This document shows positions 1 through 64,000 of a stretch of 64,000 bases of DNA, piece by piece. The stretch is from the NCBI RefSeq assembly GCF_900108065.1, contig NZ_FNVQ01000001.1, positions 620,001 through 684,000 of the forward strand, given 5' to 3'. The stretch is from Marinobacterium lutimaris. Lineage in GTDB: Bacteria > Pseudomonadota > Gammaproteobacteria > Pseudomonadales > Balneatricaceae. The notes beneath the pieces are model-generated. The model ran no database searches. It worked only from the letters and a program-made list of their open reading frames with translations, and was not told the DNA's origin. Made by a program: the position numbers and the translations under genes. Numbering within the stretch: the stretch's first letter is position 1; every line of letters begins with the position of its first letter.

Positions 1-441
1 CTCAGCGTGTTTGACGAGCCATTCATGGCGGAATTCTTCGGGGGAGATTCCCGGCAGCCGCTTCAGCAGCGTCATACGCTTGATGTAGGGCTGGTCGCCG
101 AGGTTAAGTGGAACGACCGTATGCTTTTCACAAATCGCTAATCGAAGATCATCCAGAAACGCATTTTCATCGGATACGGCATTTGCAAAAGCGCTGGAGT
201 CGATCGCGCTTTTCATCGCTTCCAGACTGTCGAACTGTAGCTCCGAGAAGCCATCTAGATCCCAGCCACCGCGTGTATGATCAATGCCGAAATGCTCTTT
301 ATCGGTTACTCGATGCTGGTCGTACTGTTTTAACCCGGGGAATTGAGCCGCCAGAGGTCCATGCGATTTTTTCCAGTGTTCGTTGAACGTGGTTGAGGTC
401 ATACCGGCTTTGCGTTTTAGTAGCCCAAAGCGACTTATCAT
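1..441 (-). CDS. EthD-domain protein, C-terminus cut by window edge
   Basis: The open frame starts at the ATG at 441, with an AGGAG ribosome site about 8 bases upstream, and runs off the left edge, so 147 codons are visible. The N-terminal part (FNEHWKKSHGPLAAQFPGLK) has the pattern of EthD-family dimeric alpha/beta-barrel proteins. A second similar half begins near residue 125 (LKRLPGISPEEFRHEWL), suggesting a two-repeat EthD protein. Such proteins accompany oxidative catabolism of ethers, steroids or aromatics, and their exact reaction is usually unknown. It lies directly downstream of the Old Yellow Enzyme gene on the same strand (61 bases apart) and probably forms an operon with it. Confidence 0.75.
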   Translation of the reverse strand, partial: MISRFGLLKRKAGMTSTTFNEHWKKSHGPLAAQFPGLKQYDQHRVTDKEHFGIDHTRGGWDLDGFSELQFDSLEAMKSAIDSSAFANAVSDENAFLDDLRLAICEKHTVVPLNLGDQPYIKRMTLLKRLPGISPEEFRHEWLVKHAE

Positions 442-502
442 TTTTATTCTCCTGTTTGGATAGTCAGTGGGGGATTTGTCTGCGACAGCCAGGCAGCAGA
501 CT

Positions 503-1660
503 TCAGTTGGCTTTGTCGCCAACAAAACGGCGCAACAGCGGCTGACGTTTATCAAGCCAGGCGCCATGACGTTCGGGCCAGGCATCAAACTCGTCTGTAT
601 CGCTCAGTGTTCGATAGGCTTCGGCTGGCCAGTAGGGGTTACGCAATGCGGCTCGTCCCACGGCAACTAGATCCGCCTGGCCCGTGGAAATGATTTCATT
701 GGCGTGTTCTGCGCTGACGATCAGTCCAACGGCTTGAGTCGCAATAGCTGCCTGCTCTCGTATTTCTGCTGCGAAGGGCACCTGAAACCCGATGCCGCGG
801 GGGACGTTACTGCGCTTTACCTCTTCAGCTAGCCCCCCGGACGAGCAGTCGATCACATCGATACCGATCGCTTTTAATTCTCGCGCGAGGATGACCGAGT
901 CGTTAAGGTCCCAGCCTCCCTCGACGCCATCAATGCAGGAGAGGCGCACAAAGAGTGGTTTGTCAGAAGGCCAGGCCGCCCTTGTGGCCTGTGCAATTTC
1001 AAGCGCGTAGCGCATGCGGTTTTCAAGCGTTCCACCGTATTCATCCTGACGGTGGTTGGCATGAGGCGATAGAAAACTGGCGATGAGATAGCCGTGTCCA
1101 TAGTGCAACTCGATTGCATCCATACCCGCAGCGTCTGCGCGTAACGCGGCGTCAACAAACTGTTGGCGAATCTCTGACATCTCATCAACGCTAAGCGTGT
1201 CGGGGGTGCTCCACTCACTGCTCGCCGCAATGGCGCTGGGGCCGACCCGGCGCCACTTGATGTCGTATTGATTGATCTCTTCAGGGGACAGGGCGTGGCC
1301 ACCCTCCCACAAAGGTGCGGAAAACGCTTTGCGTCCAGCATGCGCCAGTTGCACCCCCATTAGGGCACCATTGTTATGGGCGAAGTCGGCTAACTTGCGC
1401 AGTCCCTCAATATGGTCATCACTCCAGATACCGAGATCCGCGATACCTACTCTGGAGTCGGAAGCGATAGCTGTGCTTTCGGTCCAGACCAGCGCGGCGC
1501 CGCCGAGAATGAATTTGCCATAGTGAACCAGGTGCCAGTCCTGAACCTGTCCGTCTATTGCGGCATGCTGGCACATCGGCGAGATAACCATGCGATTTTT
1601 AAGTGTCAGACCGCGCATAGAGAAGGGTTGAAGTAATGTACTTGCTGGCTGGTCGCTCAT
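503..1660 (-). CDS. Old Yellow Enzyme family NADH:flavin oxidoreductase
   Basis: FMN-dependent ene-reductase/NADPH dehydrogenase of the YqjM-like branch, 385 residues from the ATG at 1660, which has GCAGGAA 8 bases upstream. The track's longer upstream start would add about 30 residues unlike the family. Visible family features are the N-terminal LKNRMVISPMCQ (the YqjM-type cysteine), VQLAHAGRK, the HYGHGYLIASFLSP substrate-site segment with HANHRQDEYGG, and a C-terminal phosphate-binding ADLVAVGRAALRNP. It is cytoplasmic and reduces activated C=C bonds; the natural substrate is unknown. It sits upstream of the EthD gene and divergent from a MarR regulator. Confidence 0.92.
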   Translation of the reverse strand: MSDQPASTLLQPFSMRGLTLKNRMVISPMCQHAAIDGQVQDWHLVHYGKFILGGAALVWTESTAIASDSRVGIADLGIWSDDHIEGLRKLADFAHNNGALMGVQLAHAGRKAFSAPLWEGGHALSPEEINQYDIKWRRVGPSAIAASSEWSTPDTLSVDEMSEIRQQFVDAALRADAAGMDAIELHYGHGYLIASFLSPHANHRQDEYGGTLENRMRYALEIAQATRAAWPSDKPLFVRLSCIDGVEGGWDLNDSVILARELKAIGIDVIDCSSGGLAEEVKRSNVPRGIGFQVPFAAEIREQAAIATQAVGLIVSAEHANEIISTGQADLVAVGRAALRNPYWPAEAYRTLSDTDEFDAWPERHGAWLDKRQPLLRRFVGDKAN

Positions 1661-2206
1661 GAATGGATTCCTGCAGTTTTCTTCACGGGGCATCTTATAG
1701 GTTTGTTTTTTGCCGTCGCTTCTTGGCGCCGCCCCGAGAGCGTGATGCACCTCGATGCTTGAAGCGTATATGATAATAGCGAATAGATTAAATAATATAT
1801 AACACGTATTTCAAGCCTAATCGTGAAAGAAGGCACTCTTCAGTTAGGCGACACGCGGTCGAACTATCCAAGGACTTTCGTTTAAAATATTGTTTTTCAT
1901 GGATAAATCAGTTGGTTCGGTGGTGGCTGTCCGCTGTACTGCATGGCCAGAGATTTCTAACCTGGCGCAAAGCAGCTCTTGCAGGAATTGCTCGAAATAC
2001 CGGCTTTTGAAGTAACAGGGATTGCGCCAGTTGAGATCGCCGGCGCCCAGAAAGGCTTGTGTTAGTATCGCGCTTGGCAGCAACATCAGTGATCGGACAA
2101 GCCTCAAAGCCAGGGCTGTGGCAACCTTGTCAGCAGGTTGTCCTTGGGCCGTATCAATCAAAAGCTTTTTGATTAAGGGGCGGGAAAAGTCCTGCCGTAC
2201 TATGGA
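1661..2206. other. Divergent intergenic region between OYE and marR genes
   Basis: This is 546 bases with no convincing gene. A 105-residue minus-strand frame (1844-2161) starts at TTG, has no good ribosome site and no recognisable domain. The stretch 1765-1815 is very AT-rich and likely holds the promoter of the OYE-EthD unit. GCTTGAA near 1756 and TTCAAGC near 1812 form a widely spaced inverted pair that could be operator half-sites. No terminator or RNA gene is evident. Confidence 0.4.
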
Positions 2207-2668
2207 ATGAATGATCCGAACATTATCAATAAACTCGAGCTTCTGGATTTTTTCCCTTACCGCTTGTCTATTCTCGAGCAGAGAGTCAGTCAGTCAGTAG
2301 CCAAGCCCTATAAGGACCTGTACAGCCTGTCGAGAAACGACTGGCGTGCGATGGCAACGCTGGCACTGTTGCAACCGATAACAGCAACCGATATAGCCAG
2401 CTTTACGAAGCTGGAAAAAATGCAGGTCAGCCGTGCTGTTCAGCGTTTGAGGGCTGCAGAGTTGCTGGTTGCCATGCCCGATCCAGAGGATAAACGTGCC
2501 ATTTATTACCGGCTGTCGGCCAAGGGGACAGAGGTTTACAACGATATTGTGCCGAAGGTGATGGATAAGGAGCGTGACATACTCTCCTGTCTGACGCCTG
2601 CTGAACAGTCGACGCTCAAGAACCTGCTCGACAAGGTTGATGTGCATCTCGCGGATCAGGATCGCTGA
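2207..2668 (+). CDS. MarR-family transcriptional regulator
   Basis: A 153-residue winged-helix repressor of the MarR family. The DNA-binding helix region reads ITATDIASFTKLEKMQVSRA (about residues 58-77), followed by the wing (PDPEDKRAIYYRLSAKG) and a C-terminal dimerisation helix. The ribosome site is weak. The gene is divergent from the OYE/EthD unit and may control it. It is also the only MarR-type regulator near the paired TGTTACTA operators at 10.17-10.22 kb, but no copy of that operator is seen at its own promoter, so its target is open. Confidence 0.9.
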   Translation: MNDPNIINKLELLDFFPYRLSILEQRVSQSVAKPYKDLYSLSRNDWRAMATLALLQPITATDIASFTKLEKMQVSRAVQRLRAAELLVAMPDPEDKRAIYYRLSAKGTEVYNDIVPKVMDKERDILSCLTPAEQSTLKNLLDKVDVHLADQDR

Positions 2669-2794
2669 AGTTGCGAAACGGGCAGGTATCTTTCCCCGTT
2701 TCCTGAGGCATCAAGCGGCTTTTCATATGCTACTCCCAGTCGGCGGAGCTTTATCGCACCGCTTTGGCGCAAAGGCCTGTGTGCTTATCCAATG

Positions 2795-3565
2795 CTATAC
2801 CGCCTGAACGAGGAGCTTGATCGACACCAGTAACAGACCAGCCTGAATCAGCCTGGAAAACCAGACATCGGCGAGGCGTCTAATCAAAAAGGCGCCGAGA
2901 AAGGTGCCCGCCAGTGCTGTCGGGATCAGCCAAAGCGCCAGGGTTAGATCTTCAGCGCTATACGGCCTCAGGTTGGCGTAAGGAATCACCTTTGCCAGAT
3001 TGATAGCTGCAAACACCACGGCGGTAGTGCCAACGAAAGTCAGTTTCTCCAGGCGCTGAGGGATAACGTAGATCTGGTACGGCGGCGATCCGGCATGAGA
3101 GATAAAGCTGGTAAATCCCGCCAAACTTCCCCACAACAGTCCTCTGCCCAGCGTAGGTTGCTTCGGTCTTGTCAGGTAAACCTTGCCGAACCAGGTATGA
3201 CAACAGAAGGCGATCCCCAGTACGCCAATCAGGATAGAAACTACCTTGTCGGAGATTACTGAGGCCGTAGCCCAGCCGACTGCTACGCCCATTAATCCGG
3301 CAGGGATCAGAATTTTCAGGTTGGGCGTGGAAAATGAGCGTCGGTAAAGCCATACGCTGACCATATCGGTAAGTATAAAAATGGGCAGGAGAATGGCGGC
3401 TCCCTTGATTGGGGATACCGCCAGCGAAATAACGGGAACGGCGAGCATACCGATCGTCGGCACGCCTCCCTTTGCCATCCCGACGCACATGGCCGCCAGG
3501 CATGCGATCAGAAAAGAAGTGCTGCCTAAGTTCTGCAAGATCTCACTGCTTGTTGTCAGTTGCAT
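2795..3565 (-). CDS. TauE/SafE (TSUP) family membrane permease
   Basis: A 256-residue integral membrane protein from the ATG at 3565, which has AAGGA about 7 bases upstream. The family's two-repeat layout is visible: FLIACLAAMCVGMAKGG near the N-terminus, and a second repeat LLWGSLAGFTSFISHAGSPP with the typical glycine-proline pattern. Around eight hydrophobic segments can be counted. TSUP proteins export sulfite, sulfoacetate or other small organic anions. The substrate here is unknown, but the catabolic surroundings suggest an organic acid or sulfonate. Confidence 0.85.
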   Translation of the reverse strand: MQLTTSSEILQNLGSTSFLIACLAAMCVGMAKGGVPTIGMLAVPVISLAVSPIKGAAILLPIFILTDMVSVWLYRRSFSTPNLKILIPAGLMGVAVGWATASVISDKVVSILIGVLGIAFCCHTWFGKVYLTRPKQPTLGRGLLWGSLAGFTSFISHAGSPPYQIYVIPQRLEKLTFVGTTAVVFAAINLAKVIPYANLRPYSAEDLTLALWLIPTALAGTFLGAFLIRRLADVWFSRLIQAGLLLVSIKLLVQAV

Positions 3566-3594
3566 CTCTGATCCTTCATTGTTCGGGTGATCAT

Positions 3595-3862
3595 TTAGCC
3601 CTCCGCCTGCAATCGGTCCTGGTCCACAGGGCCGCTCCAATGTTCAAACTGCTCATGCTTCCGGTCACAGCGCTGGGCCAGGTCGTCAATTAAACACCCT
3701 CAGAAAATTATCAAAGCCGCGGCCAGGCACGGCGTCGAATCTTTCGAGTGCCCGCTTTAGCGCCTGTTTCAGTGGGCTCGGGATCACCAGCCATCCTGGC
3801 GTCAGGGCCGGGTCGTCTTTGTCTGGACCCGGCAATTCGAGCCGATGAAACCCGCCGAATCT
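3595..3862 (-). pseudogene. Possible C-terminal gene remnant with frameshift
   Basis: Two minus-strand frames without a start codon read like one protein tail split by a frameshift. The first frame is open from 3862 to a stop at 3686-3688 and includes DDPALTPGWLVIPSPLKQAL and RALERFDAVPGRGFDNF. The next frame continues as LIDDLAQRCDRKHEQFEHW and stops at 3595-3597, just before the TSUP gene. The residue composition is protein-like, but I do not recognise the family. It could also be chance open frame in GC-rich DNA. Confidence 0.35.
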
Positions 3863-4093
3863 TCAACCTCGCATCTGCAGCCGAGGGAAATTATTGCTTG
3901 CAAAGTTCGTTAATGGCAAATACATTCGCAAATAACAAACGACATGCATATGGTTAATGCGTTTCCTAAACGCTGTTATCTCTACCCAATCAGGGCATCA
4001 GCTTGCGAGCGACTTGAGGGGCGTTGATAGGGATAAAAGTCGAAAGAAGTGTGCAACAACTCAGCACACTTTCTTGATTCCAGGAGTAGTCAG

Positions 4094-5800
4094 GTGAAAA
4101 CAATAAAATACGAATGTGATGTGTTGGTCGTGGGTTCTGGCGCCGGTGGTCTCTCAGCCGCCGTATCGGCAGCCCATAAAGGATTGAAGGTTCTCGTGGT
4201 CGAAAAGGAACCGGTGTTTGGCGGCACTACCGCCAGATCCGGTGGCTGGATGTGGATTCCCGGAAATGCACCGGGTCAGCGAGACGGAGTAAACGATTCT
4301 GCTGATGCCGCCAGGACCTATCTGAAGCATGAAACGGGTGCTTTTTTCGACGAATCGCGGATCAATGCCTTTTTGGACGCCGGTCCAAAAGCCGTCGACT
4401 TTTTCGAGAAAAACACCAGTCTGCAGTTTGATCTTGGCCCGACTTTTTCCGACTACCATCCATTGGTCGAGGGTGGGATGCCGGGTGGGCGTTCCATTGT
4501 GGCTAAACCCTTTGATGGCCGTGATCTCGGTAAGGAAATTAAACGCCTGCGTCCGCCGCTGAGGGAAATCACTGTTCTGGGGATGATGATCGGATCAGGC
4601 AAGGAGTTGCTGCACTTCTTTAATGCGACAAGATCCGTTATATCCGCCAGCTATGTTGGATTTCTGTTCGCCAAGTTTATGCGCGACGTAACCTTCCATG
4701 GTCGCGCCATGCGACTGATGAACGGTAATGCGTTGATCGGAAGGCTGGCAAAGTCCTGCTTTGAAAAAAATGTACCTATCTGGACGCGTTCTCCCGTCGC
4801 GAAGCTGATTCGGACAGAGAGTGGCGAGATCCAGGGCGCACTTGTGGATACGACAAAGGGGCGTGTTGAGGTCGTTGCTCGCAGAGGTGTTGTCCTGGCC
4901 TGTGGTGGCTTCCCGCAAGACGCAGTACGCAGGAAAAAGCTCTTCAGGCATGCGCCGACTGGCCATGAGCACGCCTCTCCTGCGCCTATGGGCAACACCG
5001 GTGATGGTCTGCGTTTGGGCGAGTCGGTCGGTGCCACTGTCAATGAAGATCTGCCTCATCCCGCAGCGTGGGTGCCGATCTCCCGCCCGGTTTGGTCTGA
5101 CGGAACAACCGGAACATTCCCGCACTTTGTGGATCGCTCAAAGCCAGGAATCATCGCGGTCACCCGTTCGGGTCGTCGCTTTGTCAACGAGTCGAACTCT
5201 TACCACGACTTCTGTCAGGCGATGTACGACCGCTGTACGGAAGAGGAGGGCGAAATCTGTGCTTACTTTATCGCCGACCATAAAACCTTCCGCCGTTACG
5301 GCCTCGGATTCGCCAAGCCGGCGCCCATGCCTTATCGCAGCCAGTTGAAAACAGGCTACCTGATGCGCGGGAAAACACTGCGTGAACTGGCCGAGCAGAT
5401 CGGTGCAGATCCGACTCAGCTTGAAGCAACCGTCGCTGAATTTAATAAGCATGCGGTTAACGGTGAAGATCCTGAATTCGGCAAGGGTACCACCGCTTAT
5501 AACCGTTCCCTGGGTGATCCCGATCACAAGCCGAACCCCTGTGTGGCACCGATACGTAAAGGGCCTTACTACGCAGTCAAGCTGGTCATCGGTGATTTGG
5601 GTACGTTTGCCGGTTTGCGCTGCAACGAAAATTCGCAGGTTCTTGATGGTGAAGGTAGCCCAATAAAAGGCCTATACGCAGCAGGGAATGATGCCGCAAG
5701 CATTATGGGCGGTAATTACCCCGGCGGCGGAATCACCCTGGGGCCGGCGCTCACCTTTGGCTATATCGCTGCTAACCATATGGCAGGAGTTACACCCTAG
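4094..5800 (+). CDS. FAD-dependent 3-ketosteroid-dehydrogenase/fumarate-reductase-like flavoprotein
   Basis: A 568-residue flavoprotein. I prefer the GTG start at 4094, which has AGGAG 7 bases upstream; another GTG at 4049 would add 15 residues. The N-terminal Rossmann motif is VVGSGAGGLSAAVSAA, followed by EKEPVFGGTTARSGG. The C-terminal FAD segment is GLYAAGNDAASIMGGNYPGG. This layout matches 3-ketosteroid-delta1/delta4-dehydrogenases and related flavocytochrome-c-like reductases. The substrate cannot be fixed from sequence. A strong stem-loop ends the gene, so it is probably transcribed apart from the TRAP genes. Confidence 0.88.
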   Translation: MKTIKYECDVLVVGSGAGGLSAAVSAAHKGLKVLVVEKEPVFGGTTARSGGWMWIPGNAPGQRDGVNDSADAARTYLKHETGAFFDESRINAFLDAGPKAVDFFEKNTSLQFDLGPTFSDYHPLVEGGMPGGRSIVAKPFDGRDLGKEIKRLRPPLREITVLGMMIGSGKELLHFFNATRSVISASYVGFLFAKFMRDVTFHGRAMRLMNGNALIGRLAKSCFEKNVPIWTRSPVAKLIRTESGEIQGALVDTTKGRVEVVARRGVVLACGGFPQDAVRRKKLFRHAPTGHEHASPAPMGNTGDGLRLGESVGATVNEDLPHPAAWVPISRPVWSDGTTGTFPHFVDRSKPGIIAVTRSGRRFVNESNSYHDFCQAMYDRCTEEEGEICAYFIADHKTFRRYGLGFAKPAPMPYRSQLKTGYLMRGKTLRELAEQIGADPTQLEATVAEFNKHAVNGEDPEFGKGTTAYNRSLGDPDHKPNPCVAPIRKGPYYAVKLVIGDLGTFAGLRCNENSQVLDGEGSPIKGLYAAGNDAASIMGGNYPGGGITLGPALTFGYIAANHMAGVTP

Positions 5801-5810
5801 TCAGCTGATT

Positions 5811-5844
5811 CGAGCACTGAGGATTAACTTAACCTCAGTGCTCG
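5811..5844 (+). terminator. Strong stem-loop after the flavoprotein gene
   Basis: A perfect 12-base stem, CGAGCACTGAGG (5811-5822) and CCTCAGTGCTCG (5833-5844), encloses a 10-base loop only 10 bases after the stop codon. The following sequence is AT-rich but lacks a clean T run, so it may terminate weakly or stabilise the 3' end of the message. Confidence 0.65.
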
Positions 5845-5993
5845 ATATTAAATCAAATTTATAGATCATCGTTTGTATCTGAATGAATTTTTGGATGTGT
5901 GGTTTGAGATTTTAATCAGTTTTAACAGATCTCATGTTTTTAAATGGATCTGTCGTTTCAGAGTTACTGATAAAAATTAAAAAAGGTAAGAAA

Positions 5994-7034
5994 ATGAATA
6001 AGAATTCTATGCTGGGTGCCGTTTTTGCTGGAGCAATTGCAGTATCGACTGCAACGGCTGCGAGTGCTCAAAGCTACGATTTACAGAGTACTTTTGGTTT
6101 GCATGTCCCCTCGATCGGCAAGAGCCCCGTCCACTGGGCCGAGCGCGTCTCAGAATCGACCGGCGGAAACATCGAGATCAATGTTCACGGAGCGGGTGAT
6201 TTCGTGCCGCCTTTTGAGGTGTTCGAAGCCGTTAGTATTGGCGCTATTCCTATGGGGTTCGACTGGATGGGGTACTGGTCTGAAAAGATACCTGTCGCTA
6301 ACCTAATTGGATCTATGCCTTTTGGCCCGACACCGGATATCGCGCTTGCCTGGATGTTCCAGGGCGGTGGTCTGGAGATTATCCAGAAGGCCTATGATCC
6401 CTATAACGTTAAAGTGCTCCCGTGTCATCTCGTAGTACCTGAAGCGGGTGGCTGGTTTAATAAAGAGATAAATACTGTTGATGACTTTAAAGGTCTCAAC
6501 ATGCGTATTGCTGGTTTAGGTGGTAAGGCGCTCGCTAAGCTTGGAGCGAATACGCAACTTGTCCCGGCCGGTGAAGTTTATGTTTCACTGGAAACAGGTC
6601 GTATCGATGCCACGGAGTTTTCGGCCCCTCAGCTGGATGTGGGTTTCGGCTTTCAAAAAATCGTAAAAAATTATTACTTCCCTGGATGGCATCAGCCCTC
6701 TAGCTGGGACACTGTCATCATTAACATGGATGTCTGGAACGGATTTTCAAAGGCTGAGCAGCAGGCAATGGAAAGCTCCTGCAAAGCCAACATCATGGAT
6801 AACCTGGCAGACCAGATCCAGTCTCAGGCCGCAGCGCTCGATACTATTCGTGCTGCCGGTGTCACCGTCCGCAGATTCCCCGACGATGTCCTCAAAGCGA
6901 TTAAACAGGCTTCGGTAGAGGTCCTTGAAGACGAGTCCAGGAAAGACCCAATTTTCGCTGAAGCTTATCAGTCGCTCACTGACTACATGGAATCTGTCGG
7001 CTACTGGGAAACGTTACAAAGAATGCCCAACTAA
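5994..7034 (+). CDS. dctP: TRAP transporter solute-binding protein, TakP-like
   Basis: Periplasmic solute receptor, 346 residues from the ATG at 5994 behind an A/G-rich ribosome site. A Sec signal peptide is clear (MNKNSMLGAVFAGAIA, then a small-residue cleavage site near ASAQ, residue 24). The mature protein has the DctP fold, including the NMRIAGLGGKALAKLGA segment, VPAGEVYVSLETGRIDATEF and YYFPGWHQPSSW. These last two segments are typical of the TakP subgroup, whose known members bind 2-oxo acids with a cation. It is followed by its small and large membrane subunits. Confidence 0.92.
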   Translation: MNKNSMLGAVFAGAIAVSTATAASAQSYDLQSTFGLHVPSIGKSPVHWAERVSESTGGNIEINVHGAGDFVPPFEVFEAVSIGAIPMGFDWMGYWSEKIPVANLIGSMPFGPTPDIALAWMFQGGGLEIIQKAYDPYNVKVLPCHLVVPEAGGWFNKEINTVDDFKGLNMRIAGLGGKALAKLGANTQLVPAGEVYVSLETGRIDATEFSAPQLDVGFGFQKIVKNYYFPGWHQPSSWDTVIINMDVWNGFSKAEQQAMESSCKANIMDNLADQIQSQAAALDTIRAAGVTVRRFPDDVLKAIKQASVEVLEDESRKDPIFAEAYQSLTDYMESVGYWETLQRMPN

Positions 7035-7084
7035 CCGTTGGAAACGATGGGGAAAGGCGTTCTTCCAGTATTCGGGTGATTATC

Positions 7085-7663
7085 ATGCTGTCAGTTACAA
7101 GAAAGATTCGAGATCTCTGTTCGCTTCCGGCCTATATATCCGGTTGGCTCATATTTCCCCTGATAATTATTATCTGTGTTGGGGTTTTAGGTGCGAAGTT
7201 TGGCATTAACCAGTTGTTTGATTGGGATAATGAAATTTTTCTGCTGGGTGATGCCCTGACTCTAAATAGTCTTTTGGATTTTCAGTGGTGTATATTTGCG
7301 CTGGTAGTGCTTTTTGGTGGTGTTTGTTCCTATATCGATAATCAGCATGTAAAAGTTGATTTGTTTTCAAATGGATTTTCACTAAAAAAGAAAGCAGTTG
7401 TTGGCTTGCTGGGCGATCTGTTTTTTCTTACACCGTTTCTATTGATTATTGTCTTCTACGGATCGAAGTTCGCCTATACCTCGTTTTTAAGCGGCGAAGG
7501 GTCTACCTATGGCGGTTTGCAGGATCGATGGGTGATAAAAGCCTGTCTTCCTCTATCCGCATCGATTTTTATGATCGCTGTTTTAACCCGAGTGATCGAT
7601 CGCTTCTTTGAACTGTTTGCAAAGCCTAATGGATCAGTAGGCGGGGTATCCAATGACGATTGA
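7085..7663 (+). CDS. dctQ: TRAP transporter small permease subunit
   Basis: About 192 residues with four hydrophobic segments and the family motif DWQ..-like in the form DFQWCIFALVVLFGGVCSYI near the middle. ATG 7085 is chosen; an in-frame GTG at 7076 is possible. The last 11 bases overlap the start of the large permease gene, indicating translational coupling. Codon use is visibly AT-richer than in the malonate and urease regions. Confidence 0.88.
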   Translation: MLSVTRKIRDLCSLPAYISGWLIFPLIIIICVGVLGAKFGINQLFDWDNEIFLLGDALTLNSLLDFQWCIFALVVLFGGVCSYIDNQHVKVDLFSNGFSLKKKAVVGLLGDLFFLTPFLLIIVFYGSKFAYTSFLSGEGSTYGGLQDRWVIKACLPLSASIFMIAVLTRVIDRFFELFAKPNGSVGGVSNDD

Positions 7664-8996
7664 ATATATGTTGCCGCTGCTGATGTTGGCTGCATTGATT
7701 CTGGGGATTTTTTCAGGCTATCCAGTTGCATTCGTATTGGCAGGTGTTGGGATCATCTTCTCATTTCTGGGCGATGTTCCAATATTGTTTCTGTCCCTGA
7801 CCATATCCCGCATTTACTCGGGAATACTGACTAACTGGCTGCTGATCGCTATCCCGCTGTTTGTTTTCATGGGGTTGATGCTGGAACGGTCAGGTGTCGC
7901 TGAGCGCCTCTTGCGTTCACTCTCCTCGCTCTTTCGTGGCTTTCCCGGCGGGTATGGTTTTGCCGTCGCCATCATTGGTGTTGTGATGGCTGCATCGACC
8001 GGCATTATCGGCGCTTCAGTGGTCTTGATGGGGATGATGGCGCTGCCGACCATGCTCGCGAACAACTATAACAAGGGCTTGTCTTCGGGTCTGATCGCTG
8101 CCAGCGGCACCCTTGGTATCCTCATACCGCCCAGCATTATGCTGATTGTTCTTGGGGATCAGTTGCGCGTCTCTGTCGGCGATCTGTTTATGGCAGCAAT
8201 GGGGCCAGGTATTTTGCTGGGAGCGCTGTACCTGCTGGTAATCCTGCTAGTGGCGATCTTTCAGCCGGAAAAAATGCCTTCCGAGCACTCTGTCAGTCAT
8301 GAACCTGTATTGAGTCGCATTAAAACCCTGGTATTTGATTTGGCTGCGCCGATGGCGCTCATCGGGACGGTACTGGGAACAATTGTCGCGGGTGTAGCCA
8401 CGCCTACGGAATCCGCAGCAATCGGTGCTCTTGGCGCGACGTTATTTGCGCTTTTCGGTAAAAGGCTGAGTAGAAAAATTCTGTCAGAAACCTTCATGCA
8501 AACCACGAAAACGACCGCAATGATTGTTTTCGTGATGATGGGAGCCACTGTGTTTAGCGTTGTATTTCGCAAGCTCGGTGGTGATGCAATGATCGCCGAT
8601 GCCTTTCATCTTGATGGTGCCGGACCCTATTACGTGCTTGGCATGATTATGCTGCTGGTATTTATTCTCGGCTTTTTCATGGAATGGGTCGAGATTGTGC
8701 TTGTTGTCGTGCCGATTGTAGCTCCCATTATTGCCAAACTAAATTTTGGCATTCCGCCAGAGCAAACACTTATCTGGTTTGCGATAGCGCTCTCAGTAAA
8801 CTTGCAGAGCTCATTTTTGACGCCTCCTTTTGGCTACGCACTTTTCTATCTGAAGGGTGTTTCTCCGCCAGAAGTGAAAATGACCGATATCTATAAAGGC
8901 GTGATCCCGTTCGTACTCATCCAATTAATGGTATTGCTTGGTGTTTTGGTTTTCCCTCAGTTAGCTCTTTGGCTACCAAATTATCTAAGCAGTTAA
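7653..8996 (+). CDS. dctM: TRAP transporter large permease subunit
   Basis: A 447-residue DctM-family membrane protein with about 12 hydrophobic segments. Family landmarks include GYPVAFVLAGVGIIF, the ASTGIIGASVVLMGMMALP segment, SGTLGILIPPSIMLIVLGD, and a C-terminal half with VATPTESAAIGALGA. It catalyses sodium-driven uptake together with the small subunit and the periplasmic receptor. The neighbouring ring-cleavage-product genes suggest an aromatic or oxo-acid substrate. Confidence 0.93.
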   Translation: MTIEYMLPLLMLAALILGIFSGYPVAFVLAGVGIIFSFLGDVPILFLSLTISRIYSGILTNWLLIAIPLFVFMGLMLERSGVAERLLRSLSSLFRGFPGGYGFAVAIIGVVMAASTGIIGASVVLMGMMALPTMLANNYNKGLSSGLIAASGTLGILIPPSIMLIVLGDQLRVSVGDLFMAAMGPGILLGALYLLVILLVAIFQPEKMPSEHSVSHEPVLSRIKTLVFDLAAPMALIGTVLGTIVAGVATPTESAAIGALGATLFALFGKRLSRKILSETFMQTTKTTAMIVFVMMGATVFSVVFRKLGGDAMIADAFHLDGAGPYYVLGMIMLLVFILGFFMEWVEIVLVVVPIVAPIIAKLNFGIPPEQTLIWFAIALSVNLQSSFLTPPFGYALFYLKGVSPPEVKMTDIYKGVIPFVLIQLMVLLGVLVFPQLALWLPNYLSS

Positions 8997-9026
8997 AAAC
9001 GTATACAAGATTTAAAAAGTACAGGC

Positions 9027-9048
9027 ACCTATAAGTGAAATTATAGGT
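9027..9048. other. 8-bp inverted repeat between dctM and the MBL gene
   Basis: ACCTATAA (9027-9034) and TTATAGGT (9041-9048) form a perfect inverted repeat around a 6-base loop. No T run follows, so it is more likely a processing or attenuation hairpin, or a protein-binding site ahead of the metallo-hydrolase gene, than a full terminator. Confidence 0.5.
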
Positions 9049-9096
9049 TGGTGTATCGACCCTACTGGTAATAACTAAAAAACAGGTGAATTAATC

Positions 9097-10059
9097 ATGG
9101 CTAAAAAACCTTTTGCATCATCAGCAGATCTGGGCGAAAAGAAAGAGACCCTCGAGGTACTGGCTGAGGGTGTGTACGCCCTGACCGCTGAAGGCGACCC
9201 CAATGTCGGCGCGATCGAAGCGGAAGACTTCATCATCGCTTTCGAGGCCCGCGCGACACCTAAGGCCGGCAGTGACTGGCTGGAGATGCTGCGCGAGCAT
9301 ACCGACAAGCCTGTCAAATATCTGGTGCTTTCCCATTACCACGCGGTACGCGTTCTGGGTGCTGCAGCATTCAATGCGGAAAGTATTATTGCCCACGAAA
9401 AGACCAAGTTCCTGGTAGAGGAGCGGGGCATGGAGGATTGGCACAGCGAGTATGGCCGCATGCCCCGCCTGTTCCGTGACCCTGACAGCATCCCTGGTCT
9501 GACCCACCCGGATATTGTCTTCAACGACCGTCTTGAGATTCCGCTCGGCGGGGATCGCGGCAGCCTGGTGCTCGAATATTGTGGTCGCGGCCACACGGCC
9601 GGTGACATTGTCGCCTGGCTGCCCAAGCAGAAAATCCTTTTCGCGGGCGACCTGGTAGAAGCCGCAGCTGCCTTGTACACCGGTGATGCATTCCATTTTG
9701 ATTGGTCCACCAACACCTTGGATAAAGTGAAGAGCCTGGGAGCGGAGGTTCTCGTCGGCGGACGCGGCGCGGTGGTACACGGCCGTGAAAATGTTGACGC
9801 GGCTATCGAGCAGACCCGCGGATTCCTGAACGGTATGAAAGAGAAAGTCGGTGAGGTTTATAACCGCGGCGGCACAGTGAAAGAGGCGTTCGAAGCGACG
9901 CACGCGCATTTGGCTCCGCAATATGGCATGTGGCCGATCTTCGAACACTGCCTGCCGTTTGATGTTCAGCGTATCTGGGACGAGTTCGAGGGTATCGACT
10001 GGCCGCGGGTTTGGACAGCCGAACGAGATCAGGAAGTCTGGGATAAGTTGCAGGGCTGA
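9097..10059 (+). CDS. MBL-fold metallo-hydrolase with degenerate HxHxDH motif
   Basis: A 320-residue metallo-beta-lactamase-fold protein. The fold is evident from YLVLSHYHAVRVLGAAAF, EYCGRGHTAGDIVAWLP, ILFAGDLVE and a late histidine in GRGAVVHGREN. The normal HxHxDH motif reads HYHAVR: the two histidines that bind the first metal remain, but the Asp-His pair for the second metal is replaced by Val-Arg. A C-terminal helical tail (residues about 240-320) follows. It probably hydrolyses a thioester, lactone or ester of the local pathway with one metal ion, or has a non-hydrolytic role. Confidence 0.85.
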   Translation: MAKKPFASSADLGEKKETLEVLAEGVYALTAEGDPNVGAIEAEDFIIAFEARATPKAGSDWLEMLREHTDKPVKYLVLSHYHAVRVLGAAAFNAESIIAHEKTKFLVEERGMEDWHSEYGRMPRLFRDPDSIPGLTHPDIVFNDRLEIPLGGDRGSLVLEYCGRGHTAGDIVAWLPKQKILFAGDLVEAAAALYTGDAFHFDWSTNTLDKVKSLGAEVLVGGRGAVVHGRENVDAAIEQTRGFLNGMKEKVGEVYNRGGTVKEAFEATHAHLAPQYGMWPIFEHCLPFDVQRIWDEFEGIDWPRVWTAERDQEVWDKLQG

Positions 10060-10117
10060 TTAGCCTGGAGCAGTTGGCTGGTGCTCCTTCTGGGGGCGCT
10101 GGCCAGCTCTCAGGTGT

Positions 10118-10155
10118 GGCCTTTTTGCAGCGCTATGAATAGAAGCAAAAAGGCC
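10118..10155. terminator. Long inverted repeat before the VOC operon
   Basis: GGCCTTTTTGC (10118-10128) and GCAAAAAGGCC (10145-10155) form an 11-base perfect stem with a 16-base loop. It lies 58 bases after the metallo-hydrolase stop and just upstream of the next promoter, so it probably ends the TRAP/MBL transcript. Confidence 0.55.
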
Positions 10156-10165
10156 AGGTCAGGAC

Positions 10166-10221
10166 TTGAGTTTAGTAACATGTGTTACTATCATGATCGG
10201 TAATGGTAACGTTTGTTACTA
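10166..10221 (+). promoter_or_regulatory. Promoter with two inverted-repeat operators
   Basis: A sigma-70-like promoter has -35 TTGAGT (10166-10171), a 17-base spacer and -10 TATCAT (10189-10194). Operator 1, TAGTAACA-TG-TGTTACTA (10173-10190), is a perfect 8-base inverted repeat filling the spacer. Operator 2, TGGTAACG-TT-TGTTACTA (10204-10221), lies just after the expected start site. Their centres are 31 bases apart, about three helical turns, so a repressor could bind both on one face. The layout implies repression of the VOC-FAH-MaiA operon, relieved by a pathway intermediate. Confidence 0.8.
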
Positions 10222-10259
10222 AATTATGTCCCGAATAAGAATTAAGACCGGAGTGATTA

Positions 10260-10799
10260 ATGATCAACATCAAGCAGATCCATCATGTGGCTTATCGTTG
10301 CAAAGATGCGAAAGAGACCGTCGAGTTCTACCAGAAGATGCTGAACATGGATTTTCTCGTCGCGATTGCAGAAGACAGAGTGCCCTCCACAAAAGCGCCG
10401 GACCCGTACATGCATCTTTTCCTGGACGCTGGTCAGGGCAACATCCTGGCGTTTTTTGAACTGCCTAATTCACCTGAAATGGGCCGTGATGAGAATACGC
10501 CGGAATGGGTTCAGCACATCGCATTTGAAGTCGAGGACAAGGAAGCGCTGCTGGAAGCTAAAGCTGAGCTGGAAGGCAAAGGGCTGGACGTACTCGGCAT
10601 CACCAATCACGGCATTATCCACTCCATCTATTTCTTCGACCCGAATGGCCACCGCATCGAGCTGACCTACAAGACCGGTACTCCCGAGCAGATGAAGCAG
10701 CTTAAAGAGGTCGCGCCGGCAATGCTGGCAGAGTGGTCTCTCACCAAAAAAGCCCCCACACATGCGGCATGGCTGCACGAAACTGAGTTCACCGACTGA
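10260..10799 (+). CDS. VOC-superfamily protein (single-domain dioxygenase/glyoxalase fold)
   Basis: A 179-residue vicinal-oxygen-chelate protein. Two beta-alpha-beta-beta-beta modules are visible. Likely metal ligands are a histidine in IKQIHHVAYRC (residue 8 or 9), a histidine in VQHIAFEVED (near 84) and a glutamate in GHRIELTYK (near 128). VOC proteins include glyalase-like isomerases, epimerases and extradiol ring-cleavage dioxygenases. As the first gene of an operon with fumarylacetoacetase and maleylacetoacetate isomerase, it occupies the place expected for the ring-opening dioxygenase. That role is inference. Confidence 0.85.
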   Translation: MINIKQIHHVAYRCKDAKETVEFYQKMLNMDFLVAIAEDRVPSTKAPDPYMHLFLDAGQGNILAFFELPNSPEMGRDENTPEWVQHIAFEVEDKEALLEAKAELEGKGLDVLGITNHGIIHSIYFFDPNGHRIELTYKTGTPEQMKQLKEVAPAMLAEWSLTKKAPTHAAWLHETEFTD

Positions 10800-10871
10800 T
10801 CAACAGGGCAGGGGGGCCTTGAGCAGGTTCCCTGCACCTTTTCATTGAAAATCGAACGGGTAGTTAAAATA

Positions 10872-12185
10872 ATGATTAGCTTGAATGAAACCCATGACAT
10901 CGGATTAACCAGCTGGGTTAGTTCGGCAAATGAACCCAACAACGACTTCCCCATACAAAATCTGCCGTTCGCCGTATTCAGACGCAAAGGCAGCGGCGAG
11001 GCGTTCCGCGGCGGGGTTGCCATCGGTGACCAGGTAATCGATCTCAAGGCCCTTAATGCCACGGGCCTGTTCTCTGGGCTGGTTGCCGAAGCGTTGCAGG
11101 CCTGCAGTAGCGATAGCCTGAACCGGTTCATGTCGATGGGCGCAGAGGCCTGGTCGGCACTGCGTCTGCAGCTGTCGCGCGCATTGCGTGAAGGTTCTGA
11201 AGAGGAAGCGAGCTTGGCGTCCTGCCTGGTGCCCCAGGCTGAGGTTGAATACAGCCTTCCCTGTCATATCGGAGACTACACCGACTTTTATACATCGGTG
11301 TACCACGCTACCAGTGTGGGCTCCCTGTTCCGGCCCGATAACCCTTTGCTTCCGAACTATAAATGGGTGCCTATCGGTTACCATGGCCGCTCCTCGTCGA
11401 TACAGGTTTCCGGACATGAGTTCCGCCGTCCTCAGGGCCAGACGAAAGCCCCTGACGCTGCAGAACCAAGTTTTGGTCCCTGCCGCCGACTCGATTATGA
11501 ACTGGAAGTGGGCATCTATATCGGGGCCGGTAATGATTTGGGCGAACCGATCGGTCTGGATAAAGCAGATCAGCACGTTTTCGGGCTATGTCTTTTCAAT
11601 GACTGGTCAGCGCGTGATATCCAGGCCTGGGAATATCAGCCGCTGGGGCCATTCCTGTCCAAGAGCTTTGCGTCTACCGTTTCTCCCTGGATCGTAACCA
11701 TGGAAGCACTGGCTCCCTACCAGACGGAGTGGACTCGTGATGCCGCAGATCCTCAGCCATTACCCTATCTGGATTCCGAGACCAACCGCGCGTCCGGGGG
11801 AATGGATATGGCCCTGGAAGTGTACCTGGAAACAGATGCGATGCGCTCTGCCAACCTGCCTGCCCACAAACTGTGTGAAACTAACTTTCGTCATTCTTAC
11901 TGGAGCATCGGGCAGATGGTTGCCCATCACACGGTAAACGGATGCAACCTGCAGCCAGGAGACTTCTTCGGTAGTGGCACCCAGTCCGGACCTTCCCAGG
12001 AAGAGGCAGGGTCGCTGTTAGAGCTGAGTCGTGGCGGGAAAGAACCGATTTCACTGCCCAACGGAGAAGTGCGCACCTTTCTGGAAGACGGCGATAGCGT
12101 GATTATGAAAGGGTTTTGCCAGCGTCCAGGCGCCGCGCGCATTGGCTTTGGTGAAGCGACCGCTAAGGTGCTACCCGCAAAATAA
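10872..12185 (+). CDS. fahA: Fumarylacetoacetase
   Basis: Hydrolyses fumarylacetoacetate to fumarate and acetoacetate, the last step of the homogentisate route. The 437-residue length from ATG 10872 matches the long eukaryote-like FAH family. Signature segments are YTDFYTSVYHATSVG (metal-binding aspartate and catalytic histidine), VPIGYHGRSSS, DYELEVGIYIG (metal glutamates), FNDWSARDIQAWEYQPLGPF (metal aspartate) and GDFFGSGTQSG. All key residues appear intact. The gene lies between the VOC gene and maiA, 105 bases before the latter. Confidence 0.95.
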   Translation: MISLNETHDIGLTSWVSSANEPNNDFPIQNLPFAVFRRKGSGEAFRGGVAIGDQVIDLKALNATGLFSGLVAEALQACSSDSLNRFMSMGAEAWSALRLQLSRALREGSEEEASLASCLVPQAEVEYSLPCHIGDYTDFYTSVYHATSVGSLFRPDNPLLPNYKWVPIGYHGRSSSIQVSGHEFRRPQGQTKAPDAAEPSFGPCRRLDYELEVGIYIGAGNDLGEPIGLDKADQHVFGLCLFNDWSARDIQAWEYQPLGPFLSKSFASTVSPWIVTMEALAPYQTEWTRDAADPQPLPYLDSETNRASGGMDMALEVYLETDAMRSANLPAHKLCETNFRHSYWSIGQMVAHHTVNGCNLQPGDFFGSGTQSGPSQEEAGSLLELSRGGKEPISLPNGEVRTFLEDGDSVIMKGFCQRPGAARIGFGEATAKVLPAK

Positions 12186-12290
12186 AGCGACGTTGAGCGT
12201 CGGTTTAAGGGTAACGCTTTAGTGAGGCAGTTGAGGCCCAGTTCAACAGGGCCTCTCATTTCGCTTGTAGAGATGCCGGGAACAATAAAG

Positions 12291-12950
12291 ATGACCGCAG
12301 AATTAGACTTGTACACCTATTGGCGATCCTCCGCTGCCTATCGTGTACGCATAGCATTAAACCTGAAGAAGATCCCCTATAACGCAAAAACCGTCAGCCT
12401 TATTGCCGACGGTGGCGAGCAAAAACTGCCTGAATATGCGCGTATCAATCCGCAGAAGCTGGTGCCGTCACTGGTGCAGGGTGAACAGATCCTGACGCAG
12501 TCAATGGCCATTCTCGAGTACCTGGACGAGGTTTATCCGCATGTGCCGCTGCTGCCGGAAACTGCCCTGGAGAGGGCACGAGTGCGTTCGCTGGCACAGG
12601 TGATCGCCTGCGATATACATCCGGTCAATAACCTGCGCGTGCTTCAATATCTTGGTAAAGAGCTGAACGTCGACAAGGCGGCACGCGACACCTGGTATCG
12701 ACACTGGATTACCGAAGGGTTCACGGCCCTTGAGACTCTTCTCAATGGCGCTGAAGAGACCGGTAAGTATTGCCACAGCGATACGCCTACGATTGCGGAC
12801 ATCGCGCTGATACCGCAGATCTATAATGCACGCCGTTTCGATGTTGACCTGACAGCTTTCCCGACACTGCTGCGTATCGAGGCCGCGTGTAATAGGCTGG
12901 AGGCTTTTATTGAAGCCGCCCCTGAACAACAGCCGGATGCGGTTCAATAA
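12291..12950 (+). CDS. maiA: Maleylacetoacetate isomerase
   Basis: A 219-residue zeta-class glutathione S-transferase that converts maleylacetoacetate to fumarylacetoacetate. The start at ATG 12291 gives the family N-terminus with the catalytic motif YWRSSAAYRVRIALN (SSxxxRVRIAL is diagnostic). QSMAILEYLDE binds glutathione, and DIHPVNNLRVLQYL matches the C-terminal domain. It follows fumarylacetoacetase in the same operon. Confidence 0.95.
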   Translation: MTAELDLYTYWRSSAAYRVRIALNLKKIPYNAKTVSLIADGGEQKLPEYARINPQKLVPSLVQGEQILTQSMAILEYLDEVYPHVPLLPETALERARVRSLAQVIACDIHPVNNLRVLQYLGKELNVDKAARDTWYRHWITEGFTALETLLNGAEETGKYCHSDTPTIADIALIPQIYNARRFDVDLTAFPTLLRIEAACNRLEAFIEAAPEQQPDAVQ

Positions 12951-13151
12951 ACCTGGATCTTGGCGGTCAGCGATGCGGTATCTGGCCTCCCCAAGGCGGG
13001 CTGTTCCGTCGCTGCTGACTGGATTCACCTTTGCTGGTTTTCTCGTCTGACTTTGCGTAGCTGAAACCGACCCAGCATGCAGGCAGCGGCGGCAGGTTGC
13101 TCTGGGAATCTGTGCCTGTCTTGCGCAACTTAGCTCAGTTATCCAGAAGCT
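12951..13151. other. Convergent intergenic stretch after maiA
   Basis: About 200 bases between the maiA stop and the madM terminator. I see no gene, no promoter-like pair and no T-tailed hairpin for the plus strand. Confidence 0.4.
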
Positions 13152-13184
13152 AAAAAGCCCCCACCCGATAACGGGCAGGGGAGG
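13152..13184 (-). terminator. Intrinsic terminator of the mdc-mad operon
   Basis: Read on the minus strand, a GC-rich hairpin (CCCC..CCCG with CGGG..GGGG arms, 13159-13181, TTAT loop) is followed by five T bases (13156-13152). It lies about 80 bases beyond the madM stop and fits the end of the malonate operon. Confidence 0.8.
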
Positions 13185-13264
13185 TGCCATGGAAAGTGTT
13201 TAGCTAAGTGTCTGTGATCTGCTTGTCGCTCGGTATCTGTTGCCTAGTATTAGGTTCCGGGCAG

Positions 13265-14029
13265 TTAGCCGGCGATAGCACGCATCATGATAAACAGGAT
13301 TGACGGGCCCAGCAGGCAGCCCAGCGCGGTGTAGAACGCGGCGGTGAGGCAGCCATAAGGGACAAGCTTAGGATCGGTGGCGGCAAGGCCCGCGGCAACG
13401 CCGCTGGAGGTACCCATCAGACCGCCGAAGATAACCGCGGTACGCGGGGAGTTCAGGCCGATCATCGGTGCCACGAACGGTGTGGCGATCATGACCAGGA
13501 TCGATTTCACCAGGCCGGCAGCGATGGAAAGCGCCATCACTTCAGAGCTTGCACCCAGGGCCGCGCCGGTGACGGGGCCTACGATATAGGTCACGGTGCC
13601 GGCACCGATGGTGGTGAGGCTCACCGCATCGGTGTAACCGAATGCCATGGCCACGGCCACGCCGGCAAAGAAGGAGGAGAAGATCCCCATCACCAGGGCG
13701 ATCACACCGGTCATACCGGCTCGTTTCAGCTCGTCGATATTTACTCCGAAGCCGGTGGCGACGATGGCGAAGTCACGCAGCATGGAGCCGCCCAACAGAC
13801 CGATCCCTGACAGCAGTGGAATATCGACCACACCTTTCTCGCCGCCGGTAAAGGCGCCGCCGAAGTAGGCCATGGTCAGGCCGAGCAGGATCGCAATCGC
13901 CGAGCCATGGATACGGCCCTTGGTGAAGCGTCCGGAGATCCAGTAGGAGAACCACATGGTGACGCCGATAACGGCGAAGCCAGCGACCAGATTATATTTG
14001 TCGGTAGTGTGGAGTAGTGATTCGTACAT
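13265..14029 (-). CDS. madM: Malonate transporter subunit MadM
   Basis: A 254-residue membrane protein with about eight hydrophobic segments, including AIAILLGLTMAYFGGAF, DIPLLSGIGLLGGSMLRD and AVIFGGLMGTSSGVAAGLA. It matches the MadM subunit of the sodium-dependent malonate carrier, which works with MadL. It is the last gene of the malonate operon, nine bases after madL. Confidence 0.92.
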   Translation of the reverse strand: MYESLLHTTDKYNLVAGFAVIGVTMWFSYWISGRFTKGRIHGSAIAILLGLTMAYFGGAFTGGEKGVVDIPLLSGIGLLGGSMLRDFAIVATGFGVNIDELKRAGMTGVIALVMGIFSSFFAGVAVAMAFGYTDAVSLTTIGAGTVTYIVGPVTGAALGASSEVMALSIAAGLVKSILVMIATPFVAPMIGLNSPRTAVIFGGLMGTSSGVAAGLAATDPKLVPYGCLTAAFYTALGCLLGPSILFIMMRAIAG

Positions 14030-14038
14030 GCTGTCACC

Positions 14039-14440
14039 TTAAGCGCTGGTTGCCGGAGAGGCGTTTTTCTCGTTTTCTTCAGCCTTGTCCGCACCGATGC
14101 GAGCCAGCATCGGAACCAGTGCAAAGCCACATGCGACAGCTGCGATACCTGCGGTAATCGCCATCGGACCGCCGGTCAGAGCGCCCATGACGTTCTGCTT
14201 GGCCGCCATGGCAACAACGACGGGAATATAGATGGCGCTCCAGAACTCAACGCCCTGTTCGGTCTTCATGTCGATAAGACCGCGTTTGCTGAGGTAACTG
14301 CCTGCGAGAATCAGCAGGATCATAGCGATACCGACGCCGCCCACGTTGGCGGGTACGCCGATCAGTGTGCCGAGAATTTTGCCTGCGGTGATGCCTGTCA
14401 GTGTGCACACCGACAGCAGTGTGACTCCGTAGATGATCAT
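14039..14440 (-). CDS. madL: Malonate transporter subunit MadL
   Basis: A 133-residue membrane protein with four predicted segments (MIIYGVTLLSVCTLTGITAG, IAMILLILAGSYLSKRG, FWSAIYIPVVVAMAAKQNVM, AGIAAVACGFALVPML). The length and position before madM are standard for MadL. About 150 bases separate it from mdcH; this gap holds a CCCCT/AGGGG inverted repeat (14497-14514) that could set different levels of transporter and enzyme. Confidence 0.92.
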   Translation of the reverse strand: MIIYGVTLLSVCTLTGITAGKILGTLIGVPANVGGVGIAMILLILAGSYLSKRGLIDMKTEQGVEFWSAIYIPVVVAMAAKQNVMGALTGGPMAITAGIAAVACGFALVPMLARIGADKAEENEKNASPATSA

Positions 14441-14590
14441 AATGTGTACTCCAGATTATTTATTTGTATTTTTACTGGGTTAAGCGCGTGTACGGTCCCC
14501 TGATTTTTGAGGGGTTAAAGGTTTTAAGTTCAATAGGTTAGTGTTGCCCCTTCGCTCTAGTGTGTTGTAATTCGGGTTAAATGAATAGCC

Positions 14591-15481
14591 TTAGTTGATC
14601 TCCGATTGCAGCGCTTTGCAGATGCCGCCCGGCAGTACCCGCCGGAACAGTCCGGTGAGGGAATTACCGGGTGGCATCTCGATTACCCGCTCCAGCCCCC
14701 GCTCTGCCAGCATCTGGCAGCTATCCTGCCAGTGGGTCTGCAGCGCCATGTTTTGCGCCAGGTCCCGACATATATCCTCTACCGAGCGCAGGACACGGGC
14801 ACGTGTCGCGCTGACATAGCGGCAGCTGGAACTGCTGAGCTGAACCTCTGCAAAGGCAGCCTCCAGTTCTTGCGCCTGCTCACTGAGTAGCTCGCAGTGA
14901 GAGGGCACGGGGACATCCAGCATCTGGCCCGCGCAGGGCACGCTGGCTTTCAGTTGCTCGACCGATTCGAGCAGCGCAGCGCGCTCGCCGGCCAGGACAA
15001 ACTGCTGCTCCGCATTCAGGTTGGCGAGAAACACCTCCCGACCCTGTTCGCGCTGTTTGTTGATGACCTTCTCGATGGCGGAGCGTGATGCGCCGGTCAG
15101 TGCCAGCATGCCGTAGCCGCTGGGGTACGCCTGCTGCATCAGCTGTCCTCGCAGTGCTACCAGGCGCAGTGCATCGCTGAAGTTAAGTATTCCGGCGACG
15201 ACAGCGGCGGGATAGGCGCCGATCGACAGGCCAAGAACAAAATCAGGTTTACAGGACTGCTGCTTCAGGTGTTCGCCCCAGGTCACGCCGCTGATCAGCA
15301 GCGACAACTGCACGTTACGGGTATCTTTTAGCGCCTCGGCGGTATCCAGGGTATGAATGGCCTGGCCAAGTACGGATTCCGCCTCGTGTACGCGAGCCGC
15401 AGCCGCTTCAGTTTTTGGCAGCTGTGTCAGCATGCCGCTGCGCTGGGCACCTTGGCCGGGGAAGGTGAAAGCGGTCAGCAT
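14591..15481 (-). CDS. mdcH: Malonate decarboxylase subunit epsilon (malonyl-CoA:ACP malonyltransferase)
   Basis: A 296-residue malonyltransferase of the FabD fold that charges the prosthetic group of the MdcC carrier protein. The oxyanion-loop motif FTFPGQGAQRSGML opens the protein. The nucleophile serine lies in VLGLSIGAYPAAVV (near residue 93), and the catalytic histidine is in VPVPSHCELL. It overlaps mdcG by seven bases. Confidence 0.93.
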   Translation of the reverse strand: MLTAFTFPGQGAQRSGMLTQLPKTEAAAARVHEAESVLGQAIHTLDTAEALKDTRNVQLSLLISGVTWGEHLKQQSCKPDFVLGLSIGAYPAAVVAGILNFSDALRLVALRGQLMQQAYPSGYGMLALTGASRSAIEKVINKQREQGREVFLANLNAEQQFVLAGERAALLESVEQLKASVPCAGQMLDVPVPSHCELLSEQAQELEAAFAEVQLSSSSCRYVSATRARVLRSVEDICRDLAQNMALQTHWQDSCQMLAERGLERVIEMPPGNSLTGLFRRVLPGGICKALQSEIN

Positions 15482-16131
15482 GGCTTTACTCCTTCATCGC
15501 TTGAGACGCGAACATCTGCCCAGGGAGTCGCGGTAAGGCGCGGGCCAGTATTGGTTTTCTGCAGCACTTGCGCTGAAGAACCGGCCCATTCCGCCAATGC
15601 GATAGCGCCCCAAGGTGTCTCCAGCTGGATATCCACACGGCAATGGGTTGTTCCGATCATCTGTATCAGCGTTGCAGCCTGTTCCCGGCTGATCGGGTTT
15701 GGCGCATCGATCACCAGATCAAGATCGCTTTCGGGGTGCAGCTGAGCTTCACCGGTGGCGAACTCGTAGCCAAGGCTGCCGGTAACGCCCCAGCGCAGTA
15801 GATGGCCGTTCAGCAGTGTTGCCAACCGGCAGAGCGTCATCAGCACCGGATGGCTGTCGCGCTCGGCGTGATTGAGCCAGGGTTTCGTGTCGGCCAGGCT
15901 ATAGGGATTCACCTGTTTATCGATGCCGTTAATCGGCGCCAGTGCGGCCTGGCGCTCGGCCTTGGTTTTGCCCCTGATGCCAACCGGAATCCAGCCATAA
16001 TCGGCATTCGCCCTGCGCACAACCACCGGACCGCTACCGCTGACCACCCAGTCGGGCAGTTCGGTACCGGGAAGAGGCGCGCGCAGATGCCCGCGCTCTA
16101 TCCAGATGAGGTCGTGCGCACGGCAGTTCAT
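15475..16131 (-). CDS. mdcG: Phosphoribosyl-dephospho-CoA transferase
   Basis: A 218-residue nucleotidyltransferase that attaches the 2'-(5''-triphosphoribosyl)-3'-dephospho-CoA prosthetic group to MdcC. The nucleotidyltransferase aspartate pair is visible in HPESDLDLVIDAP. ATG 16131 is chosen because it overlaps the mdcE stop codon by one base; the frame is open a few codons further upstream. Confidence 0.92.
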   Translation of the reverse strand: MNCRAHDLIWIERGHLRAPLPGTELPDWVVSGSGPVVVRRANADYGWIPVGIRGKTKAERQAALAPINGIDKQVNPYSLADTKPWLNHAERDSHPVLMTLCRLATLLNGHLLRWGVTGSLGYEFATGEAQLHPESDLDLVIDAPNPISREQAATLIQMIGTTHCRVDIQLETPWGAIALAEWAGSSAQVLQKTNTGPRLTATPWADVRVSSDEGVKPC

Positions 16132-16952
16132 CAGGCCTCCCACTGAGCGCGCAGCTGCTCACGGACGAGGCGCGATGCACCTCGGTTGGTGCCGTTTAAA
16201 CGACGTTCCAGTCCGGTGTCGCCGGGCTGAATATCGTTAAGAGCCTCGGCAAGTACCGTGCGTACCTTGTCGAGATCGCTGGCGCTGGGGGACTCGGCCG
16301 ACTCCACTTCGAGCAGTGATTCCAGCAACCCGAGGGATGCGTAACTCTCCAGGTCATAGGCCATGGGCGGGATATCCGCGGCCAGTTTATCCAGCTCCTC
16401 TTCGGTGCGCAGGGTTACCCGCGCGGCGGCGGCCTTGCCCATGGCATGGACCTGAACGCCGCTGTCGGCGAGGGCAAAGATGCGGTTCGCCTGGTAGCCG
16501 TGGGCGAGGAAAGCGCCGGACATCGCCTTGCCGACCAGCAGCGCGATGACCGGGTGGCCCGCCTGGCGAGCCCGGGCGTAGGCGCTGACGGCAGCGGCCA
16601 GCGCCTGATGAATCCCCAGCGCTTCTTCGCGGCGGCCATAGGCCTGGCTGGGAACATCGACAATCGCAATCAGGGCGCGTTTGTGCGGGTTATCCGCATC
16701 TGTCTTGATCGCCTCATCGATGGCGGCGGCGAGTCCGTAACCCTCAAGCAGGCCGACCTCACCACGGGTTGCGCGTGGGAAGTGGTTTTCGACGTCGGGC
16801 TTAACCAGCAGCACACGACAGGCGCGTCCGGCCAGTTCGCCATCGGCGATCCGCAGGGACGGCACCGCGGCGTTAACAGAGTCCATGCTGGCGGTCAGCC
16901 CGTCGAACCACTGGCTGCCGCGTTGACTGATCGGTTTCATCTGGGCGTTCAT
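16131..16952 (-). CDS. mdcE: Malonate decarboxylase subunit gamma
   Basis: A 273-residue crotonase/carboxyltransferase-like subunit which, with MdcD, decarboxylates malonyl-S-ACP to acetyl-S-ACP. Recognisable segments are RALIAIVDVPSQAYGRREEA and VIALLVGKAMSGAFLAHGYQ. The start codon overlaps the mdcD stop by four bases (ATGA), indicating translational coupling of the two decarboxylase subunits. Confidence 0.94.
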   Translation of the reverse strand: MNAQMKPISQRGSQWFDGLTASMDSVNAAVPSLRIADGELAGRACRVLLVKPDVENHFPRATRGEVGLLEGYGLAAAIDEAIKTDADNPHKRALIAIVDVPSQAYGRREEALGIHQALAAAVSAYARARQAGHPVIALLVGKAMSGAFLAHGYQANRIFALADSGVQVHAMGKAAAARVTLRTEEELDKLAADIPPMAYDLESYASLGLLESLLEVESAESPSASDLDKVRTVLAEALNDIQPGDTGLERRLNGTNRGASRLVREQLRAQWEA

Positions 16953-17812
16953 GCGGTTTTCCCCTCTGTCAGTGCCTGACGGGCGCGTTGTGCGTCGATC
17001 TGCTCGCGGGTATCAAACTGCTGCAGGCGGGTTAAAGGTGCACTGATATCGTCGCTGCGGTGCAGGGCAGGAACACCCTGGCCGAGGCAGTCGCGTACGC
17101 TGGTGGATAGGGCGCTGACATCGTCATCGACAAAGGCATCGACCAGGCCGCTGGCAAAACGCTGGGTGCCGCCGGTCAGGCCCCAGATAAGGCCGCGGTC
17201 ACGGGAGTCATACTCCTCGACGCCGGCTTCCTGCTCTATAACCTGGGGGCCGTTAAGACCCAGACGACCTTCGCGGGTGATGATCAGGTAGCTGCACAAA
17301 CCAGCGGTAATCGACATGCCGCCGAAGCAGCCCACCGGGCCTGTGACCACGGCGATCACCGGCTGGTACTGGCGCAGTTCAACGATGGCTGACTGGATCT
17401 CGGCGATGGCGGCGAGCCCCAGGTTGGCTTCCTGCAGGCGCACACCGCCGGTTTCCAGCATCAGTACCGCTGCGGTGGGGTTGCCCTTGCGGTTCTCTTC
17501 TATGGCCAGTTCCAGCAGGCCGGCGATTTTCGCACCGCCCACCTCGCCAAGGCTGCCGCCCTGAAATCCGCCCTCAATAGCGGCAACGACCACCGCTTTG
17601 TTATCCAGCTTGCCGCGGGCGATAACCACGCCATCGTCAAACTGCGGCACGATCCCCTGTTTTTCCAGCCAGGGAGAGGTCAGGCGATCAAAAGGTGTGA
17701 GCAGCTCTCGCATGCTGCCGTTATCGAGCAACGACTCGATCCGCTTGCGTGCGCTCAGGTCGATAAAGCCGCCCTCGTAGTTTCCATGAAAGTTGGCGTT
17801 AAGTTCACTCAT
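16949..17812 (-). CDS. mdcD: Malonate decarboxylase subunit beta
   Basis: A 287-residue subunit with the acetyl-CoA-carboxylase beta-like fold that forms the decarboxylase core with MdcE. Typical segments are RIESLLDNGSMRELLTPFDR near the N-terminus, FQGGSLGEVGGAKIAGLLEL and VTGPVGCFGGMSITAGLC. It overlaps mdcC by four bases and mdcE by four bases, within a tightly packed operon. Confidence 0.95.
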   Translation of the reverse strand: MSELNANFHGNYEGGFIDLSARKRIESLLDNGSMRELLTPFDRLTSPWLEKQGIVPQFDDGVVIARGKLDNKAVVVAAIEGGFQGGSLGEVGGAKIAGLLELAIEENRKGNPTAAVLMLETGGVRLQEANLGLAAIAEIQSAIVELRQYQPVIAVVTGPVGCFGGMSITAGLCSYLIITREGRLGLNGPQVIEQEAGVEEYDSRDRGLIWGLTGGTQRFASGLVDAFVDDDVSALSTSVRDCLGQGVPALHRSDDISAPLTRLQQFDTREQIDAQRARQALTEGKTA

Positions 17813-18120
17813 GCTTGAGCCTCCATCGCAGATGCCAGTTCGATCGCCTGTTCGATACGCAGTCGGATGACGCCGGGCGTGGCAGCAAAATCGTGAATGT
17901 CCATGCGCATGGCGGGCAGGGCGATGCGCGCCTCGATCTGCTCGATCACCTGACGCCAGCGGATCTCGCTGCCCGGTGTTGAGGTCTGGATATGGATCTC
18001 GGCCTGAGAGCCCTGAAGCGGCTCAACCATGACCTCGAGATCGCCGGAGCCCACATAGCCCACCAGCGCTGGCTGGATCCGGGCCGCCTGGGCGGGGCGG
18101 GTAAATTGCAGGGTTTCCAT
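17809..18120 (-). CDS. mdcC: Malonate decarboxylase acyl carrier protein (delta)
   Basis: A 103-residue carrier protein that holds the phosphoribosyl-dephospho-CoA arm. The start at ATG 18120 is supported by GGAGAACAACG upstream and by the family length; a longer in-frame extension would add arginine-rich, non-homologous sequence. The characteristic GYVGSGDLEVMVEP segment contains the serine modified by MdcG. The mdcB stop lies 14 bases upstream. Confidence 0.93.
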   Translation of the reverse strand: METLQFTRPAQAARIQPALVGYVGSGDLEVMVEPLQGSQAEIHIQTSTPGSEIRWRQVIEQIEARIALPAMRMDIHDFAATPGVIRLRIEQAIELASAMEAQA

Positions 18121-18134
18121 CGTTGTTCTCCTTC

Positions 18135-18998
18135 TTATTGGATGGCGTCGGCAAAGAGACGGTCTACCAGCAGCGTGGCGGCCAGCAGATCGGCGGCCCC
18201 GCCTGCGGAGGCGTTGAGGTGCAGCAAACGCGCTTCCAGCTGTGCCAGGGCGCGACGGCCGGCAAAGCTGCCGCAACCACCTGCTTCCAGCACCGCGGCG
18301 GCTCCCTGTTGCATCGCGTCCAGCCCGGCCAGACCCGCCCGTGACAGCACGCAGGTGTCGGTGAGCGCGGTCATGATCGACAGCAGGGCATTAAGCCGCG
18401 CCACCGATTCGACGTCGCCGTTGCTGCGGCTCTGGCGCAGGGTCGGCAGGCTCAGCTGGCGCAGGTGCGGGAAGCCCTGCTGCGCCTGTTCGCGGGCGCC
18501 TGGAAGGCGAAACTCACGAGCCACCCTCTCGCCGTTACTGGGTGCTTTGGCCCTGGGGGCCGCAGGATCATCCAGCCGTGCCAGCTGAGCGGTGCGATCA
18601 AACAGATCGGCTTCGCAGTCGCTGGCCGTGGCTGCGGCGGTAACCAGCAGTCCCAGGGCCCAGATAGCGCCGCGGTGGGTGTTGATACCGCCGGTCACGC
18701 TGAGCATCTCCGCTTCCGCTTCGCGACCGAGCTGGCCGATGCTCTGGCGCAGTTCGAAATCGCACTCCAGCGTCAGTGCGGCTTTCGCCATCCGGGTGAA
18801 CCAGGGCTCCAGGCAGCGGGCGGAGCTGAGCATCAGCGCCAGGTTCATATCGCTGTGGGCACCGTCGCCACGGCTATCCACCAGTGCGGGTTTGGGGCTT
18901 AGTCGTGCTTCCTGCTCCAGTGCCCAGGTCGCCATCTCGCCGAGATAGGCAGCCTGAGATTCGAGAGCGTCGCTATAGCGCTTCTCTGTCAGCATCAT
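18135..18998 (-). CDS. mdcB: Triphosphoribosyl-dephospho-CoA synthase
   Basis: A 287-residue CitG/MdcB-family enzyme that joins ATP and dephospho-CoA into the prosthetic-group precursor. Family motifs include KPALVDSRGDGAHSDM near residue 37, TGGINTHRGAIWALGLL in the middle and the HLNASAGGAADLLAATLLVD tail. It lies three bases after mdcA. Confidence 0.94.
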   Translation of the reverse strand: MMLTEKRYSDALESQAAYLGEMATWALEQEARLSPKPALVDSRGDGAHSDMNLALMLSSARCLEPWFTRMAKAALTLECDFELRQSIGQLGREAEAEMLSVTGGINTHRGAIWALGLLVTAAATASDCEADLFDRTAQLARLDDPAAPRAKAPSNGERVAREFRLPGAREQAQQGFPHLRQLSLPTLRQSRSNGDVESVARLNALLSIMTALTDTCVLSRAGLAGLDAMQQGAAAVLEAGGCGSFAGRRALAQLEARLLHLNASAGGAADLLAATLLVDRLFADAIQ

Positions 18999-19001
18999 GG
19001 C

Positions 19002-20663
19002 TTACCAGCTCCTGAATTTGGCGGGCGGCTCGTAGAGTCCGCCGGACCAGCGTTCCAGTTCACCGATGCTGCGGGCGGCCAGCAGGTCGCGGCTGGCATC
19101 GCTGCGGCGGATACCCAGATCTTCCGGGTAGGCCACCAGCCCTTCAGCACGCAGTTGCGCAGTTACGGCCGGATCGCGTTTCAGGCCGATCGGCGTGACA
19201 CCGGCGACGGCGGCGATCATGGCGCGACGCTGCTCCAGTGATTGGGCCTTGTAGAGATAGGCGATCCCTTCTTCGGTGAGCACGTGGGTAACATCGCTGG
19301 CGTAGATCATCACCGGAGCCAGCGGCATCTGGTAATCGCGGGCCATGGCCAGGGCGTCAAGTTCTTCAACCAGGGTCGGTTTGGCGCTGTCCTGGAAGGT
19401 TTCCACCATCTGCACCACCAGCTTGCGGCCCTTGCTGAGCAGGTGGTCGTCCGGCTTCATATCGAGCCAGGCCGGTGATGAGTGGCGACGGCCACCGCAG
19501 TCATGGCCCATATTCGGTGCGCCACCAAAACCGGCCAGGCGGCCGCGGGTAACGGTGGAGGAGTTGCCATCGCCATCCACCTGCAGGGTGGAGCCGATAA
19601 ACATATCGACCGCGTACTGGCCGGCCAGCTGGCAGAAGGCGCGGTTGGAGCGCAGTGAGCCGTCCTTACCGGTAAAGAACACATCCGGGCGCGCCGCCAC
19701 GTAGTTCTCCATCCCCAGCTCGGTGCCGAAGCAGTGCACGCTCTCAACCCAGCCGCTCTCGATGGCGGGGATCAGTGTGGGATGCGGGTTCAGCGCCCAG
19801 TGGCGGCAGATCTTGCCTTTAAGGCCAAGCGATTCGCCGTAGGTGGGCAGCAGCAGCTCGATGGCAGCGGTATTAAAGCCGATACCGTGGTTAAGCGACT
19901 GCACCTGGTGACGTTCATAGATGCCGCGGATCGCCATCATCCCCATCAGCACATGCACGTCGGTGATCAGGCGCGGATCGCGGGTAAACAGTGGCTCGAT
20001 AAAGAACGGCTGGTCAGCCTCGACGATGTAATCCACCCAGGAAGCGGGGATATCGACGCGGGGCAGGTCGGAGACGTCATCGACAATCTCATTGACCTGG
20101 AACACCACGATACCGTCACGGAACGCGGCGGCCTCCGCCAGCGCCGGGGTGTCTTCTGTGCTGGGGCCGGTGTAGATGTTGCCTTCTCGGTCCGCCTTGA
20201 AACCTGCCAGCAGGGCAACACGGGGATTAAGGTCAACGAACAGGCGGGCGTAGAGCTCGATATAAGTGTGAATCGCGCCGACCTCGAGCAGACCATCTTC
20301 CATCAGCTGACCGATACGCAGGCTCTGCGGGCCGGAGAAAGAGAAGTCCAGTTTGCGGGCGACGCCGTTTTCGAACAGGTCCAGGTGCTCGGGACGGCCG
20401 ACGCTGGGCATCACCATGTGCAGGTTGTTGATCACATCCGGGTTCAGGGCGCCCAGAGAGCGGGAGAGAAAATCCGCCTGTTTCTGGTTGTTGCCTTCGA
20501 GAACCACCTTGTCGCCTGATCTCAGCAGCCGCTCAAGTGCGGCTTGAATGGAATCGGTGGGGATGATGGGACCGTCGGCTATGCCTTCGAGGCTGGCCAT
20601 GCGGCGCTGCTTGTCCTGGCGGCGGCTCTGCCAGTTGATCGAGGGTTCCGCGGGAGCGTTCAT
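19002..20663 (-). CDS. mdcA: Malonate decarboxylase subunit alpha
   Basis: A 553-residue acetyl-S-ACP:malonate ACP transferase, the CoA-transferase-like subunit that loads malonate. It is the first gene of the operon, with GAGGAT about 6 bases before ATG 20663. Conserved stretches include SGDKVVLEGNNQKQADFLSR near the N-terminus, LNHGIGFNTAAIELLLPTYG and GFGGAPNMGHDCGGRRHSSP. It is divergent from mdcR with 147 bases between start codons. Confidence 0.95.
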   Translation of the reverse strand: MNAPAEPSINWQSRRQDKQRRMASLEGIADGPIIPTDSIQAALERLLRSGDKVVLEGNNQKQADFLSRSLGALNPDVINNLHMVMPSVGRPEHLDLFENGVARKLDFSFSGPQSLRIGQLMEDGLLEVGAIHTYIELYARLFVDLNPRVALLAGFKADREGNIYTGPSTEDTPALAEAAAFRDGIVVFQVNEIVDDVSDLPRVDIPASWVDYIVEADQPFFIEPLFTRDPRLITDVHVLMGMMAIRGIYERHQVQSLNHGIGFNTAAIELLLPTYGESLGLKGKICRHWALNPHPTLIPAIESGWVESVHCFGTELGMENYVAARPDVFFTGKDGSLRSNRAFCQLAGQYAVDMFIGSTLQVDGDGNSSTVTRGRLAGFGGAPNMGHDCGGRRHSSPAWLDMKPDDHLLSKGRKLVVQMVETFQDSAKPTLVEELDALAMARDYQMPLAPVMIYASDVTHVLTEEGIAYLYKAQSLEQRRAMIAAVAGVTPIGLKRDPAVTAQLRAEGLVAYPEDLGIRRSDASRDLLAARSIGELERWSGGLYEPPAKFRSW

Positions 20664-20725
20664 GGGATATCCTCAGCTTGTGTTGTTATTGTTGTTACCC
20701 ACCATAAAAGCCCCTCAAGCGACCA

Positions 20726-20766
20726 TCAATTAAGTCCATTGACGGACCATTACTCTGAGGGTAATG
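20726..20766. promoter_or_regulatory. Two LysR-type inverted repeats in the mdcA-mdcR gap
   Basis: Two inverted repeats with the same 7-base spacing lie 23 bases apart, centre to centre: TCAAT-N7-ATTGA (20726-20742) and CATTAC-N7-GTAATG (20748-20766). This matches the recognition-site plus activation-site layout of LysR regulators. A further TGGGC-N6-GCCCA (20774-20789) lies near mdcR. They are the likely binding sites through which MdcR controls mdcA and itself. Confidence 0.7.
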
Positions 20767-20810
20767 ATTGTGATGGGCCTACAAGCCCAGCCAATAAGAA
20801 GGATAAGAAC

Positions 20811-21719
20811 GTGCTTGATGACACCTTTACGCTGAAGAAACTTGAGATATTTCTGGCCTTTATGAAGGCCGGAACCCTGGCCGATACGGCGGAAAATCTG
20901 GGCATGAGCACCGTCAGTGTGCACCGTGCCATTCACTCGCTGGAGGAGAGCCTCAAGTGCTCCCTGTTCCGTCAGGAGGGGCGACTGCTGGTGCCATTAC
21001 CGAGTGCGCTGGTGCTTGAGGAAAGGGTACAGAGCATCGTTGCGTCGCTGGATGATGCGGTCAAAGTGACCCGCGAAACGGCGGGCATCTACTCCAATAA
21101 GTTCAAGCTCGGCGCGCTCTATTCGCTGACGTTGAACACTGTGCCGCGACTGATCGCCGGGATGAAACTACGCAAGGGCGATCTCAATATCGAACTGACC
21201 CTGGACTCCAACGAGGTGCTGTTTCGCAAACTCAAATCCGTTGAGCTGGATGCGGCGCTGGTCGCTCTGGAGTCTGGTTTTCGAGACGACGACTTTACCT
21301 GTCTGCCGCTGTTCAATGATGAGGTGCTGCTGGCGGTGCCTGCCGATTCCGACCTGAGCGACGCCGAGCCGCTGGATCTGTCGGAGTTTCGCGAGCAGAC
21401 CTTCGTTACCTTGAAGAAAGGCTTCGCCACTTCTCGGGACAGTTATCGCGCGTTTGAGCGGGCGGGGTTTGAGCCCAACGTGGTGATGGAGGTGAGCGAT
21501 ATTTTCTCGTTGATCAGCATGGTCAGTGCTGGTGTCGGCTATGCGCTGCTGCCACGTCGTGTTGAAGCGGTGTTCGAGAACAAGATCCGCCTGCTGCCAC
21601 TGAAGGGGATGGAGGATATCCGCCAGAGCATCTCCATGGTTTGCCTGGCTAACCGTGAGCGTGACCCGCGTATACTCTCCTGCATCGCGGAGTGCCGGGC
21701 CTATTCAAGAGAGCTCTGA
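20811..21719 (+). CDS. mdcR: LysR-family regulator of malonate decarboxylase
   Basis: A 302-residue LysR-type activator. GTG 20811, with AGAAGGA 7 bases upstream, gives the expected N-terminus; the frame is open much further upstream, but that part overlaps mdcA. The helix-turn-helix is in AGTLADTAENLGMSTVSVHR, followed by the linker helix and a substrate-binding-protein-like effector domain. Divergence from mdcA and the operator pair between them support its role in malonate-dependent induction. Confidence 0.92.
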   Translation: MLDDTFTLKKLEIFLAFMKAGTLADTAENLGMSTVSVHRAIHSLEESLKCSLFRQEGRLLVPLPSALVLEERVQSIVASLDDAVKVTRETAGIYSNKFKLGALYSLTLNTVPRLIAGMKLRKGDLNIELTLDSNEVLFRKLKSVELDAALVALESGFRDDDFTCLPLFNDEVLLAVPADSDLSDAEPLDLSEFREQTFVTLKKGFATSRDSYRAFERAGFEPNVVMEVSDIFSLISMVSAGVGYALLPRRVEAVFENKIRLLPLKGMEDIRQSISMVCLANRERDPRILSCIAECRAYSREL

Positions 21720-21772
21720 GGTGCTGCTGGGGCGCTGCAGCGGGGGCTGATGAGTTGCTGTAAGGGCTTGTT

Positions 21773-22513
21773 TCAGGCTGTTGCAAAGCGCCGTTCCAGC
21801 TTCACAAACAACCCATCCAGCAGCATCGCCATCAGTGCCACGATCAGGCCGCCGTGCAGCACGAACGCAAGGTTGTCGGTGAGGATGCCGGCGATGATCA
21901 CTTCACCCAGCCCCTTGGCCGCCACCGTTGAACCGATGGTGGCGGTGCCGATACTGATGATCACCGACAGGCGGATACCGGTGATGATCAGTGGCAGTGC
22001 CAGCGGCAGCTCTACCTGCCAGAAACGCTGCAGCGGCGACATACCCAGCCCGCGAGCCGCATCCTTGACGGTGGTCGGAACCGAGCCTAAACCGGCGAGC
22101 GTATTCTCGAAGATCGGTAACAGGCCATAAAGGAACAGGGCGATCAGCGTAGGCCAGGAGCCAAAACCCACCGCGGGCACCGCCAGGGCAAGCACGGCGA
22201 CCGGTGGCAGGGTCTGGCCCAGGTTCGCCAGTGAGCGTGCCAGCGGCAGAAAATCCGCGCCGGCGGGTCGGCTGACAAAGAGGGCGGCCAGAATGGCGAT
22301 CACTGCGGCGGTGGAGATGGCGATCAGCACCAGCAGCAGGTGCCAGCCCACCAGATCGATAAAGCTGTTGCGGGCGTAGATCGCCGGGGCGTTTTCCGGG
22401 GCCAACGGACGCAGCAGCGGCTCCAGGCTGTCGGCGCCCAGCGTCAGGTAGAGCAGCAGGCAGAGAATCACCAGGCTGCCGCCCCAGTTACGTAACTGCT
22501 GTTGAAACTTCAT
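21773..22513 (-). CDS. yehW: ABC transporter permease, YehW-like
   Basis: A 246-residue inner-membrane permease with about six segments, of the OpuB/YehW quaternary-amine type. The permease coupling loop is visible in KDAARGLGMSPLQRFWQVEL (EAA-type loop). It is the last gene of a four-gene operon whose order (binding protein, large permease, ATPase, small permease) equals E. coli yehZYXW. Its start overlaps the ATPase gene by four bases. Confidence 0.9.
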   Translation of the reverse strand: MKFQQQLRNWGGSLVILCLLLYLTLGADSLEPLLRPLAPENAPAIYARNSFIDLVGWHLLLVLIAISTAAVIAILAALFVSRPAGADFLPLARSLANLGQTLPPVAVLALAVPAVGFGSWPTLIALFLYGLLPIFENTLAGLGSVPTTVKDAARGLGMSPLQRFWQVELPLALPLIITGIRLSVIISIGTATIGSTVAAKGLGEVIIAGILTDNLAFVLHGGLIVALMAMLLDGLFVKLERRFATA

Positions 22514-23463
22514 TCCGGTCTCTGCCCCAGGCTGAGCAGGCGTTCCATGCTGATCGCGCCGCAGGTATCGCCATTTTCACCGGTGACGCGCAGTACCGGG
22601 CTCTGCTGCCAGATCTGTCGGGCCAGGGCATCGCGCAGTGTTGCGCTTGCTTCAATGCTGGGGGTTGCCGCATTCAGTTCAAAACACTCCGCGGGTTCCA
22701 TCAGATCGCTAATGCTGCGCAGCGAAAGCAGGCGCAGCGCCCGCTCTTCGCCACCCACCAGGTTGCTGACAAAACCTTCCCGCGGATTGCGCAGCAGCTC
22801 CTCCGGTGTGGCCTGCTGCAGCAGTTTGCCTCCGTCCATCACCGCGATGCGGTCGGCCAGTCGGATTGCTTCCTCGATATCGTGGGTGACCAGGATAATC
22901 GTGATCCCCAGCAGCTTCTGGATCTGTTTCAGCTCCAGCTGCAGACGTTCGCGGGTGAGCGGATCGAGAGCGCCAAAGGGCTCATCCATCAACATCAGAT
23001 CCGGCTTGGCGGCCAGAGCGCGGGCCACGCCGATCCGCTGCTGTTCGCCGCCGGAGAGTCGGCTGGGCTTGCGGTGGGCGAAGCTGTCGAAATCCATCTT
23101 CAGCAGGTCGAGAAGCTCATGCACGCGGGCGTCGATCTGTTCGCTGCTCCAGCCCAGTAGCCGCGGCACGGTGGCGATGTTTTCGTAGACGCTGCGGTGG
23201 GGGAAGAGGCCCACGCCCTGGATCGCATAGCCGATCTTGCGGCGCAGCTGTTCCGGCGGCTGGTTGCGGATATCCTCGCCATCGATCAGTACGGTACCGC
23301 TGCTCGGCTCGATCAGCCGGTTGATCATCTTCAGCGTGGTGGACTTGCCGCAGCCGGAGGTACCGATCAGCGCGCAGATCTCGCCGGTCTCAACTTTGAG
23401 ATTGAGATTGTCCACCGCTTTATGGTCGCCGAAGCTGCGTGTGAGGTTGTTAAGCTCGATCAT
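22510..23463 (-). CDS. yehX: ABC transporter ATP-binding protein, YehX-like
   Basis: A 317-residue ATPase with Walker A GTSGCGKST (near residue 34), signature LSGGEQQRIGVARALA, Walker B LMLMDEPFGALDP and the H-loop VTHDIEEAI. The C-terminal part (from about 235) resembles a CBS-domain region as in osmoprotectant transporters, where it can sense ionic strength. It overlaps both permease genes by four bases. Confidence 0.93.
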   Translation of the reverse strand: MIELNNLTRSFGDHKAVDNLNLKVETGEICALIGTSGCGKSTTLKMINRLIEPSSGTVLIDGEDIRNQPPEQLRRKIGYAIQGVGLFPHRSVYENIATVPRLLGWSSEQIDARVHELLDLLKMDFDSFAHRKPSRLSGGEQQRIGVARALAAKPDLMLMDEPFGALDPLTRERLQLELKQIQKLLGITIILVTHDIEEAIRLADRIAVMDGGKLLQQATPEELLRNPREGFVSNLVGGEERALRLLSLRSISDLMEPAECFELNAATPSIEASATLRDALARQIWQQSPVLRVTGENGDTCGAISMERLLSLGQRPE

Positions 23464-24617
23464 CGGGTCTCTCTTTGCGTCAGCGCAATCAGGGTGTCGA
23501 TCGCCATGGCCGCGATAAACGCCAGCAGGATGGTAGGCAGGGTGCCCAGCAGCACCAGATCCGTTGCGGTCTGCCCCAGTCCCTGGAAAATGTAGGTGCC
23601 GTAACCGCCGCCGCCGATCAGCCCGGCCACGGCAACCAGGCCGATATTCATCGTCAGTACGATACGCAGGCCCGACAGCATCACCGGCAGCGCCAGTGGC
23701 AGCTCCACCTGCCAGAGCCGCTGGCGCCGGCTCATACCCATCCCTTTGGCGGCCTGCAATACGGCCGGGTCCAAGCCATCGAAACCGGCGGCGGTATTGC
23801 TGACAATCGGCAGCAGCGAATAGAGAAACAGTGCCAGCAGCGCAGGCGCGGCGCCTATGCCACGGATACCGAACTCCGACAGTAGCGGGAAGGATGTAGC
23901 CAGCAGGCTCAGCGGAATCATTAGCAGGCCAAACATCGCCAGGCTCGGAATCGTCTGCAACAGGCTGAGTACCGGCAGTATGGCGGCCCTTACGCGGGGT
24001 GAACGATGGCAGCGAATACCGAGCGGCACGCCGATCAACAGTGCCGGCAGGATGCTGCCCGCCACCAATACCAGGTGGCGTCCTCCCTGTTGCCAGAACC
24101 GCTCCTGGTTGTGGTACTCCAGCATCAGTGAGATCTGATCCCAGAGCCCGCTGGCGAGCAGGGCAAAGATCGCGCCCAGATAGATAGCAACCAGGGCAAG
24201 GCGTGGTAACGGCGCCATCTTCAGCTTGATCAGCGCATCGGTCATCAGCAGCCCCAGCAGCAGAAGCAGCGTCCAGAAGCCGCTGCCCAGCGAGACCCGG
24301 GCAAAGGGGGGCTGGTCTTCCAGCAGCAGTGTTGTGGAGTTACCCAACGCGATGATCAGCAACAGCAGCGCTGCAGCGCTAATCATCAGCCTTGGCCAAA
24401 GCCAGCGGGAGAAAGTGGCGCTGAGTAGGGCGAGAAGGAACAGGGGCAGGAATATCAGGAAGCTGTTCTGCTGCCAGAGCTGGCTCAGCGCTACACCCTG
24501 GCCGGGCAGAATCCGGTTGGGCTGCAGGTTAACCAGCGGCAGCAGCACCAGCGCCAGGGCGCTGGCCAGTGAAAGAGTCAGGCCGAGTCTGTCGACCCGG
24601 CGAAGTACAGAAAGCAC
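23460..24617 (-). CDS. yehY: ABC transporter permease, YehY-like
   Basis: A 385-residue permease. An N-terminal extension with several hydrophobic segments precedes the OpuB-type permease domain, which carries QAAKGMGMSRRQRLWQVELP (coupling loop). The extended N-terminus is typical of YehY rather than of shorter OpuC permeases. It overlaps the binding-protein gene by one base. Confidence 0.9.
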   Translation of the reverse strand: MLSVLRRVDRLGLTLSLASALALVLLPLVNLQPNRILPGQGVALSQLWQQNSFLIFLPLFLLALLSATFSRWLWPRLMISAAALLLLIIALGNSTTLLLEDQPPFARVSLGSGFWTLLLLLGLLMTDALIKLKMAPLPRLALVAIYLGAIFALLASGLWDQISLMLEYHNQERFWQQGGRHLVLVAGSILPALLIGVPLGIRCHRSPRVRAAILPVLSLLQTIPSLAMFGLLMIPLSLLATSFPLLSEFGIRGIGAAPALLALFLYSLLPIVSNTAAGFDGLDPAVLQAAKGMGMSRRQRLWQVELPLALPVMLSGLRIVLTMNIGLVAVAGLIGGGGYGTYIFQGLGQTATDLVLLGTLPTILLAFIAAMAIDTLIALTQRETR

Positions 24618-25519
24618 TAGTTGCTCAGTCCAAGTTCCTCAAGATAACTGGCGGCCACATCGCTGGCGTTTTCGCCGCCGATGGCGATGCGTGCATTAAG
24701 CGACTGCAGGGTTTCCAGATCGAAGGATTCGAATACCGGGGCCAGTAGGTCTTCTATTTCTGGATGGCTGTTAAGCACCTCTTGCCGGATGATCGGGGCG
24801 GGGGCATAAACCGGCTGCACACCCTTGTCGTCGGTCATCACCACCAGGCCAACGGCGGAGATAGCGCCATCGGTGCCGTACACCATCGCTGCATTGGTAC
24901 CATCGGTTTGCAGCGCGGCTGCTTTGATGGTGGCAGCGGTGTTACCGCCGGAGAGCACCAGCAACTGGGAGTCGTTCAGGGTAAAGCCGTAGGTTTCCTG
25001 GAAGGCAGGCAGTACCGCCGGGCTGGAGACAAACTCGGAAGAGGCCGCCAGTTTAATCTCGCCGCCGTCACTGACGTAGCGGCCGAAGTCGCTCATGCTG
25101 GTCAGTTCACCCTGGTCGGCAATCTCCTGACGGACCGCGATCGCCCAGGTGTTGTTGGCGTTCGCCGGTGTTAGCCAGACGATCTTGTTGGCCTCGTAAT
25201 CCAGCTGCTTGGCCTTTTCATAGCCCTCTTCAAACGACTTCCAGGCCGGATCTTCCGCCTGGTTGAAGAAGAATGCCGCGTTGCCGGTGTATTCCGGGTA
25301 GATATCGATTTCGCCAGAGGTGATCGCCTTGCGCACGATGGGGGTGCCGCCAAGCTGAACGCGGTTTTCAACATCCAGCCCCGCATTGTCCAGGCGCTGG
25401 TAGATCAGGTTGCCCAACAGGCTACCTTCGGTATCGATCTTGGACGAAACAACTATGCTCTCGGCCTGGGCCGATACACAAAGGAACAACCCCAGCAGTG
25501 GGATCAGGTAGCGCGTCAT
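24617..25519 (-). CDS. osmF: Glycine-betaine-type substrate-binding protein, OsmF/YehZ-like
   Basis: A 300-residue periplasmic protein with a Sec signal (MTRYLIPLLGLFLCVSAQA) followed by the OsmF fold: KIDTEGSLLGNLIYQRL, GEIDIYPEYTGNAAFF and GGNTAATIKAAALQTDGTNA. E. coli YehZ is a low-affinity betaine receptor, so high-affinity uptake should not be assumed. It is the first gene of the operon. Confidence 0.9.
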   Translation of the reverse strand: MTRYLIPLLGLFLCVSAQAESIVVSSKIDTEGSLLGNLIYQRLDNAGLDVENRVQLGGTPIVRKAITSGEIDIYPEYTGNAAFFFNQAEDPAWKSFEEGYEKAKQLDYEANKIVWLTPANANNTWAIAVRQEIADQGELTSMSDFGRYVSDGGEIKLAASSEFVSSPAVLPAFQETYGFTLNDSQLLVLSGGNTAATIKAAALQTDGTNAAMVYGTDGAISAVGLVVMTDDKGVQPVYAPAPIIRQEVLNSHPEIEDLLAPVFESFDLETLQSLNARIAIGGENASDVAASYLEELGLSN

Positions 25520-25633
25520 ATTCCAATCTCCCTGTCACTTTCTTATGAAACCGTGGATTTGGAGCCCCAGAGTGGGCAGGACTGCATCGAGACCTGATTG
25601 AGACTAACACAAGCTTTTGATTTTTGCGGCCTG

Positions 25634-25703
25634 GGCGCTCCGCGAGCGCCGCCTTAAGGCACTGTTTCTCTTCATTGCTGAAGGGGCGCTTTGCCGGCGC
25701 CCC
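25634..25703. other. Two GC-rich hairpins between osmF and the NMO gene
   Basis: GGCGCTC-CGC-GAGCGCC (25634-25650) and GGGGCGC-N7-GCGCCCC (25683-25703) are perfect inverted repeats. The second lies 38 bases past the nitronate monooxygenase stop on the minus strand and may end that transcript, although no T run follows. The first lies 115 bases upstream of osmF. Confidence 0.5.
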
Positions 25704-25740
25704 TCAGGAAAGTAGCTCCAGGAAAAGCAGATCAGAGAGG

Positions 25741-26799
25741 TTAAAGCGATAGCTCCCGCAGCAATGTCGCAATCAGCTGTGCAGCGGATAATTCGCGTAC
25801 CATCGGCGCACTCTGGCCTGCCCAGTGCGCTGCGAACTCGGAGCTCCCAAGCTTGCTTGCCGCCGCATTGAGCTGTTTAGCCGCATCATAAGCGATGGGG
25901 TAGGCGGGTGGTTCGATACCTGCAGCGCTCTCGGCATACTCGATAAACCGGTTGCGGATACCACGGGCCGGTCGTCCAGAAAGGGTTGAGGTCAGTGTGG
26001 TTACCGCGGCACGCTCGCTCTTCAGAGCGGCTCGGTAGCCCTGGTTCGCCGCCGACTCGGGACACAAAATGAAAGCGGTGCCGAGCTGGGCCGCCGCTGC
26101 GCCAAGATCCATGGCGGCCTTGATCCCTTGGCCGTCAACGATGCCACCGGCTGCGATAATGGGTAGCTCCAAGTTTTGTACGAGCAGACTGACGAGTGCG
26201 GTGGTGCTCAGCTGTTCATCCACGACATCTGGGTCGAACATGCCACGATGCCCGCCTGCCTCTATGCCCTGGGCGACAATTGCATCAATACCCCGGTCCT
26301 GAATCTGCCTCCCTTCCTCAAGGTTAGTGGCGGTTGCCAGCGTATAGATACCGGCTTCCTTCAGCCGGTTTATCCACTCCAAAGGCGGTAATCCAAAATG
26401 AAAGCTGACCACGGCTGGCCGCGTATCGAGAAGCATCGAAAACAGTTCCTCATCGTCGAGGAAGCTTTTGTAGATTTCGTCGAGTGAAGTTGGCAGCTCC
26501 GCTGCGCATTCCAGGAACAGAGGTTTCAGATGTTCGATCCAGGCGGCTTCCAGTGTCGGATCGCGTAATGCCGGTTGGTGGCAGAAGACGTTGACGTTGA
26601 AGGGGCCAGAGGTCAAAGCGCGAGTCTGTTCAATCATCTCTCGGGCCTGTGGCAGGGTGCTTGCGCCAATGCCCAATGATCCCAGGCCTCCCGCATTCGA
26701 TACTGCAGCAGCCAGTTCCGGTGTTGCAACGCCAGCCATGGGTGCCTGAATGATGGGATGAATACCCAGCCGGGCTGTAAGCGGATTTGAAGGACTCAT
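25741..26799 (-). CDS. Nitronate monooxygenase
   Basis: A 352-residue FMN-dependent nitronate monooxygenase/2-nitropropane-dioxygenase-like TIM barrel. Family segments are IIQAPMAGVATPELAAAVSN, GGLGSLGIGASTLPQA, AIVAQGIEAGGHRG (catalytic histidine), PIIAAGGIVDGQG and ALGAAAAQLGTAF-like GAAAAQLGTAFILCPES. It detoxifies alkyl nitronates such as propionate-3-nitronate to aldehydes with nitrite or nitrate. Divergent from a LysR gene that probably controls it. Confidence 0.92.
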   Translation of the reverse strand: MSPSNPLTARLGIHPIIQAPMAGVATPELAAAVSNAGGLGSLGIGASTLPQAREMIEQTRALTSGPFNVNVFCHQPALRDPTLEAAWIEHLKPLFLECAAELPTSLDEIYKSFLDDEELFSMLLDTRPAVVSFHFGLPPLEWINRLKEAGIYTLATATNLEEGRQIQDRGIDAIVAQGIEAGGHRGMFDPDVVDEQLSTTALVSLLVQNLELPIIAAGGIVDGQGIKAAMDLGAAAAQLGTAFILCPESAANQGYRAALKSERAAVTTLTSTLSGRPARGIRNRFIEYAESAAGIEPPAYPIAYDAAKQLNAAASKLGSSEFAAHWAGQSAPMVRELSAAQLIATLLRELSL

Positions 26800-26809
26800 T
26801 TCAGATTAC

Positions 26810-26863
26810 TCCATCGATGGATCTGAGAAGGATTGGGTACAAATATTCTCAAAATGAGAATAT
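26810..26863. promoter_or_regulatory. LysR operator palindromes in the NMO-lysR gap
   Basis: ATATTCTCA-AAA-TGAGAATAT (26843-26863) is a perfect 21-base palindrome containing the T-N11-A core of LysR sites. A second perfect palindrome, TCCATCGATGGA (26810-26821), lies next to the nitronate monooxygenase start. Both sit in the 96-base gap between the divergent genes. Confidence 0.75.
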
Positions 26864-26895
26864 GGTAAAAATATTATTATCAAAAGGGGAATAAA

Positions 26896-27768
26896 GTGGA
26901 TCTGGAAACCCTGAAGATATTCGATGCGGTGGCCGCGGAATTGAGTATCACCCGAGCCGCCTCCCGGCTGGGGCGAGTGCCCTCAAACATCACCACCCGC
27001 GTCCAGCACCTGGAGGCGGAACTGGGTGTTGAACTGATCATTAGAACAGGGAAACGCATCACGCTGTCTACCGCGGGTCAGCAGTTTCTTGAATACGTGC
27101 AGCGCATGCTGGCGCTGGAGGAGGAAGCCCGGCATGCAGTGGGTGGCAGCAGCGGTGGAACCCTGCGCATCGGCAGCATGGAGTCGACCGCAGCAAGCCG
27201 CCTGCCCGCGCCGCTGGCAACCTACAACCGCGCTAACCCAGCAACGCGGCTGGAGGTGAGTACCGGCCCATCGGCGCAGCTCCTCGAGCAGGTGCGCGAC
27301 GGGCGACTGGACTGTGCATTTGTGGCGCTGCCGGCATCGGCTGCAGCAGAGTCGAGCTTGGTTGAAACCGGGTTACAGGGGGCTCCGATTTGGGAGGAGG
27401 AGCTGCTGTTGCTGCTGCCAGCTGCGGATAGCGACGCAAGCGCACCGGAAGAGATAGCGACCCGATCACTGGCGGCATTCAGATCGGGGTGTACCTACAG
27501 GGGCATCGCCGAGGAGCGGCTTGGTATCGCGGCTGGAGGTCAGTGGACGATTCAGGAACTGGGCTCCTACCATGCCATGATTGCGGCCGTCGCCGCGGGT
27601 TCCTGTGTCTCCATCTTGCCGCGCAGTGTGCTGGAGCTGAGTCAGGCTCCGGCTGACCTGGCGATGCTGAGACTCGGCTCCATAACGACTTACCTGGTAT
27701 GGCGCAGCGGTTACGAAATTCCGGCGTTTCGGAAGTTTCATGAGCTGTTCCTGACTGAGAGAGCATGA
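26896..27768 (+). CDS. LysR-family transcriptional regulator
   Basis: A 290-residue LysR regulator starting at GTG 26896 behind AGGGGA. The helix-turn-helix is LSITRAASRLGRVPSNITTR (about residues 16-35), and a periplasmic-binding-protein-like effector domain follows. The 21-base palindrome 33 bases upstream is its probable autoregulatory site. Likely target: the divergent nitronate monooxygenase gene. Confidence 0.93.
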   Translation: MDLETLKIFDAVAAELSITRAASRLGRVPSNITTRVQHLEAELGVELIIRTGKRITLSTAGQQFLEYVQRMLALEEEARHAVGGSSGGTLRIGSMESTAASRLPAPLATYNRANPATRLEVSTGPSAQLLEQVRDGRLDCAFVALPASAAAESSLVETGLQGAPIWEEELLLLLPAADSDASAPEEIATRSLAAFRSGCTYRGIAEERLGIAAGGQWTIQELGSYHAMIAAVAAGSCVSILPRSVLELSQAPADLAMLRLGSITTYLVWRSGYEIPAFRKFHELFLTERA

Positions 27769-27827
27769 GTCGCCGCAAACGGTGAAGGCTATCAACCTCA
27801 AAGGCCCCCTAGCTGAAGGAAGTTAAT

Positions 27828-28313
27828 TTGAGCATTGTCGATTCAAAGCTATTCGTTGAGATCAATGATCTCTTGTGCCGCTTTTTCCTGGCGTTTGATC
27901 AGCGGGACTGGTCCGCCATGACCGGGTGTCTGGCGCCTCAGATCCGTGTCGATTACTCCTCTTCCGGTCGTGAGCGGCCTTCAACAATGGATGGGGAGGC
28001 GTTTGTCAGGCGTCGGCAGAACGCGGTCGATAACCTGAGCAAGCAGCATAGTTTTTCCAACCTGCAGATTAATCCGCAAGCGGAAGAAACGGTTTTCAGT
28101 GTGAGCTGTAACTATCTTATTCTGCGGTTTGCCCGTTCCAGTGAGCCTGTGGAAGCGGGAGAGGATTTCTTCCACTCATGCGGAAGTTATCAATTCCTGG
28201 TGTGTGAGATTGATGGCGAATTAAAGATTTCGAGTATCACGCAGCACAACCTGCGTAGCTGGGGGAATTTTCATCTTCACAACACTAACGGTCACAAAAG
28301 TGCGCCGAGGTGA
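27828..28313 (+). CDS. SnoaL/NTF2-like fold protein
   Basis: A 161-residue NTF2-superfamily protein of the SnoaL-like type, seen in INDLLCRFFLAFDQRDW near the N-terminus and in the alternating beta strands afterwards. It starts with TTG 27828, supported by AAGGA at correct spacing. Family members include hydroxylating-dioxygenase small subunits, dehydratases and isomerases; the role here is unknown. It lies 59 bases after the LysR gene, so it may be co-transcribed with it. Confidence 0.75.
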   Translation: MSIVDSKLFVEINDLLCRFFLAFDQRDWSAMTGCLAPQIRVDYSSSGRERPSTMDGEAFVRRRQNAVDNLSKQHSFSNLQINPQAEETVFSVSCNYLILRFARSSEPVEAGEDFFHSCGSYQFLVCEIDGELKISSITQHNLRSWGNFHLHNTNGHKSAPR

Positions 28314-28351
28314 GAAGGCCGCGGTGGGGTAGCCTGAAACTGGCGGGAACT

Positions 28352-28372
28352 GCCTGGCTTGGTGAGCCAGGC
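28352..28372. terminator. Stem-loop between convergent genes
   Basis: GCCTGGCT-TGGTG-AGCCAGGC (8-base perfect stem) lies between the SnoaL-like gene and the spermidine-synthase-like gene, which converge. It can serve both, although T runs are short. Confidence 0.5.
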
Positions 28373-28394
28373 TTAAACGCTCGGGCAAAAGTTT

Positions 28395-29111
28395 TTAAAG
28401 TATCGCCACGTAAACGGTATTCGTAGCCGCTTCGTTCTGGAACGGGTTATGGAACGCCACTTCGTGAACCTGAACTGTGCTGAACACACTCTGCAGCAGG
28501 TCGGTAAAGGGTTGGTCCGGCACATCGGTAGACCAGAAACCGAATACGCCGCCGGGTTTCAGGTGGGTGGCCAGCTGCGCGATACCCGCCTCACTATAAA
28601 AGGGTTTGCTGGCATCGTTGAGCAGGGCGCGGGGCGAGTGGTCGATATCAAGCAAGATCGCATCGAGCTTGCGACCGGGCGATTCCGGGTCGAAGCCTTC
28701 CTGGCTGGCGCTGAGGGCAAAGAAATCGCCCTGTACCAGGCGGCAGCGGGCATCGTCTGTGAGCACCTTGCCCAGTGGCACCTTGTGCTGCTGGTGCCAG
28801 CCGATCACCGGTGGCAGGTATTCCACCACCATCAGCTCGCCTACGCTGTCGTGCTTGAGCACCGCCTCGGCGGTATAGCCAAGCCCCAGGCCGCCAACGA
28901 CCACGGACAGGTTGTCGCCTTGCAGTGCGGCAAGGCCAAGGTCGGAGAGGGCTACCTCGCCATCGACGAAGTAGCTGGACATCAGAAACTCGTCGCCGAG
29001 TTTTACTTCATAGATGTCCTGGTCGCCCATAACAGGAATACGGCGACGACGCAGGGAAATCGTGCCGATAGGGGAGGGTTGAGAATCGATCTCTTCGAAT
29101 AATATGCTCAT
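28395..29111 (-). CDS. Spermidine-synthase-like methyltransferase-fold protein
   Basis: A 238-residue Rossmann-fold protein. SVVVGGLGLGYTAEAVL is the nucleotide-binding glycine motif, VVEYLPPVI the acidic ribose-binding strand and LDAILLDIDHSPRALL the catalytic-aspartate segment. It resembles the spermidine-synthase-related proteins found in many proteobacteria. True polyamine synthesis is uncertain because the aminopropyl-donor site cannot be confirmed. No partner decarboxylase is adjacent. Confidence 0.75.
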   Translation of the reverse strand: MSILFEEIDSQPSPIGTISLRRRRIPVMGDQDIYEVKLGDEFLMSSYFVDGEVALSDLGLAALQGDNLSVVVGGLGLGYTAEAVLKHDSVGELMVVEYLPPVIGWHQQHKVPLGKVLTDDARCRLVQGDFFALSASQEGFDPESPGRKLDAILLDIDHSPRALLNDASKPFYSEAGIAQLATHLKPGGVFGFWSTDVPDQPFTDLLQSVFSTVQVHEVAFHNPFQNEAATNTVYVAIL

Positions 29112-29152
29112 CGCGCCATTCTACGCAGTGTCGGACTTAATGGGTACGACGA

Positions 29153-29983
29153 TTACAGATGCTGTCGCAAATGGCTGCGGATCGCTTCCAGCGCACGTTC
29201 GGAATTGGCCGCCAGAATGCATCCGTCTTTGATCAGCGGCGAGTAATCACGGCCATCGAGCATACCGACCGCGCCGCCCGCTTCCTGCAGCGCCAGGGCG
29301 CCGGCGGCGTGGTCCCAGGGCTTGGCGCTGGCGTTGATCATGAAGTCCACCTGGCCCTGCACCAGTACGCGGTATTCATGGCAGGCGCAGCGCAGACTGT
29401 AGGCGCGGGAGAATCCCAGCAGTGCCTGGCTCGCGGCGCTACGGCGCAGCGGCGGGAAGTTAAAGGCAGATGCAAAGCCGGTCATATCCTCCAGCGCCTT
29501 GTCGCGGCTGACCTGAAGCTTTACCGGTTCGCCATCCGGGGTGCAGTACCAACTGCCGCCGCCACGGCGGGCGAGAATCCAGTCATCCATCACCGGGTCA
29601 TAGAGCAGACCAAAGACGGTATCCCTGTCTTCGGTCACCGCCAGCAGTACACCGTGAGTGGCCAAGCCGTTGGCGAAGTTCCAGGTGCCATCTACCGGGT
29701 CGATAATGACCGCGCGCTGAGCCTCGGCGATGCGGTCGATAACACGTCCGTCCGCGGCTACTGCCTCTTCACCCACTACCGCGGCATCGGGCATCAGTTC
29801 CATCACCGCGGCGGTGATAGCGTTTTCGCAGGCGATATCAGCCTCGGTCACCAGGTCGTCAAAGGTGGCCTTGGAGCGAATGGCGTCGGGCAAGAGGCGG
29901 CGGAAACGGGGGCTGATCTCTTTGCGAGCTACCTCCCTGACCAGATTGATCAGCTCACTTTCTTCCCTCGGCGATATCGGCAT
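29153..29983 (-). CDS. Inositol-monophosphatase-family phosphatase
   Basis: A 276-residue magnesium-dependent sugar phosphatase. All family metal motifs are present: VTEADIACENAI (motif a), VVGEEA (the acidic loop), IDPVDGTWNFANGL (DPxDGTxNF) and KPWDHAAGALALQEAGG (WDxAAG). Substrates in this family include inositol phosphates, 3'-phosphoadenosine phosphate and fructose 1,6-bisphosphate, and the specific one is not fixed by the motifs. Confidence 0.9.
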   Translation of the reverse strand: MPISPREESELINLVREVARKEISPRFRRLLPDAIRSKATFDDLVTEADIACENAITAAVMELMPDAAVVGEEAVAADGRVIDRIAEAQRAVIIDPVDGTWNFANGLATHGVLLAVTEDRDTVFGLLYDPVMDDWILARRGGGSWYCTPDGEPVKLQVSRDKALEDMTGFASAFNFPPLRRSAASQALLGFSRAYSLRCACHEYRVLVQGQVDFMINASAKPWDHAAGALALQEAGGAVGMLDGRDYSPLIKDGCILAANSERALEAIRSHLRQHL

Positions 29984-30095
29984 GCAGCACTCCTTGTACT
30001 AAACGACGGCAAACTTCAGTAGCTATTCTGCTCAAGCTGATAATAATGATTAGAGATGAAGGTTTCAGTATGAACAAATCTGAGGATAACAACGA

Positions 30096-30527
30096 GTGCC
30101 GGAAAAGGATCGTTATAACCTGGATCGTTTCGTTGAAGCCCAGGCCAGGGATTACCGCACGGCTCTATACGAGCTGAAGAATGGGCAAAAGCGCTCCCAT
30201 TGGATCTGGTATATCTTCCCGCAGTTCGCAGGGCTGGGGCGAAGTCCCACGGCTCAGCGCTACGAAATAGCATCGCTGGATGAGGCCCGCGCCTACCTGG
30301 AGCATCCGCTGCTGGGGCCACACCTGATCGAGTGTTGTGAGGTAATGCTGGCGACCGAACGCCGCAGTGCGCGGGATATTCTTGGCATGCCGGACGATAT
30401 GAAACTGCGCTCCTGCGCGACGTTGTTCCGTCAGATAGCGGGAAATGAGTCGGTGTTTCAGCGCGTATTGGAGCGCTATTTTTCCGGCGAGGCCGACGCT
30501 AAAACGCTGGAGTTGCTGCGCAGTTGA
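30096..30527 (+). CDS. DUF1810 family protein
   Basis: A 143-residue protein of the DUF1810 type, recognised from YNLDRFVEAQ, the HWIWYIFPQFAGLGRSPTAQ block and LRSCATLFRQIAG. It starts with GTG 30096, with GAGGA upstream. The family is widespread and small, calpastatin-like in some annotations, with no settled function. It is convergent with the next gene, with a terminator hairpin between them. Confidence 0.85.
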   Translation: MPEKDRYNLDRFVEAQARDYRTALYELKNGQKRSHWIWYIFPQFAGLGRSPTAQRYEIASLDEARAYLEHPLLGPHLIECCEVMLATERRSARDILGMPDDMKLRSCATLFRQIAGNESVFQRVLERYFSGEADAKTLELLRS

Positions 30528-30577
30528 AAGACGGCAGGGAATTTGGCGGTAGAGATTGTCGCGGTAGAGAGTAAAGC

Positions 30578-30609
30578 GGGGCAGGCGTCACTGACGCAGC
30601 CTGCCCCTT
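30578..30609. terminator. Bidirectional terminator hairpin
   Basis: A long near-perfect stem, GGGGCAGGCGTCA with TGACGC-A-GCCTGCCCC (30578-30607), has a single bulged A. It is followed by TTT on the plus strand and by a short T run on the minus strand. It separates the convergent DUF1810 and puuA-like genes. Confidence 0.75.
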
Positions 30610-30614
30610 TGGCG

Positions 30615-32009
30615 TTATACCGTGTGCAGGTACCAGGCGTATTCGAGATCCGAAATGGTCTGCTCGAACTGTTCCACCTCGTGTTCCTTACAGGCGATGA
30701 AGATATTGAGGAAATCATCACCCAGGTATTCACGCATCACGCCTGAACTTTCCAGCTCACGCAGTGCATCGCGCAGGTTGTTCGGCAGCACAACCTCCTG
30801 CTGCTCATAGGCGTTACCGCTGATCGGTGCCGGAGGCTCGATCTTGTGGGTAATGCCGTAGTGCATAGAGGCCAGCATGGCCGCCATCAGCAGATAGGGG
30901 TTGGCGTCGGTACCGGCGAGACGGTGCTCGATGCGGGTCGCTTCGGGCTCGCCGCCGGGAATACGCAGTGCCGTAGTACGGTTCTCTATACCCCAGCAGG
31001 GCCAGGTCGGTACGTAGAATCCCTGGCTGAAACGGCGGTAGGAGTTGATGTTCGGACTCAGGATCGCCATGTAGTCGTCCATCATCTCGAGCAGTCCACC
31101 CAGCGCCCAGCGCATGATGTCGTTGGGGGTTTCCGTCTCTTCATCCAGGGCAAACACGTTCTTGCCGTTCTGGTCTACCAGGCTGATATGCAGATGCATG
31201 CCGTTACCGGCCTGCTCGGCGTAGGGCTTGGCCATGAAGGTGGTATCCATCTCATGGTCGTAGGCCACGCTCTTGATCACGCGACGCAGGAGCGTGGCGT
31301 TATCGCAGGATCGGATCGGGCAATCCACATGCTTGAGGTTGATCTCAAACTGACCCGGTGCTGATTCTGCGACAATGGTGTCGGCCGGTAGACCCTGCTG
31401 ACGTGCGGATTCGATCACGTCGGACAGGAAGTCCGCGTACTCGTCCAACTCGTCAATCGAGTACACCTGCACGCTCTCCGGGCGTTTGCCGGAGATCGGT
31501 GATTTCGGCGGCTGCGGCTTGCCGTTGATGTTTTCCTGATCGATCAGGTAAAACTCCAGCTCGAACGCGGTGACCGGGGTCAGGCCGAGTTCGTCGAAGC
31601 GACGCAGCACACGTTTGAGCACCGTGCGCGGATCAGCGTAAAAGGGCGTTTCCTCGTCTTCGTACATGGTCATCAGCAGTTGCGCTATGGGGCGCTTCTG
31701 CCATGATTCCATGGTCAGGGAGCCGGGAATCGGGTAGCAGATATGGTCGGCCTCGCCTATTTCGAGTCCAAGTCCGGTGCTTTCTACCGTTTCGCCGAGA
31801 ATATCCAGTCCGTAAAGGGAAGCGGGAAGTGCCACGCCTTTTTCGAAGACCTTTTTCAGGGCGGATCGGTCGATACGCTTGCCACGGACGATGCCGTTCA
31901 TATCGGCTATCAGCAGATCGACAAATTGTAGATCGGGGTGTTGCTTAAGAAAGGTATCGGCCTCAGCCGGATCGGGTAGCTCCAACCACCCGGATGTTTG
32001 ATCGTTCAT
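30615..32009 (-). CDS. puuA: Glutamine-synthetase-family gamma-glutamylpolyamine synthetase, PuuA-like
   Basis: A 464-residue glutamine-synthetase-fold ligase of the gamma-glutamylputrescine synthetase group. Motifs visible are FVDLLIADMNGIVRGKRI near the N-terminus, TAFELEFYLID (metal glutamates), APGQFEINL, GNGMHLHISLVDQNG (the ammonia/glutamate-site histidine) and NRTTALRIPGG. PuuA joins glutamate to putrescine with ATP in the first step of the Puu pathway. It is divergent from a second family member and close to a PuuB-like oxidase, which supports a polyamine role. Confidence 0.88.
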   Translation of the reverse strand: MNDQTSGWLELPDPAEADTFLKQHPDLQFVDLLIADMNGIVRGKRIDRSALKKVFEKGVALPASLYGLDILGETVESTGLGLEIGEADHICYPIPGSLTMESWQKRPIAQLLMTMYEDEETPFYADPRTVLKRVLRRFDELGLTPVTAFELEFYLIDQENINGKPQPPKSPISGKRPESVQVYSIDELDEYADFLSDVIESARQQGLPADTIVAESAPGQFEINLKHVDCPIRSCDNATLLRRVIKSVAYDHEMDTTFMAKPYAEQAGNGMHLHISLVDQNGKNVFALDEETETPNDIMRWALGGLLEMMDDYMAILSPNINSYRRFSQGFYVPTWPCWGIENRTTALRIPGGEPEATRIEHRLAGTDANPYLLMAAMLASMHYGITHKIEPPAPISGNAYEQQEVVLPNNLRDALRELESSGVMREYLGDDFLNIFIACKEHEVEQFEQTISDLEYAWYLHTV

Positions 32010-32084
32010 GTTCCACCATTTAGAGCTCAGAACCCGTTGGTTCCGACCCCACGAGTGAATGCCAAGCCATGGGCAAAGTCAATA

Positions 32085-32158
32085 TGTCGGGAGGGGTATG
32101 GACTTGACACCCTCTTTTATGAAGGCTCCCGGCGGTGCTTTCCGCCGTGTCGGGAGGG
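32085..32158. other. Structured intergenic element in the divergent GS-family promoter region
   Basis: The 338-base gap between the two glutamine-synthetase-like genes holds a strong compound hairpin: CTCCCG (32126-32131) pairs with CGGGAG (32151-32156) around GGCGG-N6-CCGCC. The 11-mer TGTCGGGAGGG occurs twice (32085-32095 and 32148-32158), so CTCCCG could pair with either copy. A GGCGC...GCGCC pair follows further on. It may be a leader attenuator or a repressor-binding structure. Confidence 0.45.
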
Positions 32159-32347
32159 TTGGCGCGGAGCGTTTGTTCACTGCGCCAAACTCGCCGTAGC
32201 CTCTGGGCTGGCGGCAAATTTTAGTAAATTTTCGGGCTGTTGTGTGAATGCTGAGAGACAAAGATTTATTCACCACTTCCCTGAATTCGACTTTGGTTGT
32301 AACGTCAGCCGAAACAGGCAGATTGTTTATATCTAATGGGGGTATAC

Positions 32348-33694
32348 ATGCAGCGGCTCGCAACCTGGCTCAAGGAGAACCGGGTCACCGAAGTGGAGTG
32401 TGTTGTCAGTGATCTGACCGGTATCGTCCGGGGCAAGATCTCGCCGACCGACAAATTTTTGTACGAGCGCGGTATGCATCTGCCCGAAAGCGTGCTGCTG
32501 CAGACGGTAACCGGCGACTGGGTCGATGACGATATCTACTACTCGCTGCTCGATCCCGCCGATATCGATATGGTCTGCCATCCGGACCCCGACGCGGTGT
32601 TCCTGCTGCCCTGGACCGCAGAGCCTACGGCACAGGTAATCCACGATACCTACAACCGCGATGGCAAACCGATAGAGCTGTCACCGCGTAACGTATTGAA
32701 AAAGGTGCTCTCGCTCTACCAGGAGAAAGGCTGGAAGCCTATCGTCGCGCCGGAGATGGAGTTTTACCTGACCAAACGCAGTGACGATCCGGATGTGCCG
32801 CTGCAGCCGCCTATCGGTCGCTCCGGCCGCCCCGAAACCGGCCGTCAGTCGTTTTCCATTGAAGCCGCCAACGAGTTCGATCCACTGTTTGAGGATATGT
32901 ACGACTGGTGTGAGTATCAGGGTCTGGAGATCGATACCCTGATCCACGAAGAGGGCACCGCGCAGATGGAGATCAACTTCCTCCACGGCGACCCACTGGC
33001 GCTGGCGGACCATGTGCAGGTGTTCAAGCGCACCATGCGCGAGGCGGCGATGAAGCACGGCGTGCTGGCCACCTTTATGGCCAAGCCGATCACCAACGAG
33101 CCGGGCAGCGCCATGCATCTTCACCAGAGCATTGTTGACGCACAGACCGGCTTGAATATTTTCAGTAACGAAGATGGCAGCATGAGCGACCTGTTCCGCC
33201 ATCACGTGGGCGGCATGCAGCGTTATCTGCCGGAGTTCCTGCTGTTGCTGGCGCCCAACGTTAACTCTTTCCGTCGCTTCCTGCCGGATACCTCGGCGCC
33301 GGTGAACGTAGCCTGGGGCCACGCCAACCGCACCTGCGGCTTGCGTATTCCGGAATCCGACAGCCAGAACCAGCGTCTGGAAAACCGCCTGGCCGGCGCC
33401 GATGCCAACAGTTATCTCGCCATAGCGGCGAGCCTGCTGTGCGGTTATATCGGCATGGTGGAGAAGATCGAGCCTTCCGAGCCCTGCACCGGCCGTGCCT
33501 ATGACCTAGACGATTACGAGCTGCCGGTGACCATCGAAAGCGCGGTAGAGCAGCTGGAGGAGTCCGCGGCGGCGCGCAAATACCTCGGTGATGCGTTTAT
33601 CGACGGTTATGCGGCGGTAAAACGTGCCGAACATGAAAACTTCAAGCGGGTGATCAGTTCCTGGGAGCGTGAGTTCCTGCTGCTGAGCGTCTGA
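32348..33694 (+). CDS. Second glutamine-synthetase-family ligase
   Basis: About 448 residues from ATG 32348 (GGGGG at suitable spacing; ATG 32336 is also open). Family motifs are VVSDLTGIVRGKIS, VAPEMEFYLTKRS, EGTAQMEINFLHGD, SAMHLHQSIVDAQTG and NRTCGLRIPES. It is closer to PuuA-type gamma-glutamyl-amine ligases than to assimilatory GlnA. The substrate amine is unknown. The PuuB-like oxidase gene follows 82 bases later, so the two probably act in sequence. Confidence 0.88.
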   Translation: MQRLATWLKENRVTEVECVVSDLTGIVRGKISPTDKFLYERGMHLPESVLLQTVTGDWVDDDIYYSLLDPADIDMVCHPDPDAVFLLPWTAEPTAQVIHDTYNRDGKPIELSPRNVLKKVLSLYQEKGWKPIVAPEMEFYLTKRSDDPDVPLQPPIGRSGRPETGRQSFSIEAANEFDPLFEDMYDWCEYQGLEIDTLIHEEGTAQMEINFLHGDPLALADHVQVFKRTMREAAMKHGVLATFMAKPITNEPGSAMHLHQSIVDAQTGLNIFSNEDGSMSDLFRHHVGGMQRYLPEFLLLLAPNVNSFRRFLPDTSAPVNVAWGHANRTCGLRIPESDSQNQRLENRLAGADANSYLAIAASLLCGYIGMVEKIEPSEPCTGRAYDLDDYELPVTIESAVEQLEESAAARKYLGDAFIDGYAAVKRAEHENFKRVISSWEREFLLLSV

Positions 33695-33776
33695 TCCGCT
33701 GCCGGGCGTTCTTGAACGCCCGATGCGTTGCTTCACTGAGTTGCTTCACTGAATTTGAGTCTGGAGAGATATCGAG

Positions 33777-35081
33777 TTGACCCGTTCGTCCGAATTCCTG
33801 TACCCGCCGTCCTATTACGCCGCTTCGGCGAAACCCGCGCCTGACGCCATGTCGTTGGATGGCGAGATCCGCTGCGATGTCTGTATCGTCGGCGCCGGTT
33901 ATACCGGTCTATCCACGGCGATCCATCTGTTGGAGCGTGGGCTGGATGTGGTGGTGCTTGAGCAGGCGCGGGTGGGCTGGGGTGCCTCCGGACGCAACGG
34001 TGGCCAGATCGTCAACAGTTACAGCCGTGATATCGATGCCATTGAGCGCAGTGCCGGCCAGTCGGTCGCCGATGTGCTGGGTCCACTGGCGTTCGAGGGC
34101 GGGCGCATCATCAGGGACCTGGTGGCGCGCTATAACATCGACTGCGATCTGAAGCAGGGTGGTATTTTTGCCGCGCTCAACGCCAAGCAGATGGCGGAGC
34201 TGGAGCACCAGAAAGCACTCTGGGAGCGCTACGGCTATGACAAGCTGGAGCTGCTCGACAGCAGCGCTATCGGCCGGGAGGTCGCCACCGAACGCTACGT
34301 CGGTGGATTGCTGGATCATGGCAGTGGCCATATCCATCCGCTTAATCTCGCACTCGGTGAAGCCGCCGCTGTGCGCCAGCTCGGTGGTCGCATCTACGAG
34401 CACTCCCAGGTCAGATCGATAACGCCTAACCCGGCGGGTAAGGGCGGTGCCGAAGTGCTGACCGAACATGGCCGTGTGCAGGCAAGAACCCTGGTGCTCG
34501 CAGGCAACGCCTATCTGGGTGGGCTGGTGCCGGAGCTCAGCGCCAAATCGATGCCCTGCGGTACCCAGGTTGTCGCCACCGAGCCGCTGAGCGAAGAACA
34601 GGCCCGTGCGCTGATCCCCAAAGATTACTGTGTTGAAGACTGCAACTACCTGCTCGATTACTATCGTCTCTCGGCCGACAAACGGCTGCTCTACGGCGGT
34701 GGCGTGGTTTACGGCGCGCGCGATCCTGCCGATATCGAGCGCCTGATCCGGCCGAAGCTGCTGAAAACCTTCCCGCAGCTCGAGGGTGTAAAAATCGACT
34801 ACTGCTGGACCGGCAACTTCCTGATGACCCTGTCGCGCCTGCCGCAGGTAGGAACGCTAGGTGATAATATCTTCTACTCCCAGGGCTGCAGCGGTCACGG
34901 TGTTACCTATACCCACCTGGCCGGACGCCTGCTGTGCGAGAAGATTCTCGGTGAGTCCGCAGGCTTCGATGCTTTCGCCGCGCTCAAGCACTATCCCTTC
35001 CCGGGTGGTCATCGTTTCCAGGCGCCGCTGAGTGCGATGGGGGCCTGGTACTATTCGATGAAAGACCGGCTGGGGCTTTAA
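33777..35081 (+). CDS. puuB: Gamma-glutamylputrescine oxidase-like FAD oxidoreductase
   Basis: A 434-residue DAO-family flavoprotein. The start is TTG 33777 with GGAGAG upstream. The FAD-binding motif is CIVGAGYTGLSTAIHLLERG, followed by VVLEQARVGWGASGRNGGQI (a PuuB/OrdL hallmark) and a C-terminal LPQVGTLGDNIFYSQGCSGH. It oxidises gamma-glutamylated amines to the aldehyde with release of ammonia and peroxide. No PuuC or PuuD gene lies in the window. Confidence 0.9.
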   Translation: MTRSSEFLYPPSYYAASAKPAPDAMSLDGEIRCDVCIVGAGYTGLSTAIHLLERGLDVVVLEQARVGWGASGRNGGQIVNSYSRDIDAIERSAGQSVADVLGPLAFEGGRIIRDLVARYNIDCDLKQGGIFAALNAKQMAELEHQKALWERYGYDKLELLDSSAIGREVATERYVGGLLDHGSGHIHPLNLALGEAAAVRQLGGRIYEHSQVRSITPNPAGKGGAEVLTEHGRVQARTLVLAGNAYLGGLVPELSAKSMPCGTQVVATEPLSEEQARALIPKDYCVEDCNYLLDYYRLSADKRLLYGGGVVYGARDPADIERLIRPKLLKTFPQLEGVKIDYCWTGNFLMTLSRLPQVGTLGDNIFYSQGCSGHGVTYTHLAGRLLCEKILGESAGFDAFAALKHYPFPGGHRFQAPLSAMGAWYYSMKDRLGL

Positions 35082-35219
35082 CGGCCGACCGTTGCTGTCA
35101 GCGCTGTCACCAAATTGGAGCTGCGCCGCCGGTAATGGTATTTTTGCTTTCCCCATGCGCCCGCAAGCCTGATAGCTGGCGCAGTGAATACGAAAGATCG
35201 AGCCGAGAAGGAAAGCTGG

Positions 35220-36074
35220 ATGAACATGGCGGTAACCGCCCAGGGGTGGGAAGCACTGCTGAAGCTGCGCTTCGCCCTGCGAGGAGAGAAAACCAAGATC
35301 GTCGAGCGTGAGCGTAAGGGTCCGCTGGCGGTACAACGCCCGTTCTACCCGGAAGGTGATACCGTCTGTCACACCTATCTGCTGCATCCGCCGGGCGGTG
35401 TGGTCGGCAGTGATACCCTGGATATCGCGGTGCATGTGGAACCCGGCGCCAAGGCGTTGATCACCACTCCGGGCGCCACCAAGTTTTACCGCTCTGGCGG
35501 TCGTCTGGCGACGCAGATTCAGCGCCTCAGCGTAGAAAAGGGCGGTTTACTGGAGTGGATGCCGCAGGAGAACATCTTTTTCCCCGATGCTCAGGCACGG
35601 GTCGAAACCCATATCGACCTGCAACCGGGTGCCTCGTTTATCGGCTGGGATATCCAATGTCTTGGAAGACCGGTCATCAATGAGGCTTTCACCGAGGGGC
35701 GCCTCGATGCGACTACCCGCCTCAGCGTCGATGGCGAGCTGGTGCTGATCGATCAGGTCAGAACCGAGGGGATGGCGCTGGTTGAAGCCAGTGCCGGTAT
35801 GCGCGGTTACCCGATGCAGGCGACGATGCTGATCGTGCCGGGCCAGGATAACCCCGACTTTGAACGTCTGCTGGAGCTCACTCGCGAGGCGATGGAGGGT
35901 TTGTCCGATCTGCCGCTGGAAGCGGGTGCGACGCGGGTGGATCAAGCTATCGTTGTGCGCTTGCTGGGCCCGGGTACCGAACCGATGCTGAAGCTGATGA
36001 CGGCCGTCTGGCGCGCAGTCCGGCCGGAGGTCGCTGGCCGCCAGGCGGAACCGCCACGAATCTGGGCAACCTGA
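35220..36074 (+). CDS. ureD: Urease accessory protein UreD
   Basis: A 284-residue UreD/UreH-type scaffold that binds apo-urease and, with UreF and UreG, delivers nickel. ATG 35220 follows AAGGA by seven bases. Recognisable segments are GPLAVQRPFYPEGDTVCHTY, HPPGGVVGSDTL, TTPGATKFYRS and ENIFFPDAQ. It is unusual in being about 12.6 kb from ureA, with unrelated genes between, and is closed by its own terminator at 36146-36181. Confidence 0.94.
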   Translation: MNMAVTAQGWEALLKLRFALRGEKTKIVERERKGPLAVQRPFYPEGDTVCHTYLLHPPGGVVGSDTLDIAVHVEPGAKALITTPGATKFYRSGGRLATQIQRLSVEKGGLLEWMPQENIFFPDAQARVETHIDLQPGASFIGWDIQCLGRPVINEAFTEGRLDATTRLSVDGELVLIDQVRTEGMALVEASAGMRGYPMQATMLIVPGQDNPDFERLLELTREAMEGLSDLPLEAGATRVDQAIVVRLLGPGTEPMLKLMTAVWRAVRPEVAGRQAEPPRIWAT

Positions 36075-36086
36075 TTGCGGTGAACG

Positions 36087-36134
36087 CGAGCAGTAACACG
36101 AGAAGTAACACAAGACGTCACACTAGAAGTAAAA
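36087..36134. repeat. Four degenerate 12-bp tandem repeats
   Basis: CGAGCAGTAACA, CGAGAAGTAACA, CAAGACGTCACA and CTAGAAGTAAAA lie head to tail between the ureD stop and its terminator. They look like slipped-strand expansion or a small protein-binding array. Confidence 0.6.
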
Positions 36135-36145
36135 ACGGAATAAAC

Positions 36146-36181
36146 AAAAAGCCCATTGAGCTATTCGCCAATGGGCTTTTT
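36146..36181. terminator. Bidirectional intrinsic terminator after ureD
   Basis: AAAAAGCCCATTG (36146-36158) pairs perfectly with CAATGGGCTTTTT (36169-36181). The stem is flanked by A and T runs that allow termination in both directions, serving ureD and the convergent small membrane-protein gene. Confidence 0.9.
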
Positions 36182-36240
36182 GGTTTACCTGTTCGAATCG
36201 ACAACGTACCTAGAATACACGTCTCAAATGTCGGTGCGAA

Positions 36241-36684
36241 TCACTCCTGGCGGGCGCCGAGATAACGCTGTCGCAGTACTTCCAGGTCATCCTCTTCGCT
36301 ATTGCGTCTTAGCTTGTTCACAGTCAGCTGGTTGATGGTGCCCACCTCGGTGTAAAAACGCAGTACTTGCGTATAGGCACGGGCAGGGAAACTTTTTTCC
36401 AGATCGATGATATCGCGGCGAGAAAGCACCCTTAGCAAGGGAATGAACGGATTCAAAGCGAGATAGACGATCAGTGCTACGACGGCGGATACACCTGCCG
36501 TAATCAGCCAGGAAAACACAGACGCAGACATTTCATTGGTGAGGAAATCGGTGTCCAGCTTGGAAAATCCAAACACACCTCCAAGCAGTACTGCTGCCAC
36601 TACTCCAATCATAAACACGATTGCAGCAAGCGAATGTGCTGATCGCGCAATCCACCATGACACATTAATCGTTTCTTTCTTCAT
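36241..36684 (-). CDS. Small integral membrane protein of unknown function
   Basis: A 147-residue protein from ATG 36684 (GGAG about 7 bases upstream; ATG 36696 is also possible). Two strong hydrophobic segments are seen: SLAAIVFMIGVVAAVLLGGV and SWLITAGVSAVVALIVYLAL. The C-terminal part is charged (LRRNSEEDDLEVLRQRYL) and ends like a short oligomerisation tail. I do not recognise the family with confidence. It is convergent with ureD. Confidence 0.7.
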   Translation of the reverse strand: MKKETINVSWWIARSAHSLAAIVFMIGVVAAVLLGGVFGFSKLDTDFLTNEMSASVFSWLITAGVSAVVALIVYLALNPFIPLLRVLSRRDIIDLEKSFPARAYTQVLRFYTEVGTINQLTVNKLRRNSEEDDLEVLRQRYLGARQE

Positions 36685-36817
36685 CTTCCGCTCCATGGTT
36701 GTGCTCGATACAGCAAATATATGATTTCAAAGTGTGGATGATCTTCAATCTTTAGATAATCCGCAACTATTGTTGAACCTGTGATTGCATCTGTAGGTAT
36801 TTGGGTGCAGAAGTGTT

Positions 36818-36951
36818 GTTGATCGCGGCGAGGGAGTCGCTAATCCGGGTACCATACCCATAGCAGGAGGCACGCCTCGCGCGGATTGCATCGGGTACGG
36901 CGGTCATTTTAACCGCAGGCGGTTGATCGCGGCGAGGCGCCGCTCCTACGG
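36818..36951. repeat. Cluster of three REP-like palindromic elements
   Basis: Three copies of a Pseudomonas-type REP core (TAGGAGCGGCGCCTCGCCGC-like, with GATCAAC at one end) lie at about 36818-36840 (minus), 36861-36887 (plus, degenerate) and 36920-36951 (minus, best copy). The alternating orientation is that of a small BIME. They lie between the small membrane-protein gene start and the end of the PHP-glycosyltransferase gene. Confidence 0.65.
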
Positions 36952-36987
36952 GAAACCTCCCCGGAGAAGAATGCGCCCCCGTGCCGA

Positions 36988-39687
36988 TTAAGTCTGGTTC
37001 TCTGCCAGCCGGACCGGTGGCTGTCGGCGTATTGGGCGTTTGGCCTTCTGTTGTGTCTCCAGCCCCATATCGTGCAGCAGTTGACCCAGGATCTTCTGCG
37101 GCGAGTAATCCAGGCAGCGGGAAAGGGCACCGACGCGCAGCCGACCCTGCTTATCCGGGCTGGCTAGATACTCCACGGCCAGTTCCGCCATCTCGTCGCA
37201 GTCATCGGCGAGTAGTCCGCTTAGGCGGTGCTGGATGATCGAGCGCGGCCCCTTGCAGTTATAGGCTAGGGTCGGCAGACCAGCGCTCATCGCTTCCAGG
37301 ATAACGCAACCGAAGGTATCGAAGCGCGAGGGCAGCAACAGCAGGTCTGCCTGCTGATACAGCTGAGGCACCTGGCTTTGTTCCAGCCAGCCGAAGTAAG
37401 TGGCTTCAGGCGCCGCCTCTCGTAGCTTCTGCTCGGCAGGTCCGCTGCCGGCGATCCAGAGTTGCGCGGCGGGATGTTCCAGTTTAACGCGCGCCCAGAT
37501 AGTTGGCAGATCGAGCACGCCTTTCTCTTCGCTAAGCCTGCCCACGTAAAGCAGGATCGGCGATTCATTCACGGGCCTTGGCTGCAGGCTGGCGATTTCT
37601 GAGCCTATCCCCGCCCAATGTGCGGTCAGTTTGATGCGTTCTTCGGGCAGCTCCATATCCGGGCCGGTGAGCCAGTCGCGATGCTCCTCGTTGAGCACGA
37701 ACATGCCGTCGAACTGCTGGTAAAACGCGCGAATCAAACGACGGATTCGGTCCTGGATCGGCTGGTCGAGGCGGGTTTTTCGGCTGATAAATTCAAGCCA
37801 GTCGGTGTGCATGTAGAACCAGGCCGGCACTGAATAAGCGTGTTTCAGGTACAGCGCCACCGGGCCCATGCAGAGCTCCGTGGAGCAGATAATGCGGTCG
37901 TAACCGCCGCGCTCAAACAGTTTCTGTACCTCCAGCAGGTCCGGCACATGAATCGTCTGTTCGCCCAGCTGGTTGAACTGAAACTGGGTTAGCGGCCGGA
38001 TCACCTGCAGATGTGGCTGCGGCTTAAGCGACGGGTGACAAACCAGCAGATCGATCGGCAGATCCGCTTTCTGCAGCTGTGTCAGTGTATCGCGCAGCGC
38101 AGAGGATACACCGTTGCGATCGACGAAGGTGTCGGTCAGCCAGAGCACTCTTTTAGGGTGTTCGGTGGCGCCGATATCCGCGGCCAGCCGATCCAGAAAG
38201 GCGCGATTGGAGTAGAGCACCTGGGTGCTGGCAAAGGCAGCACCGGCAACGACCGAGGCGGATAGCGCCGGGAAGGTGAGCTTGTCGAGCATCTGGCCCA
38301 GATCCACCTGGGTCATATCCCTGCCGTTGCTCTTCTCGCTGGAGAACAGAGCGCGGAAATGGGTCGGCACCTCCATCATGCGGACCATCTCGTCGATCGG
38401 CATATCGGCGATGGCATCCTTGTCGATGCGGGCCAGCTCATGGTGGACGCGACTGAAAAAGGTGTGGCTGATAAAGCGGTGCAGCTCTGGGATCGACTGG
38501 CGCAGCTCTTCCGGGAAACGTTCTGGCTCGGTACGTTGGGTTTTGGCGATCCGCTTGATGATCTTAAGAATCGGCTTGAACTCTTTGCTGACGCCCAGGT
38601 TCAACAGCATCTTCGGCTTTTTGCCCTTCAACGCCTGGTGGAAGGTATCGAGGAAGGTCAGGGTATATTTGTGGCGCTTCAGCTCCTGCAGCAGATTGCT
38701 CAACGCCAGGCAGATCATGCGATCCTTCAGCGAGCCCTTGTGCAGCAGCATCCGAAGCAGGCCCGGGTCCTTCATGTTGATCACCACCTGGGCAAAGTAG
38801 TCCAGAAACGCGGTGGTCATCTTCTCCTCTTCACCGACAAAGCCGTAGGGAGCCATCCGTCCTTCACGGATCGCATCCAGCGCCAGTGCCTCGCGGCTTT
38901 CCCCGGCGGCCAGTCGCGCCTCAAGGTTGGGTACTTCCAGCAGCGTGCCGCAGCGGCCTGCGAACAGACCGTTGTGATCATCGGAGCCGCCACTGAGGTT
39001 TTTGCGATAGGGGTCACGGCAGAAGTCGTGCGGATTGATGCCATGCTTTGCCGCCCAGGCGTCGATCTTATCTGGCGTCAGGCTTTCGACCCAGCGCAGC
39101 GTCAGCAGGTTCTGCCAGTAGCCGCGCTGGCCGTTGAGCACCTCGAAACGTTCGAACAGCAGTGCAAAACGTTCCAGGATTGTCGGGTCCACATTTTCGC
39201 CGTGGGAGTAAAAAAACAGCGGATGTGGCAGTACCGTGGGCAGGTCATGCTGGCGCGCATAGGCGCAGAAAGCGTAGATATCGTGTCGCAGGTCATGCAG
39301 CTCCAGCTCCTGCTTTGGTGTAAAGCCATAGATCAGGACGTGGATGCTGAGCGGTTCGCCAGGAAAGTGGCAGGTGAATTCGCAGCCGGACAGAACCGGT
39401 TTCTGCTTATCGGCCAGGCTCCAGCAGGAGCGGGCGTTGTTGTGGTTGGTAATGGTCACCACATCGGTGCCGGCGCGATTCAGGGTTTCCGACAGCTCTT
39501 CGGTACTGAGCCAGGTTTCCGGCAGGCGCAGTAGCCGGCCCCAGATTTCATCGGGCACATCGCTGTTGTGATCATGACAGTGCAGATCGATTCTGAGCGT
39601 GTCGGACGGGTTAAGCTGCGCCGCTGCCTCGCTGAGAAACTGTTCGTACTGGCTGCGGATATCCTGGTAAAACGGCGAGTTGTTCAT
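36988..39687 (-). CDS. PHP-domain phosphoesterase fused to a GT4 glycosyltransferase
   Basis: An 899-residue fusion. Residues about 30-270 form a PHP-type metal-dependent phosphoesterase domain: LRIDLHCHDHNSD, TITNHNNARS, LPHPLFFYS and LSGGSDDHNG supply the metal ligands. Residues about 290-490 are helical and unassigned. Residues about 515-880 are a GT4 glycosyltransferase: TDTFVDRNGVSSALRD, VGRLSEEKGVLDLP, WIAGSGPAEQKL and SRFDTFGCVILEAMSAGLPT (E-x7-E motif). It probably makes and processes a glycolipid or exopolysaccharide precursor in the cytoplasm. A hairpin occupies the bases just before its start codon. Confidence 0.85.
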   Translation of the reverse strand: MNNSPFYQDIRSQYEQFLSEAAAQLNPSDTLRIDLHCHDHNSDVPDEIWGRLLRLPETWLSTEELSETLNRAGTDVVTITNHNNARSCWSLADKQKPVLSGCEFTCHFPGEPLSIHVLIYGFTPKQELELHDLRHDIYAFCAYARQHDLPTVLPHPLFFYSHGENVDPTILERFALLFERFEVLNGQRGYWQNLLTLRWVESLTPDKIDAWAAKHGINPHDFCRDPYRKNLSGGSDDHNGLFAGRCGTLLEVPNLEARLAAGESREALALDAIREGRMAPYGFVGEEEKMTTAFLDYFAQVVINMKDPGLLRMLLHKGSLKDRMICLALSNLLQELKRHKYTLTFLDTFHQALKGKKPKMLLNLGVSKEFKPILKIIKRIAKTQRTEPERFPEELRQSIPELHRFISHTFFSRVHHELARIDKDAIADMPIDEMVRMMEVPTHFRALFSSEKSNGRDMTQVDLGQMLDKLTFPALSASVVAGAAFASTQVLYSNRAFLDRLAADIGATEHPKRVLWLTDTFVDRNGVSSALRDTLTQLQKADLPIDLLVCHPSLKPQPHLQVIRPLTQFQFNQLGEQTIHVPDLLEVQKLFERGGYDRIICSTELCMGPVALYLKHAYSVPAWFYMHTDWLEFISRKTRLDQPIQDRIRRLIRAFYQQFDGMFVLNEEHRDWLTGPDMELPEERIKLTAHWAGIGSEIASLQPRPVNESPILLYVGRLSEEKGVLDLPTIWARVKLEHPAAQLWIAGSGPAEQKLREAAPEATYFGWLEQSQVPQLYQQADLLLLPSRFDTFGCVILEAMSAGLPTLAYNCKGPRSIIQHRLSGLLADDCDEMAELAVEYLASPDKQGRLRVGALSRCLDYSPQKILGQLLHDMGLETQQKAKRPIRRQPPVRLAENQT

Positions 39688-39688
39688 G

Positions 39689-39719
39689 GCGCGGGCTCCG
39701 AATCTCTGAACGCCCGCGC
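39689..39719 (-). promoter_or_regulatory. Hairpin abutting the PHP-glycosyltransferase start codon
   Basis: GCGCGGGC (39689-39696) and GCCCGCGC (39712-39719) form an 8-base perfect stem with a 15-base loop. On the minus-strand message it ends one base before the ATG at 39687. The only ribosome-site-like GGAG lies at the edge of the stem, so folding could limit initiation. Confidence 0.5.
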
Positions 39720-39996
39720 AGTGTATTAAGGTTAGGTTTCTTCCCGGTTACACAGTGGCTTTTGTTGCGGTTTTCACAAGGAGAGGATCCCCGTGCGTTC
39801 AAGGTCTGTAAGAGCGATTGCAAAATGATCTGAGGGCGGCGGCTACAAAAGATCTGTGTATGAAATAGGTAGTGGGGTCCTGTGGTCGCAGAGGTGGGGA
39901 TACTGACCAAAGTGGCAATATCGGGCTGTCGTCGAGGGCGAAAATATTGATAATGGAGCCCCCGCTTTCTGCATCCTATTGATAAAAGGAGAGATC
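39720..39996. other. Divergent intergenic region upstream of the OmpA-like gene
   Basis: About 277 bases with no gene. AT-rich stretches near 39720-39780 and 39930-39990 may hold the two promoters. No operator-like palindrome stands out. Confidence 0.35.
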
Positions 39997-40983
39997 ATGA
40001 TGCTTAAGCAACTGCCCGCGCTGATTCTGGGTTCTTTGCTCGCGTTGCCTGTTCTGGCAGAACAAAACGATGTGAAAGGTTCTTCCGACCATCCGCTGGT
40101 TTCCCGTTTCCCTGATACCCATATCAGCAGTTATTACACCAGCGAGTACGATGAATTTCTCGTGGCTACAGGGCCTCGCGAGTCCAGCGCGGAACTGCCC
40201 CCGGTGTTGCGCCTGGAAGGCAAGGTGACGACCATCGGCTATGAGGCAAATGAGAATAAGTATTCAGCCTTGCAGATCTTCCGTAACTACGAGAAAGCCT
40301 TTGCCGAGGCCGGTTTTACGCCGATCTTTACCTGTCAGGCTGATCAGGAGTGTGGCGACAAGTTTGTCCGCCAGCTCTATTGGTATGGCAACCCCGCTCG
40401 TGCGGGACGTGATAGAAATCTGAATGCGGTCAACCTCCATGGCAAACGCCATCGCTATTATTTCTGGTCCGGCAAGGTCGATGCTCAGGGCAAGGAGGTC
40501 TATGCATCTCTCCTGGTTGATCAGGATAGCAGTGGCAAGTTTCCGACCAAGGTGGTGTTGGATATCGGTGAAATTGAAGCCTTGGATGACGATCTGATCA
40601 GCATCAACCTGGATGGCATGAGTAAGGCGATTGCCGAAACCGGCAAGGTGGAACTGGACGGGGTGCTGTTCGATACCGCCAAAACGACGCTGAAGCCCGA
40701 ATCTGCCGAAGTGGTCGCAACTATTGCCGACTATCTTAAACAGAACCCTTCGAACTCCTTCTATGTGGTAGGTCACACCGATAGCCAGGGTGACTTCAAC
40801 TTTAATATGAAGCTGAGTGAAGGTCGTGCGGCAACGGTCGCCAGTACCCTGGTTAACGAATATGGAATCGACGCCAAGCGTCTGGTGCCGGTGGGAGTCG
40901 GTCCGGTAAGCCCGGTGCGAAGCAATACGAGCGATACCGGCCGCAGCGAAAACCGCCGCGTTGAACTGGTGCTGGCGGACTGA
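39997..40983 (+). CDS. DUF4892/OmpA-domain outer-membrane lipid- or peptidoglycan-binding protein
   Basis: A 328-residue exported protein with a Sec signal (LPALILGSLLALPVLAEQ). ATG 39997 follows AAGGAGAG. Residues about 30-215 resemble the DUF4892 region often paired with OmpA domains. Residues about 225-325 are an OmpA C-terminal domain with VELDGVLFDTAKTTLKPES and the peptidoglycan-binding core VVGHTDSQGDFNFNMKLSEG RAATV. A strong terminator follows at 41006-41035. Confidence 0.88.
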   Translation: MMLKQLPALILGSLLALPVLAEQNDVKGSSDHPLVSRFPDTHISSYYTSEYDEFLVATGPRESSAELPPVLRLEGKVTTIGYEANENKYSALQIFRNYEKAFAEAGFTPIFTCQADQECGDKFVRQLYWYGNPARAGRDRNLNAVNLHGKRHRYYFWSGKVDAQGKEVYASLLVDQDSSGKFPTKVVLDIGEIEALDDDLISINLDGMSKAIAETGKVELDGVLFDTAKTTLKPESAEVVATIADYLKQNPSNSFYVVGHTDSQGDFNFNMKLSEGRAATVASTLVNEYGIDAKRLVPVGVGPVSPVRSNTSDTGRSENRRVELVLAD

Positions 40984-41005
40984 TCTTAGTATCCAGTTCC
41001 GCCTG

Positions 41006-41035
41006 AAAAGCCTTGGGAGTTTTCCTGAGGCTTTT
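41006..41035 (+). terminator. Intrinsic terminator of the OmpA-like gene
   Basis: AAAAGCCT (41006-41013) pairs with AGGCTTTT (41028-41035), extended by GG-CC and wobble pairs. The T run lies within the 3' arm. It is 23 bases after the stop codon. Confidence 0.88.
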
Positions 41036-41144
41036 CTGTTTAGGGGGAAAGCCACCGCTGGTTCAGGACTGGTTGACCACTACAGGCGAAATGCAGTGGC
41101 GGTCTTGAGGCGTTGAATATCCCTAACCGTGCGAGTTTCCGGTG

Positions 41145-41360
41145 CTATTTAACTGAGCCGTAGAAGCGAGGAAAATCGGTATAGCTTCTGGATTTCGGCT
41201 TGTTGTTGCTTCTGTTAGCAGCGCGTTCTGGTGCCAGACTCTTTTTCTTAACCGACATCAGCTCCAGATCATCGATGCATACCTGCAAAGTCTGCTGAAA
41301 GTGATTGAATAGTGCGTGCTGCTGATCGCCAGTCTGGGATACTCCGCGTTGCTGTTTCAT
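41145..41360 (-). CDS. Small hypothetical protein, 71 residues
   Basis: An open frame from ATG 41360 with AGGAC about 9 bases upstream. The N-terminal half is polar and glutamine-rich (MKQQRGVSQTGDQQHALFNH); the C-terminal half is basic and ends in SYTDFPRFYGSVK. There are no membrane segments or known domain. It is kept as a gene because of the ribosome site, full coding length and lack of an overlapping gene, but it may be spurious. Confidence 0.45.
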   Translation of the reverse strand: MKQQRGVSQTGDQQHALFNHFQQTLQVCIDDLELMSVKKKSLAPERAANRSNNKPKSRSYTDFPRFYGSVK

Positions 41361-41391
41361 GGCTGGGTGTCCTGCTTAAATAATGATCAAT

Positions 41392-41448
41392 CGGCGTATT
41401 TTAGGCGTGATTCTCCAGGCTCTAAGGAGTGAGGACGCCGCTTTTTTT
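41392..41448 (+). terminator. Orphan terminator-like hairpin on the plus strand
   Basis: CGGCGT (41392-41397) can pair with ACGCCG (41435-41440), with inner CTCC-GGAG pairing, and is followed by seven T bases (41442-41448). No plus-strand gene ends nearby, because the OmpA-like gene is already terminated at 41035. Confidence 0.4.
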
Positions 41449-41627
41449 AGGTAAAGCGACATCTGCGCTGGTAATAAAAGTGGCAGTCATAAAGCGGTTG
41501 GGAGCAGACCAGTATCCAGCGAAAGGTTGCTGCTCAGTGGGAAAGGTAGAGTCGTAGCCTTAAATCTAAGTACATACCTTCAGGCTGACGAATCGTTTCG
41601 GCTGGTAAATAAACGCCCGGACGGAGA

Positions 41628-44600
41628 TCAACGCGGCATTACCCGCACGCGCCCGAGTTGCTCAAGCGGTGCCGGTTTGCTGAGCAGGTAACCCTGCACA
41701 AAGTCCACACCGATCTCACGCAGCAGGCCGAGAGTTGCTTCGTCTTCGACAAACTCCGCCACGGTTTTCAGCTCCATGATGTGGGCGATGTTATTGATCG
41801 AGGCGATCATCGCCTGGTCGATTTCGTTATTGCTCATATCGCGCACGAAAATGCCGTCGATCTTGAGGTAATCCACCGGTAGACGCTTAAGGTAACCGAA
41901 TGACGACAGGCCGCTGCCGAAGTCATCGAGGGCAAAGTGGCAGCCCAGGTTACGTAGCTCCTCGATAAACGCGCGGGCCGCCTCTGGATCGGACATGGCG
42001 GCGGTTTCGGTGATCTCGAAACAGAGCAGGTGGGGGGGGATCTCATGCTTGCTGATGTGCTGCTTGATCGTCTGCAGGCATTCGGCGGAGCCGATGGAGG
42101 CGCCCGACAGGTTGATGGCACACTGAATCTGACTGTTGCCGGCGTGCAGATGATCGCCCAGCCAGGCGAGGGTATTGCGTACCACCCATTGGTCCACCTG
42201 TGGCATCAGGTCGTAGCGCTCCGCGGCGGGTACAAAGGCACCGGGTGGAATCAGGTTGCCCTCGGCATCGAGCATGCGGATGAAAATTTCGATATGGGGC
42301 ACGGCACCCGGTTCCGGATCCAGTGCCTCGATAGTCTGGTAATAGAGGCGGAAGTCATCGCAGTCGATCGCCTGCTGGATATGGGAGGCCCACTGCATCT
42401 GACCCTGGCGCCGAGTGAGTTCATTGTCGTCCGCCTCGTAAAGGTGGACGCGGTTGCGGCCAGTATCCTTGGCGGCGTAACAGGCGGCATCGGCAAGGCT
42501 GAGCAGTTCGTCCAGCGAGGCGCAGTCGGGGCCGAACGGCACCAGGCCGATGCTTACGCCCACGGAAAACACCTGGCCCTCCCAGGGAAAGCGAAAATCT
42601 TTGACGGTACGGCGCAGTTGCTCGGCTATCTCCAGCCCACGCTCAACCGGGCAGTCGGCGAGCAGGATGCCGAACTCATCGCCACCGAGGCGGGCGAAGG
42701 TGTCGTTCTGGCGCAGCAGGGGCTTGAGCTCCTGGGATAGCTGGCGCAGCAGCGCATCGCCGGCGCGATGGCCGCAGGTATCGTTGACCAGCTTGAACTG
42801 GTCCAGATCCAGGTAGCAGATCAGGTGTTCGCCATAGTCGGTGCGGGCGGAGATGATCAATTGCTCCAGGCGGCGTTCAAACTCGCGGCGGTTGATCAAG
42901 CCGGTGAGTGCATCGTGCACGGCCTGGAAGGTCAGCCGCTGCTGCAGCTCACTGTTCTGGGTGATGTCCTGCATGGCGATCACCCAGCCCACGCTCTGGC
43001 CATCCTTGTCGTGCAGCGGTGCGCAGTTAAGCTGCACCCTGGCGCGATGACCATTGGCGCCGATAAGACTCAGCTGGCGATATTCTCCGGCCGGAGTGCT
43101 GTCGCGGCAGAGCGCGGCGATGGAGATGTTGTCGCCCTCCATATTCTGCAGGCGCACGACAAAATCGATAGGCTCGTTGAACACTTCATCGATATGGCAG
43201 CCGGTGAGCGATCTTGCGACCGGGTTCAGATAGACGGTTTTCATCCGCGCATCGCAGGTGATGACCGCTTCGGTGATCGCTTCCAGCGTAACCTGGGCCA
43301 GCTGCGAGTGGCGGTGCAGACGCTCCTCCATCCGCTTGCGCTCGCCGATATCGCGGACGATGGCACTGTACTGGACCCCTTCGCCGGTGGGGCTGGCAGA
43401 GGTAGTGACCTCGATGGTGATCGGCTCGCCCTTGGCGTTACGCCCGATCAGTTCGTGGGGGCCCTCGTTCTGGCTTGATGCAATCAGCGGCAGCAGTTTC
43501 TCCAACGGCGTGGTTGGATAGAGCTTGAGGCAGTCCTTGTGCAGCAGTTTGGATATCTGCTGACCCGCCAGTTGAGTGTGCTGGCGACCGAAAATATTCG
43601 CCGCGCCGGGGTTGGCGCTGGTGATGATCCCTTGTTCGCTGAAGGTGATCACGCCATCCTGCATATCGCGGAGGATCAGGCGGGTACGGCTGCTCATGCG
43701 GTTGAGCTTGGCCATTACCTGGTTGTATTTGGCGGCGATCTGGCCAACCTCTGTAAAGGGTTCCACCGGCATCCTGCGCTCCATATCGCCGGTACGTTCC
43801 TGCTCGTTCATAGCGCCGAGCAGGTCGGAAAGTTCGGTGGAGGCGCCGTGTTCAGAGCTGTTAAGACCCTCGGTTTCCGCATCGTCAGAGACGCGTAGCG
43901 GCGAGATCTTGCGCAGTAACAGAAGAAAAATCAGTGATGTCGGGAAGGCCCAGGCGCCGCAGATCAGTATGCCTTCGATCTGGACCAGAACCTGGCCGGA
44001 CCAGTCGAGCCCGGTGCCGAGACGTTCAGGATCGCCCAGCAGGCCCACCGCCAGCGTGCCCCAGATACCCGCGGCCAGGTGCACAGGTGTCGCCGAGATT
44101 GCGTCGTCGAGCTTGAGTCTCTCAAGCAGACGTTCCATGCCGCGCATGCAAAGTGCACCTGTGATACCGATCAGCGCGGCTTCCAGAGTTGTCACGGCGT
44201 GGCAGCCGGCGGTGATCGCCACCAGCCCGGCCAGGGTGCCGTTCATGGTCAGTTGCGGGGTCTGATTGCTGGTTTGCCAGTATCCGAGCAGCATCCCGGT
44301 GATGCCACCAAAGGTGGCGGCAATCAGAGTGTTGGCGATAATGCCGGGAATAGCGCTGGAAAATTCCAGGGTACTGCCGCCATTAAAGCCGATCCAGCCG
44401 ATGATAAAACACATCATGCCCAGCATGGCGAAGGGCAGGTTGCTGCCGGGAATGGAGACCACCCGACCGTTGACGAAGCGGCCCTTGCGTGGCCCGACGA
44501 CAATCAGCGCCGCCAATGCCACCCAGCCGCCGAGGCTATGCACCACGGTGCTGCCGGCGAAGTCGACAAAGCCCTGCTCGGCCAGCCAGCCGGCGGGTCC

Positions 44601-45047
44601 TCGCAGGGCGCCGCCCCAGGCGAGATGGCCAAATAACGGGTAGATCAGTACGGCGATCAACGCAGTGATCAGCACGTAGGTGACAAACCGGGCGCGCTCG
44701 GCGATAGCACCGGAGACAATGGTAGCGGCTGTGGCGCAGAAGGTGAGCTGAAACAGAAAGAAGCAGGCATCCCAGAAGCTGAGTTGCGGGAAGTTAGCGG
44801 CGATCAGGTGAATGTCAGGCAGTATGCCGTTCCAGGTGCTGAACATCAGGCTGAAGCCCACGAGCCAGAACAGGGCGGTAGTGACGAGCAGGTCAAAGGC
44901 GTTTTTAAGCGCCACGTTGATGGCGTTTTTGCTGCGGGTCAGGCCGGATTCGAGACAGAGAAACCCGGCCTGCATGACAAGGACAAGGACGGCTGACAGC
45001 AGCAGCCAAAGCGCGTTGAAGGCTTCCTGATTCGACACTGATAGCAC
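41628..45047 (-). CDS. Ammonium transporter-PAS-PAS-GGDEF-EAL fusion protein
   Basis: A 1139-residue sensor fusion in the inner membrane. Residues about 1-390 are an Amt channel: FNALWLLLSAVLVLVMQAGF, ATAATIVSGAIAERARF, both pore histidines (STVVHSLGGWVALA and ISATPVHLAAGIWG) and GWIGFNGGS. A linker with FTEVGQIAAKYNQVMAKL (about 430-450) follows, then two PAS domains (about 455-700), a GGDEF domain with intact RLGGDEFGIL, and an EAL domain. In the EAL motif the sequence is EIF, but the glutamate, DDFGSG, LKIDG and other catalytic positions remain. Ammonium binding or transport probably sets c-di-GMP output. A sigma-54 promoter lies upstream. Confidence 0.95.
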   Translation of the reverse strand: MLSVSNQEAFNALWLLLSAVLVLVMQAGFLCLESGLTRSKNAINVALKNAFDLLVTTALFWLVGFSLMFSTWNGILPDIHLIAANFPQLSFWDACFFLFQLTFCATAATIVSGAIAERARFVTYVLITALIAVLIYPLFGHLAWGGALRGPAGWLAEQGFVDFAGSTVVHSLGGWVALAALIVVGPRKGRFVNGRVVSIPGSNLPFAMLGMMCFIIGWIGFNGGSTLEFSSAIPGIIANTLIAATFGGITGMLLGYWQTSNQTPQLTMNGTLAGLVAITAGCHAVTTLEAALIGITGALCMRGMERLLERLKLDDAISATPVHLAAGIWGTLAVGLLGDPERLGTGLDWSGQVLVQIEGILICGAWAFPTSLIFLLLLRKISPLRVSDDAETEGLNSSEHGASTELSDLLGAMNEQERTGDMERRMPVEPFTEVGQIAAKYNQVMAKLNRMSSRTRLILRDMQDGVITFSEQGIITSANPGAANIFGRQHTQLAGQQISKLLHKDCLKLYPTTPLEKLLPLIASSQNEGPHELIGRNAKGEPITIEVTTSASPTGEGVQYSAIVRDIGERKRMEERLHRHSQLAQVTLEAITEAVITCDARMKTVYLNPVARSLTGCHIDEVFNEPIDFVVRLQNMEGDNISIAALCRDSTPAGEYRQLSLIGANGHRARVQLNCAPLHDKDGQSVGWVIAMQDITQNSELQQRLTFQAVHDALTGLINRREFERRLEQLIISARTDYGEHLICYLDLDQFKLVNDTCGHRAGDALLRQLSQELKPLLRQNDTFARLGGDEFGILLADCPVERGLEIAEQLRRTVKDFRFPWEGQVFSVGVSIGLVPFGPDCASLDELLSLADAACYAAKDTGRNRVHLYEADDNELTRRQGQMQWASHIQQAIDCDDFRLYYQTIEALDPEPGAVPHIEIFIRMLDAEGNLIPPGAFVPAAERYDLMPQVDQWVVRNTLAWLGDHLHAGNSQIQCAINLSGASIGSAECLQTIKQHISKHEIPPHLLCFEITETAAMSDPEAARAFIEELRNLGCHFALDDFGSGLSSFGYLKRLPVDYLKIDGIFVRDMSNNEIDQAMIASINNIAHIMELKTVAEFVEDEATLGLLREIGVDFVQGYLLSKPAPLEQLGRVRVMPR

Positions 45048-45110
45048 TCCTGATTGCCGACAGTGAAAGATCCACGCGTTGAGCGTGTCTGTTTCTATCC
45101 TGTCAGAGAG

Positions 45111-45126
45111 AGCAATAAACGCGCCA
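45111..45126 (-). promoter_or_regulatory. Sigma-54 promoter of the Amt-GGDEF-EAL gene
   Basis: On the minus strand TGGCGCGTTTATTGCT differs from the sigma-54 consensus TGGCACG-N4-TTGCW at one conserved position. The invariant GG (45125-45124) and GC (45113-45112) are ten bases apart. The start site is expected near 45100, about 53 bases before the ATG at 45047. This implies control by an enhancer-binding protein such as NtrC. Confidence 0.8.
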
Positions 45127-45185
45127 TTTCCTGGCGGGTCAGTCAGTTGGAGCGGCTGGCGCTGGTCGATTGTTCAGGTGCCTGC

Positions 45186-45240
45186 GCGACACAAGCTGAT
45201 GTTTATTGCGAACTCACCCAATAAAACATAGTTGTGTCGC
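45186..45240. repeat. 9-bp inverted repeat upstream of the sigma-54 promoter
   Basis: GCGACACAA (45186-45194) and TTGTGTCGC (45232-45240) are perfect inverted copies, 37 bases apart. They lie roughly 60-115 bases upstream of the sigma-54 promoter, in the usual place for enhancer-binding-protein sites. They do not match the NtrC consensus. Confidence 0.5.
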
Positions 45241-45286
45241 CAAATCGAGTCGTAACCTATTATCCTTTCCGCTTAGGCTGGCGCTG

Positions 45287-46240
45287 TTAAACCTCCTTGG
45301 GCGGATGCTCGCTGATCCAGTGGCGGGCAATATCCACGCGGCGGGTGATCCAGACATCGCTATGGCGCTGAATATGATCAAGCAGACGCTGCAGAGCGAG
45401 GAAGCGGCCGGGACGACCGATCAGGCGGCAGTGCAGGCCGATCGACATCATGCGCGGTGTTTCCGCGCTTTCGGCGTAGAGTACATCGAAGGAGTCACGC
45501 AGGTAATTGAAGAAATCCTCGCCGTCGGCGAAGCCCTGGGATGAGGAGAAGCGCATGTCGTTACAGTCCAGGGTGTAGGGCACCACCAGATGGTTCTTCA
45601 CTTCGCCGGTACGCAGGCTGACCGGGGTCCAGAACGGCAGGTCGTCGCCGTAGTAGTCAGAGTCGTAGAGCAGGCCGCCATGTTCTACCGCCAGCTGACG
45701 GGTGTTGGGGGAGTCGCGTCCGGTGTACCAGCCCAGCGGTGTGCTGCCGGTCAGGTCGGTGATGATGCGCATCGCTTCCTTCATGTGCTCGCGCTCGCGC
45801 TCGATCGGCATCTGCTGATAGTGGATCCACTTCAGGCCGTGGCAGGCGATCTCATGGTCCAGGTCGACAAACGCCTGGGTCACCTCGGGGTTGCGGGCCA
45901 GAGCGGTGGCGATGCCAAAGATGGTCATCGGCAGGCCGCGGCGCTCAAACTCGCGCAGGATACGCCAGACGCCAACGCGGGAGCCGTATTCATAGATCGA
46001 CTCCATGCTCAGGTGACGATCCGGATAGGCCTGGGGGCCGGCCATTTCTGAAAGAAAAGTTTCAGAGTGGCTGTCGCCATGCAGGACACAGTTCTCGCCG
46101 CCCTCCTCATAGTTGAGGACAAACTGGACCGCGAGACGTGCACCGCCGGGCCAGTTGGCCTTGGGCGGATTCTTGCCATAGCCGCGCAAGTCTCTTGGAT
46201 AGGTGTTCGGATCGGCGCTTGGATTGGTTGTCTCGTTCAT
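45287..46240 (-). CDS. puuE: PuuE-type allantoinase (polysaccharide deacetylase fold)
   Basis: A 317-residue enzyme that opens the allantoin ring to allantoate. The start at ATG 46240 follows AAGGAG by six bases. PuuE features include YPRDLRGYGKNPPKANWPGG, VQFVLNYEEGGENCVLHGD, the YEYGSRVGVWRILREFERRG block and EIACHGLKWIHYQQM. Unlike metal-dependent deacetylases, PuuE allantoinases lack the usual zinc motif. It is divergent from the RpiR regulator and next to allantoicase. Confidence 0.93.
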   Translation of the reverse strand: MNETTNPSADPNTYPRDLRGYGKNPPKANWPGGARLAVQFVLNYEEGGENCVLHGDSHSETFLSEMAGPQAYPDRHLSMESIYEYGSRVGVWRILREFERRGLPMTIFGIATALARNPEVTQAFVDLDHEIACHGLKWIHYQQMPIEREREHMKEAMRIITDLTGSTPLGWYTGRDSPNTRQLAVEHGGLLYDSDYYGDDLPFWTPVSLRTGEVKNHLVVPYTLDCNDMRFSSSQGFADGEDFFNYLRDSFDVLYAESAETPRMMSIGLHCRLIGRPGRFLALQRLLDHIQRHSDVWITRRVDIARHWISEHPPKEV

Positions 46241-46382
46241 CAAGGGCTCCTTGCAGTCCATGACAGGGCAGCGGTTTGTCTTTGCCTGGACGCTGCCGGT
46301 GTTTGCGGGTTTTTTCTTCCGGACAGGCCGGGTTAGTATATTTGACTCTTACAAGCTACGTCGCCACAGGAATCAGATCGTC

Positions 46383-47234
46383 GTGCCAGATGCAACAATC
46401 GACCAGAAACTCCAGGAACAGTACGACCAGCTGACGCCTAGCGAACGTCTGCTGGCGGATTTCATTCTTGCCCACCCTCAGGATCTGGCGCTGTTCAACA
46501 CCGCTGAGCTGGCGCGCATGTGCCATGTATCCAAGGCGACGGTGAGCCGTCTGTTCAAGCGCCTTGGTTTCTCCTCGTTCCGTGAAGGCCGCACCCTGGC
46601 GCGTCAGTTGCGCCACCAGGGCGTGCCGGTGGCGGATGACCAGGGGGGCAGTGTTGCCTTCGATGAGCATCTGCGCCAGGAGGAGCAAAACCTGCACCGA
46701 ATGTTCCAGAGTCTCGATCAGGAACAGGTAGGTTCCCTGGTCGATGCGCTGGAATCAGCCCGCCGGGTGCGGGTGATCGGTTTCCGCAACAGCTATCCGG
46801 TGGCGTTGCATCTGCGTCAGCAGCTAATCCAGGTGCGTTCCAATATTCAGTTGCTGCCGCTTCCTGGCCAGACGCTCGGCGAAGAACTGGCCGATCTGGC
46901 GGCTGATGATCTGGTGATCCTGTTTGGCTTTCGCCGCCGTCCCAAGGGGTTTGATCTGCTGCTGAGCGATCTTTGTGAAGGCCCAGCGTCGCTGGTACTG
47001 ATCGGCGATGAATCCCTGGCTCCTGCTGCATCTAAAGCCGACTGGTGGTTCGAGGCGCCGGTGGATTCTCGCTCGGCCTTCGACAGCTACGCCAGCGCTA
47101 TGTGTCTTATCACTTTGCTGGTTAACAGCCTGTTGCACCGCTCTCTCGAAACAGGGCGTGAGCGTATCGCACGTATCAGTCACAAATATGCCGACCTCAA
47201 TGAGCTCAGTCTAAGTAGCCCCAAAATGGACTGA
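46383..47234 (+). CDS. MurR/RpiR-family regulator, likely of allantoin use
   Basis: A 283-residue regulator starting at GTG 46383 (CAGGAA upstream; the frame is open further up, but that part overlaps puuE). The N-terminal helix-turn-helix is ELARMCHVSKATVSRLFKRL. The C-terminal SIS (sugar-isomerase-like) domain holds RVRVIGFRNSYPVALHLRQQ. It lies between divergent puuE and downstream allantoicase, so it probably responds to a ureide such as allantoin, allantoate or glyoxylate. The effector is inferred. Confidence 0.88.
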   Translation: MPDATIDQKLQEQYDQLTPSERLLADFILAHPQDLALFNTAELARMCHVSKATVSRLFKRLGFSSFREGRTLARQLRHQGVPVADDQGGSVAFDEHLRQEEQNLHRMFQSLDQEQVGSLVDALESARRVRVIGFRNSYPVALHLRQQLIQVRSNIQLLPLPGQTLGEELADLAADDLVILFGFRRRPKGFDLLLSDLCEGPASLVLIGDESLAPAASKADWWFEAPVDSRSAFDSYASAMCLITLLVNSLLHRSLETGRERIARISHKYADLNELSLSSPKMD

Positions 47235-47247
47235 GTGCACATCAATG

Positions 47248-47264
47248 CGCACCTTTATGGTGCG
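47248..47264. promoter_or_regulatory. NtrC-like enhancer site upstream of allantoicase
   Basis: CGCAC-N7-GTGCG (47248-47264), with a sixth paired base on each side of the centre, matches the NtrC pattern TGCAC-N7-GTGCA apart from the outermost base of each arm. It lies about 70-80 bases upstream of the sigma-54 promoter at 47329-47345. Confidence 0.6.
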
Positions 47265-47328
47265 TAATTGCTATCCAATTTCCAGCTTAACCAGGCTAAA
47301 TGTCAGCCCCGGTTCAATTTATCTTGGG

Positions 47329-47345
47329 TTGGAACTAATGTTGCA
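47329..47345 (+). promoter_or_regulatory. Sigma-54 promoter of allantoicase
   Basis: TTGGAACTAATGTTGCA has the invariant GG (47331-47332) and GC (47343-47344) separated by ten bases, with the TTGCA -12 element intact and two mismatches in the -24 flank. The start site is expected near 47356, about 110 bases before the GTG at 47466. Confidence 0.72.
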
Positions 47346-47465
47346 GTAGAAAGGTATATGAAACAAAAGGTGGTTCGCAATCCTGGGTGAAGATTCTCCG
47401 CGAATGCGAGCGTACTGAACTATTTTGCATAGATCCTTGCTAGTGATCGAAAAGAGGAGTCGGGC

Positions 47466-48500
47466 GTGGAATACATAGAAGGTCAGCCGGTTGAAACCCT
47501 GCCGGCATTTGCCGAAGGTGCGATGAACCTGGCCGATATAGGCCTGGGTACCGAGGTGGTTGCGGTCAGCGATCAGTTTTTTGCGCCGGCAGAGCGGATG
47601 ATCAGTGCTGATCTGCCCCGTTTCTACCCGGACCGTTATGACGACCACGGTAAGTGGATGGACGGTTGGGAAAGCCGCCGCAAGCGCGGTGTTGGCCACG
47701 ACTGGTGCGTGCTGCGTCTTGGCGTTGCGGGCTACATCCATGGTTTTGATATCGATACCAGCTTCTTCACCGGCAACTATCCGCCAGGGGCCAGCATTGA
47801 GGCCTGCTATCTACCGGAGAGTGACCCGGACGATTCTACCGAGTGGACAATGCTGGCGGGACCGGTGACCCTGGGCCCGAGTCAGCACCATCTGGTCGCA
47901 GCGCAGATCCCCGCTGACAAGCAGGATTCAGCCTGGACCCACGTGCGCCTGAACATCCTGCCGGACGGCGGTGTGGCGCGTCTGGTGGTGTATGGCAGCC
48001 CGTCCGCGGAACTGAAAGAGGGCGACGAGCTGAACCTGGCTGCCCGCGAGCTGGGTGCCCGCGTGGTGTCCTGGAACGACTCTCACTACGGTCACCCGAA
48101 CAAGATTCTGATGCCGACCAAGGGCATCAACATGGGGGACGGCTGGGAAACCCGCCGCCGTCGTGAGCCGGGTAACGACTGGTGCCTGATCGAGCTGGCG
48201 GCTCCGGGTTATATCGATGAGATCGTTATCGATACTGCCTTCTTTAAGGGTAACTTCCCCGATAAATGTTCCCTGCAGGCTGCCTGCATGGGCAAGGTGG
48301 GCGATGAGGCTCTGGTGACCCAGAGCATGTTCTGGCAGGAGCTGCTTTCACCCCAGCCGCTGAGCGCCGATGCCGAGCATAAGTTCGTGCCGGATGCAGG
48401 CCTGCAGGGGCCTGTGACTCACCTGCGTCTGAACATTTTCCCGGATGGTGGTATCAGTCGCGTGCGCGTACACGGACGGGTTGCAGCTGAGAACAGCTGA
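47466..48500 (+). CDS. alc: Allantoicase
   Basis: A 344-residue enzyme that hydrolyses allantoate to ureidoglycolate and urea. The start is GTG 47466 with AGGAG seven bases upstream. The two homologous halves of the family are visible: GKWMDGWESRRKRGVGHDW with FDIDTSFFTGNYPP, and MGDGWETRRRREPGNDW with IVIDTAFFKGNFPD. The urea product links this gene to the urease genes downstream. A strong terminator follows. Confidence 0.95.
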   Translation: MEYIEGQPVETLPAFAEGAMNLADIGLGTEVVAVSDQFFAPAERMISADLPRFYPDRYDDHGKWMDGWESRRKRGVGHDWCVLRLGVAGYIHGFDIDTSFFTGNYPPGASIEACYLPESDPDDSTEWTMLAGPVTLGPSQHHLVAAQIPADKQDSAWTHVRLNILPDGGVARLVVYGSPSAELKEGDELNLAARELGARVVSWNDSHYGHPNKILMPTKGINMGDGWETRRRREPGNDWCLIELAAPGYIDEIVIDTAFFKGNFPDKCSLQAACMGKVGDEALVTQSMFWQELLSPQPLSADAEHKFVPDAGLQGPVTHLRLNIFPDGGISRVRVHGRVAAENS

Positions 48501-48584
48501 ATTTCGTCAAAAACGGTGCTATCACATTGATTTGGAATGTATATTGCTTCCAAAAACAGAGCATTGCAGAGTGACTGGCATCGC

Positions 48585-48616
48585 ACAGGCTGATCTATGA
48601 TCAGCCTGTTTTGTTT
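48585..48616 (+). terminator. Intrinsic terminator of allantoicase
   Basis: An 11-base perfect stem, ACAGGCTGATC (48585-48595) and GATCAGCCTGT (48599-48609), with a TAT loop, is followed by TTTGTTT. It separates the allantoicase transcript from ureA, which therefore needs its own promoter. Confidence 0.92.
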
Positions 48617-48677
48617 CTGCCCGGCAAACCTCAGGTTCTGTTAGCCTATAGGACGGCGGGTGAACGCAGATTCTCAC

Positions 48678-48697
48678 CTGCTTTTATACCAGGTGCA
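48678..48697. promoter_or_regulatory. Inverted repeat in the ureA leader
   Basis: CACCTG-N8/9-CAGGTG lies about 30 bases upstream of ureA. It could be an operator or a leader hairpin. No clear sigma-54 promoter is seen in this short region, unlike the allantoicase promoter. Confidence 0.4.
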
Positions 48698-48723
48698 TTC
48701 AAAGATTATTCAAGAGGACGACC

Positions 48724-49026
48724 ATGGAGCTGACCCCAAGGGAAAAAGACAAGCTGTTGCTGTTTACGGCGGCACTGTTGGCGGAACGGCGCAAAGAACG
48801 TGGCCTCAAGCTTAACTATCCGGAAGCGGTGGCCTATATCAGTGCCGCGATCCTCGAAGGCGCGCGTGACGGACGCACAGTGGCGGAACTGATGGACTTC
48901 GGTCGCACCCTGCTTGGTGCCGACGACGTGATGGACGGTGTCGCCGAGATGGTGCACGAAGTCCAGGTCGAAGCGACTTTCCCCGATGGCACCAAGCTGG
49001 TGACCGTACACGAACCGATCGTCTGA
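48724..49026 (+). CDS. ureA: Urease subunit gamma
   Basis: A 100-residue structural subunit of the cytoplasmic nickel urease. The family N-terminus [20 protein letters not shown] and [15 protein letters not shown] are clear. Separate ureA and ureB genes show the three-subunit bacterial form. AGAGGA lies upstream of the ATG. Confidence 0.97.
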
Positions 49027-49036
49027 GGAGCAGAGC

Positions 49037-49342
49037 ATGAAACCCGGTGAAATCATTGCCGAACCCGGCGATATCGAACTGAACGTCGGTCGTGAGACCG
49101 TTGAGGTGGAAGTGGCCAACACCGGTGACCGTCCGGTTCAGGTGGGCTCTCACTACCACTTTTATGAGGTCAACGACGCGTTGCAGTTTGATCGCGAGAA
49201 AGCACGTGGTTTTCGTCTCAATATCGCCGCGGGTACTGCGGTGCGTTTCGAGCCCGGTCAGAGCCGTACGGTCGAGCTGGTGGCGTATGCCGGCTCCCGC
49301 GAGGTTTACGGTTTTCAGGGACGGGTAATGGGTTCGCTCTGA
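49037..49342 (+). CDS. ureB: Urease subunit beta
   Basis: A 101-residue subunit with the typical [19 protein letters not shown] start and [20 protein letters not shown] core. It lies ten bases after ureA with AGGAG before the ATG. Confidence 0.97.
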
Positions 49343-49367
49343 GCCCGCGCGAAGGAGGAGTTTGAAA

Positions 49368-51071
49368 ATGGCAAAGATTTCTAGACGCGCCTACGCGGAG
49401 ATGTTCGGCCCGACCACCGGTGACCGTGTACGTCTGGCGGACACCGAGCTGCTGCTCGAAGTGGAACGCGATTACACGACCTACGGTGAAGAGGTTAAGT
49501 TCGGCGGCGGCAAGGTGATCCGTGATGGTATGGGACAGGGCCAGCGCCCGAGTAGCCGTACCATGGACCTGGTGATCACCAATGCACTGATCGTCGACTA
49601 CTGGGGCATTGTTAAGGCCGACGTCGGTATCAAGAGTGGCCGTATCGCCGCCATCGGCAAGGCCGGTAATCCGGATATCCAGCCGGATGTCGATATCGCC
49701 ATTGGTCCGGGTACCGAAGTGATCGCGGGCGAAGGTCAGATCCTCACCGCCGGCGGCATCGATTCCCATATCCACTTTATCTGCCCGCAGCAGATCGACG
49801 AAGCGCTCTGCTCGGGTGTTACCACCATGATCGGTGGCGGTACCGGACCGGCGACCGGCACCAACGCCACCACCTGTACACCGGGCCCGTGGAACATCCA
49901 CCGCATGCTGGAAGCGGCGGATTCGCTGCCGATGAACCTGGGCTTCCTCGGCAAGGGCAACGCCAGCCAGCCGGAAGGTCTGCGTGAGCAGATCGAAGCC
50001 GGCGCCATCGGCCTGAAACTGCACGAAGACTGGGGCACCACGCCGGCCGCCATCGACTGCTGTCTGAGCGTGGCCGACGAGATGGATGTGCAGGTGGCGA
50101 TCCACACCGACACCCTGAACGAGGCGGGCTTCGTGGAAGCCACCCTGAAGGCGATCGACGGTCGCGTGATTCACACCTACCACACCGAAGGTGCCGGTGG
50201 TGGCCACGCGCCGGATATCATCAAGGCGGCGGGCGAAGCCAACATTCTGCCGTCGTCTACCAACCCGACTCGTCCCTACACGGTGAATACCATCGATGAG
50301 CATCTCGATATGCTGATGGTCTGCCACCACCTGGATCCCTCCATCGCCGAGGATGTGGCCTTCGCCGAATCCCGTATTCGCCGCGAAACCATCGCCGCCG
50401 AGGATATCCTGCATGACCTGGGCGCGTTCTCGATGATCTCTTCCGACTCCCAGGCCATGGGCCGGGTCGGTGAGGTGATCACCCGTACCTGGCAGACCGC
50501 GCACAAGATGAAGGTGCAGCGTGGTGCGCTCAGCGGTGATACCGAACGCAACGATAACAACCGTATCAAGCGCTATATCGCCAAGTACACCATCAACCCT
50601 GCGCTGACCCACGGTGTCGCCCACGAGGTAGGTTCCATCGAGGTGGGTAAGCTGGCGGACCTGGTGCTTTGGAAACCGGCCTTCTTTGGCACCAAACCGA
50701 GCATGGTGATCAAGGGCGGCATGATCGCGGTGGCGCCGATGGGCGATCCCAACGCGTCTATCCCGACTCCTCAGCCGGTGCATTACCGTCCGATGTTTGG
50801 CAGCTTTGGCCGCGCGGTGCAGAGCACCTCGATGCTGTTCCTGTCCCAGGCGGCGATGTCGGCCGGTATTCCAAGCCAGCTGGGTCTTGAGAGCCTGATT
50901 GGCGAGGTGCGGGACTGCCGTACGATCACCAAGGACAAGATGATCCTGAACAGCTATCAGCCGAAGATCGAGGTGGATTCCCAGACCTATGAAGTGCGTG
51001 CCGATGGCCAGCTTCTGGTGTGCGAGCCGGCCACCGAACTGCCGATGGCGCAGCGTTACTACCTCTTCTAA
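49368..51071 (+). CDS. ureC: Urease subunit alpha, catalytic
   Basis: The 567-residue catalytic subunit hydrolyses urea to ammonia and carbamate. ATG 49368 follows GGAGGAG by seven bases. Active-site elements are intact: [14 protein letters not shown] (nickel histidines), [12 protein letters not shown] (the carbamylated lysine), [43 protein letters not shown] (flap cysteine-histidine) and [15 protein letters not shown] (nickel aspartate). Confidence 0.98.
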
Positions 51072-51169
51072 ACCGGCTGGTGTAGCCAGGGGTGAGTCGA
51101 GGTGTTGAAGGGGCCAGGGACGGCGCTTCGTAAGATTAAAGAGTTCGAATAGATAGGTTTTATTACAGT

Positions 51170-51646
51170 ATGTTGCGACTAGTTTCTAAACTGGATGCCA
51201 AGCAAGAGCCGACCGCGCGCCTGTGTCTGCCGATCGATTCCAGAATCCGCAGCCGTCTGCGTGTGGAACTGGAAGACGGTCGTGAGGCGGGTCTGTTCCT
51301 GCAGCGTGGCCTGATCCTGCGCGGTGGTGATCTGCTGCAGAGCGAATGCGGTGAAGTGGTTGAGATCGTTGCCGCAGACGAGAGTGTCTCCACGGTGCGT
51401 TCCGGCGATCCGCTGCTGCTGGCCCGCTGCGCTTACCACCTGGGCAACCGCCATGTGCCGCTGCAGATCGAGCAGGGCATGGTGCGTTATCAGCACGACC
51501 ATGTGCTCGACGACATGGTGTGCGGACTCGGTGCCGAAGTGGTCGCCGAGCAGGCGCCGTTCGAGCCGGAAGCCGGTGCTTACGCCAGCGAAGGTCATGG
51601 CCATCACCATCATCACGACCATGAGCACGGATCCCACAGCCATTGA
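51170..51646 (+). CDS. ureE: Urease accessory protein UreE, nickel chaperone
   Basis: A 158-residue nickel metallochaperone. The C-terminal tail [17 protein letters not shown] is the nickel-storing histidine cluster. The central [20 protein letters not shown] segment carries the dimer-interface nickel histidine. It is 98 bases after ureC with only a weak ribosome site. Confidence 0.95.
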
Positions 51647-51674
51647 GCTGACCCTTTCGAAGAGAGGCAATTCT

Positions 51675-51917
51675 ATGCAGATGTTTAAGCGATCTCTGGC
51701 GGCTGTTTCGTTGCTGGCTCCGGGTATGGCTATCGCTCACGAAGGTGCGCATGGCGGCGGTCTGACCAGTGGCTTCGTTCACGTCATCAGCGAGCCGGAC
51801 CACCTGGCCATTGTCTGCCTGGGCGCCGCACTGATCGGCTGTGCCAGCTGGGCGGTACATGGCCTTGGCCGAAAGCGTGCGCTGTCTCGCCAGGCGTCCA
51901 GCCGCGCACGGGACTGA
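51675..51917 (+). CDS. Mini HupE/UreJ-like membrane protein
   Basis: An 80-residue protein between ureE and ureF, missed by size-limited calling because its frame is open into ureE. AGAGAGG precedes ATG 51675. A signal-like N-terminus (RSLAAVSLLAPGMAIA) is followed by HEGAHGGGLTSGFVH and one membrane segment (LAIVCLGAALIGCASWAV), then a basic tail. Full HupE/UreJ proteins have about 190 residues and six to eight membrane segments. This one keeps only the histidine-rich N-terminal module, suggesting a minimal nickel-binding role. Confidence 0.75.
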   Translation: MQMFKRSLAAVSLLAPGMAIAHEGAHGGGLTSGFVHVISEPDHLAIVCLGAALIGCASWAVHGLGRKRALSRQASSRARD

Positions 51918-51921
51918 TTCG

Positions 51922-52587
51922 ATGCTAGCGGATCTACGTCTCTATCAATTGATTAGTCCGGCGTTGCCGGTGGGTGCCTTTACCTACTCCCAGGGATTGG
52001 AGTGGGCCATCGAATGCGGTTGGGTGACCGATGCGGCCAGCCTCGAAGAGTGGCTGGTATCGGCGCTGGAGCATAGCGTCGCTACGCTGGAACTGCCGGT
52101 ATTGTTGCGGCTTTGCCGCGCCCTGGAAGAGGGTGACGAGCAGAGCTTCGGTCAGTGGTGCGACTATCTGCACGCCAGCCGCGAAACCTCGGAGCTGCGG
52201 GCAGAAGAGCGTCAGCGCGCCCAGGCGCTGCTGCGCCTGCTGCCGGAATTGGATGTTCCTGTGCCCGACTCGCTGCGCGACAAAATGGGCAAAACCCAGA
52301 TCGCCGGCATGGTGCTGGCGGCCAAAGCCTGGGATATCGACAGCATCAGCCTGGGGCGTGGCTATCTCTGGAGCTGGCTTGAAAACGCCGTAATGGCGGG
52401 CGTCAAGCTGGTACCCCTGGGCCAGACTGCGGGTCAGAAAATGCTGCTGGATGTATCGGCGCGCTTGCCGGCGCTGCTGGAGCAGGCCCCCAATATCGCC
52501 GATTGGCAAGTGGGCAGCTCTACACCGGCACTGGCGATCGCCAGCTCCAAGCACGAAACCCAGTATTCAAGACTTTTCCGGTCCTGA
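51922..52587 (+). CDS. ureF: Urease accessory protein UreF
   Basis: A 221-residue GTPase-regulating accessory protein. ATG 51922 begins four bases after the mini HupE stop and gives the family N-terminus (YQLISPALPVGAFTYSQGLE). RETSELRAEERQRAQAL and SISLGRGYLWSWLENAVMAG are conserved segments. It forms the UreD-F-G complex that activates urease. Confidence 0.96.
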   Translation: MLADLRLYQLISPALPVGAFTYSQGLEWAIECGWVTDAASLEEWLVSALEHSVATLELPVLLRLCRALEEGDEQSFGQWCDYLHASRETSELRAEERQRAQALLRLLPELDVPVPDSLRDKMGKTQIAGMVLAAKAWDIDSISLGRGYLWSWLENAVMAGVKLVPLGQTAGQKMLLDVSARLPALLEQAPNIADWQVGSSTPALAIASSKHETQYSRLFRS

Positions 52588-52634
52588 TGGCGGATCAATC
52601 TGATCCTCGTCTGGACCTCGCACTATAAGGAAAC

Positions 52635-53255
<621 letters not shown>

Positions 53256-53322
53256 TCTAAGCGTATTAGGCTGCGTATATCATAAAGTACTGTTGTATTT
53301 TTAGGACGCGGCCAGCATCATC

Positions 53323-53354
53323 GTTGAGTCGGCCCGGTTTGAGGCCGATTCAAC
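53323..53354 (+). other. 12-bp stem-loop after ureG
   Basis: GTTGAGTCGGCC (53323-53334) pairs with GGCCGATTCAAC (53343-53354), one G-T wobble, with an 8-base loop. It lies 68 bases after ureG and lacks a T run, so it may protect the 3' end of the urease message. Confidence 0.5.
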
Positions 53355-53545
53355 GCGCTACACTGAACAAGTCATGGAAGTCTTTGCAGTAGAAAAATAA
53401 TATCCGGGATCCTTAGTTATGCAGCAGTCGTTTTACTCTTTTACCCTCAGCTCATGTCCAGCTGCGTTATTGGTTTGCAGCGACGTACCTGATTCCGCGC
53501 CTTTGGGCAGGGTGCTCCGAGTATAACGAGGAGGCACTGACGGAT

Positions 53546-55918
53546 ATGGCGAAAAAGTCCAGACTCCGCTCCAGGTTTCCGGTCCATCTGAAGCTTGCAC
53601 TGCTGCTGCTTGTCTGCTCACTGCTGGTGCTCGGTGGTGGCGGCTTCTATAAATCCGAGATTGCCCGCGAAACCTTCCGCTATCAGCTCGACGCCCGGTT
53701 TGACCGCCTCGATCAGTTTGCCAGTGCGTTGGCCGTCAACGTCGCCCAGGCGGATCGCGAACAGGTCGTTCACATCCTTAATCTTCTCCTGGCTGAACCC
53801 GACGTGCTGCGGGTCGAGTTGCTCGATGCCGAGGTGCATCCCGTTGTTAATCTGGAAACAGAGGATTACGGCAACATTCAGGTAGAGGGGCGGATCGTGG
53901 TTCCGGTGCCGGATATCTCCGGCAGCGAGAAAGAATCAGGCTGGCTGATCATGGAAGCCAGCGGCCAGAGCCTGGTGGATGCCAACAAATCGATTCTCGA
54001 TGATGCCATTGTTACCCTGGTGCTGATCGTTTCACTGTCCGCGCTGGCGATCCTCGTTTTCCAGGTTCGCTATATCAACCGGCCATTACGGCAACTGCTC
54101 TTCGCTATCGAGCGCTCCCGCAACAGCGGCGAGCTGGTGCGTGTTGGCGACCGCCTGCCCAACGATGAATTTGGTACGATCATCGGCGCCTACAATGAGC
54201 TCCTGATTGAAGTTGAAGACAAGCACCGCTCGTTAAAACGTAGCGAGGCGCGTTTCCGTCACCTCTACAACCGGACGCCGGCGCTGCTGTTCAGCCTGTC
54301 GGAGCGGGGCATTTTCGAGAATGTCAGCGAGCATCTACTCCATCACCTCGGCTACCCGGTCGATCAGGTTCTGGGCCGGCATATCGGTTCCCTGTTGATC
54401 GATCCGGATGATGTGCGCTCTCTGGATACCGCCTTTGAGCGTCTCGCTCACAGGCACCATGCCGAGTTTTATCTAAAACTGCGCAACGCCACCGGTGATG
54501 AACACGCCATGCGCGTCGACGCCACGCCAAACCCTGAAGGGCCGGGTGTTTTGGCGGTGATGACAGATATCACAAGCCTTAACGACGCGCTTAATACCAT
54601 CGAGCGCCAGGCGAACTTTGATAGCCTGACGGGGCTTCCCAACCGGCACCTGTTCAAGATGCTGCTCGGTGAGCAGCTTGAAAGCGCCGCTGCGGCAGAT
54701 GCCGACGGTCAGCAGGGGCTTTCACTGCTGTTTGTCGATCTGGATCGCTTCAAATATATCAACGACACCTATGGCCACCATACCGGCGATAAGCTGCTGA
54801 GGGCTGCGGGCTCGCGCATCCAGAATGTGCTGCCTGCGGGTGATTACGTGGCCCGACTTGGTGGCGATGAGTTCGCCGTGCTGATCCACGGCATTACCGA
54901 CGAAGACGCCCTGATGAGTCTCTCCTCCAGCCTGATTGATCAGCTGGAAACCTCTTTCCAGATCGATCAGTGCACCATGCATATTTCCGCCTCGGTGGGG
55001 ATTGCCGTCTACCAGGGCGAGGAAGCGACGCCGGATCAGTTGCTCAAAAGCGCTGATCTTGCGATGTATCGCGCCAAGGCGGAAGGCCGGGGGCGCGCCT
55101 GCGTGTTTGCACCGGAAGATGAGCAGCGCACTCTGCACCGGGTTAATACCGAATCCCTGTTGCGCGAGGCGCTGGAAGGGGAATATTTCGAACTCCACTA
55201 TCAACCGGTATGTGACCTGGGTACCCAGCGTATTGTCGGCGCCGAGGGTCTGGTGCGCATGAACCACCCGGAGAAAGGGCTGCTTGCACCCGGTGACTTT
55301 ATCGATGTGGCGGAAGAGACCGGGCTGATTGTGCCGCTGGGTGAATGGGTGCTGGAAGAGGGCGCGCGTCAGTTGGCCCAGTGGCACCGCGAACTGGGCT
55401 GCGATATTACCCTGTCGCTGAACGTATCGAGCAAACAGCTGCAGAGTTCGCGTTTTGCCGGACGTGTCGCCGAGATCTGCGAAAAATACTCGGTGCCGTC
55501 CGGGCATCTGGTGCTGGAGATTACCGAGTCGATGTTGATGAATAACAGTGACCAGGTGCTGGATGTGATGAACCGATTGAAGGCTCAGGGCTGCCTGCTG
55601 TCGATCGACGACTTCGGCACCGGCTTCTCCTCCCTCAGTTATCTGCAAAAATTTCCGCTGGATGTGCTCAAAATCGATCGCGCCTTCGTAATGGATATCG
55701 AAGCTAATGAAACGCATAGAGCGCTGGTCAGGGCGATCGTCAGTATGAGCGAGGCGTTGAAGCTGCGTGTGATTACCGAAGGTGTAGAGACCGAAGGGCA
55801 GATGCGCTGTATCCGTCAGCAGGGCTGTGAACTGGGTCAGGGATATTACTTCTCGCGGCCTTTGAAAGCGGCGGTGTTCAATGAATGGATCAGATCGAGC
55901 GAAACGTTGTCAGTATAA
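53546..55918 (+). CDS. Membrane sensor with PAS, GGDEF and EAL domains
   Basis: A 790-residue c-di-GMP enzyme. Two membrane segments (residues about 15-35 and 155-175) enclose a periplasmic sensor. A HAMP-like region, a PAS domain (about 240-350), a GGDEF domain (RLGGDEFAVL intact) and an EAL domain follow. The EAL motif reads EGL, but the glutamate, LEITES, IDDFGTGFSS, LKIDRAFV and ITEGVET positions remain. It could both make and degrade c-di-GMP. GAGGAGG lies unusually far (12 bases) from the ATG. Confidence 0.93.
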   Translation: MAKKSRLRSRFPVHLKLALLLLVCSLLVLGGGGFYKSEIARETFRYQLDARFDRLDQFASALAVNVAQADREQVVHILNLLLAEPDVLRVELLDAEVHPVVNLETEDYGNIQVEGRIVVPVPDISGSEKESGWLIMEASGQSLVDANKSILDDAIVTLVLIVSLSALAILVFQVRYINRPLRQLLFAIERSRNSGELVRVGDRLPNDEFGTIIGAYNELLIEVEDKHRSLKRSEARFRHLYNRTPALLFSLSERGIFENVSEHLLHHLGYPVDQVLGRHIGSLLIDPDDVRSLDTAFERLAHRHHAEFYLKLRNATGDEHAMRVDATPNPEGPGVLAVMTDITSLNDALNTIERQANFDSLTGLPNRHLFKMLLGEQLESAAAADADGQQGLSLLFVDLDRFKYINDTYGHHTGDKLLRAAGSRIQNVLPAGDYVARLGGDEFAVLIHGITDEDALMSLSSSLIDQLETSFQIDQCTMHISASVGIAVYQGEEATPDQLLKSADLAMYRAKAEGRGRACVFAPEDEQRTLHRVNTESLLREALEGEYFELHYQPVCDLGTQRIVGAEGLVRMNHPEKGLLAPGDFIDVAEETGLIVPLGEWVLEEGARQLAQWHRELGCDITLSLNVSSKQLQSSRFAGRVAEICEKYSVPSGHLVLEITESMLMNNSDQVLDVMNRLKAQGCLLSIDDFGTGFSSLSYLQKFPLDVLKIDRAFVMDIEANETHRALVRAIVSMSEALKLRVITEGVETEGQMRCIRQQGCELGQGYYFSRPLKAAVFNEWIRSSETLSV

Positions 55919-55924
55919 AGGAAG

Positions 55925-56028
55925 AAAAAAAAGCGCCCGTCCGGTAGCCGGGGACGGGCGTAAACCGTGAACCGGGTCAGTCAGCTGTGTGGGTCTGACG
56001 TGAACCCGATGAAAGCCTGTCAAAGCGT
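55925..56028 (-). ncRNA. Probable iron-regulated small RNA
   Basis: A minus-strand unit of about 104 bases sits alone between two plus-strand genes. It has a sigma-70 promoter (-35 TTGCTA at 56062-56057, 17-base spacer, -10 TATGAT at 56039-56034) with a Fur-like TAATGATAAT box inside the spacer. It ends in a 9-base GC-rich hairpin (55934-55960) followed by eight T bases, a terminator only in the minus direction. The transcript can fold with GTCAG-CTGAC and CGGGT-ACCCG pairing. Size and promoter resemble RyhB/PrrF RNAs, although no sequence identity is claimed. Confidence 0.72.
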
Positions 56029-56033
56029 TAGTA

Positions 56034-56062
56034 ATCATAATGCGAACCATTATCATTAGCAA
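56034..56062 (-). promoter_or_regulatory. Sigma-70 promoter overlapped by a Fur-box-like sequence
   Basis: The -10 TATGAT matches the consensus at five of six positions and the spacer is 17 bases. The spacer and -35 carry CTAATGATAATGG and an inverted ATTATG, matching about 13 of 19 Fur-box positions. Repression by iron-loaded Fur would follow from this overlap. Confidence 0.65.
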
Positions 56063-56246
56063 GTAATTTCTCAAATATTTTTGCCCGTGTTTTCTACGGC
56101 GCGAGACGCTACACTGTGCGCATCGCTCCAGGCCCCGTAGCTAGAGGGATCGCGGGCTTTTGCCGGTCGGGACGAAGGCGACGTAAAACGTCCTTTGTCG
56201 CGCATGGAAGTGGTGAATCGGTATCTATAATCTTCGGAAAACCAAG

Positions 56247-57995
56247 TTGATCTATTTGGCTTCACACCCAGGTCGCCTGCTGCGCTGTTGCTGCCTTGTT
56301 ATCTCTCTCAGCCTGCCGGTTACCGCCGTGGCAGAAGTGACTGTGCAGGTCGAGGGCGTGGATGGCGCCATGCAGGAGGGACTGCGCAGTACTCTTTCGA
56401 TTGCCTCTTTGCCTGCCGACGCAGAGCCCTCCGATGCGCGAGTCCGTTATCTGCACCGCAATGCGGAAGATCAGTTGCGCAATGCACTCCAGGCTTACAG
56501 TTATTTCAATCCGCAGATCGACAGCAGGCTCGAGCGCACCGAAAGCGGTTGGCTGGCGACCTATGAGGTCAATCCTGGCCCCGCCGTGCTGATCGAGGAT
56601 CAGAAGCTGGAACTGCTGGGCGAAGGCGCCGACAGCGGCCTGTTCGATGCCTGGCTTAAATCTCCGGTGCTGGCCAGCGGCGAAAAGCTGGACCAGCAGG
56701 CCTATGACGCCCTTAAAGCCGATCTGCTGGAACTGGCGGCATCGGAGGGTTACCACGATGCTCGGTTTACCGAGTCAAAGATCGAGGTCTACCCCGAGGA
56801 TAATCGGGCGCGGATAGCGCTGACCTTCGATACGGGGCCCTCTTACACCATCAGCGAGATCAATTTTGGCGAGGCACCTGTACGTGAGTCTTTGCTGCGA
56901 CGTTATCAGACGGTCCAGGCTGGCGATCCGGTGCGTAACGATGAGTTGATCCTGATGCAGCGAGGGCTGATCGACAGCGATTACTTTGAGCTGGTCGATG
57001 TTCAGCCGGATTGGTCCCAGGCCGATGAGCAGCACCGGGTGCCGGTGCAGGTGACCATGAACCCCAATAAACGTACTGCTTATCGTTTTGGTGCCGGTTA
57101 CGGTACCGATACCGGTGCCAGGGTGAGTGTCAGGCAGGATCGGCGCTGGGTAAACGACCGTGGGCACAGCATGGATACCAAGCTTGAGCTTTCTGAGGTC
57201 ACCAACACTCTGAGCAGCGAGTACGGTATTCCCGGCGTTAATCCTCTGAACGACAGTTACGCGATACAGGCGCTTTACGAGCAGGAAACCACGGATACCA
57301 CCGATACCGAAAAGTGGTCTTTGGCAGCGCTGGACAAACGGTTGCGCGGCAACCAGAGCTGGAACTACGGCTTGATCCTGGAGCAGGAGAAATTCAGCTT
57401 TGGTGATGATGAGCAGAGTACACTGCTGCTGGTGCCGGAGTTGGATTGGGAGATCAGCAAGGCGGATGACCGCCTTAATACCCGCAACGGCTACCGGCTG
57501 GGGATCAAGCTCAGCGGTGCTGAAGAGAATATCGTATCTGACCTGACCTTTGCCCAGGTCGAGGTGGATGCCAAGGTCGTTAAATCCCTGGGTGATGACT
57601 GGCGCTTTCTTGGCCGTACCCAGTTGGGTGCAACGGCGGTGGAAGATTTTGAACACATGCCATCATCAAGGCGGTTTTTTGCCGGTGGTGATAACAGCGT
57701 GCGTGGTTACACCTACAAGGAATTGGGGCCTGAGGATGATGAAGGCAACGTACGTGGTGGCCGATATCTGATGACATACAGTGCGGAGTTCGATTATCGC
57801 GTCGCCGGTAACTGGCGGGCGGCGGTGTTCTACGATGCCGGTAATGCGGTTGATTCGCTCACTACTGCGCTGAAGCACTCCGCCGGTGTCGGTGCCCGTT
57901 GGCAGTCGCCGATCGGGCCGATACGGGTGGATTTGGCGAAACCTCTGGATGATGACGGCTTCCGCATCCACTTCTCGCTGGGGCCAGACCTATGA
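56247..57995 (+). CDS. tamA: Translocation and assembly module outer-membrane protein TamA
   Basis: A 582-residue Omp85-family protein with a signal peptide (LLRCCCLVISLSLPVTAVA), three POTRA domains (about residues 30-265) and a C-terminal 16-strand barrel. The barrel has the RFFAGGDNSVRGYTYKELGP motif typical of TamA/BamA (RGY). It starts at TTG 56247. It works with TamB to insert outer-membrane proteins and move lipids. Confidence 0.93.
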   Translation: MIYLASHPGRLLRCCCLVISLSLPVTAVAEVTVQVEGVDGAMQEGLRSTLSIASLPADAEPSDARVRYLHRNAEDQLRNALQAYSYFNPQIDSRLERTESGWLATYEVNPGPAVLIEDQKLELLGEGADSGLFDAWLKSPVLASGEKLDQQAYDALKADLLELAASEGYHDARFTESKIEVYPEDNRARIALTFDTGPSYTISEINFGEAPVRESLLRRYQTVQAGDPVRNDELILMQRGLIDSDYFELVDVQPDWSQADEQHRVPVQVTMNPNKRTAYRFGAGYGTDTGARVSVRQDRRWVNDRGHSMDTKLELSEVTNTLSSEYGIPGVNPLNDSYAIQALYEQETTDTTDTEKWSLAALDKRLRGNQSWNYGLILEQEKFSFGDDEQSTLLLVPELDWEISKADDRLNTRNGYRLGIKLSGAEENIVSDLTFAQVEVDAKVVKSLGDDWRFLGRTQLGATAVEDFEHMPSSRRFFAGGDNSVRGYTYKELGPEDDEGNVRGGRYLMTYSAEFDYRVAGNWRAAVFYDAGNAVDSLTTALKHSAGVGARWQSPIGPIRVDLAKPLDDDGFRIHFSLGPDL

Positions 57996-60900
57996 GGCGT
58001 TCCCTGCGGTGGATACGCCGCCTGCTGTTAGCCCTGCTCGTACTGATTATTCTGCTGCTTGCGGTGATGATCTTTCTGGTCAGCAGCGAAACCGGGACAC
58101 GCTGGGTGTTCGACCTGGCGCAGCGCTGGGTGCCTGCGTTGCAGGTAGACAGCATCAAGGGGGCGTTGACTGGGCCTTTGGATCTGGAAGGCGTCAGTTT
58201 CCGCCCGCCACAGGGCAGCGGTGTTGAACTGGATCGCCTGCAGCTGGAGTGGTCGCCGGGTAAGCTTTTCTCTGCACAGCTCTCGGTGCAACGCCTGGCG
58301 CTGGGTGGGCTATTGATCCTACCGGGTGAGCCAGCGAGCGCCGAGCCTGAAAGCCAGGGACCTTACACCGGGTTCAGTCTGCCGGACAGCATCGCGCTGC
58401 CGCTGGGTATCGATATTCAGGAGGTGTCGCTAAACGGTCTGCGTATCGATGGTCAGCCTGACGCGCTGGTGAACAGCCTTAAGATCAAGACTCATATGGC
58501 GCAGAGCGACCTTGTGCTTGATCAGTTCTCTCTTGACGCGCCGATGGGGACTGCCTCGCTAACAGGCCAGATGTCGCTCAAGGGGGACTACCCGCTTGAC
58601 CTCACCTCCGACCTGCTGCTGCGTCTGCCGGAGCGCCCGGAGATTGCGCTCAAGGGCAGGTTACAGGGACCACTGGATGCAATAGCGCTAACACAGGATG
58701 TCAGCGGTCCGCTACGCGCCAGGCTGGATGCCGAACTTGAAGGCGTCACCGGCCGTGAGCCGCACTGGCAGGCTCAGTTGGGGCTTGAAACTATCGATCT
58801 GGTTGCACTGGCTCCGGAAGCGGCCGCAGCCGAGCTCAGCGACATTAGTGCCAGGCTGGAAGCCAGCGGCAGCTTTAGCGGGGCTGAGCTCTCACTGAAT
58901 GGCGGCTTCAGTCAGGCGCAGACCGGGCCGATGCAGCTTTCGCTGCAAGCCAGTGCCGATACCGAGCGAGCCGAGATCAAGCAGCTGAATCTGGTTCAAA
59001 CTGAGGGCCCCGCCCGGGTCGAGCTGACCGGACATATCGCGCCATTGACGCCGGAGGGCGAGCTGGCACTGGACTTCAACTGGAGCGATCTTGCATATCC
59101 AATGGTTGGCGCTGAGCCTCAGTTCGCCTCACCCAAGGGGTCATTGCTGCTCAGTGGTACGCTGAACGGTTATCTCGCTGAGCTGGATATCGGTGTGCAG
59201 GCGCCGCCACTCGAAGCGATCAGCCTGACGGGGGAGGCCCGCGGCAACCTGCAGGCCATCGACAGCTTGGATCTGATTGCCCAGGCGCCGGAAGGCCGCG
59301 CCGAGATCAGTGGTTCGGCAGCCTGGCAGCCGATGCCGGTGTGGAACGTAAATATCGAGGCGGATCAGCTGGACCCCGGCTACTTTGTCGCCGAGTGGCC
59401 GGGCAAAATTTCCGCGCTGATCCATACCGAGGGGCAGATCGACGCCGAACCTGCGCTCAGCGCCCGTATCGAAAGACTGGGCGGTACCCTGCGACAGCAG
59501 CCCCTGTCGGGCCAGGGCGAGGTCAGTCTGAGTGGCGGCGTTTGGCAGTTACAGGGGCTCGATCTAGGCTGGAGTGACGCCAAGGTCTCCGCCAGTGGCG
59601 AGGTTGGCGAGGCGATCGCGCTGAATTTCGATCTGAGTCTACCGGCTCTGGACAAGTTGCTGCCGGATGCCGGCGGCCAGCTCAATGCCAGCGGTACGGT
59701 GGGTGGTACTCCCGCCATGCCTGCCATTGAAGCAAACCTCTCCGGTTCTGCGCTACGTTGGCAGAGTTACCAGGTTGGCGCCGTGGACGGGCGTGTCAAT
59801 TTCGACCCGCAGTGGCGCAGCGCTGCAGATATAGCGCTTCAGGCCAGCGCATTAAACCTGGCCGGTCAGGTGATCGACAGTGTCAATCTGGCAGTAAGCG
59901 GAACCGACCAGGCGTTGAATACCGAGCTTGATGTGAAGGCCGGGGAGGACAGCCTCAGTGCTGCGCTCGATGGTAGCCTGAGGCTTGAAGAAACCGAATG
60001 GGGCTTCGATGGTCGGTTAAGCAAACTGGCCGTGACCCAGAGTGCGGCCGGTACCTGGCGTCTCAATCAACCCGCTGCGTTGAGTCTGGCGCCAAATCGC
60101 TATCGTCTTGATCAGCTTTGTCTGGCGGCACAGGCCGGGCAGGGGCGTCTCTGTGCCCAGGGCAGCCTTGAAGATAGCGCGATACTGGGGCAGTTCAGCC
60201 TGGATCAGCTGCCGCTTGCCCTGGTTCAGCCCTACCTGCCACCGGGCGCCGAGATCAAAGGCTATGTAGATGGTGAGGGTCGATTCGAGAGCCAGGGCCA
60301 GCGCATGGATTATGCGCTGAAGATTGAGCTGCCCGAGGCCGGTGTCAGCTCTGCCGAGCGGGATCTGGCGCTTACACTCGATACCACGGCGCTGACTGTG
60401 GAAGGCGACCAGAAGCTGGCGCAGGTGCGCTTTAATGCCCCCCTGCCTGAATTGAAAGGCTCGCTAAACGCCAGTATTGATATCGATAACCCGACCACCG
60501 ATCCTGGCCTTGAGGGTCAGGTCCGGCTTGATCTCCCTCAACTGGATGCACTTAACGTGCTCAGCGCCGACCTGGTGATCCATAAGGGTCAGGCCCGTGC
60601 CGATCTCGACCTGGCCGGCAAGGTCTCAGCGCCGCAGGTGCGCGGTCAACTGCTGCTGGATGAAGGCGATATGGAGATCCCGGCGTTTGGCCTGCATCTG
60701 ACCGATATGCGCGTTAATCTGAGAGACTCGGATACGCCGGATAAGCTGCTGCTCGATGGTACTGTGACCAGCGGAGAGGGCAGCCTGGTACTTGCCGGTG
60801 AGCTCTGGCCGCTTGAGAGCCGTATCGATGCCACCTTGAAAGGCGAGAATTTTCAGGCTGTAGATACCCGTGAAATGGCGGTGCGGATCTCTACCGATAT

Positions 60901-61762
60901 GTCACTGGCGGTGGACCCCGAGCGTATCGCCGTGGGCGGTAAGTTGATTGTCCCCGAAGCGTTGATCAGACCGCCCAAGGCGTCGCCGAACGCGGCCAGT
61001 CGTTCTGCGGATCTGGTGGTGATCGAAGAGGGAGCCGACGGTGAACAGGCGCTGGGACCTGCGTTGGATCTGGATCTGAGTGTTGAGCTTGGTGACAACG
61101 TGCGTGTCGATGCCTTTGGTTTTACCGGTCTGCTCAGGGGCGCCCTGCGAGTGCAGCAGCAGGGGCAGGGTGTGCCACGCGGCACGGGAAGGCTGGGTGT
61201 CCAGAGCGGTGAGTACACCCTGTACGGCCAGCAGCTGACTATCACCCGGGGTGATGTGCTGTTCACCGGTGGTCCGGTGACCAATCCTGGCCTTGATCTG
61301 CGAGTTGACCGTGAGGTCGAGGATGTCACCGTGGGCGCGGTGGTCTCAGGCACTCTGCGCACGCCGGATCTGGCGTTGACCTCCAGCCCCTCGATGCCGG
61401 ATAACCATATTCTTTCCTACCTTGTGCTTGGGCGGGCGCCAGGGTCGGCATCCTCCGGCGAGCAGCAGATGCTGATGCGTATGGCGCTGGCGCTGGCCGG
61501 TGGGCAGAAGATCGCCGGCCGTATCCAGGAAACCTTCCACGTGGATGAGGTGGGGATCGGCTCCGGTGATTCGGGAGAGGATACCTCTTTCTATATCGGC
61601 AAGTACCTGACGCCGGATCTCTATATCAAGTACGGCGTGGGTCTGGGCGATACGGTGAACACCTTCCTGGTGCGGTATCGACTGGCGACGCGCTGGCTGC
61701 TTGAGTCGACAACCAGCTCTGAGGCCAGCGGCGGCGATCTGATCTACAGCTTTGAGCGCTGA
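57992..61762 (+). CDS. tamB: Translocation and assembly module inner-membrane protein TamB
   Basis: A 1256-residue protein with one N-terminal membrane anchor (LLLALLVLIILLLAVMIFLV) and a long beta-taco periplasmic body of repeated strands. The C-terminal DUF490/TamB domain includes GDVLFTGGPVTNPGLDLRVD and ILSYLVLGRAPG, ending with a barrel-like aromatic residue. Overlaps tamA by four bases (ATGA). Confidence 0.95.
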   Translation: MRRSLRWIRRLLLALLVLIILLLAVMIFLVSSETGTRWVFDLAQRWVPALQVDSIKGALTGPLDLEGVSFRPPQGSGVELDRLQLEWSPGKLFSAQLSVQRLALGGLLILPGEPASAEPESQGPYTGFSLPDSIALPLGIDIQEVSLNGLRIDGQPDALVNSLKIKTHMAQSDLVLDQFSLDAPMGTASLTGQMSLKGDYPLDLTSDLLLRLPERPEIALKGRLQGPLDAIALTQDVSGPLRARLDAELEGVTGREPHWQAQLGLETIDLVALAPEAAAAELSDISARLEASGSFSGAELSLNGGFSQAQTGPMQLSLQASADTERAEIKQLNLVQTEGPARVELTGHIAPLTPEGELALDFNWSDLAYPMVGAEPQFASPKGSLLLSGTLNGYLAELDIGVQAPPLEAISLTGEARGNLQAIDSLDLIAQAPEGRAEISGSAAWQPMPVWNVNIEADQLDPGYFVAEWPGKISALIHTEGQIDAEPALSARIERLGGTLRQQPLSGQGEVSLSGGVWQLQGLDLGWSDAKVSASGEVGEAIALNFDLSLPALDKLLPDAGGQLNASGTVGGTPAMPAIEANLSGSALRWQSYQVGAVDGRVNFDPQWRSAADIALQASALNLAGQVIDSVNLAVSGTDQALNTELDVKAGEDSLSAALDGSLRLEETEWGFDGRLSKLAVTQSAAGTWRLNQPAALSLAPNRYRLDQLCLAAQAGQGRLCAQGSLEDSAILGQFSLDQLPLALVQPYLPPGAEIKGYVDGEGRFESQGQRMDYALKIELPEAGVSSAERDLALTLDTTALTVEGDQKLAQVRFNAPLPELKGSLNASIDIDNPTTDPGLEGQVRLDLPQLDALNVLSADLVIHKGQARADLDLAGKVSAPQVRGQLLLDEGDMEIPAFGLHLTDMRVNLRDSDTPDKLLLDGTVTSGEGSLVLAGELWPLESRIDATLKGENFQAVDTREMAVRISTDMSLAVDPERIAVGGKLIVPEALIRPPKASPNAASRSADLVVIEEGADGEQALGPALDLDLSVELGDNVRVDAFGFTGLLRGALRVQQQGQGVPRGTGRLGVQSGEYTLYGQQLTITRGDVLFTGGPVTNPGLDLRVDREVEDVTVGAVVSGTLRTPDLALTSSPSMPDNHILSYLVLGRAPGSASSGEQQMLMRMALALAGGQKIAGRIQETFHVDEVGIGSGDSGEDTSFYIGKYLTPDLYIKYGVGLGDTVNTFLVRYRLATRWLLESTTSSEASGGDLIYSFER

Positions 61763-61812
61763 TCGTCGGCCGGCTTAACTTGTGGGTTAAGTTCTGGTTT
61801 AAGTTGAGAGGG

Positions 61813-61840
61813 CTGGCGGAGGCGTTGCTCGCCTCGCCAG
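61813..61840. terminator. Stem-loop between tamB and a convergent gene
   Basis: CTGGCG-G-AGGCG (61813-61824) pairs with CGCCT-CGCCAG (61830-61840), with one bulged G and a TTGCT loop. It probably ends tamB and the convergent small-protein gene, although T runs are short. Confidence 0.55.
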
Positions 61841-61852
61841 TCAGTCGCTGCT

Positions 61853-62176
61853 TCAATACTGGCGGCCGGGGCGACCTTTAACTTCCGCTATGTCCTCAAC
61901 CTCCATGCTGCTGGCGTCGGCTCTCATGCGGCGCCGGTCCAGCTCCTCGCTGCTCACTGCGAGAACGGCACTGGCCTCGGTCTGGATGCTATTGCTGTAG
62001 CTGCGCATTCCTCGGCGTGTCTGTTCCTGGCTGATATTTTCGTTTTCGCTGAGCGCTGCTGTATCGGTGTATTCCGTGGTGGGTGCCAGGCTGACTCCGA
62101 TATAAAAAATCAGAGCGCTGGCCAGCGCTATGCCTTCGATTGCGTGCCAGTGTCCGTGAAATGTCATCGTGTTCAT
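61853..62176 (-). CDS. Small membrane protein of unknown function
   Basis: A 107-residue protein from ATG 62176 (GGAG eight bases upstream). An N-terminal histidine-rich patch (MTFHGHWHAIEG) leads into one membrane segment (ALASALIFYIGVSLAP), followed by a long acidic and basic soluble tail. I do not recognise the family. A perfect CCCCC-ATATA-GGGGG palindrome lies about 64-79 bases upstream of the start, and the gene follows the response-regulator gene on the same strand. Confidence 0.65.
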   Translation of the reverse strand: MNTMTFHGHWHAIEGIALASALIFYIGVSLAPTTEYTDTAALSENENISQEQTRRGMRSYSNSIQTEASAVLAVSSEELDRRRMRADASSMEVEDIAEVKGRPGRQY

Positions 62177-62239
62177 AGCCGTTCTCCAATCGCTGACTGA
62201 GTGTATTTAAAGGCTAGAAGACGGGCGAAACCGCGCTAT

Positions 62240-62254
62240 CCCCCATATAGGGGG
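62240..62254. promoter_or_regulatory. CCCCC-ATATA-GGGGG palindrome
   Basis: A perfect 15-base palindrome lies between the response-regulator stop and the small membrane-protein start. Such short GC-armed palindromes are typical sites for NarL/FixJ-type regulators, and the adjacent gene encodes one. Confidence 0.55.
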
Positions 62255-62347
62255 GCGCTATGTTTATCTGATATGAGCAGGTGAATAACCCGCGCTGGTC
62301 GCGGTCGGTTGCGGCTGGCTCAGTGCTAATGGGGAAAGGCTTGAGGT

Positions 62348-62986
62348 TTAGCTGGCCAGACCGCTATCAAGGGCGATGCGTGTTGCCTCTACACGGGATC
62401 TGATGTTCAGCTTCTTGTAGATCGACTTTACATGGTCGTTGGCCGTGTAGGTCGATATATCCAACTCCCGAGCGATCTGCTTGCGTGATGCGCCCCTGGC
62501 GATCAGTTTTAAAACCTCCCGCTCTCTCACCGTAAGCAGTTCGTTAAGCGCCCCATTGGGCCGGGGTGGTTCACTGAAGTGGGCGATAATACGGCTGGCC
62601 ATGGCCGGTGATAGCGGAGGCTGGCCGGACAGCATTCCTTTAAGGTGTTCGGCCAGCATCTGTGGCGGCTCTGACTTGAGCAGATAGCCGCTGGCACCGG
62701 CGCGCAATGAATTAAACAGGCTTTCGTCGTCATCGGCGACGGTGGCCACGACGCAGTGGGTGCTGGGTTGCTCCCTGGTGATTCGATTCAGGGTTTCGAT
62801 GCCGCAGCCGTCGGGCAGGTTAAGGTCAAGAATCGCCAGGTCAAAACGATGCCGGTCGAGTAGGGAGGCCGCTCCTTTGATGCTGGTGGCCAGGTGAATC
62901 TGAACGGGACCGAAGGCGAGCTTGATGGCGTGCTCAATCAGAACGGACCATTCCACATAATCCTCAAGTAGCAGGACGTTTTTCAT
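62348..62986 (-). CDS. NarL/FixJ-type response regulator
   Basis: A 212-residue regulator. ATG 62986 follows CAGGAAACAACC and overlaps the kinase gene by 23 bases. The receiver domain (residues about 1-120) has the acidic pair in LLLEDYVEW, the phospho-acceptor aspartate in LAILDLNLPDG and the lysine in YLLKSEPP. The LuxR-type helix-turn-helix (about 145-205) reads LTVREREVLKLIARGASRKQ followed by IARELDISTYTANDHVKSIY. Its partner is the overlapping Amt-kinase. Confidence 0.93.
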   Translation of the reverse strand: MKNVLLLEDYVEWSVLIEHAIKLAFGPVQIHLATSIKGAASLLDRHRFDLAILDLNLPDGCGIETLNRITREQPSTHCVVATVADDDESLFNSLRAGASGYLLKSEPPQMLAEHLKGMLSGQPPLSPAMASRIIAHFSEPPRPNGALNELLTVREREVLKLIARGASRKQIARELDISTYTANDHVKSIYKKLNIRSRVEATRIALDSGLAS

Positions 62987-64000
62987 GGTTGTTTCCTGGG
63001 TCAAATTGTCGTGAGGTAGGTGCAGGCTTGAAGGCGAGGGTAAAGCAGGTGCCTTCGCCTGGAGTGGAGCGAACGCTGATTGTCGCTCCAGCACTGCTGA
63101 GCAACTTCTTTGCGCTGAACAGGCCTATGCCATAGCCGCTACTACCGGATTTGGCATGCAGGCGCTGGTGGTTGTTGAACAGATGCTCGCACTGCTCCGC
63201 CGCGATACCTATGCCATGATCTTCCACTTCAACAAGGTCCTGTCCGTTAGCGGAGAATGAACGCAGGGTGATCGACGGAGGCTGGCCCGCCGGTGTGTAT
63301 TTGATAGCGTTGCTGATCAGGTTGACCAGCACCTGGTGCAGGGCGAATTCATTGAAATAGACCGTTTTAACCTGGCAGTCGCTGCTGATCTGGGCGCGGC
63401 TTTCTTCAATCAGTGGCGTCAGATGGATGCGCACGTTGTACAGCACCTCTTCGAGTTCAACCGGCTGCAGTGTTTCCAGCTCATGGGAAGCGCGGGAGAA
63501 GTTGAGCAGTTCGCGAATGATCTTCAGCGCGTCATCTGAGGAGCGGCGAATCCTCTCGACATACTCGCGATGGTTACTCTGGGCTTCGGGATCCTCCTGC
63601 AGCATCGCCGCGTAGGAGCTGATCACCGTGAGAGGGTTGCGCAGGTCGTGGGCGACCAGCTGGTCGTAGTTACGCAGGCTCTCGTTAGCGATCTCCAGCT
63701 GGGAGTTGCTGGTTTTCAGCTTTTCCTCCTTCAAGCGTACCGTATTGAGCACATGGTTATAGGCCATACCGACGATGCCAAGCTCGGTAAATTGGTCCGT
63801 AGGCGCCGGGCGATTGAGGTTACCGGTATCGGACTGGTACTGCATAAAAGCGATCAGTTCATATAGCTCAGACGAGGCACGGTGCTCGCTGATATTAAGA
63901 CCGACACTCTCATCCTGAGGCGAGACGCGAAACGGGTGGTAGGTGTTGATCAGGCGGAAGATCAGGTAAGCAGAACCAAACGCCCAGACAGCGGTGACCA
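62964..64000 (-). CDS. Amt-histidine-kinase fusion, N-terminus beyond window edge
   Basis: The kinase part has an H box LVAHDLRNPLTVISSYAAML, N box VNLISNAIKYTPAGQPP, G boxes VEDHGIGIAAEQ and GYGIGLFSAKKLL. The frame does not begin at the ATG at 63845. It continues to the window end, where it reads AYLIFRLINTYHPFRVSPQ and then GLNISEHRASSELYELI, which is the C-terminal tail of an ammonium transporter. The linker FTELGIVGMAYNHVLNTV corresponds to that of the Amt-GGDEF-EAL protein at 41.6-45.0 kb. It is therefore an ammonium-sensing kinase paired with the overlapping response regulator. At least 345 residues are visible. Confidence 0.9.
   Translation of the reverse strand, partial: VTAVWAFGSAYLIFRLINTYHPFRVSPQDESVGLNISEHRASSELYELIAFMQYQSDTGNLNRPAPTDQFTELGIVGMAYNHVLNTVRLKEEKLKTSNSQLEIANESLRNYDQLVAHDLRNPLTVISSYAAMLQEDPEAQSNHREYVERIRRSSDDALKIIRELLNFSRASHELETLQPVELEEVLYNVRIHLTPLIEESRAQISSDCQVKTVYFNEFALHQVLVNLISNAIKYTPAGQPPSITLRSFSANGQDLVEVEDHGIGIAAEQCEHLFNNHQRLHAKSGSSGYGIGLFSAKKLLSSAGATISVRSTPGEGTCFTLAFKPAPTSRQFDPGNNHEKRPAT

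Follow-up and report, generated by a model that had tools for sequence, protein, structure and literature searches.

Architecture of the fusion gene

The window analysed here is a stretch of 64,000 nucleotides from Marinobacterium lutimaris. Its minus strand carries, at 41628-45047, a single uninterrupted gene whose product joins an ammonium transporter (Amt) domain to two PAS domains, a GGDEF domain and an EAL domain (Table 1). The preliminary description had assigned all of these parts to one polypeptide, and this is borne out by an intact open reading frame (ORF) in which Pfam finds all five domains. The mechanically called ORF begins with GTG 45047 and encodes 1139 amino acids, and an in-frame GTG at 45038 would give 1136. 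We consider the latter the more likely start because of its AGGAG and because two orthologues (G001 and G002) begin there, their first residue being exactly that aligned with GTG 45038. Of the 57 genomes searched, 10 gave full-length matches: all eight of the genus Marinobacterium (M. lutimaris included) and two of another genus. The intact frame and this full-length conservation rule out a chance or frameshift artefact.

Table 1. The fusion gene, its predicted elements and neighbouring genes, in positions of the window
Feature	Position	Strand	Remarks
ureD	35184..36074	+	context
GT4 glycosyltransferase, N-terminal region weakly like CehA/McbA metallohydrolases	36988..39687	-	23 bits, cut-off 80
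Amt-HAMP-like-PAS-PAS-GGDEF-EAL fusion gene	41628..45038	-	1136 aa from GTG 45038
EAL domain, residues 890-1125	41673..42380	-	Pfam 9.9e-64; catalytic residues present
GGDEF domain, residues 709-866	42450..42923	-	Pfam 9.5e-41; active-site motif and RxxD I-site present
PAS domain 2, residues 588-698	42954..43286	-	Pfam; aligns with PAS of RbdA/PA0861
PAS domain 1, residues 455-567	43347..43685	-	Pfam
Conserved linker, P0001 377-455 (Amt C-terminal region and HAMP-like stretch)	43683..43919	-	HAMP-like core ~43686-43832
Amt domain, P0001 residues 13-403	43839..45011	-	Pfam Ammonium_transp, 1.5e-108
AGGAG, likely ribosome-binding site for GTG 45038	45047..45051	-	sequence
sigma54-type -24/-12 element TGGCGCGTTTATTGCT	45111..45126	-	1 mismatch to TGGCACNNNNNTTGCW
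puuE allantoinase, upstream of fusion, same strand	45287..46261	-	context
Allantoicase	47466..48500	+	sigma54-type element 47330-47345, 1 mismatch
ureA-ureB-ureC-ureE-ureF-ureG	48724..53255	+	sigma54-type element 48533-48548, 2 mismatches
Second Amt fusion, 3' part: Amt-HAMP-like-histidine kinase, 702 aa	62964..64000	-	extends past window edge

Ligand site, pore and lineage of the Amt domain

An intramembrane ammonium site with seven ligands (Q24, E31, N47, D50, T51, T109 and T112) is described in the available part of PMC5764959 for Ks-Amt5 of Candidatus Kuenenia stuttgartiensis (PDB 6EU6), a trimeric protein of a neighbouring Amt lineage whose output is a histidine kinase. The fusion is 40% identical to Ks-Amt5 and matches five of these ligands with Q26, E33, N49, D52 and T109 of P0001 (Q23, E30, N46, D49 and T106 when counted from GTG 45038), whereas the positions of T51 and T112 are occupied by L and S. 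After de-replication at 90%, the complete Q, E, N, D, T signature is carried by 85 of 87 fusions versus 1 of 32 plain Amts. These sets derive from 103 fusion rows and 42 plain Amt rows, the latter drawn only from the M. lutimaris genome and its relatives; four of the 107 fusion frames have a cut Amt (L071, L110, L117 and L119) and were left out of the residue counts. The signature is likewise complete in 36 of 36 proteins that share the full architecture, which were chosen by a tail length of 676-692 aa from the 80 best-scoring of at least 454 loci (L119 was left out of this alignment). Q, D and T at the sensor site are missing from Af-Amt1 and from most of the plain Amts compared.

A second relative, Sd-Amt1 of Shewanella denitrificans (PDB 8QJ3, OFF-state; 8QJ4, ON-state; 8QPF; released 2024-06-12), combines an Amt, the same linker and a GGDEF domain in one chain and is 44-46% identical to the fusion over the Amt part in sequence alignments. 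It has the same five ligands and, like the fusion, S at the T112 position; at the T51 position it has F where the fusion has L. However, Sd-Amt1 is only about 644 aa long and, judging from alignments and PDB titles, matches no PAS or EAL domain, so that it has no phosphodiesterase half. The fusion is thus a variant of already known close relatives, Ks-Amt5 and Sd-Amt1, with a different output end. The wider family of Amt-based ammonium sensors is widespread, but few studies have dealt with it. Our literature search, in which subscription journals were poorly represented, found no paper on Sd-Amt1 or on an Amt-PAS-PAS-GGDEF-EAL protein; for earlier Amt fusions, PMC5764959 cites a review by Tremblay and Hallenbeck (2009).

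In trees built without Sd-Amt1, the most careful of which used 44 of 104 fusion rows, the Amt domain groups with Ks-Amt5 and apart from the plain Amts compared (SH-aLRT 80-89). There is therefore moderate support for a sensor lineage distinct from those plain Amts. One plain Amt, L212, joins this lineage at its base and carries all five signature residues. The signature may be the inheritance of one clade rather than a sign of functional retention.

The fusion retains equivalents of the Ks-Amt5 histidine pair, Phe gate and W/S filter, and the 36 proteins from the 80 best-scoring loci show no variation in the known pore residues. The complete Amt domain with both pore histidines, noted in the preliminary description, is borne out. 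In addition, the fusion scores 368 bits against the NCBIfam ammonium-transporter cut-off of 343, and two of the three pore-blocking side chains of Ks-Amt5 are missing from it: F27 is present, but L stands at the positions of Y30 and F34, a residue also seen there in 23 and 27 of the 42 plain Amts, respectively. These features would suit a protein that conducts ammonium and in which the c-di-GMP module responds to transport flux rather than to static binding, as the preliminary description suggested. We regard such a transceptor as rather unlikely. Ks-Amt5 has the same residues in its pore and yet, according to the available part of PMC5764959, does not translocate ammonium efficiently, with signalling by binding being proposed instead. 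Intact histidines are therefore no demonstration of a working channel, and the 'ammonium flux' of the preliminary description is an overstatement. For uptake, the M. lutimaris genome also has three plain Amts. Sensor Amts, moreover, constitute a lineage of their own. Assimilatory Amt/AmtB proteins share the fold and pore residues of the fusion but have no signalling output. The c-di-GMP module is probably switched by ammonium binding rather than by flux.

A HAMP-like linker joins the Amt domain to its output

The linker between the Amt domain and PAS domain 1 resembles 30 HAMP domains of the same genome (hhalign, 97.2%, E 4.4e-11), whereas stretches flanking those HAMP domains reached 1.4% and 0.2% as controls. 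Pfam PF00672 (HAMP) gave no match in the linker up to a maximum E of 10, with filters that drop most matches above ~0.1, and we therefore call the linker 'HAMP-like'. AlphaFold models it with low confidence (pLDDT 43-71 in blocks 391-460). The same linker is common to Amt fusions with histidine kinase, MCP, SpoIIE and CheA-like outputs (output types were assigned by motifs and checked with Pfam for 10 proteins). In comparison, the available part of PMC5764959 depicts Ks-Amt5 as lacking HAMP and PAS domains.

Conservation among the 36 proteins from the 80 best-scoring loci is 0.74-0.76 for the linker, 0.75 and 0.71 for the two enzyme domains, and 0.58 and 0.53 for the PAS domains. The presence of two PAS domains permits a reading in which the Amt part is mainly a membrane anchor and the PAS domains sense redox, nitric oxide or a metabolite to set c-di-GMP; mutations in PAS-GGDEF-EAL proteins, RbdA among them, alter the response to nitric oxide, as indicated in the available part of PMC7148300. 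This reading appears improbable, given that conservation is lowest in the PAS domains, whereas the ligand and pore residues of the Amt part do not vary. Moreover, five relatives (L036, L142, L254, L257 and L144) join the Amt-linker unit to outputs in which Pfam matches no PAS domain.

The GGDEF active-site motif and RxxD I-site are invariant in all 36 of these proteins, as are the EAL residues E, N, E, D, D, K, E and Q, which we take to be the catalytic set. The EAL triplet itself reads EIF in the fusion, and its Glu is invariant. An earlier judgement from the letters alone that both sites are apparently active agrees with this pattern. The PAS-GGDEF-EAL half is 44-45% identical over ~550 columns to RbdA (PA0861) of Pseudomonas aeruginosa, of which the crystallised region alone was compared. 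RbdA with its PAS domain acts as a cyclase plus a GTP-enhanced phosphodiesterase (cited in the available part of PMC7825114), and a bifunctional output may be expected of the fusion as well. A signal running the other way, with the nucleotide state of GGDEF-EAL gating the Amt pore in the manner of GlnK on AmtB, is very improbable: although the fusion point is the Amt C-terminal region, which is involved in allosteric transport control (PMC5764959, available part), the GGDEF-EAL catalytic residues are all kept, and the kinase, chemoreceptor and phosphatase outputs on the same Amt-linker unit are more in keeping with a receptor than with a regulated channel.

Promoter element, genomic setting and distribution

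The sigma54-type element upstream of the fusion was scored against TGGCACNNNNNTTGCW, which we take to be the sigma54 consensus. Such an element precedes 33 of the 36 same-architecture genes from the 80 best-scoring loci, versus 14 of 283 control ORFs and 1.9 of 36 on resampling. An NtrC-like palindrome with at most two mismatches occurs in 14 of the 36 leaders, versus 0.8 on resampling; in the M. lutimaris leader there is no good NtrC palindrome, the best having four mismatches. No sigma70 promoter candidate was found on the minus strand between 41200 and 45400. Transcription of the fusion gene is probably carried out by sigma54 RNA polymerase under nitrogen control, and we infer that NtrC may exert this control.

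The 44 loci of other architecture among the best 80 were scanned in the same way, with L110, L117, L150, L152 and L155 left out by a crude length rule. Five of eight Pseudomonadota rows carry the element, and three of these five (L098, L099 and L105) resemble cut-short copies of the Amt-PAS-PAS-GGDEF-EAL architecture. Among the 31 rows from phyla other than Pseudomonadota or without a phylum assignment, a single one carries it, and the element is therefore no property of the whole receptor family.

The fusion had also been described as lying between genes that liberate ammonium from polyamines, allantoin and urea. The urease (ureD; ureABCEFG), allantoinase and allantoicase genes are indeed there, although ureF was called by position and sequence reading, with no NCBIfam match at 1e-20. 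The polyamine part of the claim is not supported: the cut-off for gamma-glutamylputrescine synthetase is 650 bits, whereas the two glutamine-synthetase-like genes reach 250 and 193 bits, and a polyamine substrate is thus not established. The GT4 glycosyltransferase gene is the next one downstream of the fusion in six of the eight Marinobacterium genomes. At the 29 same-architecture loci outside this genus, again among the best 80, a tblastn search (E 1e-20, half of the query covered) of the flanks, which extend up to 8 kb and less far on short contigs, detected none of the tested urease or purine genes. The urease and allantoin setting therefore looks like a genus feature of Marinobacterium. 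Neighbour families recur in at most 7 of the 36 loci, and gene context was rejected as a general proof of function. The sigma54-type element is better evidence of a link to nitrogen than the gene neighbourhood.

The full Amt-PAS-PAS-GGDEF-EAL form, previously thought to be rarely described, is not rare: it accounts for 36 of the 80 best-scoring of at least 454 loci and occurs in nine named genera, although this proportion is no frequency because only the best-scoring loci were considered. A less biased figure comes from the linker, which is matched at E < 1e-7 (a cut-off of our own) in 20 of 398 Pseudomonadota genomes. The tally rises to 45 of 398 at E up to 0.001; among the 29 weaker linker rows, 21 match the HAMP half only and 8 the Amt C-terminal part only.

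A candidate membrane receptor for ammonium

The features described above make it likely that the fusion is a membrane ammonium receptor with c-di-GMP output, in which ammonium binding to the Amt domain would switch an RbdA-like GGDEF-EAL pair through a HAMP-like/PAS relay, under nitrogen control. Ammonium would bind the intramembrane site formed by the five Ks-Amt5-type ligands, whereupon the Amt C-terminal region most likely shifts. This region runs directly into the HAMP-like helix pair and then into the two PAS domains. The relay would set the dimer state of the GGDEF-EAL pair, and with it the balance between c-di-GMP synthesis and degradation. The direction of the switch is a guess at about even odds, with ammonium favouring the cyclase (stay) and low ammonium the phosphodiesterase (leave).

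HAMP, PAS and GGDEF-EAL domains usually act as dimers, and Amt is a trimer. This symmetry mismatch counts against the proposed coupling.

More tentatively, and with somewhat less than even confidence, the fusion may represent a general ammonium-sensing cassette, in which an Amt receptor and a HAMP-like adaptor serve kinase, chemoreceptor, phosphatase and c-di-GMP outputs in several phyla. Bound ammonium would here flip one polypeptide from c-di-GMP synthesis to breakdown or back, the clash between trimer and dimer being solved by a higher assembly, for example paired trimers.

A role of Amt proteins as sensors of external ammonium, in contrast to internal nitrogen signals such as PII, is poorly settled. 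The fusion makes such sensing testable by one deletion in a culturable marine genus, and it offers Q23, D49 and T106 in the Amt part and the HAMP-like linker, as the relay, as targets for mutation. A trimeric receptor carrying dimeric enzymes also presents a clear structural puzzle. If the proposal is true, nitrogen supply would be tied to the decision between attached and swimming life without a transcription step.

The fusion gene and its relatives

The preliminary description had placed an ammonium transporter, two PAS domains, a GGDEF domain and an EAL domain in a single gene, and this reading is borne out by the intact frame and by a Pfam search that recovers all five domains (Amt 13-403, PAS 455-567, PAS 588-698, GGDEF 709-866, EAL 890-1125). 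The second in-frame GTG, at 45038, is the preferred start, because an AGGAG box precedes it and two orthologues begin exactly there. The closest full-length relative (genome G003) is 95% identical. The two-PAS GGDEF-EAL tail (676-692 aa) recurs at 36 of the best 80 of at least 454 loci, many of the 36 being metagenome bins. Among the matches listed are Marinobacterium, Nitrincola, Haliea, Methylophaga, Azoarcus, Marinospirillum, Pseudomonas, Pseudomaricurvus and Thioalkalivibrio, plus seven gammaproteobacterial records without genus. The gene is real, intact and conserved, and at the sequence level its architecture and intact catalytic residues are established. Four loci (L098, L099, L105, L255) carry Amt-linker-PAS frames that end ahead of GGDEF, representing broken genes or sequencing errors.

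Features of the fusion locus and of related loci (window positions unless a locus or genome is named)
Feature	Position	Strand	Remarks
Amt-PAS-PAS-GGDEF-EAL gene	41628-45047	-	ORF of 1139 aa, free of internal stops
AGGAG box	45051-45047	-	ahead of GTG 45038
sigma54-type element TGGCGCGTTTATTGCT	45126-45111	-	begins 88 nt ahead of start codon
sigma54-type element	47330-47345		upstream of allantoicase
sigma54-type element	48533-48548		upstream of ureA
GT4 glycosyltransferase	36988-39687	-	899 aa
PAS-GGDEF-EAL gene	53546-55918		directly after ureG
Amt-linker-HisKA-HATPase fusion	62348-64000 and L036 2348-5072		702 aa; beside NarL-type regulator; right edge of window
Plain Amt	L212 1459-2784		441 aa; no output domain
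Amt-MCP fusions	L254 1188-3431; L257 898-3201; L144 6882-8951
Amt-linker-SpoIIE phosphatase	L142 6801-9020
Amt-linker-CheA-like Hpt-HATPase	L122 6753-9629
Distant Amt (L005)	G000:C18:577130-579223		455 aa; adjoins opposite-strand ORF with GGDEF domain

The c-di-GMP output

Residues 570-1129 align with Pseudomonas aeruginosa RbdA (PA0861) at 509 bits and 44-45% identity. The GGDEF and RxxD motifs are invariant in all 36 same-architecture proteins, as are EAL residues E917, N976, E1008, D1038, D1039, K1059, E1095 and Q1115 (numbered from GTG 45038). According to excerpts of PMC7825114, others found an RbdA construct including PAS to be both a cyclase and a GTP-enhanced phosphodiesterase, and GGDEF-EAL without PAS showed phosphodiesterase activity only. 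The level of c-di-GMP rises on loss of rbdA and falls on loss of PA2072, which has a similar build (excerpts of PMC7148300), so the net direction of output is not given by sequence. The genome holds 59 GGDEF matches, and therefore any effect of the fusion must be local or conditional. Homologues of the PAS-GGDEF-EAL gene that follows ureG adjoin urease genes in several Marinobacterium loci.

Promoter element and genomic neighbourhood

Sigma54-type patterns are not enriched in the window by count alone (29 found versus 38 expected); the weight of the element ahead of the fusion comes from its conservation. With GG and GC obligatory and at most two mismatches, it precedes all 8 Marinobacterium genes, which as members of one genus are not independent, and 25 of 28 others of the same architecture (missing at L125, L140 and L164), compared with 14 of 283 other ORFs in these loci; among resampled leaders the figure is 1.9 of 36. 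It is absent in 30 of 31 other-architecture fusion rows outside Pseudomonadota. At the sequence level the conserved promoter-like element of the fusion is established. A palindrome within two mismatches of an NtrC-like consensus occurs in 14 of 36 leaders versus 0.8 resampled; none was found in the window's own leader. The elements ahead of allantoicase and ureA suggest a single nitrogen regulon.

In Marinobacterium, ureABC lies close to the fusion in 7/8 genomes (the contig of the eighth ends), ureD on its opposite side in 6/8, and puuE adjoins it in 5/8. The GT4 glycosyltransferase, possibly a local c-di-GMP-linked polysaccharide enzyme, is directly downstream on the same strand in six of the eight; an opposite-strand OmpA-like gene intervenes in the window, and in G003 no glycosyltransferase was found in the stretch fetched. 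The second, histidine kinase fusion adjoins a NarL-type regulator (named by reading), with which it likely forms an ammonium two-component system. It is linked to the GGDEF-EAL fusion in 4/8 genomes (G000, G002, G003, G005) and was not found in stretches fetched from G001 and G006; the contigs of G004 and G007 end. Beyond it lie xanthine dehydrogenase, guanine deaminase and a BMP-type transporter (named by reading, not profile), so the purine/urea region here is flanked by two Amt sensors with different outputs. Outside Marinobacterium, no hit to any tested gene of this region was obtained close to the fusion, save weak TamA/TamB-like matches at two Nitrincola loci.

The ammonium site and its lineage

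The anammox sensor histidine kinase Ks-Amt5 binds two ammonium ions via Q24, E31, N47, D50, T51, T109 and T112; residues F27, Y30 and F34 obstruct its pore (excerpts of PMC5764959). In our alignment the fusion reads Q, E, N, D, L, T, S at the ligand places, sharing five and differing at T51 (L) and T112 (S), and F, L, L at the obstructing places. The five shared residues are invariant in all 36 same-architecture proteins. Among fusion rows, which were selected via the linker between Amt and PAS1 rather than via ligand residues and include the window's protein twice, versus plain Amt rows, the counts are Q 103/103 versus 1/42, E 103/103 versus 29/42, N 102/103 versus 23/42, D 102/103 versus 7/42 and T 102/103 versus 1/42. 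After 90% de-replication, 85/87 fusions and 1/32 plain Amts carry all five. Trees group the fusions, Ks-Amt5 and L212 apart from the remaining plain Amts, with moderate support and several long branches; in one tree the fusion L073 forms a pair with Ks-Amt5. The signature could therefore reflect shared ancestry instead of repeated selection. As judged by alignment and trees, the ligand signature is established and the fusion's sensor Amt lineage has moderate support. L212 itself carries the complete signature.

A HAMP-like linker and its outputs

The linker (consensus GLNxSEHGASTELxDLLxAMNxQ...GD...VPVEPFTEVGQIAxxYNxV; 16/79 columns invariant in 13 fusions) comprises the Amt C-terminal region, then a HAMP-like helix-loop-helix. 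Its 106-row profile matched 30 Pfam-found HAMP domains from the window's own genome at 97.2% (E 4.4e-11, 48 columns), versus 1.4% and 0.2% for control stretches beside those domains, and 21 of 29 weak matches in 398 genomes were restricted to the HAMP-like half. We use 'HAMP-like' because the Pfam search of the fusion protein lists no HAMP there and the AlphaFold helices (403-416 and 430-456) are of low confidence. This relay distinguishes the fusion from Ks-Amt5, which excerpts of PMC5764959 state to be without HAMP.

The Ks-type site of the Amt domain would bind ammonium, the Amt C-terminal region would pass on movement to HAMP and PAS, and the GGDEF/EAL dimer state would change as output. 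Structures of Sd-Amt1, the Shewanella denitrificans Amt-GGDEF receptor, bear the titles OFF-state and ON-state in their PDB entries, which makes receptor action of such proteins plausible.

At E <1e-7 the linker matches 22 proteins, from 20 of 398 Pseudomonadota genomes. Assigned via motif and spacing, with Pfam added for some, their outputs are 16 GGDEF-EAL (four with two-PAS spacing, the window included, six with one PAS, six with three), three histidine kinases and two MCP chemoreceptor outputs; one frame ends ahead of GGDEF. In single proteins assigned by Pfam, the linker is also joined to a HisKA_2 kinase in Brocadiaceae, to SpoIIE and to MCP in planctomycete records, to a CheA-like Hpt-HATPase in a spirochaete bin, and to HisKA plus receiver domains in a cyanobacterium. 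The Amt-MCP fusions at L254, L257 and L144 are possible ammonium chemoreceptors. The fusion is of greater interest for its membership of an Amt-HAMP-like receptor family than as a lone oddity.
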